A stretch of 64,000 nucleotides of DNA, from contig WQWL01000001.1 in the NCBI GenBank assembly GCA_009785345.1, positions 1 through 64,000 of the forward strand, read 5' to 3'. Shown here one piece after another: positions 1-64,000 of this stretch. The notes under the pieces are model-generated. The model searched no databases. It was not told the DNA's origin and was given only the letters and a program-made list of their open reading frames with translations. The translations under genes and the position numbers were made by a program. Positions within the stretch are counted from its first letter, which is position 1; the number at the start of each line of letters is the position of its first letter. Source of the stretch: Oscillospiraceae bacterium (GTDB lineage Bacteria; Bacillota; Clostridia; Oscillospirales; Oscillospiraceae).

Positions 1-45
1 ATAGCACATGATACATGTGAAATTAGGCAAGGAGATTTTAGTTAA

Positions 46-1011
46 ATGAAAAAAATTGTAGTATTACTCTTGGTCTTCACTCTTATTATTGGACTTGCTG
101 CTTGTACAAGCGAAACTGTTGACGATGGTATAACCGGTGCGCTCCATCGGGTTGAGTACGGCGACAATGTGGCATACATATTTGGCACATTTCACGCAAG
201 TCGCCCACATTGGTTTCCCTTGGCAGACGTTGTAGAGGATGCTTTGCGTCGAGCCGATGTTGTTGCTATGGAGATTGAGGAAATCGGACTAGGTGCAGGT
301 GCTATGCGGCGGGCTGTAGCAAATATGATGTATTTGCCGAATAGCTTAACGTGGTCAGAATATTTGACTGATGAAGCGTATAATCATTTCATTGAAGTAT
401 TAAAAACTTGGAATGTTGTCTATGAACATGTCAATACAATGAGTCCCATCGCTCTCATACTTAGCTTGGAGCAGGGGATTATCATAAATTCGTCGGATTT
501 AGATGTAGGAATTGAAGCGGCAGTAGATGGATATATAGCCGATATTGCGATAGAACTGGGGCTGCCGGTCATTGGTCTGGAAAGTTTAGAGCAACAGACG
601 AATATATTTTATAATCCACCATTTGAGGTTACAATGGCAGGGATTATGCGATTTCGGTCACGGGAAGAGTTTATGGAATTTCAATTTCAAGATGAGGTGG
701 CTTCATTAAATAAGCTTGCTGATTACTATGAAAACAATGACTTTGCATCAATTACAGCCAGCTTTGCAGTCGAATTGAATCCTGATGAGGACTGCCTTTA
801 CACAATATATATGAGAGAGTATATGTTAGGTTGGCGTTCAACGTATTATGCACACGAAATAATGCGCTTACTGCAAGAAACAGAGGAACCGACAACATTT
901 TTTGTAGCAGTTGGACTTGGACATGTTATCAACTCAAGGACTGGCGATGAATTTACTGATATCGTTCAACAGTTAGTATTTGCAGGTTTTGTAGTGACAC
1001 CACTATATTAG
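46..1011 (+). CDS. TraB/GumN-family lipoprotein
   Basis: Lipobox-like N-terminus (LIIGLAACTS) and TraB/GumN motif YIFGTFHASRPHWFPL...ADVVAMEIE; ends GLGHVINSRTGD. Confidence 0.85.
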   Translation: MKKIVVLLLVFTLIIGLAACTSETVDDGITGALHRVEYGDNVAYIFGTFHASRPHWFPLADVVEDALRRADVVAMEIEEIGLGAGAMRRAVANMMYLPNSLTWSEYLTDEAYNHFIEVLKTWNVVYEHVNTMSPIALILSLEQGIIINSSDLDVGIEAAVDGYIADIAIELGLPVIGLESLEQQTNIFYNPPFEVTMAGIMRFRSREEFMEFQFQDEVASLNKLADYYENNDFASITASFAVELNPDEDCLYTIYMREYMLGWRSTYYAHEIMRLLQETEEPTTFFVAVGLGHVINSRTGDEFTDIVQQLVFAGFVVTPLY

Positions 1012-1077
1012 GATGAGTTGCCAGCGGAAAAACACATTGGCTACTTTAACAATAATCTGTATGAAAAAGGATTCATT

Positions 1078-1223
1078 ATGAAAATATGAGTATAACTATC
1101 TGAAATGATCATTTGGTAGAACTCGATGAAAGCGAGCGAGTTGGCGTAGACAGCGGCGCTCCAACTTGTTCATATATGGATATGGTGGCACGTTGTCGGT
1201 CCCGCAACCACCAGAACTGTTAA
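1078..1223 (+). pseudogene. Frameshifted paralogue of the precursor peptide at 1310-1447 (or sequencing indels)
   Basis: Restoring 3 small indels near the 5' end gives MENIEYNYLNDHLVELDESERVGVDSGA-PTCSYMDMVARCRSRNHQNC, matching the downstream leader MENIELNYLNDLLVELDENEQFEVDGGA at 21/28 positions. As written the frame is broken (ATG AAA ATA TGA; in-frame TGA at 1101 for the downstream part). Confidence 0.7.
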
Positions 1224-1309
1224 TTAAGAAAAACAAATTTTCATTTAACCCGCAGTTAAAGGCACGCAGGGCTGTTTTAACGATATAATACTCGAAAGGA
1301 GGGATATCT

Positions 1310-1447
1310 GTGGAAAATATAGAACTTAATTATCTAAATGACCTCTTGGTTGAGCTTGATGAAAATGAGCAATTTGAAGTAGATGGTGGTGCACACTTTA
1401 TGGTATTTACAGTTCTCATGGCAGAACCTCCGCCAACTGGCTGTTAA
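1310..1447 (+). CDS. Putative RiPP precursor peptide with double-glycine leader (45 aa, MENIELNYLNDLLVELDENEQFEVDGGAHFMVFTVLMAEPPPTGC)
   Basis: GTG start 7 nt after AGGAGG; acidic leader ending VDGG/A; short hydrophobic core with PPPTGC end; directly upstream of RRE/radical SAM/C39-ABC genes; below the ORF-track length cut-off. Confidence 0.82.
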   Translation: MENIELNYLNDLLVELDENEQFEVDGGAHFMVFTVLMAEPPPTGC

Positions 1448-1473
1448 CACAAAAGTGAGAGTCTGATAATAGT

Positions 1474-1507
1474 CCAAGAGTGCAAGTGCCCTGCTATGCA
1501 CTCTTGG
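1474..1507 (+). promoter_or_regulatory. RNA hairpin between precursor gene and maturation genes
   Basis: CCAAGAGTGCA (1474-1484) pairs perfectly with TGCACTCTTGG (1497-1507); no U-tract follows. Confidence 0.6.
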
Positions 1508-1537
1508 AAATGATTAAAATTTCAAGGATTTGTATGA

Positions 1538-1867
1538 ATGAAGAATAATAACTACTCCAAAGAAATTGAACAATATACACCATGTCGTATGATGGACATA
1601 TACTTTGACAATGGTAATGAGATAACAACAGGTTCATTCAAATTACAAGGGATAGGTCGTGACATTTGGCTTATGCTAAACGGCAAAAATACGATAAGGT
1701 GCATTGTTGAAAAACTATGCACAAAACTGGTAACTGATGAGAAAGATGCAATATTGAATGAATTGCTTATGGTACTTAGAATGCTAAACAAAAGGAATGC
1801 TATTGTTATAAACTGGGATCCCATATATAAAATGTTGCGTAGCCAGAGGTTGCACTATGAGGAATAA
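1538..1867 (+). CDS. PqqD-like protein (RiPP recognition element)
   Basis: PqqD-fold sequence ...GIGRDIWLMLNGKNTIRCIVEKL...; small protein upstream of a radical SAM gene. Confidence 0.75.
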   Translation: MKNNNYSKEIEQYTPCRMMDIYFDNGNEITTGSFKLQGIGRDIWLMLNGKNTIRCIVEKLCTKLVTDEKDAILNELLMVLRMLNKRNAIVINWDPIYKMLRSQRLHYEE

Positions 1868-3221
1868 CGTAGAGGTTCTTCTTGTGTCTTCTCCAACACC
1901 ATGTCCTGCTATGCACGTACAAAATGCTCATGTGATGCCTCCTTTAGGATTGGGTTATCTGGCTACATGCCTTGAACAAGAAAGATATTCAACTAGAATT
2001 ATTGATATGGCTCTGCGTGGTAAGAATATAGAAACAGTGCTATCTGTATTAAAAAACAGTAAACCTAAAGTAGTAGGTATTTCCTGCACTACCGAAACAT
2101 ATCAAGCCGCTGAACGAATGGCGAAAATTATTAAGTCAGCACACCCTGACTGTGCTATAGTTTTCGGGGGATGCCACACTTCGTTTGAGTATGAAGTGGC
2201 ATTGAAAGAAGACTTTATTGATTATGTTGTATTAAACGAAGGTGAGATAAGCTTTACAAATCTTTGCAATTTCATAATTCGCGGAGTCGGCACTATAGAG
2301 TCTGTGAAAGGAATTGTTTATAAAGAAAATGGCTTGGTAATATGCACTGAACCCGAACCTTTCATTGAAAATTTAGATACATTGCCAATTCCAGACCGTA
2401 GTCTTTTCGAGGACTTATATGAATATGCGCACCCAGCGACAATTTCCACAAGTAGAGGATGTCCAGGCAATTGTATTTTTTGTGCTGCAAGTGTCCTTTC
2501 TGGTGGAAGATACCGTATGCGCTCAGCACAGAACATTGTAGCAGAGTTTGAGTACTTAAAGTCGTTGGGGTTTGATAATGTTATTATTGTTGATGATACC
2601 TTGACAATAAGCATGGCACGACTTGAATCTTTTTTGGACGAACTAATATCAAGAAATCTACAAATGACTTGGTATTGTGAATCAAGGGTAGATACACTAT
2701 CATATAATCTTTTAAGTAAAATGAAAAAAGCTGGGCTTACAACAATACAATTTGGTGTAGAATCAGGAAGCCAAGCAATACTTGATAGTGTTCACAAGGG
2801 CATAACCTTAGAGCAGATTCGCAAAGCGTTTCGATGGTGCAGGGAATTAAACATAACTCCAGTTACAAACCTGATCGTTGGACAACCCTCTGATAGTAGA
2901 GAAACTATCCAAGATACAGTACGTATGGCACATGAACTTATTTCTCTTGGGGCTAGAGTTACATTGTCTGTTTCTACTCCTTTCCCTGGCACGCCAATGT
3001 GGAGAACACCAGAAAAATTTGGGGTGGAAATAATTGATTTTGATTTAGATAATTACAATGTGTCTTGTCCGGTTTTTAACGCGCAGCACTTAACTGCTGC
3101 GGAAATAAGGAATGAATATTATTTAGCCTTGAAAGAAGTGCGTATAGCGCAACGCCAACATAACGTCGAAAATGATGATATGGGTGTACGCAGAGATTTC
3201 TCGTCATTTTGGTTTGATTGA
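1857..3221 (+). CDS. B12-binding-domain radical SAM protein
   Basis: N-terminal cobalamin-binding-like domain (PPLGLGYLATCLEQ...), radical SAM motif SRGCPGNCIFCAAS, GVESGSQAILDSV. Confidence 0.88.
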   Translation: MRNNVEVLLVSSPTPCPAMHVQNAHVMPPLGLGYLATCLEQERYSTRIIDMALRGKNIETVLSVLKNSKPKVVGISCTTETYQAAERMAKIIKSAHPDCAIVFGGCHTSFEYEVALKEDFIDYVVLNEGEISFTNLCNFIIRGVGTIESVKGIVYKENGLVICTEPEPFIENLDTLPIPDRSLFEDLYEYAHPATISTSRGCPGNCIFCAASVLSGGRYRMRSAQNIVAEFEYLKSLGFDNVIIVDDTLTISMARLESFLDELISRNLQMTWYCESRVDTLSYNLLSKMKKAGLTTIQFGVESGSQAILDSVHKGITLEQIRKAFRWCRELNITPVTNLIVGQPSDSRETIQDTVRMAHELISLGARVTLSVSTPFPGTPMWRTPEKFGVEIIDFDLDNYNVSCPVFNAQHLTAAEIRNEYYLALKEVRIAQRQHNVENDDMGVRRDFSSFWFD

Positions 3222-3265
3222 GGTACTATATATTCGAAGCTTTGCGCTATAAATGAGGTTCGCTT

Positions 3266-5083
3266 ATGTCATATTTGGATACTAGGAGGTGTACTAAGGC
3301 TGTGCATCTAAATGAGCGCATATGGTTATCGTTAAAAAATAATCCATCGCAAATTGCCATAGTTTACAATGGTGAAGATTTGACCTACTCTCACTTAGTA
3401 GTATGGATTATGCAGTTTTTGCAAAATATAAATGTGTCGAATAAATCCGAAGACCTATATAGATATATCTTCATCTATGTTAGTTCACCTCTTGAGGGAT
3501 TGATAGCTCATCTAGCAGCACTTCTATACGGTGCTATATGTGTACCACTTAACAAAAATACACCAATTGCCTACTATGTGCTTAATCGCATAGACGATAC
3601 AGCATGCATTATAACAGATGATATTGAGGTAGAACATCTCATAGATATTCCGGTTATATTTGTCCCGAAAGATAGTGAATACTTGCGAACATCGAAAACC
3701 GAATTATGTGATTATGTATTAGAGCGATGCAATGATCACAGTCACTGCATTATGACATCGGGTTCTACCGGAACTCCTAAAGCAGTTCTATTAAATCAAA
3801 AAGCTATCTTAAATCAGGTAGACGCAAAAATCGAGTTACTGAAAATGAACAGCGATAGTAGGGTATGCATTTCGATGAACTCGTCATTTGTTGCGTCAAT
3901 ATGGCAGATTTTTGCAACACTATTTGTCGGAGGTACGCTTGTTGTACTAAATGAATCGGAAAAACATAACCCATACGAGATTTTCAAAAAAGCGGACGAA
4001 AACAGATGCACAGTCTTGTGTGTTGTGCCGTCAGTTCTAAGGGCGTTCCTACTGGCGAACGTAGGTGCTAGAAAGTTAGCGTTAAAAAACTTAACCTCAA
4101 TAGTTCTTACGGGAGAATTATTGCATTCAGACATAGTCAGGCAGTTTTACAATGAATACGATATAACGCTAATAAACGCATATGGGCAAACGGAAACATC
4201 AGATGATACATTTCATTTTGTCATACCAAAAGGCTTTGATTGCAATAAGTGTCCTATTGTTCCAATCGGTTATCCAATCAACGTTATTGATTATTCAATA
4301 GTAGATGAAAACGGCAATGTGGTAGCTGATGGTGAAAGTGGAGAGCTGTGTATTGCTGGGGTGTGCCTGGCAGCGAAATACCTTTGGGATGAAGAGCAAA
4401 CAAAACAGGCGTTTAAATCAACAGGGGATAGCGATTCAAATATAACATTTTTTACCGGAGATATAGTTTCACAATGCGATGACGGTGCTCTTATTTGTCA
4501 CGGCAGAAAAGATAATCAAGTTAAAATTAACGGATATAGGATAGAACCAGAAGCCTTGGAAGCATGTTGCTTATCACTTGAGGGAGTATTTGATGCTCTA
4601 GCATTCAAAATCGAAACACCGACAGGTGAACATATAGTATTACGATATGTTTCAGATGTAGAAAGAAATATAAGTGAAGATGATATAAGAGCGCATTTGG
4701 CTGCAAGGTTACCTTCGTACATGTTACCAAGTGTTATAGAAGAGATAGACAGTATTGCATACAACAATAATGGGAAGAAAATTAGAGATGCCAGTAAATT
4801 AAGCCCACAGGAGCATGATTCTTCAAATCAAGACAAGAATCATGACATCGTGCATGAGGCGATTAAGAAAGTCATACATGAGATTGCCGGAAGCAATGTG
4901 CAGGAAGATATTTATTTTACTAACTTGAACTCTCTTGAATATATTACACTGCTTGTGGAGTTGGAAGAAGCTTTGGACATAAAGTTCTGTGACGAAGAGT
5001 TGAGAGTGGGTACATTTTCATCGTTAGACGAGCTCATAAACTCTATTACAGAGTTAACCAAAGACAAGGAGCAAACAGCATGA
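3266..5083 (+). CDS. AMP-binding adenylation domain with C-terminal carrier domain
   Basis: A3 TSGSTGTPKAV, A5 NAYGQTETSDD, A7/A8 TGDIVSQ...GRKDNQVKINGYRIE, A10 NNNGKKIRD; carrier-like C-terminus NLNSLEYITLLVELEE. Confidence 0.88.
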   Translation: MSYLDTRRCTKAVHLNERIWLSLKNNPSQIAIVYNGEDLTYSHLVVWIMQFLQNINVSNKSEDLYRYIFIYVSSPLEGLIAHLAALLYGAICVPLNKNTPIAYYVLNRIDDTACIITDDIEVEHLIDIPVIFVPKDSEYLRTSKTELCDYVLERCNDHSHCIMTSGSTGTPKAVLLNQKAILNQVDAKIELLKMNSDSRVCISMNSSFVASIWQIFATLFVGGTLVVLNESEKHNPYEIFKKADENRCTVLCVVPSVLRAFLLANVGARKLALKNLTSIVLTGELLHSDIVRQFYNEYDITLINAYGQTETSDDTFHFVIPKGFDCNKCPIVPIGYPINVIDYSIVDENGNVVADGESGELCIAGVCLAAKYLWDEEQTKQAFKSTGDSDSNITFFTGDIVSQCDDGALICHGRKDNQVKINGYRIEPEALEACCLSLEGVFDALAFKIETPTGEHIVLRYVSDVERNISEDDIRAHLAARLPSYMLPSVIEEIDSIAYNNNGKKIRDASKLSPQEHDSSNQDKNHDIVHEAIKKVIHEIAGSNVQEDIYFTNLNSLEYITLLVELEEALDIKFCDEELRVGTFSSLDELINSITELTKDKEQTA

Positions 5084-5433
5084 TAGAAGTGTTAATGTCA
5101 AAAATCCATAGAGCAACTGTTACAGAAGCTGACTTGAATTATGTGGGTTCGATAACTATCTCCAAGGAAATGACAGACAAAGCCGGAATTTTTGAATATC
5201 AAAAAGTGACGGTTGCAAATGTTAATAGTGGAAACCGCTTTGATACATACGTAATAGTCACAGAGGAGCCGGGTGTGATATGTCTAAACGGAGCAACTGC
5301 ACGTCTATGTTGTGTGGGCGATTTATTAATTATAATGGCATATGAGACTATAGATAAGAAAAATGCTAAAGACCACAAGCCCGTAGTCGTCCATGTAGAT
5401 GCCGAGAACCAAGTGTTAAGTGAGTGCAGGTGA
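5080..5433 (+). CDS. panD: PanD-like aspartate 1-decarboxylase
   Basis: KIHRATVTEADLNYVGSITI (Gly-Ser processing site), NRFDTYVIV, LNGATARL, GDLLIIMAY, all characteristic of PanD. Confidence 0.85.
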   Translation: MIEVLMSKIHRATVTEADLNYVGSITISKEMTDKAGIFEYQKVTVANVNSGNRFDTYVIVTEEPGVICLNGATARLCCVGDLLIIMAYETIDKKNAKDHKPVVVHVDAENQVLSECR

Positions 5434-5696
5434 AGTATCTTATGGACAAACAATTCATAATAGATGCATTTCGGGATTCAATTTATGAGAATGATTCCCT
5501 GTGTAAATCAATATATGGTGACTCTTCCATGCTAGAGGACATTGAACAAACTGTATTATCGATATCATCGTTGGATTTTGTTGACTTATTGATTGATGTG
5601 GAAAGCCGTCTAGGCTTTGAGTTTGCAGATGAATGTTTGTCCAAAGGAAAAACAAAAATCGGTGAACTTGTTGAGATTATCGAAAGTATGTATTGA
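5424..5696 (+). CDS. Acyl/peptidyl carrier protein
   Basis: 90 aa; SISSLDFVDLLIDVESRLGFEF carrier motif with candidate phosphopantetheine Ser. Confidence 0.8.
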   Translation: MQVKYLMDKQFIIDAFRDSIYENDSLCKSIYGDSSMLEDIEQTVLSISSLDFVDLLIDVESRLGFEFADECLSKGKTKIGELVEIIESMY

Positions 5697-5717
5697 GGGA
5701 AATTGGTTTAGAAGATT

Positions 5718-7127
5718 ATGAACAATATAACTCACATTTTTAATGTTGACGAGAACCGATATGCTCTTGATTTTCGCAACCTGTTTTTTTGTCTGTTAGA
5801 CGATGAGACAGAGCAAGCTCTTGAGGTTGTCATGTCAGACAAATCACTAGATGAAACCACACTTGACTGCGCACAAATAATGGACGCACTTATAAAAAGT
5901 GGATATTTCATCTCGAAATATCCTGATAGTCTGGTTCCTAATTATGAGTCTGACATATTGAATATCTCATTTGCACCTGTACAAGACTGTAACTTTGCTT
6001 GCAAATATTGTTATGCCAAAGGTGGCGAGGGAACATCGCATTATAAAATGGCTTATGACGAGTCTAAGATAGACAAAATGCTGACCCACATATACAAAGA
6101 AAAATATGCTAAATATCAAAGTTACAAATTTGATTTTGTGAGTGGTGGCGAGCCACTTCTGGACTTTCCGATTCTTGAGTATTTCTTGGCGAAGATTCGT
6201 GATTTAGATAATCAACTGAACAAAAAGACGACAGTTCTAGTAGTTACCAATGGAACATTATTTACTGAAGAAATAATACGAAGTCTTGACAAACATGATG
6301 TGTTTATGGGTATTAGCGTCGATGGACCGGAAGAAGTTCACAATCATCACAGGGTATATAAGGACGGCGGCGATACATACCAAGATGTCGTAAACGGCAT
6401 TACATTATTGCACTCTATGCCGGAAATTTCTTCAAAACTGAAAGATGCTTGGGCTATGGCAGTAATAACTCGTGAAACCGGAAGTTTAGTTGACGTCATG
6501 GAAACGTGCATCAGTCTGGATTTTAAGCGTATGCAAATGCAACTGATTAGAGAAACACAGGAGCACCATTTGGCGTTTACCAAGGCTGATTTACCAGAAT
6601 TAAAGGCCCAATATAAAATTTTATTCAATCATATTATTAACCATGCCAAAGACGGTGATTTGAGCCGCTTGAAAATGATTGCCAATGATAATGATTCTTT
6701 TGGTAAGTTTCTGGGAAGATTATTATTACGTACTCCGGTCTATTTTAGATGTTTTGCTGGAAAGAATAAAATTGCTATTGCTGCGAGCGGTGAAATTTAT
6801 CCATGCGACAGCTTTTGTGGGCTAAGCGATTACACAATGAGTCATATCGATAATCCTGAACTTAATGACCTTGCCGTTATAAATATGTTTGAAAATGCAC
6901 ATGTTCAAAATAGGTTGCAGTGTAGTAAATGTTGGGCACGGAATATTTGTGGTGGTGACTGTTATTACAACAGCTATATCGTAAATGGAAATATTCATGA
7001 GCCAGACCCAATAAAATGTTCAATGAATAGATTCTTCATTGAACATACTGTTGATTTGTTAATAAAGCTGCAAGAGATAAATCCGGAATATCTTTCATAT
7101 TTGGCAAAAATGTTGAGCTTGACGTAA
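5718..7127 (+). CDS. Radical SAM/SPASM peptide maturase
   Basis: CNFACKYCYAKGG radical SAM motif; C-terminal CSKCWARNICGGDCYYNS SPASM-type cysteines; N-terminal RRE-like region. Confidence 0.88.
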   Translation: MNNITHIFNVDENRYALDFRNLFFCLLDDETEQALEVVMSDKSLDETTLDCAQIMDALIKSGYFISKYPDSLVPNYESDILNISFAPVQDCNFACKYCYAKGGEGTSHYKMAYDESKIDKMLTHIYKEKYAKYQSYKFDFVSGGEPLLDFPILEYFLAKIRDLDNQLNKKTTVLVVTNGTLFTEEIIRSLDKHDVFMGISVDGPEEVHNHHRVYKDGGDTYQDVVNGITLLHSMPEISSKLKDAWAMAVITRETGSLVDVMETCISLDFKRMQMQLIRETQEHHLAFTKADLPELKAQYKILFNHIINHAKDGDLSRLKMIANDNDSFGKFLGRLLLRTPVYFRCFAGKNKIAIAASGEIYPCDSFCGLSDYTMSHIDNPELNDLAVINMFENAHVQNRLQCSKCWARNICGGDCYYNSYIVNGNIHEPDPIKCSMNRFFIEHTVDLLIKLQEINPEYLSYLAKMLSLT

Positions 7128-7160
7128 AGTATAAATGCTTGTTTTAGAGGTGAGTGGACG

Positions 7161-8561
7161 TTGTTGGTAGAAGCAAAGCAAGTTAATACAATTCCCTACA
7201 GAATTTGTGATTATGTCCATATTCAGCAAATTGGGGAGTTCACTTTTTACATCAATTTAGTCAACAGTGGGCATTACGTACTTAGCAACGATATGCACGA
7301 ATGCATAACATCAGGGAGCATTGAGTTTGGTGATGGATTGGTACAATATGCACATTCTACAATCAATAAGTTAGTTACATTAAAGTATATTGAGCCGGAC
7401 TTAGAAAATATCTGCATTGGAAAGGCATCCATATATATTCCGAGAAAGAAATGGAAGCCTGGTGGGGAAATTAATCACGAAAACTTAGCAAAGCTACTGG
7501 AAAAGGAATACCATAACCCTATATTCAAGATTGAACAGGTTGATGATAGTAGAGATGTTAGTGTCTACGAGTATTTGTGTGGGCGCAACTCGTTGAGAGT
7601 AGCTTTGCAAGGATATGGCATTAAATCTCCATTACTCTGGATGAGAGCCGGATTGTTTGTGGATGACGTGGATTTTACTAACACAGGAGAGTTTACCACC
7701 AACTTTTCCCGTTCTATGATAGATGCAGCGAATATTCCGATATTAGGCGATTTGAAAAGCAGTTTAGATTGGGACATTATTGATGCACATTTGGAAAAAC
7801 GCTTGCCTGTGCTTGTACATGTAGACATATATTATATGCCTTATGAGCGAAATATATTCTTTCATAACAGGCATGGTGCGCATGTAATTGTGTTGTTAGA
7901 AAAGTGTGATGATGCATACTTGATTGTTGATTGGGCTCATCCGAGCTATTACTACGGTGAAATTACAAAAGACGAACTCACGATAGCACGGACATCAGCT
8001 AATGAGAAAGATCAAGTAAGTGTATTCAATGGTTATCCAATTTCTGCTACATACCAACGACTTTATTTGAATAGATTTTCACGAAATCTTAATATTTCAC
8101 AGCACGTGATGGCGAATTTATATCAATCGGCAAAAAGTATGTTAAGCGATAACGGCATCATATCACTTCTTGAAAGAGCACGCGCAACTACCCCGGAATG
8201 GATAAAAGTTCCTGGACATGATAGTTACGGTAATGCGATTGAATCGTTTTTCTTCTTAGATTTGGAGCTGAAATTTCTCTGCCTATACTATGAGGAAATG
8301 TTGACGGCTGATTCATGCAATGTTTTTTATCCGGAAATTTTACTGGAAAAAGTCATTGGAATCAGGAACTGCGTAGATTTGCTTAAAAATAAGTTGATTC
8401 TTGCCATGAGAAGAAACAAGTCAATTGAGGAAGAGGCTTGGACGAAATTATTATGTGATATAAAAATGCATACGGTGGAGTATTGCGAAACTGTCCTTAA
8501 ACTTTTAAAAGCAATGAAGAGCGCGAAGCATAAGGAGTCAAAGGAGAGTACGCGGAATTGA
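7161..8561 (+). CDS. BtrH-N/C39-like papain-fold protein (putative acyl/aminoacyl transferase)
   Basis: Cys in YEYLCGRNSLRVAL; HNRHGAHVIVLLEKCDDAYLIVDW resembles the His-Asp half of C39/BtrH-N folds. Confidence 0.55.
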   Translation: MLVEAKQVNTIPYRICDYVHIQQIGEFTFYINLVNSGHYVLSNDMHECITSGSIEFGDGLVQYAHSTINKLVTLKYIEPDLENICIGKASIYIPRKKWKPGGEINHENLAKLLEKEYHNPIFKIEQVDDSRDVSVYEYLCGRNSLRVALQGYGIKSPLLWMRAGLFVDDVDFTNTGEFTTNFSRSMIDAANIPILGDLKSSLDWDIIDAHLEKRLPVLVHVDIYYMPYERNIFFHNRHGAHVIVLLEKCDDAYLIVDWAHPSYYYGEITKDELTIARTSANEKDQVSVFNGYPISATYQRLYLNRFSRNLNISQHVMANLYQSAKSMLSDNGIISLLERARATTPEWIKVPGHDSYGNAIESFFFLDLELKFLCLYYEEMLTADSCNVFYPEILLEKVIGIRNCVDLLKNKLILAMRRNKSIEEEAWTKLLCDIKMHTVEYCETVLKLLKAMKSAKHKESKESTRN

Positions 8562-9532
8562 AGAAAATATTAGATGTAAAACAACCTTTAATCAGCTGCT
8601 ATACAGCGTATGGAACTCTCTTTTCGATACTACCGAAGCAGCTGGATTCATGGATATACAGTAATTTCATACAATTGGTTTACAATAAACTTTGGGGAAC
8701 ATACACATTTGAAGGTCATAGATTCGTACTCAAGGATTGCCCAGGTATTGTTTTTCATACATCACCACGGGATAAAATCATGAATGACGAAAAAACGTTA
8801 ATCGATATGATAAAAAGTGCAATTGATGCTGGTGAGTATGTTTACCTTTTTGTTGATAAGTATTATATATCTGCAGATAAATTATACCATGGAAAAAAGC
8901 ATTTCGAACATGAAATCTTAGTATATGGGTATGATCAAGATAATGACCTCATGTTCGTTGCTGATAATTTTGCGGATGGCAAGTTTGCTTTTTCTTCCTG
9001 TCCGTCCGGTGACATAGATAAAGCGTTTATGCGTTTGAAAACCAATAATGAATACGCCAAACATTTTGGTACACTTATTGTGCGTCCTGATGTCAATTAT
9101 TCTTTGGACATAGAGAAGATAAAGCATGATATGAATGCTTTTTTAAGCTCACAAAAATCATACTACATGCGTAAAGAACAAGATATGATATTCGGGGTTA
9201 AAATCTTCGAAAATCTAAAAAAGCAAATAATTTGCTGCGCCGCTTATGGTATGCCACTGGATGTAAGAGCATTTCATATGATTTATGAACACTTGCTACT
9301 AATGGAAGAAAGAGTCCGATATATGGTAAGGGAAAATTATATGACAGACGTATCAGAACTTTGTGAATTTGTACGAGATACAAAAGAGTCCGCATTCTTA
9401 TTGCGAAACTGCGTAATAAAATACAATGTGAGACGAAAGGAAAACATGTTCGAGAGCATTCTGAGTAAATTATGTCAACTGAAAGATGATGAGATCAAAA
9501 TGTTTGAAACAGTACTAGATAAAATTTTATGA
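8558..9532 (+). CDS. Second BtrH-N/C39-like papain-fold protein
   Basis: Cys in KQPLISCYTAYGTLFSIL; HFEHEILVYGYDQDNDLMFVADNF; overlaps the previous gene by 4 nt. Confidence 0.55.
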   Translation: MKKILDVKQPLISCYTAYGTLFSILPKQLDSWIYSNFIQLVYNKLWGTYTFEGHRFVLKDCPGIVFHTSPRDKIMNDEKTLIDMIKSAIDAGEYVYLFVDKYYISADKLYHGKKHFEHEILVYGYDQDNDLMFVADNFADGKFAFSSCPSGDIDKAFMRLKTNNEYAKHFGTLIVRPDVNYSLDIEKIKHDMNAFLSSQKSYYMRKEQDMIFGVKIFENLKKQIICCAAYGMPLDVRAFHMIYEHLLLMEERVRYMVRENYMTDVSELCEFVRDTKESAFLLRNCVIKYNVRRKENMFESILSKLCQLKDDEIKMFETVLDKIL

Positions 9533-11742
9533 GAGTAAATCGTTATAAATGTGTGCGTCAGTATGACGCAACTGATTGTGGAGTCGCGTGTCTTGCAACA
9601 ATCGCACAGCACTATGGACTGAAGATTCCGGTAACACGAATACGAGAAATTGCCGGAACTGACAAGCAGGGAACAAATATTTATGGCATGATAAAAGCGG
9701 CGGAGTTGTTAGGCTTTAATGCAAAAGGTGTAAAGCCATCTGTCGGTGAGGGTGACGGCAACATACAGTCCAAACGTGAAGTGTTGTCATCGCCGTTCTC
9801 ATTGCCTGCCATTGCACATACACTGGTTGACGGCTCCATGTCTCATTACGTTGTAATCCATAAAATTACAAAAAAACAAATAATAATCGCAGACCCGGCA
9901 AAGGGCCTGAAAAAAGTCACTATTGATGAATTCATGAGTGAGTGGACTGGTGTGCTGGTTTTGCTTGTTCCGACTCATGAATTTGAAAAGGGCGATCATA
10001 CTAAGGGTATCTACGCTCAATTTTTTAAACTGATAATTCCACAGCGTGGTCTCTTAATTAATGTTTTCTTTGTATCATTACTTTTTACAGTGCTCGGCAT
10101 TGGAGCTGCATTTTATTTCAGGATAATGATGGATGATATATTGCCAAACATGCTCGAACGCAGCTTGACGGTGGTTTCTATTGGAGTTATTGCACTATAT
10201 GTTTTTCAGCATATGCTAAGTGCGTTCCGCAATCACATGCTCTTGCATATGAGTCAAAAACTAGATGTAAACTTGATACTTGGCTACTATCATCATGTTT
10301 TGGAACTGCCAATGAGCTTTTTTGGTACAAGACGAGTTGGAGAAATTATAACTCGCTTTATGGATGCTTCAAAAATACGTGAAGCAATAACCGGTGCTTC
10401 GCTTACAATCATGATTGATACAATTATGGCAGCCGTTGGTGGAATTATCCTATATATGCAAAGTCCCCAAATGTTTGTTGTTGCAGTTGCTATCGTTTTT
10501 CTTTATGGCATTATAGTGTTTTCATTCAATAAACCATTGCGTGATATAAATGAAAAGTATATGGAGGAAAACGCACAGTTGATGTCATATTTGGTTGAAT
10601 CATTAAACGGCATTGAAACTGTCAAAGCCTTCAACTCAGAGCGTTCGACTAAGATTGAAACAGAGAAAAGGTTTGTAAGATTCCTTCGTGCTGTATTTAA
10701 ATTTGGTTGGCTTCAAAATATGTCCGGCTCAATGAGTGGTCTCGTAGCTGCTGTTGGTGGCGTGGTGATATTGTGGGTAGGCGCATTAAGCGTTATGCGA
10801 GGAGATATGACAATTGGTGGGTTGTTGACATTTAATGCACTACTTGTTTATTTTCTTGATCCAGTAAGAAACTTGATTGACTTGCAACCGAAAATGCAAA
10901 CAGCAATTGTTGCATCAAACAGGCTCGGCGAAATATTGGATTTAGAGTTAGAAAAAACAGAAAAGGAAAATAAAAAAATTGCGCTCAAGTCATTGCTGAA
11001 GCCAATTAAATTTGAAAATATAGATTTTCGCTATAGTACGCGACGCCTGGTACTTCAGGATATCAGCTTGAGTATTGCGTCAGGAGAAAAAATTGCGCTT
11101 GTAGGAGAAAGTGGCTCCGGCAAGACAACACTTGCAAAACTATTATTAAACTTTTATCCGTGGGAAAAGGGAGATATTTCCATAGGTGAATTTAGTATTG
11201 AAGATTTGAATATTGAAGCTCTTAGAGAAAAAATAGCGTATATTTCGCAAGATGTGTTTCTATTCTCCGGTACAATTTATGAAAACTTGACTCTTGGTAT
11301 GGATTATCCTGATATGGAAGAAGTTGTTCGTGTCGCTTCGATGACACAAGCACATGACTTTATCAGTGATTTTCCTCTTCGCTATGAAACACAACTTGAA
11401 GAAAATGGTGCAAATTTGTCCGGTGGACAAAAGCAACGTCTTGCAATAACTCGGGCATTACTCAAGAAACCGGATATCTTAATAATGGATGAGGCGACAA
11501 GCAATCTTGACAGTATAACTGAAAAGGCAATTAGTCGTATGATTGATGAGCAGACTTCCGGAATAACCACAATTATCATTGCGCATAGATTAAGTACGAT
11601 AATGCGTTGTGACAAAATATATCTGATGGACGAAGGAAAAATAGAAGAAGCTGGTAGCCATATGGAACTCATGGATGCAAAAGGGCGGTATTATGAGTTG
11701 TGGCGAGAGCAAATTCCCGATTTGGATGGAGTTACAGGATGA
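9529..11742 (+). CDS. Peptidase C39 domain-containing ABC transporter (peptide processing and export)
   Basis: N-terminal C39 QYDATDCGVACLATIAQHYG...HYVVIHKI...IADPAKG; TM domain; Walker A GESGSGKTT, LSGGQKQR, Walker B. Confidence 0.95.
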   Translation: MRVNRYKCVRQYDATDCGVACLATIAQHYGLKIPVTRIREIAGTDKQGTNIYGMIKAAELLGFNAKGVKPSVGEGDGNIQSKREVLSSPFSLPAIAHTLVDGSMSHYVVIHKITKKQIIIADPAKGLKKVTIDEFMSEWTGVLVLLVPTHEFEKGDHTKGIYAQFFKLIIPQRGLLINVFFVSLLFTVLGIGAAFYFRIMMDDILPNMLERSLTVVSIGVIALYVFQHMLSAFRNHMLLHMSQKLDVNLILGYYHHVLELPMSFFGTRRVGEIITRFMDASKIREAITGASLTIMIDTIMAAVGGIILYMQSPQMFVVAVAIVFLYGIIVFSFNKPLRDINEKYMEENAQLMSYLVESLNGIETVKAFNSERSTKIETEKRFVRFLRAVFKFGWLQNMSGSMSGLVAAVGGVVILWVGALSVMRGDMTIGGLLTFNALLVYFLDPVRNLIDLQPKMQTAIVASNRLGEILDLELEKTEKENKKIALKSLLKPIKFENIDFRYSTRRLVLQDISLSIASGEKIALVGESGSGKTTLAKLLLNFYPWEKGDISIGEFSIEDLNIEALREKIAYISQDVFLFSGTIYENLTLGMDYPDMEEVVRVASMTQAHDFISDFPLRYETQLEENGANLSGGQKQRLAITRALLKKPDILIMDEATSNLDSITEKAISRMIDEQTSGITTIIIAHRLSTIMRCDKIYLMDEGKIEEAGSHMELMDAKGRYYELWREQIPDLDGVTG

Positions 11743-13295
11743 GAACAGAAATTGTTGATTTCGAAGACTTGACAGATTCCAGGGAACTACTGGAAGCAAA
11801 ACCGCCTAAGTTTTTTATGATGTTTTCATATATTCTGATAACGCTAATAACGGTGGCTTTCATTTGGGCATACTTTGGAAGAATTGATATTTATGTTAGC
11901 ACACAGGGAATTGTTCGTCCTACTGAGCAAGTTTCAACTGTAATTAACCCGAATAGTGGAATAATAAATGCCGTTTATTTCGAGAACGGTGAGCACGTGA
12001 ATGCTGGAGATGTTTTATTCACGCTGGAGATGGGAGATTTTGATTTTATTATCATTAACTATGAGTCCGTTCTTGCAGATATTGAAGTTGATTTGGAAAA
12101 TTTGCGACGATACAGAGAGAGTATTGTGCTTGAAGAAAACTTATTTGCCCACACAGAAAACCTGTATTATACCTTGGTTGAGCGATATTTAACAGAAATT
12201 CAAGGTATGCAGAGTCAAATGACGGAACAATTCGCACAGACTGCCAATCAAAGGGTTGACACAAATTTGTCTCTTGAGAGCATAAACTTGGCTATACGGC
12301 AACGAGAAAGCGAGATTACGAATTTAGAACGCTATATTGAGTCAGTCCGAACGCAAACAAATTTATTTATATATGGCTCACATTATTTTCATCTCAGATT
12401 TTTAGAGTTTGAGCGCAGACGTAATGAAGCGATAACTCGTATTAATGAAGCATATCGTGACTACAATATAGCTCTGGAAAATTATAATGCAACTCGGGAA
12501 GATTATTATATAGAGGAAGTCGATGAAGCAGAACTAATAGCAGCGCGGACAGCGTGGAATAGTGCAAAGCAGAGCCTTGAACATCTGGTGAGCACAGAGA
12601 TTCTGACTTCGGAGCAGCGCATAACGAGTATTCATCAGGAATTAGCAGAGCTTAATATTTCAAGAAGGCGCACTCAAAATGCGGCTCAAGCATATAATAC
12701 ACAAAATAATGAAAGTTGGGATATTTTATTCAGTCAAACCCAATTACAGCTTATAACAGAGATAGATTCACAAATCACCACACAAGAAAGTAGGCGTGCC
12801 AATATAGAACGAGAATTAAGTCGTACAATAGAAGAACTTGAAATGAGTGAGCTTGATTTTATCGTTACCGCGCCTATAGATGGATATTTGAATTTATTGC
12901 AAAGTGTAACTCCCGGCGAGTTTGTCCCAAGTGGCAGCGAAATTGCAACAATTATTCCCGAAAGTCAAGATGTTTTGCGCATAGAACTTGCGATATCGAA
13001 TAGAGATATTGCAAGTGTATATGTTGGACAATCTATCAATTTCAACGTACTGGCACTACCGTACCGGGACTATGGACGTGTATCTGGTGTTGTGCACAGT
13101 ATCGGTGCAGATGCCAGACTTAATCAATTTACTGGCGAAATGTACTTTTTAGTTGAGGCTCATATTGCGAACGAGCCTGTGGCTGATCACAGAGGATATT
13201 TAGCGGAAATCCAGGTAGGAATGCTTGTTGAGGGACAGATGATTACTGATAATCAACGTATTCTTACATGGTTTATGAATTTGATTTGGGGGTAG
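11739..13295 (+). CDS. HlyD-family secretion periplasmic-adaptor-type protein
   Basis: Start ATG 11739 overlaps the ABC stop (ATGA); single TM, coiled coil, FIVTAPIDGYLNLLQSVTPGEFVPSGSEIATIIP. Confidence 0.9.
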   Translation: MRTEIVDFEDLTDSRELLEAKPPKFFMMFSYILITLITVAFIWAYFGRIDIYVSTQGIVRPTEQVSTVINPNSGIINAVYFENGEHVNAGDVLFTLEMGDFDFIIINYESVLADIEVDLENLRRYRESIVLEENLFAHTENLYYTLVERYLTEIQGMQSQMTEQFAQTANQRVDTNLSLESINLAIRQRESEITNLERYIESVRTQTNLFIYGSHYFHLRFLEFERRRNEAITRINEAYRDYNIALENYNATREDYYIEEVDEAELIAARTAWNSAKQSLEHLVSTEILTSEQRITSIHQELAELNISRRRTQNAAQAYNTQNNESWDILFSQTQLQLITEIDSQITTQESRRANIERELSRTIEELEMSELDFIVTAPIDGYLNLLQSVTPGEFVPSGSEIATIIPESQDVLRIELAISNRDIASVYVGQSINFNVLALPYRDYGRVSGVVHSIGADARLNQFTGEMYFLVEAHIANEPVADHRGYLAEIQVGMLVEGQMITDNQRILTWFMNLIWG

Positions 13296-13314
13296 AAAGA
13301 GAAGGTGCATCTAT

Positions 13315-14433
13315 ATGACTGAACAACCTGGAATCAGCATTGTAATCGCCAGCAAAGGTCGCGTTAAGCTGCTGGGCGAGCTACTGGAAAGTATACAAAT
13401 TGCGCGGAATACCTATGATGGTTCAAGTGAAGTGCTTGTAATTGATGACAGCAAACCGCAGGATGCCGAACGTATTCGTGCTCATTGTGAAAAGTATGAC
13501 ACTCACACGATTAATTTCGGACCATCCGTTTCAGGCAAGCGCAATTTAGGGGCACGCGAAGCGCAGTATGAACTGCTGCTTTTTTTGGACTCAGACTGTA
13601 TCGCCACATCACAACTACTTAACGAACATGTGAAGCCCTATGCAAATTCTGAGGTAGGCGGTGTAGCAGGACCACTGGAGTTTGTAGGCACGGACACTTG
13701 GTTCTGGAAGGCGGTTGAGAAATCACCTTTTGTAACTTCATTCGGACTTCCAGCCTTGTTGGACGAAGTTCCGTGGGCACCTACTGCAAATTTTTCCATT
13801 CGCAAAGGGCTTTTCACAGAATTGGGTGGTTTTGATGAGAGCTTTCCAAATAAACCCGGTGGAGAAGATGTAGACTTATGTCTGCGTATGACTAAACAAG
13901 GTTGGTGTATTGCCTGTAGCAAAGAAGGGCTTGTTTATCACAGCAAATCAACATGGATACCGGTAAAGGATATGTTCCGGCGTTTGTGGCACTACGGCAA
14001 CGCTGACTGTTATTTAACGGAACGGCACGCGGATAATAGTATGGCAACTGTACCCAGACGTCTTTTGATTTACGTTGCTATGCTTATCCTACTATCGGTT
14101 TGTGCAATTTTTAGTAGTTGGTGGCTGTTGGTGGCATTCCCTCTTTGGCTGTTGCTGGATATATCGCTAACGTCCATATTGATCAATAAATTTGCGACCA
14201 ATAAACGTACTAATTTTGCTCAACAGGTTGCTGTGCAACTAATGATGCTTACCAATGAAGCGGGGTATCTTTACCGCTGCCTCCGTAAGAAAAAACCTCA
14301 ATTTTGGTTTCTCCAACTTGTCCATTTTGATGGACAAATGGAGGACATTCAGCGCAATAGCACCATCAATATGTGGTCGCTACTCATAGTCATACTACTG
14401 ATATTGGCAACAACTGTTTTGATAATAATTTAA
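13315..14433 (+). CDS. Family 2 glycosyltransferase with C-terminal TM segments
   Basis: SIVIASKGRVKLLGELLESI, LLFLDSDC, NFSIRKGLFTELGGFDESFPNKPGGEDVDLCLRM. Confidence 0.88.
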   Translation: MTEQPGISIVIASKGRVKLLGELLESIQIARNTYDGSSEVLVIDDSKPQDAERIRAHCEKYDTHTINFGPSVSGKRNLGAREAQYELLLFLDSDCIATSQLLNEHVKPYANSEVGGVAGPLEFVGTDTWFWKAVEKSPFVTSFGLPALLDEVPWAPTANFSIRKGLFTELGGFDESFPNKPGGEDVDLCLRMTKQGWCIACSKEGLVYHSKSTWIPVKDMFRRLWHYGNADCYLTERHADNSMATVPRRLLIYVAMLILLSVCAIFSSWWLLVAFPLWLLLDISLTSILINKFATNKRTNFAQQVAVQLMMLTNEAGYLYRCLRKKKPQFWFLQLVHFDGQMEDIQRNSTINMWSLLIVILLILATTVLIII

Positions 14434-14532
14434 AGAGGTAGTGTGTCAGTTTGGCGCTAGAAATATAGTCTGTGGGAATCAGGCACTATCATGGAGAATG
14501 CAAATTAGTTTGAAGAAATGGAGAAAGTCCGA

Positions 14533-15471
14533 ATGGATTTATTGCAAAAAACAGCACTTGTAACAGGTGGAGCAGGACTTATCGGTGCGAACCTTTGCCG
14601 CAGACTGCTTGCGGAAGGGTATCGTGTGATTTGCCTAGACAATTTTTACACCAGTTATGAAGCTTCAATTGTTTCATTGCACGGACATCCTTGTTTCGAA
14701 TTTGTGTTGCATGATGTGACACAGCCTTTTGATATCCCTACTGATGAAATCTATCACTTGGCTGCACCGGCTTCCCCAGTACATTACCAGAAAGATCCTA
14801 TTTACACTTCAAAAACAATTGTATTTGGCACATTAAATGCGCTTGAATGCGCTAAACAATATCAGGCTAAGCTATTACTGTCTTCGACAAGCGAAATTTA
14901 CGGCGATCCGGTCGAACACCCTCAAAGAGAGTCATACCATGGTAATGTAAACCCTAATGGACCACGTGCGTGCTATGACGAAAGTAAACGCTGCGCTGAA
15001 ACGCTGTGCAGCGACTATCGTCGGCGCTATGGTACAGACACCAAAGTTGTTCGTATTTTTAATACGTATGGACCATATATGGACAGCAGGGATGGTCGTG
15101 TGGTCAGCGAATTTATTACGAAAATGTTAGATGATTGCCATATTGTTGTACATGGCAACGGTAAACAGACACGCTCATTCTGCTTTGTAGATGATTTAGT
15201 TGATGGTATCCGCCTCATGATGGAAAGCGATGAGGCAGGACCGATTAATTTAGGCAATCCGCAAGAAATAACGGTTTTGCAATTGGCACACGAGGTTGCT
15301 GAACAACTAGGTTTACAGGTGAGCATGCAATACGGTGAAGCGGTGGTAGATGAACCTTCCCGCCGCCGACCGGACATCACGCTTGCTAAAACATTGTTGG
15401 ATTGGCAACCTAAAATTTCATTGTGCGAGGGAATTGGTCGTACTATCGAATATTTTCGGCAAGTCGATTAA
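14533..15471 (+). CDS. NAD-dependent sugar nucleotide decarboxylase/epimerase, UDP-xylose synthase-like
   Basis: VTGGAGLIGANLC, HLAAPASPVHYQKDPIYTSKT, TSEIYGDPVEHPQ, Y-x3-K CYDESKR; RIFNTYGP; strongly UXS-like. Confidence 0.85.
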   Translation: MDLLQKTALVTGGAGLIGANLCRRLLAEGYRVICLDNFYTSYEASIVSLHGHPCFEFVLHDVTQPFDIPTDEIYHLAAPASPVHYQKDPIYTSKTIVFGTLNALECAKQYQAKLLLSSTSEIYGDPVEHPQRESYHGNVNPNGPRACYDESKRCAETLCSDYRRRYGTDTKVVRIFNTYGPYMDSRDGRVVSEFITKMLDDCHIVVHGNGKQTRSFCFVDDLVDGIRLMMESDEAGPINLGNPQEITVLQLAHEVAEQLGLQVSMQYGEAVVDEPSRRRPDITLAKTLLDWQPKISLCEGIGRTIEYFRQVD

Positions 15472-15679
15472 TACTATTGACAGTACTAGTCTTCTGCTCA
15501 AGACCACGCATACCACTAGCCACACTGTAGTCATTATTTTCGCTGACAACTGTTGTGGCTTTTTCGGCAGCTTTACCCCTAATAACATACAGTAATCATT
15601 CTACCGTGTTCGTTTTGTATATTTACACATAAGGCATTGTGAAACATGCATAATTATGTAAATAGAGCATATAAATATC

Positions 15680-15708
15680 TTGACACGTGAAATGTATTAT
15701 TGTATATT
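15680..15708 (+). promoter_or_regulatory. SigmaA-like promoter upstream of the GH30-GH74-GH10 genes
   Basis: TTGACA (15680-15685), 17-nt spacer, TATATT (15703-15708). Confidence 0.6.
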
Positions 15709-15720
15709 GACTTTACTCAT

Positions 15721-15734
15721 TGTGCACGAGCACG
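15721..15734 (+). promoter_or_regulatory. LacI-type operator-like site TGTGCACGAGCAC
   Basis: Near-palindrome with central CG just downstream of the predicted promoter; same 13-mer at 30262. Confidence 0.5.
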
Positions 15735-16182
15735 CTACTTTATTTGTTCATGTTTTTAGCGATATATTATGCGATTTGAGTTGTTTTCTGCTCTATTTTG
15801 TATGAGCAGGACAACCAAACTAATAACAAACATTGTAGTGCAGTTATAAGTAGCTTGGTGTCAAAAGTCCTGGCATCATTTTTGTACCGTCTGTTTTCAC
15901 TCATTTCACGCATTCTTTGGTTAAATACAAGTGGGTATTTGCCCTTAAAACGGACGAAAACATTCGACACAAATCTGATAACTCTACTTTTGTCATAAGC
16001 TTCCAGGAAAGGGGGGATTGAATGCTAATAAAAGTGGTCGCTTAACCACATTGCATATGAACAACTGGCTGAAAATGAAGAACCACAACTTCATAAGAAA
16101 TGTGGCATACAACTGCATACATCATTTTTGTACGAACATATATTGACGGTAAAGCAGTTGAAAATATTTATTAGGAGAGACT

Positions 16183-19100
16183 ATGATTATGCGAAATAAA
16201 GCAAGAAAAATACTCGTGGTACTACTTGCGGTAGCAATGATGATTTCCGTTATTGTGCCGGGTGCAGCAGCTTACCTGGATATTCAAAACGAGCCTCTTG
16301 ATTCATCTGTTATCCATGAAGTTGTTTTTGCCGCGAGTTTTTACGCAGCCCACGACGGATTTGAACCACGTGGCGCTGGTGTAACATTTACCAACGAAAA
16401 TATCAGTCAGACCCCTGGGGATCAATCACTATTGGTCTCTAACCGTAATTCGGTACTCCACGGAGCACAGGTCAATTTGACAGATATCATCATTCCTAAT
16501 GTTGAGTATGAATTCTCAATGTGGGTGCAGTCTGTTGCCGGATCACAAAACATGAGACTCGGTTTCCAAATTGGATACACAAGTACTATATTTGCAGGTA
16601 GCACTCAAACTGTCACTGACGATGGCTGGGTACAGCTTGTTGGAAGGGCTACATTCCCATCCACAGCTCATGCTATCGTTCTATTTGTAGACTCTGGCGC
16701 ACCAACTGCGTCATTTGTTATTGATACAGCGACATTGGCGCGAGTAGGTCCGTTACCGGAAATCGTGCCACCTGTCTCCGAAGGTCAGGAACTGCAAATT
16801 TTCCTTGATCAAACACGTCAACAGATTGACGGCTTTGTTCTTTCCGGTGCATTCAGGCAAATCGATCATCTTTTGAATGGTTTTGCAGATCGCCCTGATT
16901 TACAGGAAGAAATCCTTGATTTGGTATTCGGTCATCATACAGGTGTATATCCTGAAGGTCACAGCAGAGCCGGTGAGCCGGTTGATCCTGCTGCTAAAGG
17001 TATTGGTCTGTCAATCTGGCGTAACCAAATCAGTGACAAAGCTGAATTATGGAACTACCTATGGCGTCAACCACCAAACGCAGGTCCTGGACAAATGGCA
17101 GGCGGCGGCGGCGGTCAAAGTTGGGGTCGCTGGTTCGATACAGCAGCATTCAGCTTTAGACCTTTTGCTCCCGATGATCCAGATCATTTCTACGGTCTGA
17201 ATCTTCCTCGCAACGCACCTCTTCTAGATGACGTCAGCTATCGCTGGTGGATGGATGCTCGCGATACTGCAGCAGTAAACTGGCATCCGGATGTTCACCC
17301 AGACCCATGGGATAGAACACATATTCCAACAATTAATTATCCTCTCGGACGCCCAAGATTAACAGTACCTGGTACTGTACATCGTCTTGATGACTTCATT
17401 GGAATCATCGATACTGATGTCACCTACATGGATGGTCGTCCATTCCCAGGTTGGATGGTTCGTGAAGGTGGACCATATGGAAACGCAGCATTTGATAGAT
17501 TTGATTGGCCGGAAGCTCCAGGAAATCAAGATATCGTTGCTCGTAATGGTCGCTCTCCTGTAGATCGCGGTCAGGTTTGGGCATCAAGGATTGCCATGGC
17601 CTATGCTGAGGCTCGCGGCGAAGAAATGAAAATCATGGCAGCTGGCTGGAGTGGTCCGGCATGGCTGAAAAGTACCGGTCGTGTTAACGGCGGTCATATT
17701 GTCAACGCCGAATGGGCACTTAGAGACTATGCTCACTTCCTCGCTGACTACATCCAAGGTTGGGAAACTATATATGGAGTGCCAATCTGGGGACTTTCTC
17801 TGTCCAACGAGCCAGAACAAGCCAACCATGTTTACTCAAAGAGTGGCTGGGTAACTAATACAGTTGCTAGACCACCGGGAGCAGTTGATTTTGGTATCCG
17901 TTATCCACAAGGAACAATAGGACCAGCACCTGCGCCACTTCCAACTTGGCAGTCAACATCTCCAAGCTATATGCCATTTGCACGCGATGTACTGGGTCCA
18001 GTACTTGCGGAGCGTGGATTACGCAATGTGTTGCCTGATGGCACAGTAGAAGGTGTACGTTTCCAAATGGGCGACAGCCAAAGTTATGGTTCCAGCCCAC
18101 CAATCTATCAAAGATTCTGGGGCAATAGTGCAGAGCAGTTCATAGATGACTATGTGTTCCACACATACAGTTGGCAATCAATCGGTGGCTCTAATGCCGA
18201 CACAGCAGCACTCAGAGAATGGAAAGTGCGTGCACAAATGAATAATCGTGGCATGATTATGAGTGAAATTTCCACAATGAGTGGACAAAATGCTACTAAC
18301 ATATTTGATTTCCAGAGAAATGCACTCAGAAACCAAAACGGCACGGCATCCAGAAGTGACATGGGTAGTGCCATAGCATGGGCGCAGTACTGGAACAGAC
18401 AACTATCTATCATGGAAATTAGCGGAACAGGTCAATGGTGGGCAGTAGGCTTTAAGAAGCCAGAACAAGACTGGCCGATGGCTATACATCCAGGTGACAG
18501 AAGTCTTGAAAATCTCATCTACATCACAAATGATGCTAGAGGACAATCTGCAGGTCCGGCTGCTCCATCAATATCACTAGGTGGTCTTGAAGGCGCAACA
18601 GCAAACCACCGTGGCATAGGAGCACGTCCTGATGAGATTCTTGCATATCAACATGCAGGTCCAGAAGGCGGTTTCTACACAGAACAAACCTTTGACTACA
18701 GAGTACACAAAGTATTTTGGGCATTGGGTCACTTCAGTAAGTTTGTAAGACCCGGCTGGTATCGCGTGAACGTCAATCAAGATGTCGTTAACGAAGGTGC
18801 AGCATTCCCCAACAACCTCAATCTAATGACATCAGCTTATAGAAGTCCAGAAGCTGACGAAGATGGCTACTATGACTTCTCAGTTATCGTTATCAACGGT
18901 ACACGTCTGGATCAGACTATTGACATCAACTTCCCGGGATACATTGTCGAGAGCATGGAACGTTGGGAAACTATCGAAGACGTACTTTGCACAAGCGTTC
19001 TTGATGTACCCCATGGCACACTTCTATCAAGTGCCGGTGCTAACAACACAATTACAAATGCGACAGGTCTATACCGCGAAAGTTTTGTACGCGGCTGGAC

Positions 19101-20475
19101 TGATGGCGTAAGAAACCGTGACGATGCAAGAGGCGCACGTGTTCCTACTCATTCACAAGATGTTCCAAGTCACATCGGCACACCACACGGAAACAACATG
19201 GTTCTCCACGGTGAGGTTGAAGCTTGGATCAACGGCGGCGCAGTAGTGGTACCTTTCGCGTCAATGACAACATTTGTTGGACGCGCCAGAGTAGCACCTG
19301 ATGCTAGCATCGATGCAACAACTATAATCCCATTCTTCAACTACAACGAACTTGAAGGCGCAGCAGTTAATAACAACAATGTAAACCTTACAGATCCGCG
19401 CGTTGAAACAATGCGTATCCCGACACAAGACTTTGATACAGTTCTGGAACCGGGAATGGCTCTTATGCACGGATTTACAAACAATACTTTTGCAAGATTC
19501 ACATTCAATAGAATTAACTTCGGATCCGGCATGGATACTCTCGTACTTAACACAGGCGGAGCTTATCCTGGACTCCAAGCTGGCGATGTAACTACCGGAG
19601 AACTCCCAATAAGAGTTTATATCGATGGCGAACTTGCGACAGCTCCAAATGCAGTTGTTGAAGTAAGTCCAGATCAAGGTGATCGCGAAGTTCCATTGAC
19701 AGGCTCTTTCACAGGTGTTAATGATGTTGTTATCCAACTCGGCGCAGATGGAAGCAGTGTAATTGCTCGCTTGAACTCATTGACATTCGTAGAATGTGAC
19801 TTTACTGTAGTGGTAACACCACCGACATGCACTGACGAAGGTTATACAACGAAGACTTGTGAAACTTGCGGCGATGTAGTTGTCGTTGACAGAATACCTG
19901 CACTTGGTCATGACTGGAGCGAATTCCAAGTAGATCCTGACGATTCAGAAATAGAATTCAAAGTCTGTGAGCGTTGTGAAGAAATATACACACGCTATAG
20001 AGAACTTGTGTTCACAGGATCCAATCCCAATAGATTGAGAGATGACTATTTGGCACAGGTTCGATATGTTACCCTTGCAACTCCACGTAATTTAGGTATA
20101 TTTGAACAACACAGTGAGTTTATAGTACCTGAAAATACAACATTATTCGTAGCCACCACCCTAAATATAGAGCGCAATGCCGAGCTTATAATTAGAGGCA
20201 CAGTGGTAATACTTGAGGGCGGCAGAATAAACAATCAAGGTTCAGGTACAGGCGGTACGGTAACTATTGCAGAAACCGGTACCCTTGAAAACAATGGTCA
20301 CTTTGAAAATGTGACGCGTTCTACCCTTGAAAACAATGGAACAATTGTTAACAACGGCAGGTTTGAAGTGCGTGCAGACTCAACATTCTATCATGGTGTT
20401 GTTGAAGGTGACACCCCGCTAAACATTAATCGCCAAGCCAACGTATCTGGCGTGCCTATTATCCCGGAAGATTAA
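16183..20475 (+). CDS. Secreted GH30-like glycoside hydrolase (xylanase/glucuronoxylanase type)
   Basis: Signal peptide; catalytic-domain features MKIMAAGWSGPAWLKSTG, WGLSLSNEPEQA, GMIMSEIS; C-terminal shared module. Confidence 0.8.
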   Translation: MIMRNKARKILVVLLAVAMMISVIVPGAAAYLDIQNEPLDSSVIHEVVFAASFYAAHDGFEPRGAGVTFTNENISQTPGDQSLLVSNRNSVLHGAQVNLTDIIIPNVEYEFSMWVQSVAGSQNMRLGFQIGYTSTIFAGSTQTVTDDGWVQLVGRATFPSTAHAIVLFVDSGAPTASFVIDTATLARVGPLPEIVPPVSEGQELQIFLDQTRQQIDGFVLSGAFRQIDHLLNGFADRPDLQEEILDLVFGHHTGVYPEGHSRAGEPVDPAAKGIGLSIWRNQISDKAELWNYLWRQPPNAGPGQMAGGGGGQSWGRWFDTAAFSFRPFAPDDPDHFYGLNLPRNAPLLDDVSYRWWMDARDTAAVNWHPDVHPDPWDRTHIPTINYPLGRPRLTVPGTVHRLDDFIGIIDTDVTYMDGRPFPGWMVREGGPYGNAAFDRFDWPEAPGNQDIVARNGRSPVDRGQVWASRIAMAYAEARGEEMKIMAAGWSGPAWLKSTGRVNGGHIVNAEWALRDYAHFLADYIQGWETIYGVPIWGLSLSNEPEQANHVYSKSGWVTNTVARPPGAVDFGIRYPQGTIGPAPAPLPTWQSTSPSYMPFARDVLGPVLAERGLRNVLPDGTVEGVRFQMGDSQSYGSSPPIYQRFWGNSAEQFIDDYVFHTYSWQSIGGSNADTAALREWKVRAQMNNRGMIMSEISTMSGQNATNIFDFQRNALRNQNGTASRSDMGSAIAWAQYWNRQLSIMEISGTGQWWAVGFKKPEQDWPMAIHPGDRSLENLIYITNDARGQSAGPAAPSISLGGLEGATANHRGIGARPDEILAYQHAGPEGGFYTEQTFDYRVHKVFWALGHFSKFVRPGWYRVNVNQDVVNEGAAFPNNLNLMTSAYRSPEADEDGYYDFSVIVINGTRLDQTIDINFPGYIVESMERWETIEDVLCTSVLDVPHGTLLSSAGANNTITNATGLYRESFVRGWTDGVRNRDDARGARVPTHSQDVPSHIGTPHGNNMVLHGEVEAWINGGAVVVPFASMTTFVGRARVAPDASIDATTIIPFFNYNELEGAAVNNNNVNLTDPRVETMRIPTQDFDTVLEPGMALMHGFTNNTFARFTFNRINFGSGMDTLVLNTGGAYPGLQAGDVTTGELPIRVYIDGELATAPNAVVEVSPDQGDREVPLTGSFTGVNDVVIQLGADGSSVIARLNSLTFVECDFTVVVTPPTCTDEGYTTKTCETCGDVVVVDRIPALGHDWSEFQVDPDDSEIEFKVCERCEEIYTRYRELVFTGSNPNRLRDDYLAQVRYVTLATPRNLGIFEQHSEFIVPENTTLFVATTLNIERNAELIIRGTVVILEGGRINNQGSGTGGTVTIAETGTLENNGHFENVTRSTLENNGTIVNNGRFEVRADSTFYHGVVEGDTPLNINRQANVSGVPIIPED
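20011..20472 (+). repeat. Shared C-terminal module, copy 1
   Basis: FTGSNPNRL...NLGIFEQHSEFIVPENTTLFVATTLNIERNAELIIRGTVVILEGGRINNQGSGTGGTVTIAETGTL...NINRQANV. Confidence 0.85.
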
Positions 20476-20482
20476 TCAAGCC

Positions 20483-20520
20483 GAAGTGAGTTCCTTATCA
20501 GGAACTCACTTCTTTATCCT
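20483..20520 (+). terminator. Intrinsic terminator-like hairpin after the GH30 gene
   Basis: GAAGTGAGTTCCT-TATC-AGGAACTCACTTC, 13-bp perfect stem followed by TTTATCCTGTTTTC. Confidence 0.7.
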
Positions 20521-20550
20521 GTTTTCTATTTATATATAATTGGAGGTTAC

Positions 20551-23500
20551 ATGCATATGAGAAGAAGCATAAAACTTATCTTTGTACTGTTGTTAACAGT
20601 TTCTATATTATTGCCAACGATAACTGCTATTGCGACCCCTCTGGCATCCGTAAATGGAAATCTCATAATTGAACCAATAGAAGATCAAGAAGCTCGTTAC
20701 ATCAGAGCTATCTCCGAGGATGCAGGTGTGAATTGGGGCTGGGAGCCTCTGGTCATAACTGTTTACCTCAACTCTCCTGCTGACACCATCGACTGGTCAG
20801 ATTCAGCAGGTATTTTAGAAGGTAGTTTCAGTGCCGCTACGAGCGAAATTAGCCAGGCAATCGGGATAGGACAGGAAGTTCTCACATTGGTTCCAACCGG
20901 TGTCGGCAGAACGACTGTAACTATCAATGCTGCAAGCGGTGACTCCACAGCTACAACCAGCTTTGAAGTGTTCGCAACCGAGTTCTATGACACGGGCGAG
21001 TACGAATGGGACACCATGCATCTCCATGGTGGTGGAGCTGTATGCGGATATATTTTCCATCCAACGCAGCCCGGTATACTCTATGCACAAACCGATGTTG
21101 GCGGCGCATGGAGATTCGAATTCGAGTTTGATGGCGATGGTAATCCAATTGGTGGTATGTGGCATGACATCACTCAATGGATAACTCCGGGAACACAGGG
21201 TGCCGGTCAATCACGCGGATTGGGTGTTGATCCGACACCAGGTCGTGAAGACTGGGTATTCCTTGCACATCAGGGCAATTTCCAAGTATCTATGGATCGC
21301 GGTGAAACCTGGGTTACAGCAACAACTGCAACCGGACTGAATATGGCCGGAAATGCCGGAAACCTTCGTGGTAACGGTGGTAACAATGTTGTTGCAATTC
21401 CTAATCAGATATCAGGTCCTCCGGGATCAAGAAATCCTGCTGACTTCGGTCCATCTACCCTATATATGGTGAGTCAACTGGGTATACGCGAAACTACTGT
21501 AGACTCCTATGGTAGAACCGGACCTTTTGTAAATATCAGCGAAAATTTCGGTGGGGCGACGGTTTACAACTTTGTTGTATTTGACAACAACAATACCGAT
21601 ATTCGCTTGGTTGGAGCTGTTCCTAACAGCACGCCTACAGTAGATAATTCAAATGTTTGGTATACAAATGACGGCGGCGACACATGGCAAATACTGCCTG
21701 GTAAACCGTTGCGTAGAGCTGCGAACACACACTATTTCCCAGCAAATGCAGATATAACTCCTCCGATAAATGAAGCAGGTGACCGCTACATAATCGTCAC
21801 TTTCTCATGCCCGAACTCCGCTACTGCAGGACTCAACGATGGCCAACGCGGCGACGGTGCAGTTTTCCGCTGGAAAATGAACAGTGCAGGTGTACTGATT
21901 GGTCAGGACGATGGTGATGGCGGCTTGACAACTAATGGCGTGAATATCACACCTCAAATGTTCCATGGTACGCCTATTGATATGTCAAGGGCACCGGCAG
22001 CAGGTATGCAACATTGGCATGCCGGTGTTGGCTTTGCAGCATTGACAATCTGTAAAACAACAGGCGCAGTGGTTGTTGGCACGCACAACACTGATCCATA
22101 TACCATTAACCCGCTAACTTCACACCGTGGACATGAAGCTATGTTCCGCTCCCTTGACTATGGCGAAACATGGTTCCCGATCCTTGGTGGTTTTGAAATG
22201 TTCGGCGATCTCGCTTTCAGTGAGTGGGCACCTTATGCGATGCCCGCAGTTAATGGTCCACACGCAAACAACAGAGATATGGACACAATGATTGCAACAG
22301 AATTCTGGTGGGAGCCTTGGACTTGGTTGCACTGGAACTTTGGTCCACAAATTAATCCGCATTTTCCAAACAATATGTTCTTTAACTCAGGTCTTGGTAC
22401 ATATGTGACCTACAATCTGACCGCCCTTGATGAGATTGCTATGCGCGAAGGTACAGCAATTCCCAATGCCAGAATAGCGCAAGGACTCACAGTAGCGGAA
22501 GCACAGAGAGGTATATTCACAATCACAGATCGCAATGTGCAAGGCACACGTCCATTGGCAAACTATGAGCATTTCTTGTATGCTCATAACAGAAGCAGAG
22601 AGCCAGGTCCAAGCGGCGGACTCATCGATTGTATGTCACAGATGGTCAGATGGGAAGTTGCCCCCGGACTCTTTATGACAGTTCAAAAGCATTCTGCTCT
22701 ATACAGCCCTCCATCAGGAAGAAATATTGTAATATCAAACACTTGGGACTATCCAGGTTGGGCGTTCCAGGGCACAGATCATAAACCATTTAATGGCTGG
22801 AGCTACGCTCAATGGATTCCGCCAAAGTGGAATGATTTGTTTACAGGGTCAGGCTCATCATTTGACTGGTTGGAGCATACTAACAACACAGATCCACGCT
22901 TCCTGCCTCCGAGACCGGCACACCACGACCCGAATGATCCAGAAAGAAATTACACAATATACGCAATCACATATCGTGGAATTTCCGGCGATAACACAGA
23001 TTTCCCGGATGCCTTCCCGGAAATTATCGTGTCAACAGCGCGAAGCGACTGGCACTTTATGTTCAAAGGTGGTCCGATTATCAGCTTTGATGGTGGTCAT
23101 GTATGGCACAACCTGCCAGATGGCTATGATAGAATTAGAGCTACTGTACCAAATGGTGCAACATGGGAAGAACATCCTCCCGGATATGCTTTGCTTGGTC
23201 AGTCCACCAACTGGGATGAACTACCTGTAAATGTACAAAATGCTATCACAGGCACGAAGCCGACTGCTGCATCACCGGGAAGTAATCCTATCGGTCATGT
23301 TGCAATTGGTGCAGATGCTCAAACCATTATCTGGGGTATTGGCACTGCAATGCAAGCACAAAATACAATCAGAACTGTAGCTGTTAACGGCGACCTGCTG
23401 ACATTCGGTCAAAGATGGGAACCAATCAGAGTTTACAGTACAGCAACCGGAGATACACTAATCGGAGCCACAACTCAAATCAGAGTAGTTGCAGATCGTG

Positions 23501-24891
23501 TTGATCAAAATGTATTCTATGGCTTTACAAGTACAGGACTCTTTGTCAGCCGTGATGCTGGTGCAACATTCAGACCTGCAACTGTAACTGGTGGCTTCCC
23601 ATTTGCCGGAACACAAACCGGTATAAATGCCGGACGTGCAATCCGTGGTCAAGTAGGCGTACCGTATAAATTGTATGTGGATGCCAATGGCTTCTGGGAA
23701 CTCAGCATAGATATAGACACACTTCATGTGACAGCGACCAATATCGTACCAAACGTCATAAATACCGCTGCATTTGGTATGCAATCCGGGACAAACGGAC
23801 GCGCCGGGTTTGGACTTGGACCTGTCGGTGAAGAGGGCGGTAGAGCCGATATAAATGGAGCTATCTATGCATACGGTAGAACATTACCTGTATATGGCGA
23901 TCCCGGAACCGGATGGGGTGCATATCGCTCTCTGGATGGTGGCGATACATGGTTGCGTATTAGCCCAAGTTCACACGATCCTGAGCCTTTAGGAACAACT
24001 GAACGTCCATTCCGTAATGAAAATATGGCATTCGGCGATGTTCGCGGCGCAACAGGTGACCCCCGCGTATTCGGACGTATCTGGTTGACCCAGGGTAATG
24101 TTGCAGGCGGGATTCGCTATGGCGACATCGTTACAAAGCCCATTTTCTATGACATAGAGTTTTACGTAATTGGTCCTGATGGTCCTGTTAGACAGTCAGA
24201 ATTAAACCTACGCTCCGGATATGATATTACGGTACCTGAAACTCCTTTACACGCGACATGGTTTATTGATGAAGAGCTTACAATTCCGTTTACTTTTGGA
24301 CCAGCTTCAGAAAACCTGACCCTCTTTGCAGTACCCACAGTTAGATTTGATGGACCAAATCCTCGAAATCTAGGAATACTTCTAGAGGATAACAATGTTA
24401 TATTGGAGACACGAGGCAACTTGGGTATTTTTGCAGCTCACAGTGAGTTTGTAGTACCTCAAGGAAGAACATTAATCGTAGCTACCACACTAAATATAGA
24501 GCGCGAAGCCGAGCTTGTAATCAAAGGTACTGTCTTAGTGCTTGAAGGTGGCAGAATAAACAATCAAGGTTCAGGTACGGGCGGTACGATAACGATTGCG
24601 GAAACTGGTACCCTTATGAACTATGGACATGTCGAAAACGTGTCGCGTTCTACACTTGCAAACAATGGAACAATTGTCAACAACGGCAGGTTTGAGGTGC
24701 GTGCAGATGTTACTTTCTATGATTATGGTCATGTTGAGGGGCAAAATCTATTAAACATCAATCGCAATGCCAACGTAATTAATGCGCCGCTTATTGTGGA
24801 TGTTGAATCTTATGAAGGCGATAATGATGACGAAGACTATAGCGAAGGTGAAGGCGATGATGAAGAGGTCGGTGAAAGGGAAGACGAGTAG
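20551..24891 (+). CDS. Secreted GH74-like xyloglucanase
   Basis: Signal peptide; Ig-like N-terminal domain; GH74/BNR-type TMHLHGGGAVCGYIFHPTQPGILYAQTDVGGAWRF, SxDxGxTW repeats; shared C-terminal module and acidic tail. Confidence 0.82.
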   Translation: MHMRRSIKLIFVLLLTVSILLPTITAIATPLASVNGNLIIEPIEDQEARYIRAISEDAGVNWGWEPLVITVYLNSPADTIDWSDSAGILEGSFSAATSEISQAIGIGQEVLTLVPTGVGRTTVTINAASGDSTATTSFEVFATEFYDTGEYEWDTMHLHGGGAVCGYIFHPTQPGILYAQTDVGGAWRFEFEFDGDGNPIGGMWHDITQWITPGTQGAGQSRGLGVDPTPGREDWVFLAHQGNFQVSMDRGETWVTATTATGLNMAGNAGNLRGNGGNNVVAIPNQISGPPGSRNPADFGPSTLYMVSQLGIRETTVDSYGRTGPFVNISENFGGATVYNFVVFDNNNTDIRLVGAVPNSTPTVDNSNVWYTNDGGDTWQILPGKPLRRAANTHYFPANADITPPINEAGDRYIIVTFSCPNSATAGLNDGQRGDGAVFRWKMNSAGVLIGQDDGDGGLTTNGVNITPQMFHGTPIDMSRAPAAGMQHWHAGVGFAALTICKTTGAVVVGTHNTDPYTINPLTSHRGHEAMFRSLDYGETWFPILGGFEMFGDLAFSEWAPYAMPAVNGPHANNRDMDTMIATEFWWEPWTWLHWNFGPQINPHFPNNMFFNSGLGTYVTYNLTALDEIAMREGTAIPNARIAQGLTVAEAQRGIFTITDRNVQGTRPLANYEHFLYAHNRSREPGPSGGLIDCMSQMVRWEVAPGLFMTVQKHSALYSPPSGRNIVISNTWDYPGWAFQGTDHKPFNGWSYAQWIPPKWNDLFTGSGSSFDWLEHTNNTDPRFLPPRPAHHDPNDPERNYTIYAITYRGISGDNTDFPDAFPEIIVSTARSDWHFMFKGGPIISFDGGHVWHNLPDGYDRIRATVPNGATWEEHPPGYALLGQSTNWDELPVNVQNAITGTKPTAASPGSNPIGHVAIGADAQTIIWGIGTAMQAQNTIRTVAVNGDLLTFGQRWEPIRVYSTATGDTLIGATTQIRVVADRVDQNVFYGFTSTGLFVSRDAGATFRPATVTGGFPFAGTQTGINAGRAIRGQVGVPYKLYVDANGFWELSIDIDTLHVTATNIVPNVINTAAFGMQSGTNGRAGFGLGPVGEEGGRADINGAIYAYGRTLPVYGDPGTGWGAYRSLDGGDTWLRISPSSHDPEPLGTTERPFRNENMAFGDVRGATGDPRVFGRIWLTQGNVAGGIRYGDIVTKPIFYDIEFYVIGPDGPVRQSELNLRSGYDITVPETPLHATWFIDEELTIPFTFGPASENLTLFAVPTVRFDGPNPRNLGILLEDNNVILETRGNLGIFAAHSEFVVPQGRTLIVATTLNIEREAELVIKGTVLVLEGGRINNQGSGTGGTITIAETGTLMNYGHVENVSRSTLANNGTIVNNGRFEVRADVTFYDYGHVEGQNLLNINRNANVINAPLIVDVESYEGDNDDEDYSEGEGDDEEVGEREDE
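24346..24783 (+). repeat. Shared C-terminal module, copy 2
   Basis: FDGPNPRNL...NLGIFAAHSEFVVPQGRTLIVATTLNIEREAELVIKGTVLVLEGGRINNQGSGTGGTITIAETGTL...NINRNANV. Confidence 0.85.
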
Positions 24892-24927
24892 TTGAACGAA
24901 CATTTCGTGTAAAAGTCCGCGACACAA

Positions 24928-25033
24928 ACCACCCCGCCCGCCTGCGGCAGGCACCCATCCGATGGAAGGGGAATTGGCTAGAATCGTTCATTATTTCCCT
25001 CCTTGGATGGGTGGCACGAAGTGGCGGGGTGGT
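24928..25033. repeat. REP/MITE-like large palindrome between GH74 and GH10 genes
   Basis: ACCACCCCGCC/GGCGGGGTGGT and CACCCATCC/GGATGGGTG paired arms, plus nested GCCTGC/GCAGGC; GC-rich in an AT-rich context. Confidence 0.75.
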
Positions 25034-25096
25034 CAAAAGTGGAGAACCGCAACTCCCGAACAAAAGCGGAAAATTAATCATTTTTGGAGGACTCGC

Positions 25097-27853
25097 ATGA
25101 AAAAGAGAATCATATGTATATTTCTTGTTATTGTAATGTCATTGACGCTGTTACCCATGGCGTCACTGGCTACCAGTGAATTGTCAGATGATGCATCTGT
25201 TGTATTCGATGGTGATTTCAATTTCAGTTCTGCAACAGTAAATGGACTCAATGTAGGCGGAGCAAACAGGCTAACATTAACACTCAACAGTAGTGCTGCT
25301 GTCGAAGGAGCACAAATTCGTGTGCTGGCGGTAAGATATATACCACCGTACAATTCAACTGATATGCCGAATGCAACAGGTATACCGGGCGGCATAACTC
25401 TCATGACAAATGAGATTGGTCACTACTTTGACCATTATCAAGCAATTCCACTACTTGCGACAGACGTAACAGTCAATTTGCCGCAAGGTGAAAGCGTACA
25501 CACAGTAAGATTGAGTCAAATACTCTATATGACACTTGCCACGCAAATTGAGGTAGTGCTTCCGCAAGGTTCACAAGCAACGGTTGGACTGGTTGGAGCT
25601 CCTGTAGCATCTCTTGATGTGCCGGGAATCGATTGGGGCTTACTCCATACCCTTACACCAACAGGTCCGGGCACGATGAACAACTTGACTCAAGTAGTTC
25701 CTGATTCCATAAGAACAGCGGCTGATGACCCACTTTTCTCATTAGCCGAGCAATACAGTGAGTTTTTCCAAATTGGAAATGTCAACTCACAAATCGTTCC
25801 GGGAAGTGCATGGGCAAGGCAACACTTTAACACGGTAACTGCTGAAAATCACCATAAACCAAGCTTCCTTCAAAATGCAGCCGGCGCATGGACACTCAAT
25901 AATGCGACCAGTAACGCTCTTGTCAACTATGCGATTGCAAATGATGTTGACGTAGTGGGTCATGTGCTTATATGGCATGGCCAGTCGCAAAATCTTCATC
26001 ACCCAGGTCCCGCAAGTACGAGAGAACAGGCTATGGTGACTATGGAAAACTACATCCGTACTGTACTCCAGCACTTTGACCAACATGTGTTCCCGCCGGA
26101 AAGCGCAAGAGCTGGTCAGAGAATATTTAGTGCATGGGATGTCATCAATGAGGCGTTCATAAACGAGATTCCATACGTCAGCGAAGAAGATGCGAACACA
26201 CCCGGAACATGGAAGCGCTTTTTGCGTAAGAGCACTCAGACAGTTCGCGGATGGGAAAATGCACCCGGAAGCGGTAATCCCGGTCATGTCGGCGGTGCTG
26301 CTATGGCAAATAGATTCCATTGGTACGATGCATTTGCCAATGGCGCTGATTTAGAAGCCGGTGAAAGTGGAGCAGATTTTGTATATTACTCCTTTGTATT
26401 TGCCCGCAGATACTCCGATACTGTACTGGTGTACAACGACTTCAACATATATGAAGAAGGTAAGGCTCTTATGGTTGCTCAGATGGTTTCTGAGATTAAT
26501 GCAAGATATGCCTACGAACAACCAAACTATGAGTTCTTTGGAGGTCCCGATCCACGTCAGTTGATTGAAGTTGTTGGAATGCAAGGTCACTGGTACCTAC
26601 AAGATACTCCTGCGCGCGACCCGCAACGTGGCGTGCAGAGAGCTTTAGAGATATTGCGCGAAATTGACGTGAGAGTTCATATTAGCGAGCTTGACTTATT
26701 CGTTCATTTCCCATATGGCGCACAGGGTGGAGGTCATTTTGGAGCACCTCAACTAAGACACTGGCAACCGTCATGGCTTGATAATACCCAAGGTGATACA
26801 ACTTACTGGAGAACACGCTTCGGTCTTCCGATTGATGAGCCGCCACCAGCCAACTTTGGTAGATACATAGAGGCTATTCAGGCTCAAAAATTTGCAGAAA
26901 TATTTATGGTATTAAAAGAGAATGCAGACATTGTCGACCGTGTGACATTCTGGGGCTTACGTGATAATAATAGCTGGAGAGCAGCACTTGCTCCTCTACT
27001 ATGGTATGCTGATGTTGCTGGGCAACCAAATCCAAAAATGGCTTACTACGCAGTGGCGTTTCCTGCTCAATTCCTTGGTTATGATCCGGTTACACCACCT
27101 ACACAAAGTGTCAATCTTGTCAGGATTACTCCTGCGAGTACAGATTCTTTGCAAGCGGGCTACGACAGATCATTCGTCGCTGGTGTTTTCGGAAATGGAA
27201 GCCCGGCTCAGAGCGTTAAGTGGACTGTTGAAGGTGGTGTGAGTGGTACAAGTATTTCAGAAGATGGAGTTCTCACAGTTGCGCCTTTTGAGACTGCACA
27301 GAGACTGAGAATCAGAGCTACATCAACCGTAGATCCAAGTGTATACGGCATAGCTGTGATGGATGTTGAAATAGATTCATCACTTGAACTTGCAGACACT
27401 TTTGATGGAACAAATCCGAGAAATTTGAATGCACTTCTGGAACAAGGTTATGATGTCATTTTGCAAACTCCGAACAATCTAGGTATTTTTGCACAACACA
27501 GTCCACTCGTAGTACCTGAGGGCACAACGTTGTTCGTAGCCAGCACTCTAAACATACAACGTGATGCCGAGCTTATTATTAAAGGCAGAGTTGTGGTATT
27601 AGATGGTGGCAGGATAAACAATCAGGGTGGAACCGGCGGCGGCACGATAACGGTTGCACCAACCGGCACACTCTTCAATGCTGGATGGGTAGAGAACGTA
27701 ACAAACTCAACCATTGCAAACAATGGAACAATCATTAATGACGGCAGATTCGAAATCCGTGCAGGTGTTACTTTCTATGATCTAGGTGATGTTGAGGGGC
27801 AAAATCCATTGAACATCAATCGCAATGCCATAGTGCAACTTCCTGCGGAGTAA
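25097..27853 (+). CDS. Secreted GH10 endo-xylanase with Big2-like domain
   Basis: Signal peptide from ATG 25097 with GGAGG RBS; GH10 motifs DVVGHVLIWHGQ, AWDVINEAF, VHISELDLFV; shared C-terminal module. ORF-track start 24962 runs through the palindrome. Confidence 0.9.
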   Translation: MKKRIICIFLVIVMSLTLLPMASLATSELSDDASVVFDGDFNFSSATVNGLNVGGANRLTLTLNSSAAVEGAQIRVLAVRYIPPYNSTDMPNATGIPGGITLMTNEIGHYFDHYQAIPLLATDVTVNLPQGESVHTVRLSQILYMTLATQIEVVLPQGSQATVGLVGAPVASLDVPGIDWGLLHTLTPTGPGTMNNLTQVVPDSIRTAADDPLFSLAEQYSEFFQIGNVNSQIVPGSAWARQHFNTVTAENHHKPSFLQNAAGAWTLNNATSNALVNYAIANDVDVVGHVLIWHGQSQNLHHPGPASTREQAMVTMENYIRTVLQHFDQHVFPPESARAGQRIFSAWDVINEAFINEIPYVSEEDANTPGTWKRFLRKSTQTVRGWENAPGSGNPGHVGGAAMANRFHWYDAFANGADLEAGESGADFVYYSFVFARRYSDTVLVYNDFNIYEEGKALMVAQMVSEINARYAYEQPNYEFFGGPDPRQLIEVVGMQGHWYLQDTPARDPQRGVQRALEILREIDVRVHISELDLFVHFPYGAQGGGHFGAPQLRHWQPSWLDNTQGDTTYWRTRFGLPIDEPPPANFGRYIEAIQAQKFAEIFMVLKENADIVDRVTFWGLRDNNSWRAALAPLLWYADVAGQPNPKMAYYAVAFPAQFLGYDPVTPPTQSVNLVRITPASTDSLQAGYDRSFVAGVFGNGSPAQSVKWTVEGGVSGTSISEDGVLTVAPFETAQRLRIRATSTVDPSVYGIAVMDVEIDSSLELADTFDGTNPRNLNALLEQGYDVILQTPNNLGIFAQHSPLVVPEGTTLFVASTLNIQRDAELIIKGRVVVLDGGRINNQGGTGGGTITVAPTGTLFNAGWVENVTNSTIANNGTIINDGRFEIRAGVTFYDLGDVEGQNPLNINRNAIVQLPAE
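27401..27850 (+). repeat. Shared C-terminal module, copy 3
   Basis: FDGTNPRNL...NLGIFAQHSPLVVPEGTTLFVASTLNIQRDAELIIKGRVVVLDGGRINNQGG...NINRNAIV. Confidence 0.85.
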
Positions 27854-27933
27854 TTGTGGTTTTAAAAGGCACAGTGGCATATTTAACGAAAGTAACAGAA
27901 GTTTAAACTTAAAATGTAGATAAGCTGACAAGA

Positions 27934-27980
27934 CTAAACACCCTGATTGATTAATGCAATCGGGGTGTTTAGCACTTTGT
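27934..27980 (+). terminator. Intrinsic terminator after the GH10 gene
   Basis: CTAAACACCCTGATTG/CAATCGGGGTGTTTAG 16-bp stem (one GU), short loop, T-rich tail. Confidence 0.75.
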
Positions 27981-28041
27981 TTATGGTAATGAAAACTGAT
28001 ATATTTTCCACATAGTGTGGACTTGGTGCTCATCCACACAG

Positions 28042-29373
28042 CTATTCAGAAATATATCGTTTTAATAAGAATGCGCAAAAGTATGGAAAAGTGTAGATGC
28101 TATCACTAAAGCCTATGTTACCACCAGTAAGCTTAATCCCGTACCTTATGTCAGAATATTTTTCGCTTCTAATCAGCGTACTTAGTGACTTTGATTTACT
28201 ACTTTTTGCCTTCACCTCGACAGGAATTAATTCTGAAGCGGTTCTGATAAAAAAATCTTGCTCAAGCGTCGAATCATCACGTTTATAATAATATAATCCG
28301 TAACCACATTTTGCTAACGCTTCACCTACGATGTTTTCGAATAATGCACCCTTATATACACCAAGGTTCTTATTTGCTCTAAGGTCGTCCTGCGCCTCTT
28401 CATCAAGCATTGCCACAAGCAAGCCATTATCAGCGAAATAAATTTTATATTTCGTATCATCGTAATTTCCTTTAAGCGGAAGCTCCGGGAAATTTAGGCA
28501 GTAGCAAAGATTTATCATACCAGCATCACTTAGCCATTCTATGCAACCCCGATAATCTTTGAAACGAGCTCCTGATGTAACTTTTGAAATCTGAAATTTT
28601 TTATTATCTTTTGCAAGTTGAGGTGGAATTTGATTGAATACATTTTGTATGCGAGTTTGGTCTAGACCTATCGCGTATTTTCGTATATCCTCCTTGTAGT
28701 CGGCAATCAGCTGTCTTTGGATATCTAACGAACCTTCAAAAGTGCCTTTCACGATATACTCCCTAACAACTGCCGGCATACCACCAAGTATGCAATAGTC
28801 AAGAAATAACGAGTTGCAAGTTGATAGTAGGGCATCATTAAATGGCATCAATTTTATCATGTAATCAAGCATATCAGTGATAAATGAGTTGTCATAACCT
28901 CGTGCCCACAAAAACTCCTCAAAATCGAGAGATTTCATTTCGTAATCTGTTTTATAACCAACACTGTTGCTTTCAATTCTTCGATAGTTTATGCCGAGCA
29001 TTGAACCGCTACATATCACATCAAACCGACCATCAATACTAAAAAATTTGAGTGATGTAGATATTTCGGGAAACTCTTGTAGCTCATCAAATATTATGAT
29101 AGTTTTATCGGAGGTGAATATTTTTGATGGGTCAATACGGGAAATGTTTTTTACAATATTTTCTGCCTTATAACCGTCTGCTGTAATGGTTTTGTATTTA
29201 GGCTCTTCAACAAAGTTGATGTAAATTATGTTTTTATAATTGTCCGAAGCAAATTTGTTTATAGATTCAGTTTTCCCGACTTGACGTGCGCCTTTGACAA
29301 CAAGTGGTTTTCTATCAGGGTTGCTTTTCCAATCAATGAGGAATGTATCAACCTTACGACTCAAATAAAGCAT
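28042..29373 (-). CDS. AAA ATPase with DUF4143 domain
   Basis: VVKGARQVGKTESINKFA Walker A, IIFDELQEFPEISTSLKFF, C-terminal PVEVKAKSSKSKSL. Confidence 0.85.
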   Translation of the reverse strand: MLYLSRKVDTFLIDWKSNPDRKPLVVKGARQVGKTESINKFASDNYKNIIYINFVEEPKYKTITADGYKAENIVKNISRIDPSKIFTSDKTIIIFDELQEFPEISTSLKFFSIDGRFDVICSGSMLGINYRRIESNSVGYKTDYEMKSLDFEEFLWARGYDNSFITDMLDYMIKLMPFNDALLSTCNSLFLDYCILGGMPAVVREYIVKGTFEGSLDIQRQLIADYKEDIRKYAIGLDQTRIQNVFNQIPPQLAKDNKKFQISKVTSGARFKDYRGCIEWLSDAGMINLCYCLNFPELPLKGNYDDTKYKIYFADNGLLVAMLDEEAQDDLRANKNLGVYKGALFENIVGEALAKCGYGLYYYKRDDSTLEQDFFIRTASELIPVEVKAKSSKSKSLSTLIRSEKYSDIRYGIKLTGGNIGFSDSIYTFPYFCAFLLKRYISE

Positions 29374-29613
29374 TGTAATGCCTCCTGTGGGTAACATTGT
29401 TTAGTTAATTATACCTTATAAGAATTGGAGAAGCAAGCACATATCACTGAAAAATGAGTGAATAAATTGCCGAACAACGCAAAAAATGAGCGATAAATCG
29501 AAAAAATCACACAAAAATTGAGTGAAAATGGATGGTGGTCAAAATGACAATCAAGCTGAATTATCGAGAAAATTCTACAATTAAAATGAATACATTATTA
29601 TATAATTGGTTTA

Positions 29614-30102
29614 CTACTTCCCAAAAACCAAATTCTTAAACACAGTTTTATCAGTGGTAGAGTTTTCGATAACTACCGCATTAACGGTTTTTTGATAGAA
29701 ATCTATGGCGTCACCTACATAACCAATTATTGCATACCCATATCCTTTTTCTTTCATTGCCTCCAGGCACTTGCCGAGTAGTGCCTTTCCTATACCTTTT
29801 CCACGTAATTGCGGAGAAACACCGGTCGGTCCAAAAAAGCCTAGTGCAGTAGAATCATAACATGCAAAGCCGATTATTTCACAATCTTTGACGGCTATGA
29901 AACAGGAAGAAGGATTGTTGAAAATTGCTTTTTCGCATTCGTATGCCCATCCTTCATTAGTATCAAAATGCATATTTACAAAATCAGTTATTTTACGCTT
30001 ATCAAAGGGCATAGCTCGCTTGATAATGATTTTGTCATTACCTAGCTGAGTGTCTATGTCTATTTTTGGCATATTATATAGATTCACTAACAAATCAGTC
30101 AT
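29614..30102 (-). CDS. GNAT-family N-acetyltransferase
   Basis: TGVSPQLRGKGIGKALLGKCLEAMKEKGYGYAIIGYVG. Confidence 0.85.
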   Translation of the reverse strand: MTDLLVNLYNMPKIDIDTQLGNDKIIIKRAMPFDKRKITDFVNMHFDTNEGWAYECEKAIFNNPSSCFIAVKDCEIIGFACYDSTALGFFGPTGVSPQLRGKGIGKALLGKCLEAMKEKGYGYAIIGYVGDAIDFYQKTVNAVVIENSTTDKTVFKNLVFGK

Positions 30103-30141
30103 GATATTACAACCTCTTTCTGATTAATTTTGTTGAGCCCA

Positions 30142-30185
30142 TTGCAAATATATATTTACATGGAGTATAATGGTAAGCGCTTGAG
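30142..30185 (+). promoter_or_regulatory. Promoter plus cre-like site upstream of xylB
   Basis: TTGCAA-18 nt-TATAAT (30166-30171), followed by GGTAAGCGCTTGAG with AAGCGCTT palindrome core (30175-30182). Confidence 0.45.
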
Positions 30186-30261
30186 CAAATTTATACTTTC
30201 CTTAGTAATTTTCTTTAGCATACAGCAGATACAAAAATCTGTCAAAGTGTTTATATTAAAA

Positions 30262-30275
30262 TGTGCACGAGCACA
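30262..30275 (+). promoter_or_regulatory. LacI-type operator-like site TGTGCACGAGCACA upstream of xylB
   Basis: Identical 13-mer to 15721-15733; near-palindrome with central CG. Confidence 0.5.
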
Positions 30276-30319
30276 CTTTCTCAACTCCAATAAACAAAAT
30301 AAGTAAGGTGGTACATCAA

Positions 30320-31843
30320 ATGAAATATCTAATTGGCATTGACCTTGGTACGTCCGGAACGAAAACAGTGTTGTTCAGTGAAGATGGTATTGCTATTTGC
30401 TCGGCAACTGAAGAGTATCCACTCTATCAGCCTAATAATGGATGGGCTGAACAAGACCCAGCAGATTGGTGGAATGCTTGCATTTCGACAGTAAAGAAAG
30501 TTTTTTCTGATTCCGGTGTGAATCCGAAGGATGTAGCAGGAATCGGTTTTTCCGGACAAATGCATGGTCTTGTGATGCTTGATGAGGATGGCAATGTAAT
30601 TCGTAATAGTATCATTTGGTGTGACGGTCGTACTGCTGATGAATGTGCAGAAATTACCAGGCGAGTCGGAGAATCGCACTTGGTTGATATAACTGCCAAC
30701 CAGGCAGTGACAAGCTTTACTGCCGGAAAAATACTATGGGTTCGAAATCATGAACCTGAGAATTACAAACGTTGCAGACATATACTTTTGCCGAAAGACT
30801 ATATCCGTTATAAATTGACAGGCAAATTTGGAATGGAAGTAAGTGATGCCTCCGGTATGAATATGCTTGATATACATGAGCGCATTTGGTCTGATGAAGT
30901 TTTGAAGGCACTTGATATTGATAGTGAATTACTTCCTGATGTTGGCGAATCATCTGATATTGCAGGTGCTGTTACCGCAGAAGCAGCTGCTTTAACAGGG
31001 CTTACCGAAGGAACGCCTGTTGTATATGGTGGTGGTGATAATGCAGCAGCAGCAGTCGGAACAGGTGTTGTTGAAAAAGGAAAAGCATTTATCACAATTG
31101 GCACATCCGGTGTACTCTATGCGCATACCGATAGTGTTGCAATAGACGCCGATGGTCGCATTAATACATTTTGTACAGCTGTTCCTGATTCATGGGCGGT
31201 GTTTGGCTGTACATTAGCTGCCGGAATGTCTCTGCAATGGCTTCGTAACAACTTTTTCCAAGCAGAAATGGATACGGCAAAAGGACTTGGCAAAGATCCA
31301 TATACAATCATGACTGAGCAAGCTGAACGCATTCCAATTGGTGCCAATCGTCTGATTTTCTTACCATACTTAATGGGAGAACGTAGCCCGATTCTTGATC
31401 CAAATGCACGTGGAGTATTCTTTGGTCTCTCTGCAATCCATACAAAATATGACATGTTACGCAGCGTTATGGAGGGTGTTATATATGCGCAAAAGCAATG
31501 TTTAGATTTCCATCGTGCAATGGGTATTGAATTTAATGAGATATATGCTACCGGTGGTGGTGGCACAAGTCCACTTTGGCGTCAAATGATTGCGGATATT
31601 TTTGAACTACCTGTAGTTACAATCCAAAATAGGGAAGGTCCGGCACTTGGCGCAGCGATACTAGCCGGAGTTGGAGCAGGTCTATATCCGAGCATTCCAG
31701 AAGCATGTAAGCGCATTATTAAGGTTAATGATCCGCAATTGCCAATTGCAAAGAATACTAATGAGTATGCACCATATTATAAGCTTTTCCGTGACCTCTA
31801 TCCCAGTATGAAAGAAAACTTTCAAACATTAGCGAAACTCTGA
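30320..31843 (+). CDS. xylB: Xylulokinase
   Basis: MKYLIGIDLGTSGTKTVLF, GWAEQDPADWW, GIGFSGQMHGLVMLD, IIWCDGRT; FGGY kinase of XylB type. Confidence 0.92.
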   Translation: MKYLIGIDLGTSGTKTVLFSEDGIAICSATEEYPLYQPNNGWAEQDPADWWNACISTVKKVFSDSGVNPKDVAGIGFSGQMHGLVMLDEDGNVIRNSIIWCDGRTADECAEITRRVGESHLVDITANQAVTSFTAGKILWVRNHEPENYKRCRHILLPKDYIRYKLTGKFGMEVSDASGMNMLDIHERIWSDEVLKALDIDSELLPDVGESSDIAGAVTAEAAALTGLTEGTPVVYGGGDNAAAAVGTGVVEKGKAFITIGTSGVLYAHTDSVAIDADGRINTFCTAVPDSWAVFGCTLAAGMSLQWLRNNFFQAEMDTAKGLGKDPYTIMTEQAERIPIGANRLIFLPYLMGERSPILDPNARGVFFGLSAIHTKYDMLRSVMEGVIYAQKQCLDFHRAMGIEFNEIYATGGGGTSPLWRQMIADIFELPVVTIQNREGPALGAAILAGVGAGLYPSIPEACKRIIKVNDPQLPIAKNTNEYAPYYKLFRDLYPSMKENFQTLAKL

Positions 31844-31866
31844 TTTTCCTATAAATATATGATTGT

Positions 31867-31907
31867 AATATTAGTGTGTACATTATCTGTGCACACTAAT
31901 ATTTTCT
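31867..31907 (+). terminator. Intrinsic terminator after xylB
   Basis: AATATTAGTGTG/CACACTAATATT stem followed by TTCTATA. Confidence 0.6.
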
Positions 31908-32010
31908 ATATATAGTCACGATTCTGTTGATTATTACTAAATATGGTGATTTTGTTGAAATATCTATTGATATGTATGCGTATTCGGAGTATAATGTTAG
32001 CTGAATATTA

Positions 32011-32202
32011 ATACTAAGCACCAATAGAACAGCAGACATCTTTTCGTAATATTTTCCGTCTGGCATCGTTGTCCTCCTTGCCTTACGATAGTAAGGTCGC
32101 GTCGTCCGCCTCACCAGCCGAATAATATTCTCGAAAATCTTATCTACTCTTCTATCGGTGTTCAGTATAATACCAAACACTAACAAAATAGGTGCTTGGT
32201 AT
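32011..32202. mobile_element. MITE-like element with terminal inverted repeats
   Basis: ATACTAAGCACC ... GGTGCTTGGTAT (11/12) as outer ends; nested inverted repeat 32041-32063/32114-32137 and CCTTAC-GATA-GTAAGG centre. Confidence 0.55.
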
Positions 32203-32217
32203 GACAATTGAAAGCTG

Positions 32218-35200
32218 GTGTTTATTCTGTATCTAAAATCTCTAGAAATACAAGGATTTAAGTCATTTCCTAATTCAACCCGCCTTACTTTTGATAAACC
32301 TATAACAGGCATCGTTGGACCAAATGGAAGTGGTAAATCTAATATATCTGATGCCATTCTATGGGTTATGGGCGAGCAGTCTACAAAAACCCTGCGTGGC
32401 GGAAAAATGGAGGACGTTATTTTTGGGGGAACTCAAAGGCGTTCTCAAAAAAGTTTCGCCGAAGTTTCATTAATATTGGATAATTCAGAAGGTCGATTAC
32501 AAGTCGATACTTCTGAAGTTATGCTTACAAGAAGATACTATCGCTCCGGCGAAAGTGAATATTATATAAATCAATCACTGGTCAGATTGAAAGACATGAA
32601 TGACCTTTTAATGGATACAGGACTTGGTCGTGAAGGTTACTGTATAATTGGTCAAGGCAGAATTGGTGAGATTTTATCAACAAAAAGTAAAGACAGACGT
32701 GAAATCTTTGAAGAAGCAGCGGGTATTTCGCGTTATCGTCACAGAAAAGATGAGTCTGAAAGAAAACTTCAGCAAACAGAAGAGAATTTACTTAGAATTG
32801 GTGACAAAATTTCAGAATTGGAGCTACAAGTCGGTCCATTGCGTGAGCAAGCTGAAATAGCAAAGAAGTATTTGCTTTTGAGAGATGAACAGCGTGGTCT
32901 TGAAATATCTATGTGGTTAAAAGAGTTAGAAGGTCTATCAACTCGCTCTGAAAAGGCAGAGATGGACCATATCACCGCAACACGCTCATTAGACGCAGTA
33001 ACTTTGGATTTAAACTCATTCTTCGATGATTCTGAATCATTATCAGAACTAACCCGAGACAGTGATGTTGAAGCTGAATCTATCCGTGAGTTGGTATCTG
33101 CGTCTGAAGGAAAACACAGTGATATTGAAAGCTCAATTGCCGTATTAAAATCCCAACTTAAAGGTAACAATGACCAAATTGAAAATATTGGTCAAGAATT
33201 GCAGAGCCAAGACGAACGTGAAGGTGGTGTTGGCTCACAAATTCGTGACCGTGAAGATAGGCTTGAAGTTATTGCGGAAGAAAAATCTCAAAAAGAAAAT
33301 AAGATGAATGCTCTGGTAACAGAACTCCAAGATATCTCAAACACTACAGGTGAATCTTCAGCAACACAAACTGAACTTCTAAAGAATGAAAATGAATTAC
33401 AAATATCACACAGTGATAAAAAATCTGAACTTTCTGCTCTTGCATCCCAAGCACAAGAACTTTTCGACATGGACGAATCCGTCAAACAGGAGCTTGCCGG
33501 TGCTAAAGATGATCTCAAAAAACAAGAAGAAGAACATGCGTATTGTGTAAAAAAATTACAAAAAGCAAGAGATGAAGCCGAATCATTAGAAAATGTACTA
33601 AAAGGTCTTACAATCAAAGCTGAGAATCGTATTAAAAAAGCTGAGAAAGTAGGGGAGACAGTTGAACGTCTAACTTTCGACCTAAAAACACTCGAATCCA
33701 GAAAAGCACTGCTAACAGAAATGGAAAGAGAATATCAAGGATATTCAAAATCTGTAAAACTTGTTATGCAAGAGCGTTCACGTGGTTCATTGAGAAATAT
33801 TCACGGTACTGTCGGTAGTTTAATAAAAACAAATGAAGAATATGCCATAGCTATTGAGACTGCGCTTGGTCATGCTATGCAGAACATTATTGTTGAAACC
33901 GAAGAAGATGGCAAGGCGGCAATAAATTATTTGAAACGCAGAGATGGCGGTAGAGCTACTTTTCTTCCCATATCAACAGTACAAGGTAATGTGCTGAATG
34001 AAAATGAATTCAGTAATGACAACGGATTTGAGGGTCTGGCAATTAATCTTGTTGATTTCGATTCAAAATATGAAGGAATATATGCAAGACTGCTTGGACG
34101 TGTAATTATTGCTGATGATTTGAATAATGCTGTCAAGCTCGCTAAAAAGCATAAACATCGTTATAAAATCGTAACACTGGATGGGCAAGTCATGAATGCC
34201 GGCGGCTCGATGACTGGTGGTTCAGCGGCTAATACTGCTGGTATGCTTTCTCGTGCCAATGAGCTTGAGCAACTTAGCGGACGTATCAGTTCATGTAGTG
34301 ACAGTTTGGCAAATGCACAGCGTGAGCACGCAGAATGCGTTCGTGAAAGGACTGCAGCAGAATACGAGTTAAGCACAGCTAAAACAGAATTGCAAACTAC
34401 GAAAGAAAAAGTCATGAAGAGAGAATTGGAAGAATCTCATCATGTTATATTGCTTGATACACTTAAGGAAAATATCAAATCATTTGAAGGCGAAATTACT
34501 TCAATTGAAAATAGAATTGAGCAAAACCTTGAGAAAACAGACTTATTGAAAAAACAAATTGTTGATGTTGAAACGCAAATTACCGAATTAAAAGAAGAGA
34601 TTGAAACTGCAATTCGTGGTCATGAGGCGCTTGCCCAAGAACGTGAACGAGTTAATTCTGTTATTGCAGAACTACGTGCTGAAACTGCAGCCCTAGATGC
34701 AGAAGCAGATTCATTATCTAAGGCAGTGAGCGAGCTTACTGAGCTACGTAATCAAATGTTCAGTAGTCGTGAGCGTCAGATGGAAACAATTGATGGATTG
34801 AAAACGAAAAATGATCACATCTTATCTGAAATAGCAGATAATGAACGTAGAGCAGCAAGAGTCCTGGATGAGATAGAGTCTCACAAAGCTCGTTTATCTA
34901 AACTAAACGATAAGAAATTTGAGATTGAGGAAAAACGAAACTCTCTTAATAAAGCAATAAAAGACAAAAATGAAGAGCAAATTCTTCTCCAAAACGAATG
35001 TGCAAGACTTGAACAGAGAAAACAAAGTATTGAAATGGAAGAAAAGCAAATCATTGATAAGCTTTGGGATCAATATGAACTTTCAAGATCAGCTGCAGCA
35101 AATGCAGGTGCGCCAATTGAAAGTGTTAAAACTGCACAGAAGAGAATAAGTGCAATTAAGCGTGAAGTGTCAGATTTAGGTAATCCAAATATTGGTGCAA

Positions 35201-35808
35201 TTGATGAATACGATCGTGTAAGCACAAGGTATGAATTCCTTACATCCCAACGTGATGACGTTGAAAAGGCAAAATATGAATTGATTGGCATTATAGAAAA
35301 GATTACTGCAGAAATGCGTACAATATTTACACGTGAGTTTGAAAAAATAAATGAAGGTTTCCAACGTACATTTAAAGATTTATTTGGTGGTGGTCGAGCG
35401 TCACTTGTCCTTGAAGAACCTGAAGATGTGTTAAATAGTGGTATTGATATTCAAGTTCAACCACCAGGGAAGTCTTTGAAAACAATTTCTTTGTTATCCG
35501 GTGGCGAAAAAGCATTTGTAGCTATTGCAATCTATTTTGCAATACTTGGCGTACGCCCACCACCATTTGTTGTTATGGATGAGATTGACGCAGCACTTGA
35601 TGATGCTAATGCACTACGCTTTGCTGATTACATGCGACGTATGTCAGATAGAACGCAAATGATTGTAATATCTCATAAGAGAGGCACAATGGAAGAAGCT
35701 GATGTATTATATGGTGTCACAATGCAAGAACATGGTGTATCAAGCCTACTTAGCTTAGACTTGGAAGATGCCGAAAAACATATGAAAAATAATAAAGTAA
35801 GAGTATAG
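32218..35808 (+). CDS. smc: Chromosome segregation protein SMC
   Basis: LKSLEIQGFKSFPNSTRLTF, GPNGSGKSN, coiled coils and hinge, LLSGGEKAFVAIAIYFAIL, VMDEIDAALDDAN. Confidence 0.97.
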   Translation: MFILYLKSLEIQGFKSFPNSTRLTFDKPITGIVGPNGSGKSNISDAILWVMGEQSTKTLRGGKMEDVIFGGTQRRSQKSFAEVSLILDNSEGRLQVDTSEVMLTRRYYRSGESEYYINQSLVRLKDMNDLLMDTGLGREGYCIIGQGRIGEILSTKSKDRREIFEEAAGISRYRHRKDESERKLQQTEENLLRIGDKISELELQVGPLREQAEIAKKYLLLRDEQRGLEISMWLKELEGLSTRSEKAEMDHITATRSLDAVTLDLNSFFDDSESLSELTRDSDVEAESIRELVSASEGKHSDIESSIAVLKSQLKGNNDQIENIGQELQSQDEREGGVGSQIRDREDRLEVIAEEKSQKENKMNALVTELQDISNTTGESSATQTELLKNENELQISHSDKKSELSALASQAQELFDMDESVKQELAGAKDDLKKQEEEHAYCVKKLQKARDEAESLENVLKGLTIKAENRIKKAEKVGETVERLTFDLKTLESRKALLTEMEREYQGYSKSVKLVMQERSRGSLRNIHGTVGSLIKTNEEYAIAIETALGHAMQNIIVETEEDGKAAINYLKRRDGGRATFLPISTVQGNVLNENEFSNDNGFEGLAINLVDFDSKYEGIYARLLGRVIIADDLNNAVKLAKKHKHRYKIVTLDGQVMNAGGSMTGGSAANTAGMLSRANELEQLSGRISSCSDSLANAQREHAECVRERTAAEYELSTAKTELQTTKEKVMKRELEESHHVILLDTLKENIKSFEGEITSIENRIEQNLEKTDLLKKQIVDVETQITELKEEIETAIRGHEALAQERERVNSVIAELRAETAALDAEADSLSKAVSELTELRNQMFSSRERQMETIDGLKTKNDHILSEIADNERRAARVLDEIESHKARLSKLNDKKFEIEEKRNSLNKAIKDKNEEQILLQNECARLEQRKQSIEMEEKQIIDKLWDQYELSRSAAANAGAPIESVKTAQKRISAIKREVSDLGNPNIGAIDEYDRVSTRYEFLTSQRDDVEKAKYELIGIIEKITAEMRTIFTREFEKINEGFQRTFKDLFGGGRASLVLEEPEDVLNSGIDIQVQPPGKSLKTISLLSGGEKAFVAIAIYFAILGVRPPPFVVMDEIDAALDDANALRFADYMRRMSDRTQMIVISHKRGTMEEADVLYGVTMQEHGVSSLLSLDLEDAEKHMKNNKVRV

Positions 35809-35854
35809 AGGTTGAAAATAACCAAGCTCGTGAAAGAGAAGGTATGGTCATTTA

Positions 35855-36751
35855 ATGAAATTTTTTAGTAAATTACAAGAGGGTCTCAAAAAAACATCTA
35901 AACAAATCGGAGCATTGTTCGCATCCTTTACGGGTGCGGACGATGATTTTTATGATGAACTTGAAGAAACACTAATAATGGCTGATATTGGCGCTGAATC
36001 TGCCATATCAACTGTTGACATGTTACGTGAAATAGTTATCAAAGAAGGTTTAAGAGGTGCAGATGAAATAAAGAGTGCACTCGCACAAATACTATCTGAA
36101 CGTCTTGCTAAAGCAGATACAACAATTACACTTGAAACCACACCATCAGTAATATTGGTTATTGGAGTCAATGGTGTGGGCAAAACAACGACAATTGGTA
36201 AACTTGCATTACGATATGTGAAGCAAGGTAAGAAAGTATTACTCTGCGCAGGCGACACTTTTCGTGCTGCAGCAGGAGAGCAACTTTCAGTATGGGCAGA
36301 CCGTGCTGGAGCAGAAATTGTAAGACGTGATGAAGGTGCTGACCCTGCGTCTGTTGTATTTGATGCAATTAGCGCAGCAAAAGCACGTGGAACAGACATT
36401 ATAATTTGTGATACTGCCGGTCGACTACACAACAAGTCGAACTTAATGAATGAACTTGAAAAAATTTATAGAATAATAAAACGTGAACTGCCTGATGCAT
36501 GTATGGAAACATTACTTGTAATAGACGCAACTACAGGACAAAATGGGTTGATTCAAGCACGTCAATTTAAAGAAGCAACTGACATATCCGGCATCGTATT
36601 AACAAAGCTGGATGGTACGGCAAAAGGTGGAATCGTCATTGCAATTGTCGATGAGTTAAATGTACCAGTAAAACTAGTAGGTGTTGGTGAAAAACCTGAT
36701 GATTTAATTGATTTCAACGGAAATGAGTTTGCTGAAGCAATACTATCATAA
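35855..36751 (+). CDS. ftsY: Signal recognition particle receptor FtsY
   Basis: GVNGVGKTTTIGKLA, CAGDTFRAAAGEQL, CDTAGRLHN, LTKLDGTAKGG. Confidence 0.97.
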   Translation: MKFFSKLQEGLKKTSKQIGALFASFTGADDDFYDELEETLIMADIGAESAISTVDMLREIVIKEGLRGADEIKSALAQILSERLAKADTTITLETTPSVILVIGVNGVGKTTTIGKLALRYVKQGKKVLLCAGDTFRAAAGEQLSVWADRAGAEIVRRDEGADPASVVFDAISAAKARGTDIIICDTAGRLHNKSNLMNELEKIYRIIKRELPDACMETLLVIDATTGQNGLIQARQFKEATDISGIVLTKLDGTAKGGIVIAIVDELNVPVKLVGVGEKPDDLIDFNGNEFAEAILS

Positions 36752-36802
36752 TGATAGCAATTCTGTTTATAGCTATAGAATATGAAAGGGATGTTTATTG
36801 TA

Positions 36803-37405
36803 ATGAAATTTGCACTTGCGACCGCCAATAAAGGCAAGATTGAAGAAATGCGTAATATTCTCTCTTCATTAGGAATCGAAGTTGTTACTCGTGACGAACT
36901 TGATATCGATATAGAGATTGAAGAAACCGGTACAACATTTGCGGAAAATGCCCGGCTAAAAGCTATTGCAATATGCAAATTGTCAAATATGCCCTCAATT
37001 GCTGATGATTCCGGTTTAGTTGTTGATGCACTAAATGGTGAACCCGGTGTATATACTAGCTCATATGGTGGTGAAAACTTAACTGCAAAAGAGCGATACG
37101 AGTATCTGCTTGAAAATATGAAAAACATGGAACAAAAGAGCGCGAAATTCGTCTGTAATATTGTGTGTGTGTTTCCATCAGGCAAAGAATTAATTGCAAC
37201 AGGGGAGTGCAATGGTTCTATAGCAACTATACCTATCGGAGAGAGTGGCTTTGGATATGACCCAATTTTTATTCCTGATGGTTATAAAAAAACAATGGCA
37301 GAGCTTTCATCTGATGAAAAAAATGCAATTTCCCATAGAGGCAAGGCGCTTAACAATTTTGTTGAATTGCTGAGGTTAAGCAAAGCAAGCGGTGAATGTG
37401 TATGA
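36803..37405 (+). CDS. rdgB: XTP/dITP diphosphatase
   Basis: MKFALATANKGKIEEM, ADDSGLVVDALNGEPGVYTSSYGGE, GFGYDPIFIPDG, SHRGKAL. Confidence 0.95.
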   Translation: MKFALATANKGKIEEMRNILSSLGIEVVTRDELDIDIEIEETGTTFAENARLKAIAICKLSNMPSIADDSGLVVDALNGEPGVYTSSYGGENLTAKERYEYLLENMKNMEQKSAKFVCNIVCVFPSGKELIATGECNGSIATIPIGESGFGYDPIFIPDGYKKTMAELSSDEKNAISHRGKALNNFVELLRLSKASGECV

Positions 37406-38508
37406 GAATAGGAATTTTCGGTGGCTCATTCAACCCACCACATATAGGTCACGTTAATGCTTCAAAAGCAGCATTCCAACAATGCAACTTAGATATCCTG
37501 ATTGTTATCCCTACAGGCACTCCACCACACAAAGCATTACCTGAAAATACACCAAAGTCTGAATTACGTTTACAAATGACAAACAATGCATTCAATTCTG
37601 AATTTGATTATAATAATGGGCATATTATAATCTCGGAGCTTGAAATTTATAGCCATGAGAATAACTATACGATTGATACCGTTAATAAAATAAGAGTTGA
37701 ATATCCAAATGATAAGTTATTTCTGCTTGTCGGGACTGATATGTACAATACTCTTGATATTTGGAAAGATAGTAAGAGACTCCTAGAAGAAGTCACTGCT
37801 GTCGAGCTTCCACGTAGTGTGATACCTATATCATCATCTGAGTTACGCGAAATGCTATCGCAAAGGAAAGGCAGAGAATATATTGAAGATTCAAATTATG
37901 CATTAATAATAAAAAATAAACTATATAATGCAAAACCTGATTGGGACTGGCTTAGACAACAAGCGTACTCGATGCTTGATCCACTTCGAATTCCACATGT
38001 AGTTGCATGTGAAAAAGAAGCTCGTCGTCTGGCAGAATACTGGGGAGTCGATGCTGATGACGCAGGAGAAGCTGCAATACTCCATGATATAACAAAGAAA
38101 CTTGATTTTTCTGAGAATTTGTGTATAATTTCAGAGCATGGTCCAACAATTAATGAATTCGGAAAAAATGAAGAAAAACTACTTCACTCAATAACCGGAG
38201 CGTTAATTGCACAGTCAGAATATGGTGTATCGGACCACGTTGCAGAAGCAATAAAATGGCATACAACCGGTAAAGCTGACATGACAATGCTGGAAAAAAT
38301 AATTTATATTGCAGATTATATTGAAGAAACACGCAGTTTTCCCGAAGTTGATCAGCTTAGAAAACTTGCGTATAAAAATATTAATGAAGCAATGTTATTA
38401 GGATTAGAGATGACGGTAAGTGATTTGAAATCGCGTAATATCCCACCAAACATTGCAACAATCGAAGCGATTAATGATTATAAGAACATTATTTCTCTTC
38501 ACGAGTAG
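37396..38508 (+). CDS. NadD-like nicotinate-nucleotide adenylyltransferase fused to YqeK-like HD phosphohydrolase
   Basis: RIGIFGGSFNPPHIGHV, PISSSELREML; then HVVACEKEARRLAEYWGVDADDAGEAAILHDITKKL HD domain. Confidence 0.88.
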   Translation: MCMRIGIFGGSFNPPHIGHVNASKAAFQQCNLDILIVIPTGTPPHKALPENTPKSELRLQMTNNAFNSEFDYNNGHIIISELEIYSHENNYTIDTVNKIRVEYPNDKLFLLVGTDMYNTLDIWKDSKRLLEEVTAVELPRSVIPISSSELREMLSQRKGREYIEDSNYALIIKNKLYNAKPDWDWLRQQAYSMLDPLRIPHVVACEKEARRLAEYWGVDADDAGEAAILHDITKKLDFSENLCIISEHGPTINEFGKNEEKLLHSITGALIAQSEYGVSDHVAEAIKWHTTGKADMTMLEKIIYIADYIEETRSFPEVDQLRKLAYKNINEAMLLGLEMTVSDLKSRNIPPNIATIEAINDYKNIISLHE

Positions 38509-38528
38509 GGAAAGGAATACTTAATTTA

Positions 38529-39803
38529 ATGAAACTCATAGGCAATAGCAGCGGAAGACATATGCAAAATCAACGCACATCAAACAATAGAAGTGCTCCG
38601 AGAAACAGTACAATATCGCCCGAAAGAGCACAAGCAGGAGGAAGACGCAATAGAAGAAGCTTATCGGGAATGCAAAAGTTTTTACGTATTCTCATAATAT
38701 TTATATGCTTGGTGTTTGTTCTTGGCGGTTCTGCTTTAGCTATTGTAAGATGGCAAATTGAACCATTTTATGAATTCTTCTTTAGACCTGACGTAAACGT
38801 TTTAGCAGTGCACATAGATGATGAAGTTGATAATACAGTTGTTGTTAATCCTGATAATCCTGAAGAAGTTATAACTATTGCTGAAGAGCGAGTAGGCGAA
38901 AGAGGGGCAAGATTAGCGCCTGTTGAAGAAAGAAACTCGGACATATTTACATTCCTTGTTCTTGGAATTGATCACTATTCAAATACTGATGTTATAATGG
39001 TTGCGACATTTGATTCCGTCGAGTCAACATTGGAGGTTGTTAGCATACCACGAGATACTCTTGTAAATGTAAGCTGGAACCTGAGAAAAGCAAACTCAAT
39101 AATGGCAAATATGCGACATAGATTTAGAAATGATGATAATACAGAAGAAACTGCAATGCAAGCAACAGTCGAACATTTTAGTGATCTCCTAGGATTCAAT
39201 GTTGACTTCTGGGTTACACTCACTCCCCAAGCATTTACCAGACTTATTGATGCTGTGGGACCAATTGATTTTTATGTTCCGGCAAACATGTATGAATATG
39301 GTGTTCGTGTTAATAGAGGGCAGCAAAGATTGAATGGTGTGCAAGCATTGACAGTTATGAAAACGAGACGTGTATATGCAAATGCAGATATTGGTAGAAT
39401 AAATACACAGCAAGACTTCATGCATGTTCTAGCAAGTCAGATAATAGCAGGAAGAGATCAAATATCAGTTCAAGATTATGCAGACATTTTTATTGGAAAT
39501 GTGAGAACGGACATTCAACTTAATCATTTAGTGTGGCTCGGCAGAGAGTTTTTATCATTAGATCCCGAAGATATTAATTTCACAATAATGCCTCATGAGC
39601 TTATCACCGCTAACGGAACATCGTATGTTGGGGTTCTTGTTGATGAATGGCTTGAAATTATTAATGAAAAGCTAAGTCCATTAAACAGGGAAATAACAGC
39701 TGAAGACGTAAGTATACTTACACGCGATGCTAACAGTAGGCGACTATTCGTTACAGACGGAGAATGGCGTGGCAATACCGGATGGGGCGGCGGTCCAGGT
39801 TAA
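38529..39803 (+). CDS. LytR-CpsA-Psr (LCP) family protein
   Basis: FLVLGIDHYSNTDVIMVATFDSVESTLEVVSIPRDTLVNV. Confidence 0.9.
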   Translation: MKLIGNSSGRHMQNQRTSNNRSAPRNSTISPERAQAGGRRNRRSLSGMQKFLRILIIFICLVFVLGGSALAIVRWQIEPFYEFFFRPDVNVLAVHIDDEVDNTVVVNPDNPEEVITIAEERVGERGARLAPVEERNSDIFTFLVLGIDHYSNTDVIMVATFDSVESTLEVVSIPRDTLVNVSWNLRKANSIMANMRHRFRNDDNTEETAMQATVEHFSDLLGFNVDFWVTLTPQAFTRLIDAVGPIDFYVPANMYEYGVRVNRGQQRLNGVQALTVMKTRRVYANADIGRINTQQDFMHVLASQIIAGRDQISVQDYADIFIGNVRTDIQLNHLVWLGREFLSLDPEDINFTIMPHELITANGTSYVGVLVDEWLEIINEKLSPLNREITAEDVSILTRDANSRRLFVTDGEWRGNTGWGGGPG

Positions 39804-39854
39804 AATATAAATAGTAATACGGTAAAATTTTATTGAAAGGAACTAACATATTTA

Positions 39855-40220
39855 ATGTTGACACCAAAAGAAATGGCAACTAGTGTTGTGACAACCTTGG
39901 ATGACAAAAAAGCTAAAGACATAAAGATGCTAAGAACAACCGATGTAACAGTTCTTGCTGATTACTTTGTAATTTGTACGGCAGGTTCGACAACACAATT
40001 AAAGACTCTATCAGATGAAGTAGAAAGAAATCTAAAAGATCAAGGAGAAATGCCTCTTCGTCGTGAAGGTCACAGATCAGGCGGTTGGGTTTTAATTGAT
40101 TTTGGCTGTGTTGTTATTCATCTATTTTTGCAAGAAGAACGTGAGTTTTATACCCTAGAACGACTATGGGGCGATGCAGAAGTTATTGACATCAGTAGTA
40201 TTATTACAATTGATGAATAG
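39855..40220 (+). CDS. rsfS: Ribosome silencing factor RsfS
   Basis: LDDKKAKDIKMLRTTDVTVLADYFVICTAGSTTQLKTL...DFGCVVIHLFLQEEREFYTLERLWGDAE. Confidence 0.95.
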   Translation: MLTPKEMATSVVTTLDDKKAKDIKMLRTTDVTVLADYFVICTAGSTTQLKTLSDEVERNLKDQGEMPLRREGHRSGGWVLIDFGCVVIHLFLQEEREFYTLERLWGDAEVIDISSIITIDE

Positions 40221-40337
40221 TATCCGCATATTTGTGTCATACGTATCGAATATAAATAATTTAGAACTGAAGCAAAAATAACCATAGTATTAAACATGGT
40301 TGTTTTTGCCTATATATCGAAAGGATTTTTCATTACA

Positions 40338-42770
40338 ATGAAATATGACTTTACCAAAATAGAAAATAAGTGGCAAGAAAAGTGGGAGACTGAAAAGCCT
40401 TTTGCTGCACTGAATGATAGCGATAAAGAAAAATATTATGTATTGATTGAATTTCCATATCCATCCGGCGATGGACTTCACGTAGGTCATGCCAGACCTT
40501 TCACTGCAATGGATGTTGTTGCAAGAAAAAGGCGAATGGAAAATTACAACGTTCTTTACCCTATGGGATTTGATGCGTTTGGATTGCCGGCGGAGAATTA
40601 TGCTATAGTAAATAAAATTCATCCAGCAGTAATTACAAGTGAACGAATAAAACTCTTTACAAGGCAATTAAAAAGACTAGGATATAGTTTTGATTGGGAT
40701 AGGTGTGTAGACACGACTGATCCAGATTATTATAAGTGGACTCAATGGATATTTTTAAAGTTTTTTGAAAAAGATTTAGCATATAAGGCTTTAATTCCAG
40801 TAAACTGGTGTACATCATGTCATTGTGTTCTTGCAAATGAAGAGGTTGTTGACGGTGTTTGTGAACGTTGTGGTTCAGAGGTCGTAAGACGCGAGAAAAG
40901 TCAGTGGATGCTTCGTATTACGAAATATGCGCAAAGACTAATAGATGATCTTGATGATGTTGATTATGTCGAGCGCGTTAAGATTCAACAACGAAACTGG
41001 GTCGGACGTTCAGACGGAGCAGAGATACATTTCAAAACTACAACCGGTGATGAAATAAATGTCTTTACAACACGCCAGGACACATTATACGGTGCCACAT
41101 ATATGGTAATTTCACCTGAACATGCTCTACTGCAGAAGTGGGATGTTGAAAACCTGGAAGAAATACAAGCGTATCAATTAGCATCTTCTAAAAAATCTGA
41201 CTTTGAACGTACTGAACTTGTAAAAGAAAAAACAGGCGTTGAGGTTAAAGGTGTTCGTGCAATAAATCCGGTCACAAATAAGGAAATACCAATATTTATA
41301 TCTGACTATGTACTTGCGACCTATGGAACAGGAGCAATTATGGCAGTTCCGGGTCATGATGCACGTGACTGGGAGTTTGCAAAGAAGTTCGGATTACCTA
41401 TTATTGAAGTTGTTTCCGGTGGAGATGTGAAAAAAGAAGCATATACAGATTGTGAAACCGGTACTATGGTCAATTCACCGCTTATAGACGGATTAACTGT
41501 TGGTGAAGCAAAAGAAAAAATATCAAATTGGCTTGTTGAACAAAAATTAGGTGAAGAGAAAATTAATTATAAGCTTAGAGACTGGGTATTCTCTAGACAA
41601 AGATACTGGGGTGAGCCAATTCCCATTGTACACTGTGATACATGTGGTTTTGTTGCAATTCCTGAAAGTGAATTACCACTGATTCTTCCCGATATAGAAA
41701 ATTATCAAACAACAGAAACAGGGGAGAGTCCTCTTGCGGCATTAACTGACTGGATAAACACTACATGTCCGAAGTGTAATGGACCGGCACAACGTGAAAC
41801 TGATACAATGCCACAGTGGGCAGGGTCAAGTTGGTATTATCTAAGATATGCTGATCCAAAAAATAATAATGCGCTTGCTTCAAAAGAAGCCTTGGATTAC
41901 TGGACTCCTGTTGATTGGTACAACGGCGGTATGGAACATACAACGTTGCATTTATTATATTCTCGTTTTTGGCACAAATTCTTATATGATATTGGTGTCG
42001 TTAACACATCGGAGCCTTATGCAAAACGTACAAGTCAAGGAATGATTTTAGGCGAAGATGGACAAAAAATGAGTAAGTCACGTGGTAATGTTTTAAATCC
42101 TGATGATATTATTGCTGAATATGGAGCAGATACACTCCGTCTTTATATTATGTTTATAGGCGATTTTGAGAAAACGGCTCCTTGGTCGCAAACATCAGTT
42201 AAGGGATGTAAGAGATTCCTTGACAGGGTGTGGAACCTCACAATTGCAAATCTTGGGAACAATGATGCGATATCTCCTGAAGCATCGCTTGACGACGCGA
42301 GCTTTTCATCTGAACACGAAACGGCTGTACATAGAACTATTAAGAAAGTCGGTAGTGACATAGAGAACCTAAAGTTCAATACTGCAATAGCATCGCTCAT
42401 GTCACTTGTAAATGATTTTTATAATAAAGCTCCCAATAGAGCTGATATAAAAGCATTGTTGATGTTATTATCTCCATTTGCACCACATATTTCAGAGGAG
42501 CTATGGGAGTTACAAAGATTTGATGGATGTGCATCTGAACAAGAGTGGCCTAAATATGATGAGAGTAAAACCGTTGATTCTAACGTAGTTATCGCTGTAC
42601 AAGTTATGGGCAAGCTTCGAAGTACGATTAATGTACCACTTGATTCAACTGACGAAACAGTAATAGATGCAGCAACTTCAGATGAGAAAATAGCTCGTTA
42701 TATTGAAGGTAAGGAAATCATGCGCAAAATTGTAGTGAAAAATAAACTTATAAATCTTATAGTGAAGTAA
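40338..42770 (+). CDS. leuS: Leucyl-tRNA synthetase
   Basis: FPYPSGDGLHVGHARPF, GMEHTTLHLLYSRFWHKFLYDIG, KMSKSRGNV. Confidence 0.98.
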   Translation: MKYDFTKIENKWQEKWETEKPFAALNDSDKEKYYVLIEFPYPSGDGLHVGHARPFTAMDVVARKRRMENYNVLYPMGFDAFGLPAENYAIVNKIHPAVITSERIKLFTRQLKRLGYSFDWDRCVDTTDPDYYKWTQWIFLKFFEKDLAYKALIPVNWCTSCHCVLANEEVVDGVCERCGSEVVRREKSQWMLRITKYAQRLIDDLDDVDYVERVKIQQRNWVGRSDGAEIHFKTTTGDEINVFTTRQDTLYGATYMVISPEHALLQKWDVENLEEIQAYQLASSKKSDFERTELVKEKTGVEVKGVRAINPVTNKEIPIFISDYVLATYGTGAIMAVPGHDARDWEFAKKFGLPIIEVVSGGDVKKEAYTDCETGTMVNSPLIDGLTVGEAKEKISNWLVEQKLGEEKINYKLRDWVFSRQRYWGEPIPIVHCDTCGFVAIPESELPLILPDIENYQTTETGESPLAALTDWINTTCPKCNGPAQRETDTMPQWAGSSWYYLRYADPKNNNALASKEALDYWTPVDWYNGGMEHTTLHLLYSRFWHKFLYDIGVVNTSEPYAKRTSQGMILGEDGQKMSKSRGNVLNPDDIIAEYGADTLRLYIMFIGDFEKTAPWSQTSVKGCKRFLDRVWNLTIANLGNNDAISPEASLDDASFSSEHETAVHRTIKKVGSDIENLKFNTAIASLMSLVNDFYNKAPNRADIKALLMLLSPFAPHISEELWELQRFDGCASEQEWPKYDESKTVDSNVVIAVQVMGKLRSTINVPLDSTDETVIDAATSDEKIARYIEGKEIMRKIVVKNKLINLIVK

Positions 42771-43327
42771 TGGAATATATAATAACATATAGAGGCGAAA
42801 AATTTACGCCACATAATCCAAATATACACCAAATACACATTGAGGACATTGCACACTCATTGTCCTTAATGTGTCGAGCTAATGGTCATATTGATTATTT
42901 TTATTCAATTGCACAGCATAGTATAAACTGTGCAATTGAGGCTAAGTATCGAGGATATTCAGCACGCATACAACTTGCGTGCTTAATTCACGATGCAAAC
43001 GAATCTTATATATCTGACATAACAAGACCGGTCAAACAATTTTTACCTGATTACAAAGAAATTGAGCAACGTTTACAGAGTCTTATATATAAGAGATTTA
43101 TGAATTCTGAATTAAGTGATGATGAATTTTATTTGGTTAATGCAATAGATGATGATATGCTAAAGTGTGAATTTAATTCATTGATGAAAGGCAAAAGAGT
43201 GTTTGACTCCATTCCAATACTTTCTAGCATGCCAACATTTAAGTATAAGAATCATGTTGATGTTGAAACAGAATTCTTAAAAGTATACTACGGAATAATG
43301 CATGCAGGGATAATTCAGGGTAAGTGA
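42770..43327 (+). CDS. HD-domain phosphohydrolase (YfbR-like)
   Basis: YSIAQHSINCAIEA, CLIHDANESYISDITRPVK. Confidence 0.8.
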   Translation: MEYIITYRGEKFTPHNPNIHQIHIEDIAHSLSLMCRANGHIDYFYSIAQHSINCAIEAKYRGYSARIQLACLIHDANESYISDITRPVKQFLPDYKEIEQRLQSLIYKRFMNSELSDDEFYLVNAIDDDMLKCEFNSLMKGKRVFDSIPILSSMPTFKYKNHVDVETEFLKVYYGIMHAGIIQGK

Positions 43328-43477
43328 TATTGGTTATATGTAGTGCAAAATATATTCGTCTCATTTGATTGCAACTATTCAAATAGGAATCCTGTCATCT
43401 ATATCAGTTTAGAAAATTGATAATAATTAAAATAACTAATCGATAACATCATTCGTTGAAGTTATCATATTTTCACT

Positions 43478-43519
43478 ACCTTCAATTGAACAAAACTTTC
43501 ATTTTGTTCAATTGAAGGT
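43478..43519. repeat. 18-bp perfect inverted repeat (hairpin)
   Basis: ACCTTCAATTGAACAAAA (43478-43495), 6-nt loop, TTTTGTTCAATTGAAGGT (43502-43519). Confidence 0.75.
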
Positions 43520-43621
43520 TTGAAAGAATGAATATCTCGCCTCAAAATGATATATTAATAAAAGAGCCGCTATAAAAACGACTCTTATATATTTAATCAA
43601 TTGTTATGATAAAAATGATAC

Positions 43622-44503
43622 TTAATCATCATCCTCTTCATCGACATCCTCGAAATCTGGTTCCGGTGTTGGAGCTGGTGCTGGAGGTTCTGGTGTCGGA
43701 GCCGGAGCTGCTGGTGCGCTTGGTGCCATGCCTTGAATATCATCAAAATTAATCATAATTCCATTACTATCACTACCCATGAACGTTGGAAGAACACCGT
43801 TCCATCTCTCAATCCACATTGCCAGCAAGTTAGTATCTGTAAGTTCTTGTGCTTGATAACGAAGAACATCTGCTTGTGCTCTAGCTCTCTCACGATCAGC
43901 CTCAGCTTCATGCATTACTCTTTGCAGATCTTGCTCAGCCCTAAGGGCGTTTTGTTCAGCAATACGGACTTGTTCAATTGCATTACCGAATTCAACAGAA
44001 AAATGGAAGTCAACAATATTAAATCTATCAAGTGTAAATCCACGCTCTGTGAATGCCACTTGTAATGCCGAAGTAATATCAGCAGAAACACGTGCACGCT
44101 CAGTTATTAGATTTTCAATTGGATATCGTGCTGTAATATCTTTCAGAGTCTCTTCAACTATTGGCCTAAGTATAATTGACTCGTATGCAATTCCAATTGT
44201 ACGAAACACTTCGGCTGAAGCATCCGGATTGAGTTGATAGTTAACGATATAAGTCATACGCACTGCCTGAAGGTCGCGAGTAACAGCTTCAGTTGTCATT
44301 TCCATACCAACTGTTCTGTTATTCATTTGTTGAATTTGTTCAATAAAAGGAACTCTAAAAGTCAAACCTTCACCAGTAGTTCCCTGTACCTGCCCTGCCA
44401 TTACACGAACACCTGTATGTCCGGGTTGAACAATTGTGATTGTAGCAGCCGCTAGAATGATTCCAAGTAAAACAATTACGCCAGTTAAGACCCATTTTTT
44501 CAT
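43622..44503 (-). CDS. SPFH/Band 7 (prohibitin-like) protein
   Basis: TITIVQPGHTGVRVMAGQVQGTTGEGLTFRVPFIEQIQQMNNRTVGMEM; C-terminal Pro/Ala-rich acidic tail. Confidence 0.9.
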   Translation of the reverse strand: MKKWVLTGVIVLLGIILAAATITIVQPGHTGVRVMAGQVQGTTGEGLTFRVPFIEQIQQMNNRTVGMEMTTEAVTRDLQAVRMTYIVNYQLNPDASAEVFRTIGIAYESIILRPIVEETLKDITARYPIENLITERARVSADITSALQVAFTERGFTLDRFNIVDFHFSVEFGNAIEQVRIAEQNALRAEQDLQRVMHEAEADRERARAQADVLRYQAQELTDTNLLAMWIERWNGVLPTFMGSDSNGIMINFDDIQGMAPSAPAAPAPTPEPPAPAPTPEPDFEDVDEEDDD

Positions 44504-44692
44504 AAATTAATTTTTCCTCTCTTTTTTCATATCATATTTTACTGTAATATTATATCAGATAATTCTCTTTTTTGGAAATATCTCATATAAAATTTTTGTA
44601 AATATTCCACATAAGATTTGTAATATGTCATAAATTAGACATCTGTCGTTGAGGTATGATATAATTTACATAATTTCAACTATACATTAAGG

Positions 44693-45706
44693 ATGATGAG
44701 TATGGATTATAGAACTGAATCGCCTGAAATTATTCGAGAATTTTTGTTTTATCATGAGACAATAAAAGTTCACTCTAAAAAGACAATTGATGAATATTTT
44801 CTTGACTTGCGTTCATTTTTCCGTTTTTTAAAAATTAGTAAAAAGCTTGTACCGGAGAACACTCCACATAATGAGATATCAATAATGGATATAGATTTCG
44901 CATTTGTTGAAGCCGTAACAATTAATGACATTTATGAATATCTTGCGTATCTAACACGAGATAAAAAGACACAACAAAATAGCAGACACTCGACATATGG
45001 ACTTGCTGCAAGCTCAAGGGCACGAAAAACAGCTGTTATACGCTCATTTTATAAATACTTAACACTTAAATCAAATAATAATAGATTAAGCAAAAACCCT
45101 GTTGCCGATCTTGATTCACCAAAATTGAGAAAGACACTCCCCCGCTTTCTAACCCTTGATGAAAGTACAAAGCTACTTAGTAATGTTGATGGAGTGAATA
45201 AAGAACGCGATTTTTGTATTTTAACACTGTTTTTAAACTGTGGCCTACGAAGGTCTGAACTTGCAAATATCAACATATCAGATATAAGAGAAGACTCAAT
45301 AAGAGTGCTTGGTAAAGGTAACAAAGAACGCGATGTATACATTAATGATGCATGCGCCGATGCTTTAAACGATTATTTAGTGGAGCGTAAAAAGCATGCA
45401 ACAAAGGATGAACCTGCCCTATTCCTTTCAAGTAGACGCAAAAGGATAAGTACTTCAACCATCCATAGTCTGGTTAAGAAGCACTTAAAAGCTGCCGGAC
45501 TCGACAGTACAAAATATTCATCTCACAAACTACGCCATACTGCAGCAACACTTATGTTAAAAGGTGGCGTAGATGTCAGAACACTTCAAGAATTACTGGG
45601 ACATGAGAATTTGAATACAACACAGATATACACACATATTGATAATGAGGACCTCCGCGACGCAGCAATGCGCTCCCCTCTTGCCGGTTATAAAAAGAAG
45701 AAATAA
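44693..45706 (+). CDS. Tyrosine recombinase XerC/XerD family
   Basis: Core SAM-like domain; GLRRSELANINISDI, SSHKLRHTAATLML, LLGHENLNTTQIYTH. Confidence 0.92.
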   Translation: MMSMDYRTESPEIIREFLFYHETIKVHSKKTIDEYFLDLRSFFRFLKISKKLVPENTPHNEISIMDIDFAFVEAVTINDIYEYLAYLTRDKKTQQNSRHSTYGLAASSRARKTAVIRSFYKYLTLKSNNNRLSKNPVADLDSPKLRKTLPRFLTLDESTKLLSNVDGVNKERDFCILTLFLNCGLRRSELANINISDIREDSIRVLGKGNKERDVYINDACADALNDYLVERKKHATKDEPALFLSSRRKRISTSTIHSLVKKHLKAAGLDSTKYSSHKLRHTAATLMLKGGVDVRTLQELLGHENLNTTQIYTHIDNEDLRDAAMRSPLAGYKKKK

Positions 45707-45731
45707 ACGTATATTTGAGGAGGTTGCACTT

Positions 45732-46478
45732 ATGCGATTTCAAGAAACAGAAAATAAGAACCTGCCAACCATCATCTTGTTGCACGGCGGCGGACTATCA
45801 AGCTGGGCTTTAACGAATGTCGTTGAAATATTGCAAGTAAATTATCATGTTGTCACACCCATTTTGGATGGTTATGGCGAAGATAGCAATCATGATTTTA
45901 TTAGCATAGAAGATTCAGCACAAAAATTAATAAGTTATATTGAACAACAACATAATGGGAAAGTATTTGCTTTAGGCGGACTTTCAATCGGAGCACAAAT
46001 CGTAACAGAAGTGCTCACACAAAGAGAAAATATTGCTGAATTCGCTATATTAGAAAGTGCATTGGTTTTACCAATCAAAGGAACAAAAGCATTAACAGTC
46101 CCCACGTTCAAACTCTCATATGGGCTAATTAAAATGAGATGGTTCTCAAAACTTCAAGCGAAAACCCTATTTGTCCCTGACACTATGTTTGAACAGTACT
46201 ATTCCGACAGTTTAAAAATATCAAAGCAAACACTGATTAATACCACACTAAGCAATGGCACATATGCTTTGAAAAATGAGATAGAAAAAACTAAAACGAA
46301 AGTGCTAGTCATCGTGGGTGAAAAAGAAATAAAACTAATGAGAAAATCTGCAGAACTACTCCATGGTAAAATCCCAAACAATAAGCTAATAGTATTGCCA
46401 AATATGGGACACGGAGAATTAAGCATGCTTCATCCTATGGAATATGCAGAAATTCTTGAAGAGTTCTTCGTAAAATAG
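45732..46478 (+). CDS. Alpha/beta hydrolase
   Basis: IILLHGGGLSSWAL, GGLSIGAQI, LPNMGHGELS. Confidence 0.85.
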   Translation: MRFQETENKNLPTIILLHGGGLSSWALTNVVEILQVNYHVVTPILDGYGEDSNHDFISIEDSAQKLISYIEQQHNGKVFALGGLSIGAQIVTEVLTQRENIAEFAILESALVLPIKGTKALTVPTFKLSYGLIKMRWFSKLQAKTLFVPDTMFEQYYSDSLKISKQTLINTTLSNGTYALKNEIEKTKTKVLVIVGEKEIKLMRKSAELLHGKIPNNKLIVLPNMGHGELSMLHPMEYAEILEEFFVK

Positions 46479-46665
46479 ATAGCCCTGTATAAAAAAGTTT
46501 GAAGTCGTGTGAAGACACTTTGTAAAAACACTACGTCCAATATATGCTCACAATGTGAAGTCTGCTTTGCGGGTGCCGATAAAAACATTCGCTTTAAATA
46601 TGTTTTTTGCATTTTTATTGCAATTTTTTGCAATAAAGATTACAATAGGTTCTGAGGTGATTCAA

Positions 46666-47823
46666 ATGCTTATTGGTTTTTCTGTAGAAAATTTCAAGTC
46701 GTTCTTCGGCGTGACTACACTTAGCATGACTGCTACCGCTGATAAAGAACATCAGGAGTTCAACGTGATTCAAACTGAACACGGCAACTTCCTTAAAAGC
46801 ATTCTGCTTTTCGGTGCAAATGCGAGTGGCAAGTCTAATTTGATTGACGCACTGTATTATATGAAGACGATGGTTTCGTCTGCCTTTGACGTACAAACGG
46901 AGCATATTAAGTTATGCCACCCTTTTACCTTCAGCGAAGCGGCTAAAAATAAACCAACGAAATTTGAATTATCATTCATAATAGATGGGGTTACGTATGA
47001 ATATGGCTTTGATATTCTTAACAATCAAATCAGCCGAGAGTATCTGTATACCACGATAAAGCGAAGGACAAAAATATTTGAGCGCACAAGTCCTGATCAC
47101 ACAAGTATCAGCACTATAAAAAGAATGTCCGGCATCAATGTGTTCAAAAAAAATGTGCGTGATGATGTTTTGTTTTTGACATGGGCTGCATTTGCAAATA
47201 ACCCAATTGCAATGAAAGTTGTAGACTGGATTTCCAACGACCTAATCATTATTTCATCTGATAGAACTGTTTCACCCGCCTTTCCCTATACAGCAGTTTC
47301 ATTGCCATTTCTGAAAAAATCAGACAACACACTTGTCGGTATGAAAATTCCCTCTGACAGAAAACTAAGAGCTATATATTCTACCTTTGACGAAAATTGG
47401 AATCCCATAGGTGAAACTGATGTTCCATTTAAAGACTATGCATCAGCTGGAACTAAGACTATGCTAGATTTGTCAGCGGCATTCGGTGACAATGATACAA
47501 ATGGAAAAACAATCGTGATTGATGAAATGGATTTGCACTTGCATCCCTCTCTGGTTCGCCACCTGATTTCTCAAATTAACTCCATCGAGGATAATCGCAG
47601 TAATATGCAGTTGGTTTGCACAACTCATGATGTGTTGCTTTTGGATGAAGATATCCGTCGTGACCAGATCTGGTTCGTAGACAAAGATGAGCGTGGTGTA
47701 AGTAATCTCTACTCACTTAGCGATTTTAAAGATGTTCGTAAAAACAGCGACATTCTAAAAAGATATCTTTTAGGGGTGTATGGTGCTATTCCCTATTTAA
47801 ATCGAGGTAATGGCTATGCGTGA
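46666..47823 (+). CDS. AAA family ATPase (RloA/AbiLi-like)
   Basis: MLIGFSVENFKSFFGVTTLSM, FGANASGKSNLIDAL, VIDEMDLHLHPSL; overlaps the RloB-like gene. Confidence 0.85.
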   Translation: MLIGFSVENFKSFFGVTTLSMTATADKEHQEFNVIQTEHGNFLKSILLFGANASGKSNLIDALYYMKTMVSSAFDVQTEHIKLCHPFTFSEAAKNKPTKFELSFIIDGVTYEYGFDILNNQISREYLYTTIKRRTKIFERTSPDHTSISTIKRMSGINVFKKNVRDDVLFLTWAAFANNPIAMKVVDWISNDLIIISSDRTVSPAFPYTAVSLPFLKKSDNTLVGMKIPSDRKLRAIYSTFDENWNPIGETDVPFKDYASAGTKTMLDLSAAFGDNDTNGKTIVIDEMDLHLHPSLVRHLISQINSIEDNRSNMQLVCTTHDVLLLDEDIRRDQIWFVDKDERGVSNLYSLSDFKDVRKNSDILKRYLLGVYGAIPYLNRGNGYA

Positions 47824-48433
47824 AAAATATAGAAGGAAAACACCATTTCGACAGGCAAAAGAAGAGGTACTTATTGTTTGCGGAGGGCAAACTGAGAAAA
47901 AATATTTTGAAATGTTCAATCAAGTGTTCCGTCCATCACTGGGTAGCGTCAGCGTTATTACCGCAGTGGAAACGAAAAGCCCTATGCATGTTGTCGAGTA
48001 CGCTATTAAAGCACGCAATCGCAAAAACAGCTATAACGCAGTTTGGTGCGTGTTTGACAAAGATGACTTCATAGATTTTGATGATGCTGTCAGGCACGCT
48101 GAATCAAATGCAATCTGTGTGGCTTATTCTAATCAAGCATTCGAAGTATGGTTTATTAATCATTTTCGCATCTTGAAAGCTCCGCTTAGTCGAACTCGTT
48201 ATAAACATGAACTGAAAAAATTTCTTGCCTTCAATTATGATAAGTCTGCAGATGTAATTGACAAAATCAGTAGCATGCTGCTGACAGAAGAAAGAGTGCG
48301 CACAGCCATAACAAACTCTCGACTCGGATATGAGCGGCATAAGATAGAAAGTGCTATTATAAAACCATCTGCATTTGAATCATGCACTACTGTATTCAAA
48401 TTGGTACAAAGCCTTTTGAGCTGGACGAAATAA
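47810..48433 (+). CDS. RloB-like protein (AbiLii-type)
   Basis: EEVLIVCGGQTEKKYFEMFNQ...VWCVFDKDDF...SNQAFEVWFINHF RloB/TOPRIM-like pattern. Confidence 0.85.
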   Translation: MAMREKYRRKTPFRQAKEEVLIVCGGQTEKKYFEMFNQVFRPSLGSVSVITAVETKSPMHVVEYAIKARNRKNSYNAVWCVFDKDDFIDFDDAVRHAESNAICVAYSNQAFEVWFINHFRILKAPLSRTRYKHELKKFLAFNYDKSADVIDKISSMLLTEERVRTAITNSRLGYERHKIESAIIKPSAFESCTTVFKLVQSLLSWTK

Positions 48434-48575
48434 ATCTACACCCACCTTCGCTCAGTGAGTCACTCAGCTTTTTACTATTAATATATTTATAAACAGAAAA
48501 TATAAGACCAAAAAGGGACACTAGGGCTATCCAGAACTGCCATTCTTTAACCCATATTAATATGATATCAAACAT

Positions 48576-49283
48576 TTACAAATGCACCTCATGTATCCTT
48601 CTCAGTTTGTCAGTACGACTTACAGAATTAACTATTGACGCAGAAAGCTCATCCATTTTCTCAGACGCATGATAAAGAATAGTAAGTATTGCATCTTTAT
48701 TGCTACTTTCATTTGTCAGATTCAAGGAACGAGTAGTGGACACATCTTCCCTGTCTCCAAATCTGTGTATATTCGTTTTCTTTTTTTCATCTCTGACAAG
48801 CATTTGAATAACAATATTAAGCTGCATTAATTCTAGTGCAAGATGAGCAGCGGTCAAATAGTCATTTCGACCTAATTTTATCAGAACCATCACAGATATA
48901 AACCAAAATTGATTGACAATACTACCAACTTTATTTTCAAACGAATCTTCTACAAAATGAGTTGATTTCTTGGTTGCATTGATAAATGTCATATCAAACC
49001 GCCATCCATTTTCAAAGCAAACTCGAATTACACATTGGTTGTCATTCTCATAAAGCTCGTAACCAAAGATGTCACAAATACTTTTAGCCATCACATCAAG
49101 CCATTCGTTCAATTCAAAAATGGCATTGTCAGATAGATGAATTATCATATCGACATCGCTGAATACATCTAACAAACTATAATCAAGCATTGAACCAGAG
49201 AATTCAATGCTATCGATATCAGTATATATATTGACTAAATCCGTCATTTTTTCAGCGGCTTGTATTTGCCATAAATCCATCAA
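48576..49283 (-). CDS. Nucleotidyltransferase-fold protein (aminoglycoside adenylyltransferase-like)
   Basis: EFSGSMLDYSLLDVFSDVDMIIHLSD NT-fold motif. Confidence 0.6.
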   Translation of the reverse strand: MMDLWQIQAAEKMTDLVNIYTDIDSIEFSGSMLDYSLLDVFSDVDMIIHLSDNAIFELNEWLDVMAKSICDIFGYELYENDNQCVIRVCFENGWRFDMTFINATKKSTHFVEDSFENKVGSIVNQFWFISVMVLIKLGRNDYLTAAHLALELMQLNIVIQMLVRDEKKKTNIHRFGDREDVSTTRSLNLTNESSNKDAILTILYHASEKMDELSASIVNSVSRTDKLRRIHEVHL

Positions 49284-49289
49284 ATCACC

Positions 49290-50156
49290 TCACTTGAAAA
49301 TCTCTGATAGATTATTCATAATACGCCTGGCAATGTCTGGCTTGTTCATTGTATAGATGTGTATATGGTTTACACCATTTGCTATGAGATCAATAATTTG
49401 TTCTGTCGCGTAAGCAATTCCTGCCTGATTCATTGCAGCAGGGTTATCAGCAAATCTATCCACAATAGCACGAAATCTTGGTGGCAGTGTTGTTCCGGAT
49501 AATTTACAGATGCGATCAATTTGACGCGCATTGATGACCGGCATGATTCCTGCAATGATAGGAACGTCAACACCATTTTTAAGTAGGCGGAACATAAAAT
49601 TGTACATGATATTGTTGTCAAAAAACATCTGTGTAGTCAAGAAAGCACATCCGGAATCTACCTTGATTTTTAAATGTTCGATATCCTCTTGCATGCAAGA
49701 GGATTCCAGATGTCCCTCAGGATAGCATGCCCCACCGACGCAAAAATCCCCATGTTCAAGGATTGCCTCTGTAAGCTGACTAGCATATTGATACGCTCCA
49801 ATTTTGCGTACAGATTCATCCGTCGGATAATCGCCACGTAAAGCAAGAATGTTTGTAATATTTCTTGTTTTTAGATCGTCAAGGACAGTTTTAATTTCTT
49901 TCTTGTCAGATGATACACAGGTTAGATGTGCCAGAGCTGTAATATCATTTACATTTTGAATTTCATCAGCTATTCTTACAGTATTTTCTCGAGTTGAACC
50001 ACCTGCGCCATATGTCACACTCATAAAAGATGGTTTTAAATCCGCTATCTCGCGAATTACTTGTTTAGCATCTGTTAGTAAAGATTCAGACTTAGGTGGG
50101 AACAATTCACAAGATACAGTTACGTTCTTTTGATTTAGTATATCAGTTATTTTCAT
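49290..50156 (-). CDS. metF: Methylenetetrahydrofolate reductase
   Basis: VSCELFPPKSESL, SVTYGAGGSTREN, HLTCVSSDK, LALRGDYP, GGACYPEGHLES. Confidence 0.95.
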   Translation of the reverse strand: MKITDILNQKNVTVSCELFPPKSESLLTDAKQVIREIADLKPSFMSVTYGAGGSTRENTVRIADEIQNVNDITALAHLTCVSSDKKEIKTVLDDLKTRNITNILALRGDYPTDESVRKIGAYQYASQLTEAILEHGDFCVGGACYPEGHLESSCMQEDIEHLKIKVDSGCAFLTTQMFFDNNIMYNFMFRLLKNGVDVPIIAGIMPVINARQIDRICKLSGTTLPPRFRAIVDRFADNPAAMNQAGIAYATEQIIDLIANGVNHIHIYTMNKPDIARRIMNNLSEIFK

Positions 50157-50200
50157 ATAAAAAGATGATGCCTTTCAGTATTAGTGCCGAGTTAGACAAA

Positions 50201-51217
50201 TTATTTCATCAAGTCCCTGTCAAGGAAAGTTAGTGCAGAGAATGTATTATACATCTCATAATCAAAATCCTTTGTCAGGCCAAGTGCTTCTTCAATGTGT
50301 AAATCAATATACTTATCTCCACGCATGGCGACAATTCTTGCACTACTTCCTGATGCAAGTAATGCAACAGCATTATATCCCATTGAAGTGCCAACAACTC
50401 GATCACGCACATGAGGCGAACCACCGCGTTGTATGTGTCCAATCATTGTAAATCTTGTATCAATTCCGGTTTCTTCGATGATTCTCTCAGCAACTTGATA
50501 ACCTGATTCAGCGCCTTCTGCAACTATAACACAAAAATTATTGCGTCCGGAAAGACGAGCTGATCGAATGCGTTCAATTACGTCCTTATCAAAATCATAT
50601 TTTACTTCCGGTACGAGAATGATCGTAGCACCTGTAGCTACACCTACATCCAAAGCCAAATGACCGGCTTTTCGCCCCATTACCTCAACAACAGAACATC
50701 TCTCATGAGACTGCATTGTATCATTGAGCCTGTCAACAGCGTCTACGGCAGTATTGCAGGCAGTATCAAATCCGATTGAATAACTTGTGCATCCGATGTC
50801 ATTATCGATTGTACAAGGTATGCCTACAACTTTTACGCCATGTTTCGATAAATCTAGCGCACCTCTGAATGTACCATCTCCACCAATTACAACCAATCCC
50901 TCAATTCCCATATGTTTGCAAATATCTGCAGCGGCTTTTACACCTGCTTCAGTCATAAATTCTTTTGACCTCGCGGTATATAGCATTGTTCCGCCGCGCC
51001 CGGTTATGCCTTTAACAATCTTTTGAGTTAATTGAATGAAATCACCGTTTAATAACCCTGCATAACCATGCTTAATTCCTATACAATCAATTCCAAGACA
51101 TTCAGCAGCCCTAACTGCTCCACGAATTGCCGCATTCATGCCGGGTGCATCACCACCCGATGTTAGTACTCCAATTCTTTTTACAGCCGTGTTTTCAATT
51201 ATATTATCTAACTTCAT
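50201..51217 (-). CDS. pfkA: 6-phosphofructokinase
   Basis: RIGVLTSGGDAPGMNAAIRG, VVIGGDGTFRGA, GIPCTIDNDI, GHIQRGGSPHVRDRV. Confidence 0.97.
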   Translation of the reverse strand: MKLDNIIENTAVKRIGVLTSGGDAPGMNAAIRGAVRAAECLGIDCIGIKHGYAGLLNGDFIQLTQKIVKGITGRGGTMLYTARSKEFMTEAGVKAAADICKHMGIEGLVVIGGDGTFRGALDLSKHGVKVVGIPCTIDNDIGCTSYSIGFDTACNTAVDAVDRLNDTMQSHERCSVVEVMGRKAGHLALDVGVATGATIILVPEVKYDFDKDVIERIRSARLSGRNNFCVIVAEGAESGYQVAERIIEETGIDTRFTMIGHIQRGGSPHVRDRVVGTSMGYNAVALLASGSSARIVAMRGDKYIDLHIEEALGLTKDFDYEMYNTFSALTFLDRDLMK

Positions 51218-51304
51218 ATCAATAACCATCCCTTTCCCATGCTTCGTCATTCTGCGACGACCCGCAGAATAACGTTAGTTTTCACGGACTATTTGACATC
51301 CCTT

Positions 51305-51940
51305 TTATTCGAATTTTACCATCTTTGCATCATATAGCTCTATACGCTTTACATCAGTGTGTAACGGCTTAAAATCATCACAGAGTGCATTTAACAAATC
51401 AACTGCATTTAGTGTCGGTTCTTGTGCGGAGATTTTTGCTGAAAGTAAAATGCAATCATTGCATTCAACATTAACATCTCTTATATGTGGAATTATGTCA
51501 ATATCCTTAGTCCCACGTTTTGTTCTTTTTGTAATGACAATACTATCTTGTGTGAGAACTGACATAATGTTACTTGCAAGCTCACTATCCACTTCCCTGT
51601 CATAATATAATTTTACTGATATTTCTAGCCATTTTATTTCATTGATTTTTCGGGAAGGAAAATATATATCTGTAATAATAATACCATCAGGAAGTTTAAT
51701 CGCTTTTACGTCTGGCAAGGATTCACCCATAATCGCAACATCAACGAGTTCGCATATGCTCTCAACACCAACCGAAAGCGGTAATGCAACAGAAATATAT
51801 GGATGCGGGTTAAACCCCTCTGAATATTTTAGCTTTATCCCGGCTCTTAGTAAAGCTCTTTGCAGTGTTGCAGTTAAATCCAGATGTGAAATATATTTAG
51901 CTCTTCCGGTTTTGGAATATCTCATCCTTACTTTACTCAT
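51305..51940 (-). CDS. DUF2344/TIGR03936-type radical-SAM-linked protein
   Basis: MRYSKTGRAKYISHLDLTATLQRALLRAGIKLKYSEGFNPHPYISVALPLSVG. Confidence 0.9.
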   Translation of the reverse strand: MSKVRMRYSKTGRAKYISHLDLTATLQRALLRAGIKLKYSEGFNPHPYISVALPLSVGVESICELVDVAIMGESLPDVKAIKLPDGIIITDIYFPSRKINEIKWLEISVKLYYDREVDSELASNIMSVLTQDSIVITKRTKRGTKDIDIIPHIRDVNVECNDCILLSAKISAQEPTLNAVDLLNALCDDFKPLHTDVKRIELYDAKMVKFE

Positions 51941-51958
51941 ATTTTAACCATTCACTCT

Positions 51959-53608
51959 CTATATTTGTATAAATTCCCATGGAAGCTTTTCGTCAACACC
52001 ACGTTTTCTACTTGCGTAATGTTCTGCATCTGTCGAACATTCATCAAATGCTGCTATCCATTTTTCATAAGAGAAATGATCACTCCACGAATCCATTCTT
52101 GCTCCCATTTTCCACACGGCTTCGACTACATTGCCAAGTTGCCTGTCTCCACGAGATAACGCCGCTTCAATGTAGCCTTGTTGTGGTGAATGCCAATTAT
52201 ATGTTATTGATTTTGCTCGAATAGAACTTCTTAATAACTCTACTCTTCTCGAATACTCATCAATAGGTATTTGTGCCTCACGCTGGAAAGGTGTATGGGG
52301 CTTTGGGATAAAGCATGATGTTGACACCGTGATGCGCACACCTCTTTTTTTATTGTTAGTAAAATCACGCCACGTCTGTAGTACTGTATGTGCCAGATCT
52401 GCAATAGCAGTAACATCTTCGTCAGTCTCTGTCGGCAAACCTAACATAAAATATAGTTTTACAGAATTCCATCCACCTTCAAATGCGACACGACATGCAT
52501 TGATGAGATCGTCTTCTTTTATATTCTTATTAATATAATCCCTCAAACGCTGACTTCCGGCTTCCGGCGCAAATGTAAGTCCGGATTTCCTTACTTTCTG
52601 CACTCGTTCCATAAGCTCAATACTAAAATTATCAGCTCTAAGAGATGGTAAGGACAGGTTTACTTTTCTTGGTTCGCACCATTCAAGAAGACCATCGCAG
52701 AGTTCGCTCAAATGCTTATAATCGCTAGTACTAAGTGAAAGTAATGCCAATTCATCATATCCGGAATTTGATATTGCAGCAATCCCCTGCTTTGTCAAGA
52801 GGTCTGGTGAACGAGATCGTACAGGATTACCCGTGTATCCTGCCATGCAGAATTTACACCCTCGAATACAGCCTCTAAATAACTCCAATACAGATCTGTC
52901 ATGAACAATACTTGTAGAAGGAATAATTGAGTCAACAGGAAAATATGCACTATCTAAATCTTCGACAATTCGCTTTTTCACATAAGTTATGCCTTGATCA
53001 TATAGTGATGGTACATATACACCATGCAATTCAGAAGCAGCTTCGAGAAATGCTTTTTTACTATCAGTAGATTTGAATGTATCTACCAATTCAACAACAA
53101 CATCTTCACCTTCGCCAACAACAAACAAATCAATAAACTCAGCCATCGGTTCAGGATTGTAGCTGCAAGCACCACCTGCTATAACTAATGGGCCATCTTC
53201 TTCTCTATCAGCACTTCGCAAAGGTATCCCGGCAAGATCGAGCATATTTAACACATTTGTATACGAAAGTTCATAGCCAATAGTAAATGCAACAATATCA
53301 AAATCACGAATCGAATCATAGCTTTCCAAACCATATAATGGAATTGCGTTTTCACGCATTTCATGCTCCATATCCGTCCATGGTGCAAAGACTCGCTCAC
53401 ACCATACATCATCGATATTATTGAGTGCCCCGTATAAAATTTTTAGTCCAAGATTAGACATTCCAATCTCATAAGTATCGGGAAAGCAAAATGCAACGCG
53501 AACATTGACATTTTGCTTATCCTTAATTATTTGATTATATTCACCACCGGAGTATCTGGCCGGTTTTTGAACTTTGCTCAATACTTTTTCTAGTTTTTGA
53601 CTAATCAT
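51959..53608 (-). CDS. TIGR03960-type B12-binding radical SAM protein
   Basis: KPARYSGGEYNQIIKDKQNVNVRVAFCFPDTYEIGMSNLGLKILYGALNN; RGCIRGCKFCMAGY. Confidence 0.92.
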   Translation of the reverse strand: MISQKLEKVLSKVQKPARYSGGEYNQIIKDKQNVNVRVAFCFPDTYEIGMSNLGLKILYGALNNIDDVWCERVFAPWTDMEHEMRENAIPLYGLESYDSIRDFDIVAFTIGYELSYTNVLNMLDLAGIPLRSADREEDGPLVIAGGACSYNPEPMAEFIDLFVVGEGEDVVVELVDTFKSTDSKKAFLEAASELHGVYVPSLYDQGITYVKKRIVEDLDSAYFPVDSIIPSTSIVHDRSVLELFRGCIRGCKFCMAGYTGNPVRSRSPDLLTKQGIAAISNSGYDELALLSLSTSDYKHLSELCDGLLEWCEPRKVNLSLPSLRADNFSIELMERVQKVRKSGLTFAPEAGSQRLRDYINKNIKEDDLINACRVAFEGGWNSVKLYFMLGLPTETDEDVTAIADLAHTVLQTWRDFTNNKKRGVRITVSTSCFIPKPHTPFQREAQIPIDEYSRRVELLRSSIRAKSITYNWHSPQQGYIEAALSRGDRQLGNVVEAVWKMGARMDSWSDHFSYEKWIAAFDECSTDAEHYASRKRGVDEKLPWEFIQI

Positions 53609-54444
53609 TAATTTTTGTCTGCTCCAATTTTATATATTGCTTCTGAAACTAATGCTTTGAATTTTGGTGCTGCTTGATCTGCAGTTTCCTGCACTTCTTC
53701 ATGTGTTAATGGTGTCTTTGAAATACCTGCTGCCAGGTTTGAAACACATGATATACCACATATCATTATGCCCATATGATTTGCTGCTACAGCCTCACAA
53801 ACTGTACTCATTCCAACAACGTCGGCACCTAATGCAGCACAAGCGCGAATTTCTGCCGGTGTCTCGAAATTTGGACCTGAAAACTGAATATATACACCCT
53901 CGTGTAATCCAACATTTTGTTCACTAGCAGCTTCTTTAATTCTTAATCTTAATTCTTTAGAATATACTTCACTCATATCTGGGAATCTTGTTCCAAGTTC
54001 TTCAATATTTTCGCCAATTAGTGGTGATGGTACATTATATGATATGTGGTCAGTAATGAGCATGAAGTCACCTGCTGCAAATGCAGGATTAAGACCACCA
54101 ACGGCATTTGTTAAGAAGAGTATTTCCGCACCCATGAGACCCATTAATCGTATCGGCAAAACAACATCATTCATAGGATAGCCTTCATAATAGTGAACAC
54201 GACCTTGCATGGCAACAACAGGAACACCTTTCACATGACCAAATACAAATCGCCCTTGATGTCCTGGCACAGTACTTACAGGAAAGCCTTCTATATCGTG
54301 ATAATTGATGGTTGATACAACATCCATTTCATCAGCATATCCGCCCAATCCCGAACCAAGCACCAGAGCTACTTTCGGAACAAAATCTGTTTTGGACTTT
54401 ACAATTTCCAAGCATTTAATTAATTTTTTGTATGCGTCGTTCAT
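53608..54444 (-). CDS. Purine-nucleoside phosphorylase
   Basis: LVLGSGLGGYADEMD, VPGHQGRFVFGHVKGVPVVAMQGRVHYYEGY, NAVGGLNPAFAAGDFMLITDHI. Confidence 0.95.
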   Translation of the reverse strand: MNDAYKKLIKCLEIVKSKTDFVPKVALVLGSGLGGYADEMDVVSTINYHDIEGFPVSTVPGHQGRFVFGHVKGVPVVAMQGRVHYYEGYPMNDVVLPIRLMGLMGAEILFLTNAVGGLNPAFAAGDFMLITDHISYNVPSPLIGENIEELGTRFPDMSEVYSKELRLRIKEAASEQNVGLHEGVYIQFSGPNFETPAEIRACAALGADVVGMSTVCEAVAANHMGIMICGISCVSNLAAGISKTPLTHEEVQETADQAAPKFKALVSEAIYKIGADKN

Positions 54445-54534
54445 AATAGACCTCCATATGATTATTACATTTTAATTCATTGTCAAGTATACAGCATAAA
54501 AATTGTAGTTGCAATGATATAATACGGTTATTTA

Positions 54535-54562
54535 AGATTGCGGCTCGGAGGCCGCAATGACG
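54535..54562. repeat. 28-nt dispersed palindromic repeat, copy 1
   Basis: AGATTGCGGCTCGGAGGCCGCAATGACG, identical at 61331-61358. Confidence 0.8.
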
Positions 54563-54583
54563 GGGATTAGTATTATTTGTAGC

Positions 54584-55591
54584 CTAATTCTCATTCAGAA
54601 ATATTGCAATTTCTCGTATATCAAAATGCTGTGCCATTTCAATATCGAACATACTAATAGGCATAAGCGCATTCTTTACAGGAATATCAAAATCAATAGG
54701 ACGGATTGTATTTCTAAAATAATTTGCAAAAGCAGCACCGTAATTATCAAAGCCATAATCCAGCAAAGTCACGGTGTCCGGAAAACGATAACCGCGAACT
54801 GAACCCATAGTTATGGTTATAATCCTACGTCCATTAAGTGTTGCTGTTCCTGAAAAACACCAGCCTGCCGGATTTGTAAATCCGGTTTTAAAACCATCAA
54901 CACCTTCATAATCTACAAGCAAAGCATTTGTATTAACATACTCAATTTCTTCGAATACAACATACACCTGCGACGTAAAATCAAGAACCTCTGGATGCTC
55001 TACTATAAGTAGACGAGTCATTTCTGCCATTCCTCTTGCAGAAATGCGATTCTCAGGTGAGCCGCCCCAACTGTCATGAAACTCAGCAGGAATGCCGTGT
55101 TCTAACGCCTTTTGGTTCATCCGCCTAATTAGAGCTTCTTCGCTTCCAAAAAGAGCTTCACCTAATGCAATAGTTGCAGCACTTGCAGAACGAACGATAA
55201 CAACATCAAGAAGCTCGCGAATTGAGTATGATGAGTCCAGATGTAATGGAACGTTAGAAAATGCTCTATTAAATGAAAACTCACTTGTACTCTCACTCAC
55301 TTCAACTAAAGTGTCAAGTGTAATATGTCCATCTCTAATTGCATCAAACACAACATGCACAGCAATCATCTTTACCATACTGGCGGGAACTCTAAGCTCG
55401 TCAGCATTATGTTCATATATGACTAATCCAGTATCAAAATCAATAATAATTGCAGCTTCTGAAGTTATCGTATAATCTCCAATAACTCCAGCGAATGCAG
55501 CCGAAGATAGTGAAATGCAAAGTGCAATAACAATGCACAAACATAAAATTATTCTAATGATATTATTTACATTTCTATATCGGCAAATCAT
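54584..55591 (-). CDS. dacF: D-alanyl-D-alanine carboxypeptidase
   Basis: VPASMVKMIAVHVV (SxxK), SAS triad region VRSASAATI, DGFKTGFTNPAGWCFSGTA (KTG). Confidence 0.93.
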   Translation of the reverse strand: MICRYRNVNNIIRIILCLCIVIALCISLSSAAFAGVIGDYTITSEAAIIIDFDTGLVIYEHNADELRVPASMVKMIAVHVVFDAIRDGHITLDTLVEVSESTSEFSFNRAFSNVPLHLDSSYSIRELLDVVIVRSASAATIALGEALFGSEEALIRRMNQKALEHGIPAEFHDSWGGSPENRISARGMAEMTRLLIVEHPEVLDFTSQVYVVFEEIEYVNTNALLVDYEGVDGFKTGFTNPAGWCFSGTATLNGRRIITITMGSVRGYRFPDTVTLLDYGFDNYGAAFANYFRNTIRPIDFDIPVKNALMPISMFDIEMAQHFDIREIAIFLNEN

Positions 55592-56481
55592 TTTTCCTTA
55601 TGTTCCCATTCTTTATATTCCAGAGCCTGCTCATATAATCTTATATAACTGTCATGTCTACTCTTTTGAAGCTTATCGTCATTCAGTGCAGATAAAATCG
55701 CACAGCCTAACTCTTTAATATGAGCACAGTCACGAAAACGACATTGCCCGATATATGGTTCAAACTCAGGAAATAAGTACTGCAAGTTTTCTTTTTCTGA
55801 AATGAACCCAGAATCAAATGCAGAAAAACCGGGCGTGTCAGCGATAAGTGCTCCACAACTTAGCCTGTATAACTCAACATGCCTTGTAGTATGACGTCCT
55901 CTACCAAGCTTCTTGCTAATGTCACCAACTGATATTTCAAAATCAGGTTCAATTGCATTTAGGATGCTCGACTTCCCTACTCCTGAGTTTCCGGTAAACG
56001 CACATGTTGATTTGCGAATCACTTTTACAAGCTCATACACACCTTCGCCTGTCGTTGCACTTGTTCTGACAGTCGCAAAACCAGCATGGGTATAAATAGT
56101 GAAAAGTTCTTCTGCAGAATTAATATCCATCTTATTAATACAAATAATTGGTTCACAATTGCTATTTATTGCAATTACAGTCATTCTATCAATTAGATAA
56201 GTATCTGTGACAGGAATTGCGCCTGATGCAACAATAATCATTTTATCGATATTTGCTAACGGTGGTCTGATAAATGAATTTCTTCGCGGAAGAATATCTG
56301 TAATGATACCTTTTCCTTGCTCTGTTTTTGTGTATGTAACATTATCTCCAACAAGAGGAGTGCTTTTATCAAGGCGGAAACGACCGCGTGCTCTGCATTC
56401 GGTCGTTTCTTCTGAGGATTGTACATAGTAAAATCCACTCATTGCTTTATAGATAATTCCCTCGTAATTATCGGACTTCAT
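55588..56481 (-). CDS. rsgA: Ribosome small subunit-dependent GTPase RsgA
   Basis: CINKMDI, FTGNSGVGKSSILNAI, GRGRHTTRHVELYRL, ADTPGFSAF, CRFRDCAHIKELGCAI. Confidence 0.96.
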   Translation of the reverse strand: MKSDNYEGIIYKAMSGFYYVQSSEETTECRARGRFRLDKSTPLVGDNVTYTKTEQGKGIITDILPRRNSFIRPPLANIDKMIIVASGAIPVTDTYLIDRMTVIAINSNCEPIICINKMDINSAEELFTIYTHAGFATVRTSATTGEGVYELVKVIRKSTCAFTGNSGVGKSSILNAIEPDFEISVGDISKKLGRGRHTTRHVELYRLSCGALIADTPGFSAFDSGFISEKENLQYLFPEFEPYIGQCRFRDCAHIKELGCAILSALNDDKLQKSRHDSYIRLYEQALEYKEWEHKEK

Positions 56482-56499
56482 TGAATCATGCCCACCTTC

Positions 56500-58368
56500 T
56501 TATTCATCAGGATCTGGCGGATCCGGCGGATCCGGTGGTGGCGGATCCGGTGGTGGCGGATCTGGTGGTGGCGGATCCGGTGATGGCGGTGGAGGAGGCT
56601 CCGGCGTCGGAGGTGGTCCGGTTGAGACATGTACGGCAATTGTTGATCCGGGTGTGACTTGTTCTCCGACACGTGATATAAATATCACATTTCCAGCAGG
56701 TGCATCAGCTTGTAGGTGACTTATATTTGGAGTTAATCCTAACTCAGCAAATTCAGCCACTAGTGCTGCTTCTGTACTTCCAACCATGTTTGGAACAGTT
56801 ACCGGCGTTCTATCAGGACCTGGGCTCACTCTTAGTACAACGGTATCTCCTCTTGCAAGACCTTGTCCTGCTCTTGGAACTGTTTCAATTACAATACCGG
56901 CAAGCTCTTCTGATTCGATAAGAACTTCTTCAAAAACTAAATCTAGTTGAAGTCTTGCTAATTCGTTTCTGGCTGTTGCATTAAGTAAGCCTGTCACATC
57001 CGGCATTTCAACAAGAGGCTCATCACCTTCTGATACAATGAGACGTATAAGGATTCTATCGCCATCAAGAGGCGGTCTGCTACGTTCTCTGCCTGCAGTT
57101 GGATCTTGAGATATTATAACACCTTCAGGTATGTCATTGTTGGGCTCAAATGTCGCTAGAAATTCATATTGTTCATAAAATTCTAAATCAACTCTAACAG
57201 CATCATATCTCATACCGACAAAATTTGGAATTGTTATCGGATCATCATCAGAGCTAAACCAGTCACCTACTGTTGGAAAAACAAAAACCGCAAGAAGAAC
57301 TACTATAAATGCCACCACGACGAAGATACCAACCATTGTAGCTGTACTGGTTGACCTTCTTTTTGAGTCACGGTATTCATTTTCTGTCATTTCTTGCTTT
57401 TTTCTTACAGGAGCAGGAGGTGGAACTTGACGATTCATATTTTGTCTTGGAATTGCTCTTGTTTCATAAGGCTCCTCTATATTTTGGGATTGCCTGTTTG
57501 AAGAACCTGATAGTGCATAATTAAAAACTATCCCCGGCTGTTTACGAAACTCTTCCAAATCATTAAGCATTTCCTCGGCAGATGCAAACCGCATATTTAC
57601 GTCAGATTCCATTGCATGCATTGTTATTTCTTCTAATCCGGCCGGAATATCCGGATTTATATCGCGAGGTAATAATGGAGTCGCGCTTATATGTTGAATC
57701 GCTACTGAAACTGCTGATTCTCCGACAAATGGTAAACGACTGGTGAGCATTTCATACATAACCACACCGACTGAGTAGATGTCAGAACGTACGTCGATTT
57801 TACCACCTTTAGCTTGTTCAGGTGAAATATAGTGCACAGATCCGAGTGCCTCTTGTGTAAGTGTATTTTGAACAGATAATAATCTGGCAATACCGAAGTC
57901 AGCAACTTTAACACTACCATCTTTAAGAATCATTATGTTGTGTGGTTTAATATCACGATGTATAATTCCTCTGGAATGTGCATGCACAAGAGCCTTCGTT
58001 ATTTGAGTTGTGAAATGAAGGGCTTCTTTCCAATTCAGCAAACCTTTTCTGTTAATGTATTGCTTCAAAGTAATACCTTCAATGAGTTCCATTACAATAT
58101 ATTCAGTATTTTCACTGCGACTGACATCATACACAGCAACAATGTTAGGGTGTGATAACATAGCAACCGCTTGTGATTCTGTATAAAAGCGACGTTGAAA
58201 CTCTTCATCATTTGCCAGATCTTCTTTTAAGATTTTAATTGCAACTAAACGGTTTAAGCGATGACATAGTGCTTTATATACATATGCCATACCCCCGACA
58301 CCGATGAGTTCTAAAATCTCATATCGATTATCAAGCTTCATTCCCAAATATTTGTCGTTGTTTTCCAT
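56500..58368 (-). CDS. prkC: PASTA-domain Ser/Thr protein kinase
   Basis: Kinase motifs IIHRDIKPHNIMI, VADFGIAR; TM; PASTA repeats; Pro-rich C-terminus. Confidence 0.95.
   Translation of the reverse strand: MENNDKYLGMKLDNRYEILELIGVGGMAYVYKALCHRLNRLVAIKILKEDLANDEEFQRRFYTESQAVAMLSHPNIVAVYDVSRSENTEYIVMELIEGITLKQYINRKGLLNWKEALHFTTQITKALVHAHSRGIIHRDIKPHNIMILKDGSVKVADFGIARLLSVQNTLTQEALGSVHYISPEQAKGGKIDVRSDIYSVGVVMYEMLTSRLPFVGESAVSVAIQHISATPLLPRDINPDIPAGLEEITMHAMESDVNMRFASAEEMLNDLEEFRKQPGIVFNYALSGSSNRQSQNIEEPYETRAIPRQNMNRQVPPPAPVRKKQEMTENEYRDSKRRSTSTATMVGIFVVVAFIVVLLAVFVFPTVGDWFSSDDDPITIPNFVGMRYDAVRVDLEFYEQYEFLATFEPNNDIPEGVIISQDPTAGRERSRPPLDGDRILIRLIVSEGDEPLVEMPDVTGLLNATARNELARLQLDLVFEEVLIESEELAGIVIETVPRAGQGLARGDTVVLRVSPGPDRTPVTVPNMVGSTEAALVAEFAELGLTPNISHLQADAPAGNVIFISRVGEQVTPGSTIAVHVSTGPPPTPEPPPPPSPDPPPPDPPPPDPPPPDPPDPPDPDE
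56505..56600 (-). repeat. 15-bp tandem repeat encoding PPPPD-type tail of PrkC
   Basis: Consecutive near-identical GGATCCGGTGGTGGC units on the plus strand. Confidence 0.8.
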
Positions 58369-58409
58369 ATATGTATCCATTCCTTTCGTAAAAAGCACTT
58401 ATACTAATA

Positions 58410-59153
58410 TTAATTTTTTAATATAACTACTGTAACATTATCTGGTGCGCCTCGTCCTAAAGCCATATCGACAAGTACCTCACAGCTTTCACGAACATTA
58501 GTACCACGCAATAACTCAAATTGTATTTCATTATCGGTCACAACATTTGTGAGACCGTCTGAGCATAAGATAATAATATCATCGGCTTTCATATCAATGT
58601 AAAAAATATCAGGCAGTTCATCGTAACTGGTACCTAGTACACGTGTTATTAAATTTTTACTTGGATGCTGATGTGCTTCGCTACGAGTAATCTCACCTCT
58701 TTGAATCATATCCTCAACAACCGAATGATCTCTGGTTATTTGAGTAATTTTTTCAAATGTAACGTGATACAATCTGCTGTCTCCGACATTTGCTACAACT
58801 ACTCCATCTTGTGTTGATACAGCAGCAGTCAGAGTTGTTCCCATTCCATTAAGCTCTTCATCACTCATGCTTTTCTGGTATACAATGTCATTTGCTACAT
58901 GTACTGCCTCAGTCATAAGTTCAGCAATATACGTCAAATCATGCCCGCTATTATATTCATCAATATGTCTATCCATATGATTCATAAATGTATCTGCTGC
59001 GAGTTCACTTGCAATATTTCCCGCATTAGCTCCACCCATGCCATCACATACAACAAGAACAACAGTATCATTAACTTCACTTGTTGATATTTGAAAGACA
59101 TCTTGATTATGTTTTCTTACTTTACCGCAATCAGTTATGCCCCATAATTCCAT
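58410..59153 (-). CDS. prpC: PP2C-type protein phosphatase
   Basis: MELWGITDCGKVRKHNQDVF, VVCDGMGGANAGNIAS, ANVGDSRLYH, LCSDGLTNVV, APDNVTVVIL. Confidence 0.95.
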   Translation of the reverse strand: MELWGITDCGKVRKHNQDVFQISTSEVNDTVVLVVCDGMGGANAGNIASELAADTFMNHMDRHIDEYNSGHDLTYIAELMTEAVHVANDIVYQKSMSDEELNGMGTTLTAAVSTQDGVVVANVGDSRLYHVTFEKITQITRDHSVVEDMIQRGEITRSEAHQHPSKNLITRVLGTSYDELPDIFYIDMKADDIIILCSDGLTNVVTDNEIQFELLRGTNVRESCEVLVDMALGRGAPDNVTVVILKN

Positions 59154-59227
59154 AATAATTCCATTTCCTTTTGCCCCAAAAAGGCGATGAGTATATAATT
59201 TAATGCCACAAAGCACTGAACTATTTC

Positions 59228-60271
59228 TTATTTCTTGTGTAATACGCGACGGCGAAGTTGACCGCAAGATGCATCTATATCTGATCCCAGGCTGCGACGC
59301 ATGGTATAGTTAGTGTTATTTTTTATAAGTATGTCAGTAAATGCTTTCAATTTTTCTTTAGTGCTTGCTATAAATTTACTTTCATGTACATTACTCAAAA
59401 GTATTAAATTTAAATGACTTGATCTTCTATCTAAAAGCTTGGAAAGCATTTCAGCTTGTGCCTGAGAATCATTAATTCCGGCAATCATTGCGTATTCGTA
59501 AGTGATTCGTCTACCAGTCTTTTCAAAGTATCTTTGACTAGACTCAATGAGATTTTTGACACCTATATTGCGATTGGCAGGCACCAGCATGGACCTAGTT
59601 TCATCATCAGGTGCGTGAAGCGATATTGCCAACGTTGATTGTACATCATATCCCGCTAATCTGTCAATCTTTTCTACTAATCCGCAGGTTGAAATTGTTA
59701 TGTGCCGAGCTCCGACATTCATTCCAGATGGATGACAAATTAGTTGTATAAAACGCATCACATTATCGAAGTTATCAAGTGGTTCACCAATTCCCATGAG
59801 TACAACATTTGAAATGCGCTTGTCTGAATCCATTTGTGTGAACAGAACTTGATCAAGCATTTCAGATGCACTGAGATTTCTCTTAAAGCCATCTAGCGCT
59901 GACGCACAGAATGTACACCCCATTTTGCAGCCGACTTGAGTTGATATACATATGGAATTGCCATGAGAATAACTCATTAGAACACATTCTACAGTCTCGC
60001 TGTCATGCAAACTATAGAGATACTTAACAGTTCCATCAATTTCTGATATTTGTTTCTCGATGAGTGACGGTACAGTTATATAAAATTCATTATCAAGCTT
60101 GTTACGCAGGTCAGTTGATAGGTTAGTCATATCACCAAAAGTAGTAACACCTTTATGCAACCATGAAAACACCTGTTGTGCCCTAAATTGTTTCTCACCG
60201 ATTGAAACAAAATATTCTTTAAGTTCGGTAAGCAAAATAGATTTTATATCTCGCTTCATCTTTGTGCCCAT
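59228..60271 (-). CDS. rlmN: 23S rRNA (adenine-2503-C2)-methyltransferase
   Basis: CISTQVGCKMGCTFCASALDGFKRNLS, VLMGIGEPLDNFDNV, RRSLGSDIDASCGQLR. Confidence 0.97.
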   Translation of the reverse strand: MGTKMKRDIKSILLTELKEYFVSIGEKQFRAQQVFSWLHKGVTTFGDMTNLSTDLRNKLDNEFYITVPSLIEKQISEIDGTVKYLYSLHDSETVECVLMSYSHGNSICISTQVGCKMGCTFCASALDGFKRNLSASEMLDQVLFTQMDSDKRISNVVLMGIGEPLDNFDNVMRFIQLICHPSGMNVGARHITISTCGLVEKIDRLAGYDVQSTLAISLHAPDDETRSMLVPANRNIGVKNLIESSQRYFEKTGRRITYEYAMIAGINDSQAQAEMLSKLLDRRSSHLNLILLSNVHESKFIASTKEKLKAFTDILIKNNTNYTMRRSLGSDIDASCGQLRRRVLHKK

Positions 60272-60287
60272 TTCTTTTCAAATCTGT

Positions 60288-61214
60288 TTAGTATAAATGT
60301 TTAGTGCTTAGTGGATTACCTTTGAGAAAATCAGCTGCACTCATTCTTTTTCCACCGGGTGCTTGTAATTCCTTTATGATTATAGAACCGTCGGAGCATG
60401 CAACTTCAATCCCGTGTTCTCCATGAGAAACTATACTTCCCGGAAGTAAGCTTGTCATATTATTTGTCACATCAACAGAAAATGTTTTAACTGTCTTTTC
60501 GTCAATTATCGTTGTTGCGGTAGGCCAAGGTTGAAGTCCCCTCACCATGCACCTAATCTCATGAGCCGTCTTTGACCAGTCTATTGGAGACATGTCTTTT
60601 GTAAGAAGAGGTGCATATGTTACATCATCGTCATTTTGTAGAGTTGGTATAACCGTTTTTGCTTCGATTGCAGAAATAGTCTCAATAAGTAACTCTGCGC
60701 CTAATGTGCTAAGTCTGCTGAACAAATCAGTTGATGTCTCATCGTCACCAATTGGTGTTTTTTTGATAAGAAGTATCTCTCCGGCATCAATTTCTTCAGA
60801 CATGTATTGCGAAGTAACGCCGGTTTCGGTATCGCCATTGATTATTGCATGTTGAATTGGAGATGCTCCGCGATAATTAGGTAATATTGATGCGTGAATG
60901 TTAATACAACCAAGAGAAGGTATGTTAAGAATGTCGCTTGGAATTTTTTTGCCATATGCAACAACAACAATAAGGTCACATTGTAGTCTTTTTACAACGC
61001 TGACTATTTCGTCGTCCTTAAGGGATATAGGTTGATAAATCGGAGTATTATTCATTAATGCAATCTGCTTAACAGGACTAAAGGTAGTTTTCATACCACG
61101 ATTTCTTGGCCTATCCGGCTGTGTAAAAACACCAACAATATCATGACCAACACTATACAGTTTTTCAAGCGATTCCGCCGCAAACTCTGGCGTACCCATA
61201 AATATTATTTTCAT
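60288..61214 (-). CDS. fmt: Methionyl-tRNA formyltransferase
   Basis: MKIIFMGTPEFAAESLEKL, FTQPDRPRNRG, NIHASILPNYRGASPIQHAI. Confidence 0.97.
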   Translation of the reverse strand: MKIIFMGTPEFAAESLEKLYSVGHDIVGVFTQPDRPRNRGMKTTFSPVKQIALMNNTPIYQPISLKDDEIVSVVKRLQCDLIVVVAYGKKIPSDILNIPSLGCINIHASILPNYRGASPIQHAIINGDTETGVTSQYMSEEIDAGEILLIKKTPIGDDETSTDLFSRLSTLGAELLIETISAIEAKTVIPTLQNDDDVTYAPLLTKDMSPIDWSKTAHEIRCMVRGLQPWPTATTIIDEKTVKTFSVDVTNNMTSLLPGSIVSHGEHGIEVACSDGSIIIKELQAPGGKRMSAADFLKGNPLSTKHLY

Positions 61215-61241
61215 TGTACTCACTTTCATTTTTGACTCAGT

Positions 61242-61395
61242 CGTCATTCTGCACGAAGTGAGGCTGCTGAAAAAGTCCCACTTGTCATCCCGGGCTTGAC
61301 CCGGGATCTATTACAAAGCTTGATTCTATCAGATTGCGGCTCGGAGGCCGCAATGACGATAGGTAAAAATATGCACTTTGTCAGCGACCTCGGCG
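61242..61395. repeat. Composite REP-like intergenic region including 28-nt repeat copy 2 (61331-61358)
   Basis: CGTCATTCTGC (also at 51245), ATCCCGGG-CTTGA-CCCGGGAT hairpin, AGATTGCGGCTCGGAGGCCGCAATGACG. Confidence 0.75.
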
Positions 61396-61429
61396 AAGTC
61401 GCAGAATTCAAGAACTCAGTGTGCTTTGA

Positions 61430-62029
61430 TTATTCACCCTGTACATTCATTTCTTCAATTTCTTCTTCTGATAATATTCGATCAGCAATGGATGTAAAAA
61501 TAACTCCATTTAGATGATCAATTTCATGACATGCAGCACGAGCAGTTAAGTCACTTACTTCTAATTCAAAGAAATTACCATCTCTATCCTGTGCTCTAAC
61601 AACTACTGTTTTAGGTCTGGTAACCATGCCCTGCACACCGGGAACACTTAGGCAACCTTCTCTACCTGCCTGCTCTCCATCACGCCTTATGATTTCAGGA
61701 TTAACAAGCTCAATAATGCTTGCGTTTATTTGCTCTCTTATTTCCTCGTCTGTAAGCTCAACTTCTTCAAGCTCATCTTCTGACTCCCAATTATCGTCAT
61801 CGATTTCATCATCATTTTCGTCAAACTCATCATCGCTTGAATCAACAATTAGCGCAACTCTGCGCAATACACCAACTTGAGGTGCAGCAAGACCTAAACC
61901 ATTTGCATCAATAACAGTCTCACGCATATCATCAAGTAATATATGCAACCTTTGATTGAAATCAGTTACATCTCGACTCACCTTACTCAGAGCCCTTTCA
62001 CCATTCTGTAATATATTTCTTGTTGCCAT
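61430..62029 (-). CDS. def: Peptide deformylase with acidic insertion
   Basis: GLGLAAPQVGVLRRV, EGCLSVPGVQG, CHEIDHLNGVIF; ~40-residue Asp/Glu-rich insertion. Confidence 0.95.
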   Translation of the reverse strand: MATRNILQNGERALSKVSRDVTDFNQRLHILLDDMRETVIDANGLGLAAPQVGVLRRVALIVDSSDDEFDENDDEIDDDNWESEDELEEVELTDEEIREQINASIIELVNPEIIRRDGEQAGREGCLSVPGVQGMVTRPKTVVVRAQDRDGNFFELEVSDLTARAACHEIDHLNGVIFTSIADRILSEEEIEEMNVQGE

Positions 62030-62090
62030 ATTATATCATCAAACCTTTCAGATTTTGTTAGCGCATTGTGGACAGTTTTTTGAAATGTGG

Positions 62091-64000
62091 TTAATCATAT
62101 ACATCTGCGTCGGCGATTACTGTGACACCTCTATTTAAATTATCGCGAGCAAACTGCTTAATTACATGAGCAATTACTTCTCTCACACGCTTATTATTTA
62201 CACAATTTACCAATAGTCTATATCTATATTGATTATTTACCTTGGAGACCGCAGTTGGCGCAGGTCCCAAAAGTTTAATTGAACTATCTCCTCTAAAGTA
62301 ACCTTGCAACGAAGCTTTCAATCTACTACATGACGCAGCAACCTTACTTTCATTACTTCCAATTGTGGTTAGAGCAATTAAATCCCGTACAGGTGGACTA
62401 CCTAATAATTGACGTATCGAAATTTCGCTCTCATAAAATCCGTCATAGTCCTGATTAGATGCAAGTGAAATTACTTTATGTTCAGGTGTAAAAGTTTGAA
62501 TAATCGCACGACCGGGTTTCTCACCTCTACCCGAGCGACCAACAACTTGTGTTATAAGTGAGAATGTCTTTTCATTTGAACGGTAATCACTCATATACAA
62601 AGATAAATCAGCACTTATTACTCCTACTAAGGTCACATTTTCAAAATCCAAACCTTTTGTCACCATCTGTGTTCCAAGAAGAATCTGAGCTTTTTGTTTG
62701 CGGAAATCTGATAATAATTTTTTGTGTGAATTAACACGAGAAGTTGTATCAGCTTCCATACGTATTATCTTCACATCAGGAAATAGCTCATTCAATTCAA
62801 CTTCAACTTTTTGTGTCCCGGTACCGATGTATTTGAGTTTGCCTGAACATTCCGGGCAGCTCTCGGGAGTTGGTATTGAGTAACCACAATAGTGACAAAG
62901 CAAACGCTTGTTTGAAATGTGATATGTCATAGACACGCTACAATGTAAACATTTGTATGTAAAGCCACATTCACCACATGCAACAACAGGATTTGCGCCT
63001 CGCCTATTAATAAAAAGAATGCTTTGTTCTCCGGCATTAATGTTCTTTTCAAGCTCATCTCGCAATACAGAACTAATCGAAGAATCATTACCAGTTGCTA
63101 ATTCTTTTTTCATATCCACAACAAGTACAGGTGGCAGTTCTCTTTCGTTAAAGCGATTTTTTAAATTTAATAAGCTATACTTTCCGGTTTTCGCTGCATA
63201 CATACTATCAACAGATGGTGTTGCAGATGCCATTAACAATAATCCTGACGAGTGAGTAATGCGATATTTTGCAATTTCACGTGCATGATAACGAGGCGGA
63301 TTACCGGATTTGTATGTATACTCTTGCTCCTCGTCGATAACTATTAGTCCGATATTAGTTAATGGAGCAAATACCGCTGAGCGAGTACCGACAACTACGC
63401 GAACGTCGGCATCATGTATACGTTTCCATTCATCATACCTTTGACCGTTAGCAAGTGCACTATGAAGTACAGCTACAGCATCTCCAAAATGTGATGAAAA
63501 TATGCTTACAGTTTGAGGTGTAAGTGCTATTTCTGGAACAAGGACTATTGCAGTTTTATCCGATGAAAGTGCGGCCTTTATTAGTTTAATATAGACAAGT
63601 GTTTTCCCACTCCCGGTTACACCATAAAGTAGTGCAGCTTCAGGGGTATTACTATCTAACAACGGAAGCAATTCATCATATACTACTTGCTGCTCTTTAC
63701 TAAGCCGTATATCATCTGCATTAGCTGCTTTGTGTTCTTTTTCTTTTTTCTTACGCTTCGAACTAACCTTTGCAGGCATCATAGAACGGAGAGCATCATA
63801 AACCGTACAAAAAAACCTATCACTCATCCATAAGGCAAGCTTTAAGTTTTCTGCACTCAATATTGGCTTTTCATCTATAAGGGAATCCACTGTTTTTAAT
63901 TTAGTTACATCGTCAGCAATCTTAAGTGTAAGGATAACACCCTCACTCATTTTATTGCCTCTACCAAAGGGAACTAATACCCTCACTCCAGATAAGGCTT
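62091..64000 (-). CDS. priA: Primosomal protein N' (replication restart helicase), N-terminus beyond the window edge
   Basis: LLYGVTGSGKTLVYIKLI, IDEEQEYTYKSGNPPRYHARE, zinc-binding CGECGFTYKCLHC..CHYCGYSIPTPESCPEC. Confidence 0.97.
   Translation of the reverse strand, partial: ALSGVRVLVPFGRGNKMSEGVILTLKIADDVTKLKTVDSLIDEKPILSAENLKLALWMSDRFFCTVYDALRSMMPAKVSSKRKKKEKEHKAANADDIRLSKEQQVVYDELLPLLDSNTPEAALLYGVTGSGKTLVYIKLIKAALSSDKTAIVLVPEIALTPQTVSIFSSHFGDAVAVLHSALANGQRYDEWKRIHDADVRVVVGTRSAVFAPLTNIGLIVIDEEQEYTYKSGNPPRYHAREIAKYRITHSSGLLLMASATPSVDSMYAAKTGKYSLLNLKNRFNERELPPVLVVDMKKELATGNDSSISSVLRDELEKNINAGEQSILFINRRGANPVVACGECGFTYKCLHCSVSMTYHISNKRLLCHYCGYSIPTPESCPECSGKLKYIGTGTQKVEVELNELFPDVKIIRMEADTTSRVNSHKKLLSDFRKQKAQILLGTQMVTKGLDFENVTLVGVISADLSLYMSDYRSNEKTFSLITQVVGRSGRGEKPGRAIIQTFTPEHKVISLASNQDYDGFYESEISIRQLLGSPPVRDLIALTTIGSNESKVAASCSRLKASLQGYFRGDSSIKLLGPAPTAVSKVNNQYRYRLLVNCVNNKRVREVIAHVIKQFARDNLNRGVTVIADADVYD

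Follow-up and report, generated by a model that had tools for sequence, protein, structure and literature searches.

A small, previously uncalled gene of an Oscillospiraceae bacterium and its proposed place in a radical SAM and carrier-protein peptide pathway

The operon at 1310–13295 and its relatives

The stretch of DNA analyzed here (the window) comprises 64,000 nucleotides of an Oscillospiraceae bacterium of a termite-gut type (assembly GCA_009785345.1, contig WQWL01000001.1, positions 1 to 64,000 of the forward strand). Near its beginning, an operon of one strand (1310–13295, +) starts with the gene of a 45-aa putative precursor peptide (1310–1447). This is followed, in order, by genes for a PqqD-like RiPP recognition element (RRE), a B12-binding radical SAM enzyme, an adenylation domain with a C-terminal carrier domain (A-PCP), the aspartate 1-decarboxylase PanD, a stand-alone carrier protein (ACP), a radical SAM/SPASM enzyme, two BtrH-like proteins (BtrH1 and BtrH2), a C39-ABC transporter, and an HlyD-family protein. 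Once past a 90-nt spacer holding a hairpin, the gaps between genes range from −43 to 44 nt. The initial annotation had placed the peptide gene first in its operon, which holds for 1310–13295; further upstream on the same strand is the gene of a TraB/PrgY/GumN-family lipoprotein (46–1011; PF01963), kept in synteny at 8742–9758 of the related cluster L035 and possibly involved in immunity, self-protection, or peptide processing. That annotation was also incomplete, as it lacked the carrier-protein/adenylation/PanD/BtrH module, which is what makes the cluster unusual, as well as a degenerate second precursor and a conserved RNA hairpin after the gene.

The PqqD-like protein (1538–1867, 109 aa) matches PF05402 with 26.2 bits (cutoff 23.4), and together with the two radical SAM enzymes it satisfies the RiPP criterion of a leader-recognition element and modifying enzymes near the precursor. 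The B12-binding enzyme (1857–3221; PF02310, PF04055) has no equivalog, its top NCBIfam models (BchE, HpnJ, and rSAM_ocin_1) each scoring far under cutoff. The A-PCP protein (3266–5083) was recognized by PF00501, TIGR01733, and alignment to solved A domains; PanD (5080–5433) by TIGR00223 (132.5 bits, cutoff 106); and the stand-alone acyl or aminoacyl carrier (5424–5696) by a weak ACP model match; its serine site is ISSLDFVDL, the serine being conserved in the orthologues found. The SPASM protein (5718–7127; PF04055) is a PapB-like peptide maturase. BtrH1 (7161–8561; Cys140/His241/Asp257) and BtrH2 (8558–9532; Cys14/His118/Asp136) score 28.7 and 27.5 bits, respectively, with the BtrH_N model (cutoff 29.7). 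The peptide cleavage and export transporter (9529–11742; PF03412, PF00664, PF00005) exceeds the TIGR01193 cutoff (667.9 vs. 523.85 bits), and its C39 motifs read intact (QYDATDCG, HYVVIHK, and ADP), meeting the Cys/His/Asp criterion. Its membrane fusion partner, the HlyD-family protein (11700–13295; PF13437), remains under the TIGR01843 cutoff with 175.4 bits. This gene content and the intact catalytic motifs are shown by computation.

Two related clusters were found. L035 (G405:C63, WQSX01000063.1), from the Oscillospiraceae MAG Co191P3bin39 of the same genus, was reached via its SPASM radical SAM enzyme (70% identity), and L037 (WRAQ01000006.1), from the Lachnospiraceae MAG Lab288P1bin41, by alignment of the BtrH1 protein. 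The Co191 and Lab288 metagenomes come from the guts of two termites, Cornitermes sp. and Labiotermes labralis, respectively (PMC7024585). A search of genome contigs with the single BtrH1 sequence gave no match, and a two-row alignment returned L036 (the same as L035) and L037; no BtrH1 turned up among 395 further sampled genomes of the order, among 400 of the family (a sample lacking G405), or in plasmid records or viral contigs. The precursor, A-PCP, ACP, SPASM enzyme (69–70% identity), BtrH1, and C39-ABC transporter are common to the window, L035, and L037. L035 has the gene order of the window and keeps the RRE, the B12 radical SAM enzyme (64% identity), and BtrH2 (63%); its contig stops within C39, and HlyD is present in the window and L037. 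The L037 cluster is rearranged; the RRE, the B12 radical SAM enzyme, and PanD were not seen in the stretch read. It has in addition a second ACP and a third BtrH2-like protein, and further genes code for a solute-binding lipoprotein and for a LoaP antiterminator that scores above cutoff.

The solute-binding lipoprotein of L037 (SBP_bac_8, L037:6995–8281) lies between the precursor and an ACP and could serve in immunity or re-uptake. Upstream of both clusters are genes for cyclic lactone autoinducers of the AgrD type (TIGR04223, above cutoff), at L035:9758–9889 (−) and L037:1331–1483 (−), and L037 also encodes an AgrB-like protein (669–1244) and an apparent response regulator and sensor kinase (1719–3729). 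These agr-type genes suggest quorum control of L035 and L037; the window contig begins too late to show such genes.

BtrH-like genes lie in a biosynthetic neighborhood with an adenylation protein in all four of the further loci L048–L051, with an ACP in at least L048, L050, and L051. L048 (G890:C1:358000–377500) encodes an ACP, three radical SAM proteins, one of them sharing 36% identity with the SPASM enzyme of the window, a BtrH, and an A domain (5057–13745), in addition to three tandem peptides of 34–40 aa (CCNTFTGGCCNTYSTTGC type), all with a C-terminal Gly-Cys, for which NCBIfam gave no match. L048 is likely a separate, undescribed RiPP system, and it supports the tie between the SPASM/BtrH/A/ACP enzyme set and peptides. 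It is possible that the C-terminal Gly-Cys, seen in the window, L035, and L048 and absent from L037, matters. The sample remains small, at three clusters, or four if L048 is counted, and is drawn in part from incomplete MAGs.

The precursor gene and its flanking features

The initial annotation had claimed a 45-aa peptide at 1310–1447, with a GTG start and a given sequence before it, and this was confirmed. The open reading frame starts with GTG and stops with TAA, and its product is MENIELNYLNDLLVELDENEQFEVDGGAHFMVFTVLMAEPPPTGC; a Shine-Dalgarno-like sequence, AAAGGAGGGATATCT, abuts the start. Residues 1–27 form the leader (ENIELNYLND...EVDGG) and residues 28–45 the core, AHFMVFTVLMAEPPPTGC, an 18-residue peptide if the predicted cut falls after the GG. 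The core has one Cys, at its C terminus, and one Glu. The gene meets the criterion for GG-leader peptides, namely a short ORF with a GG (GA/GS) site behind a leader of 15–30 residues. Of the 1,310 start/stop pairs that delimit readings of 30–80 codons on either strand of the window, this one alone passed a filter that required a Shine-Dalgarno-like site, a GG within residues 16–36, and a hydrophobic residue at both −4 and −12.

Homologous small genes are present in both related clusters. The L035 precursor, MELNYLNDILVELEEDDQLKLDGGGFWAFAALMLNPPPESGTLGC (8522–8659, −), also has 45 aa and a ribosome-binding site, is 61% identical to that of the window, and shares its C-terminal GC despite a 4-residue indel. 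The L037 precursor, MSLNYLNDLFAEVEAKEAHDIDGGCTVYYWPSGLKEVIVCKNACYFRPPLAAKMFNLYNQKYVFLNKTD (6659–6868, +), has 69 aa and only the leader (LNYLND...DGG) in common with the window; its longer, unrelated core ends in KTD, without the GC. The DGG, residues 25–27 in the window, is found in all three, and the leader positions −4 (V/L/I in window/L035/L037), −12 (L/L/V), and −15 (L/L/F) are hydrophobic throughout, with position −7 (Q/Q/A) not being so. When a profile built from the window and L035 precursors was run against 299 related genomes, it matched in the window genome and G405 only.

Between the window and L035, dN is 0.25 and dS 1.47 (dN/dS ∼0.17), identical bases number 29, 35, and 21 out of 41 at codon positions 1, 2, and 3, respectively, and a Fisher test of synonymous versus nonsynonymous change gives p = 3e-5. 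The remaining two frames have no comparable codon-position or dN/dS pattern in this comparison. By part, dN/dS is 0.12 for the leader and 0.22 for the core. Because of the dN/dS values, the codon-position identities, and the Fisher test, we consider the frame to be selected at the protein level, with stronger constraint on the leader; this meets the RiPP criterion of a conserved leader and a more variable core under coding constraint. Such a strict leader fits enzymes that would read it, as inferred from the sequence comparison. The precursor ORF and its conservation are thus shown by computation, and 1310–1447 is a real small gene that had not been called before.

Its product is very likely the precursor for the C39 exporter of the operon, even if neither translation nor cleavage has been shown by experiment. 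The initial annotation had likewise proposed a GG-leader precursor cut and exported by this C39-ABC protein, to be refuted if no homologous small ORFs existed at related loci. The homologues in L035 and L037 leave that condition unfulfilled, and together with the purifying selection, the conserved DGG and leader pattern, and the intact C39 domain they support the proposal, translation and cleavage being inferred. In the GG site, the hydrophobic −4, −12, and −15 positions, the acidic leader, and the C39-ABC (TIGR01193) and HlyD genes of its operon, the precursor resembles the double-glycine peptides of C39-ABC systems (class II bacteriocins, competence peptides, and many RiPPs). It differs from them in the Gln or Ala at −7, in a leader without a curated family match, and in the radical SAM and carrier enzymes around it.

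A degenerate second copy of the precursor lies upstream, at 1080–1223 (+). It matches the precursor profile (E 4.7e-4), and its DNA alignment scores 70, against a maximum of 40 among 2,000 shuffles. The leader reads ENMSITI up to an internal TGA and NDHLVELDESERVGVDSG after it, and is further broken by two offsetting indels; the core, APTCSYMDMVARCRSRNHQNC, is unrelated to that of the live precursor and has a C-terminal NC. One leader with differing cores is the usual layout of RiPP precursors.

Just after the precursor stop, an RNA hairpin with a 12-bp stem and a CCCTG loop is predicted at 1473–1508 (+). CCCTG-loop hairpins occupy the same position in L035 (8480–8509, −) and L037 (6891–6919), with stems of 11–12 bp across the three clusters; the stem sequences are unrelated and the loop is common. 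In each of these sources it is the sole CCCTG-loop hairpin with a stem of ≥8 bp on the coding strand. Folding z-scores against shuffles are −6.0 for the window, −4.2 for L037, and just −1.5 for L035, and an Rfam search of L035 and L037 gave no match. The hairpin could be an attenuator, a stabilizer, or a processing site, and it may hold the precursor mRNA above the enzyme mRNA, which is only a guess. It is not an intrinsic terminator, as the T run is absent and the terminator scan was negative. Neither do we claim it as a LoaP site: the characterized LoaP hairpin is of the UNCG type (PMC12691694), and LoaP was seen in L037 only.

Putative modifying and carrier-dependent enzymes

The SPASM enzyme has PapB and the nif11-like peptide maturase as its best models, and with the RRE and the Cys and Glu of the core, the cluster is reminiscent of PapB ranthipeptides, SCIFF, and Nif11-type systems. 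The equivalog scores are, however, far under cutoff (PapB 184.9 vs. 340 bits; SCIFF 163.8 vs. 425 bits), the core has a single Cys instead of repeated CX3D/E cross-link motifs, and the window adds a B12 radical SAM enzyme and an aminoacyl-carrier module. With neither the cutoff nor the motif criterion for membership met, filing the product as a ranthipeptide was rejected.

PanD carries an intact Gly-Ser self-cleavage site (G23–S24) as well as K8, R53, and Y57, so that the criterion of a curated model match plus a self-processing site is met. It is the sole PanD of its genome. The gene panC (pantoate-beta-alanine ligase) was not found in the genomes G000, G405, and G763, which are MAGs, so its absence is not absolute; the same search was positive in nine of the 14 control genomes. 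Because of this difference, PanD has no evident role in the CoA pathway, and its assignment as a gene of that pathway was rejected. In L037, a glutamate decarboxylase (GAD; 452 bits, cutoff 380) takes the place of PanD. The two enzymes are unrelated, and both yield an omega-amino acid. Both the orphan status of PanD and the decarboxylase swap are shown by computation.

A domains for alpha-amino acids follow an amine-binding Asp235 rule (PMC11355689). In the A domain of the window, Val209 is at the position of the alpha-amino-binding Asp, and Asp313 and Asp314 are in the pocket; this Asp-Asp pair, at positions equal to 330/331, is conserved in L035 and L037, where A-PCP is kept. Based on the orphan PanD, the GAD swap, and the Val and Asp-Asp pocket, we infer that the A domain activates beta-alanine in the window and GABA in L037. 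No pattern proves the activated amino acid: the mapping to PheA numbering is a reading of aligned motifs, and no specificity predictor stands behind the inference. Likeness can be seen to Ebony and FlvN/VinN, whose A domains select beta-alanine or an Asp-type beta-amino acid and load it onto a carrier (PMC10531068, PMC11284099). Unlike what is proposed for the window, Ebony conjugates biogenic amines, and FlvN/VinN prime polyketide synthases.

BtrH itself acts as an ACP:aminoglycoside acyltransferase (PMC10318531). The BtrH1 orthologue of L037 scores 30.5 bits, above the BtrH_N cutoff that the window proteins narrowly miss. The residues Cys140, His241, and Asp257 of BtrH1 are invariant across seven relatives, meeting the catalytic-triad criterion, and the His-Asp spacing of 16 equals that of the CtaG variants H128A/D144N in the PDB. 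By sequence, the BtrH1 profile matches AziU3 (E 7e-11). A first structural model from three sequences was too poor (pLDDT 46); a later model of the catalytic part, with the seven relatives, is moderate (mean pLDDT 57.9, with the triad region mostly at 70–90). With this model, Foldseek returned AziU3 (E 3e-7), CtaG of Ruminiclostridium cellulolyticum (4e-5), and CcbD, including its PCP-bound form (∼2e-3 to 3e-3), from the PDB, at TM-scores of about 0.25. The criterion of a fold match to solved members of the BtrH/CtaG/CcbD type is thereby met on a moderate model, the match itself being shown by computation. BtrH1 is predicted by this model to be a papain-like, carrier-protein-dependent condensing enzyme; its reaction is inferred. 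BtrH1 and BtrH2 have no significant similarity beyond the motif, and we rejected the idea that they are recent paralogues. Profile comparison with the PqqD-like protein gave no support for an RRE domain in BtrH1 or the SPASM protein.

Other known pathways also come close to this module. The butirosin side-chain pathway (BtrI carrier, BtrJ ligase, BtrK decarboxylase, BtrH transferase) similarly combines a decarboxylase, a ligase, a carrier, and a papain-like transferase around a GABA-type unit, but its acceptor is an aminoglycoside, and that presumed for the window is a ribosomal peptide. Butirosin also differs from the window cluster in its ligase type and in decarboxylation on the carrier. 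The closthioamide (CtaG) and celesticetin (CcbD) pathways share papain-like, carrier-dependent, amide-forming enzymes with a fold match to BtrH1, but their products are nonribosomal, without a precursor peptide, a leader, or radical SAM maturases. CtaG acts in closthioamide assembly, and closthioamide contains beta-alanine units.

Proposed pathway and alternative explanations

Our proposal is that the PqqD-like RRE would hold the acidic leader (LNYLND...DGG) and present the core, which would then be modified by the SPASM radical SAM enzyme and, in the window, also by the B12 radical SAM enzyme. This radical chemistry is inferred. Its outcome can only be guessed at: a C-methyl group, or a Cys45–Glu39 thioether, the latter because PapB links Cys to Asp or Glu (PMC9413430), even though the SPASM enzyme fails PapB membership. 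Meanwhile, PanD would convert aspartate to beta-alanine, and A-PCP would activate it and load the fused carrier, the free carrier, or both. From there, BtrH1 and/or BtrH2 would move the beta-alanyl group, or a short chain, to the peptide. In the L037 variant, glutamate decarboxylase would replace PanD, and GABA would be the unit. At the end, the C39 domain would cut after Gly27, and the ABC/HlyD exporter would release the product, perhaps an antibacterial or signaling peptide. The order of the steps and any bioactivity are, like the reactions on the peptide, inferred. So is the acceptor group: the core has no Lys, and the candidates after the GG cut are the new N terminus, Thr34, Thr43, His29, and Cys45, the N terminus being awkward because C39 cleavage is normally coupled to export.

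Our confidence differs between the parts of this proposal. That the product is a radical SAM-modified RiPP is likely, modification of the core being inferred. The pathway as a whole (radical SAM modification and carrier-dependent aminoacylation of a GG-leader RiPP, then cleavage and export by C39-ABC) is favored by a narrow margin, and against it stands the fact that no product, transcript, or reaction is known. Whether the beta-alanyl or GABA unit ends up on the peptide could go either way. The bolder reading is that of a new class of RiPPs: a papain-like transferase of the BtrH/CtaG type would take carrier-bound beta-alanine or GABA, made on site by PanD or glutamate decarboxylase, and attach it by N-, O-, or S-acylation to a GG-leader peptide that radical SAM enzymes have modified. 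The balance tips slightly against this reading.

The main rival explanation, which is possible and still open, is that the operon makes two products: a peptide modified by radical SAM enzymes only and exported, and a separate closthioamide-type beta-alanine molecule made by PanD, A-PCP, ACP, and BtrH. One of the folds nearest to BtrH1 is that of CtaG, which comes from a closthioamide producer, and in L049–L051 BtrH-like proteins accompany A/ACP proteins where no GG peptide is obvious. On the other hand, the carrier module is interleaved and tightly packed with the peptide genes, and the precursor, SPASM enzyme, A-PCP, ACP, BtrH1, and C39-ABC remain together in L037 despite divergence and rearrangement. 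Peptides also lie beside the SPASM/BtrH/A/ACP set in L048, and the sole exporter of the operon is of the peptide type. It is unlikely that the core is an ordinary bacteriocin or pheromone, exported essentially unmodified while the tailoring enzymes play a minor role or serve another use. A GG leader and a C39-ABC transporter would suffice if the peptide were a class II bacteriocin or a signal, and agrD genes are near two of the clusters; against this, ten contiguous tailoring and transport genes with two radical SAM enzymes, an RRE, and a single 45-aa precursor are typical of a RiPP cluster, and the leader is more strictly conserved than the core, as would be the case for a leader that tailoring enzymes recognize.

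Still less probable, and in our view very unlikely, is that the peptide serves as a disposable scaffold, the product being built on the C-terminal Gly-Cys and then released as in the pearlin pathways, which use a peptide aminoacyl-tRNA ligase. The PQQ and mycofactocin pathways offer a parallel, since they consume their precursor peptide. In favor of a scaffold, the GC is kept between the window and L035 despite the indel, the three unrelated L048 peptides end in GC, and the degenerate copy ends in NC; however, the L037 precursor ends in KTD, the operon has no recognized peptide aminoacyl-tRNA ligase and no protease besides C39, and the GG cleavage and exporter gene speaks for an exported peptide. 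A chance ORF without a product is all but excluded. Short ORFs are plentiful, with 144 of ≥30 aa reaching into the first 16 kb, but this one has homologues at the same place, a dN/dS of 0.17, the sole pass of the filter, and a leader kept in three clusters.

Each of the three elements, GG leaders, RiPPs made by radical SAM enzymes, and BtrH pathways, is already known, and RiPPs with carrier-protein-derived building blocks are rare. In the open-access literature searched, we found no description of the three combined with a dedicated supply of an omega-amino acid, and no RiPP on which a BtrH-type enzyme installs such an amino acid. If the proposed pathway is true, it would provide a genetically encoded scaffold for beta-alanine or GABA attachment and a peptide substrate for the large, uncharacterized BtrH_N family. 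An exchange of decarboxylase would then change the attached unit, and a testable antimicrobial or signal pathway would be at hand in termite-gut Firmicutes. The bolder reading, if true, would mean that a single molecule unites the ribosomal synthesis of a peptide with thiotemplated amide formation.

Beyond the operon, the window encodes three consecutive, very large secreted proteins at 16183–27853 (1430, 1446, and 963 aa), which look like glycoside hydrolases. They have in common a C-terminal stretch of ∼110 residues with many NNG repeats (NLGIF..HS.FVVP..TTL.VATTLNI.R.AELII.GTV..LEGGRINNQG), which may be a surface-binding module with a beta-solenoid fold.
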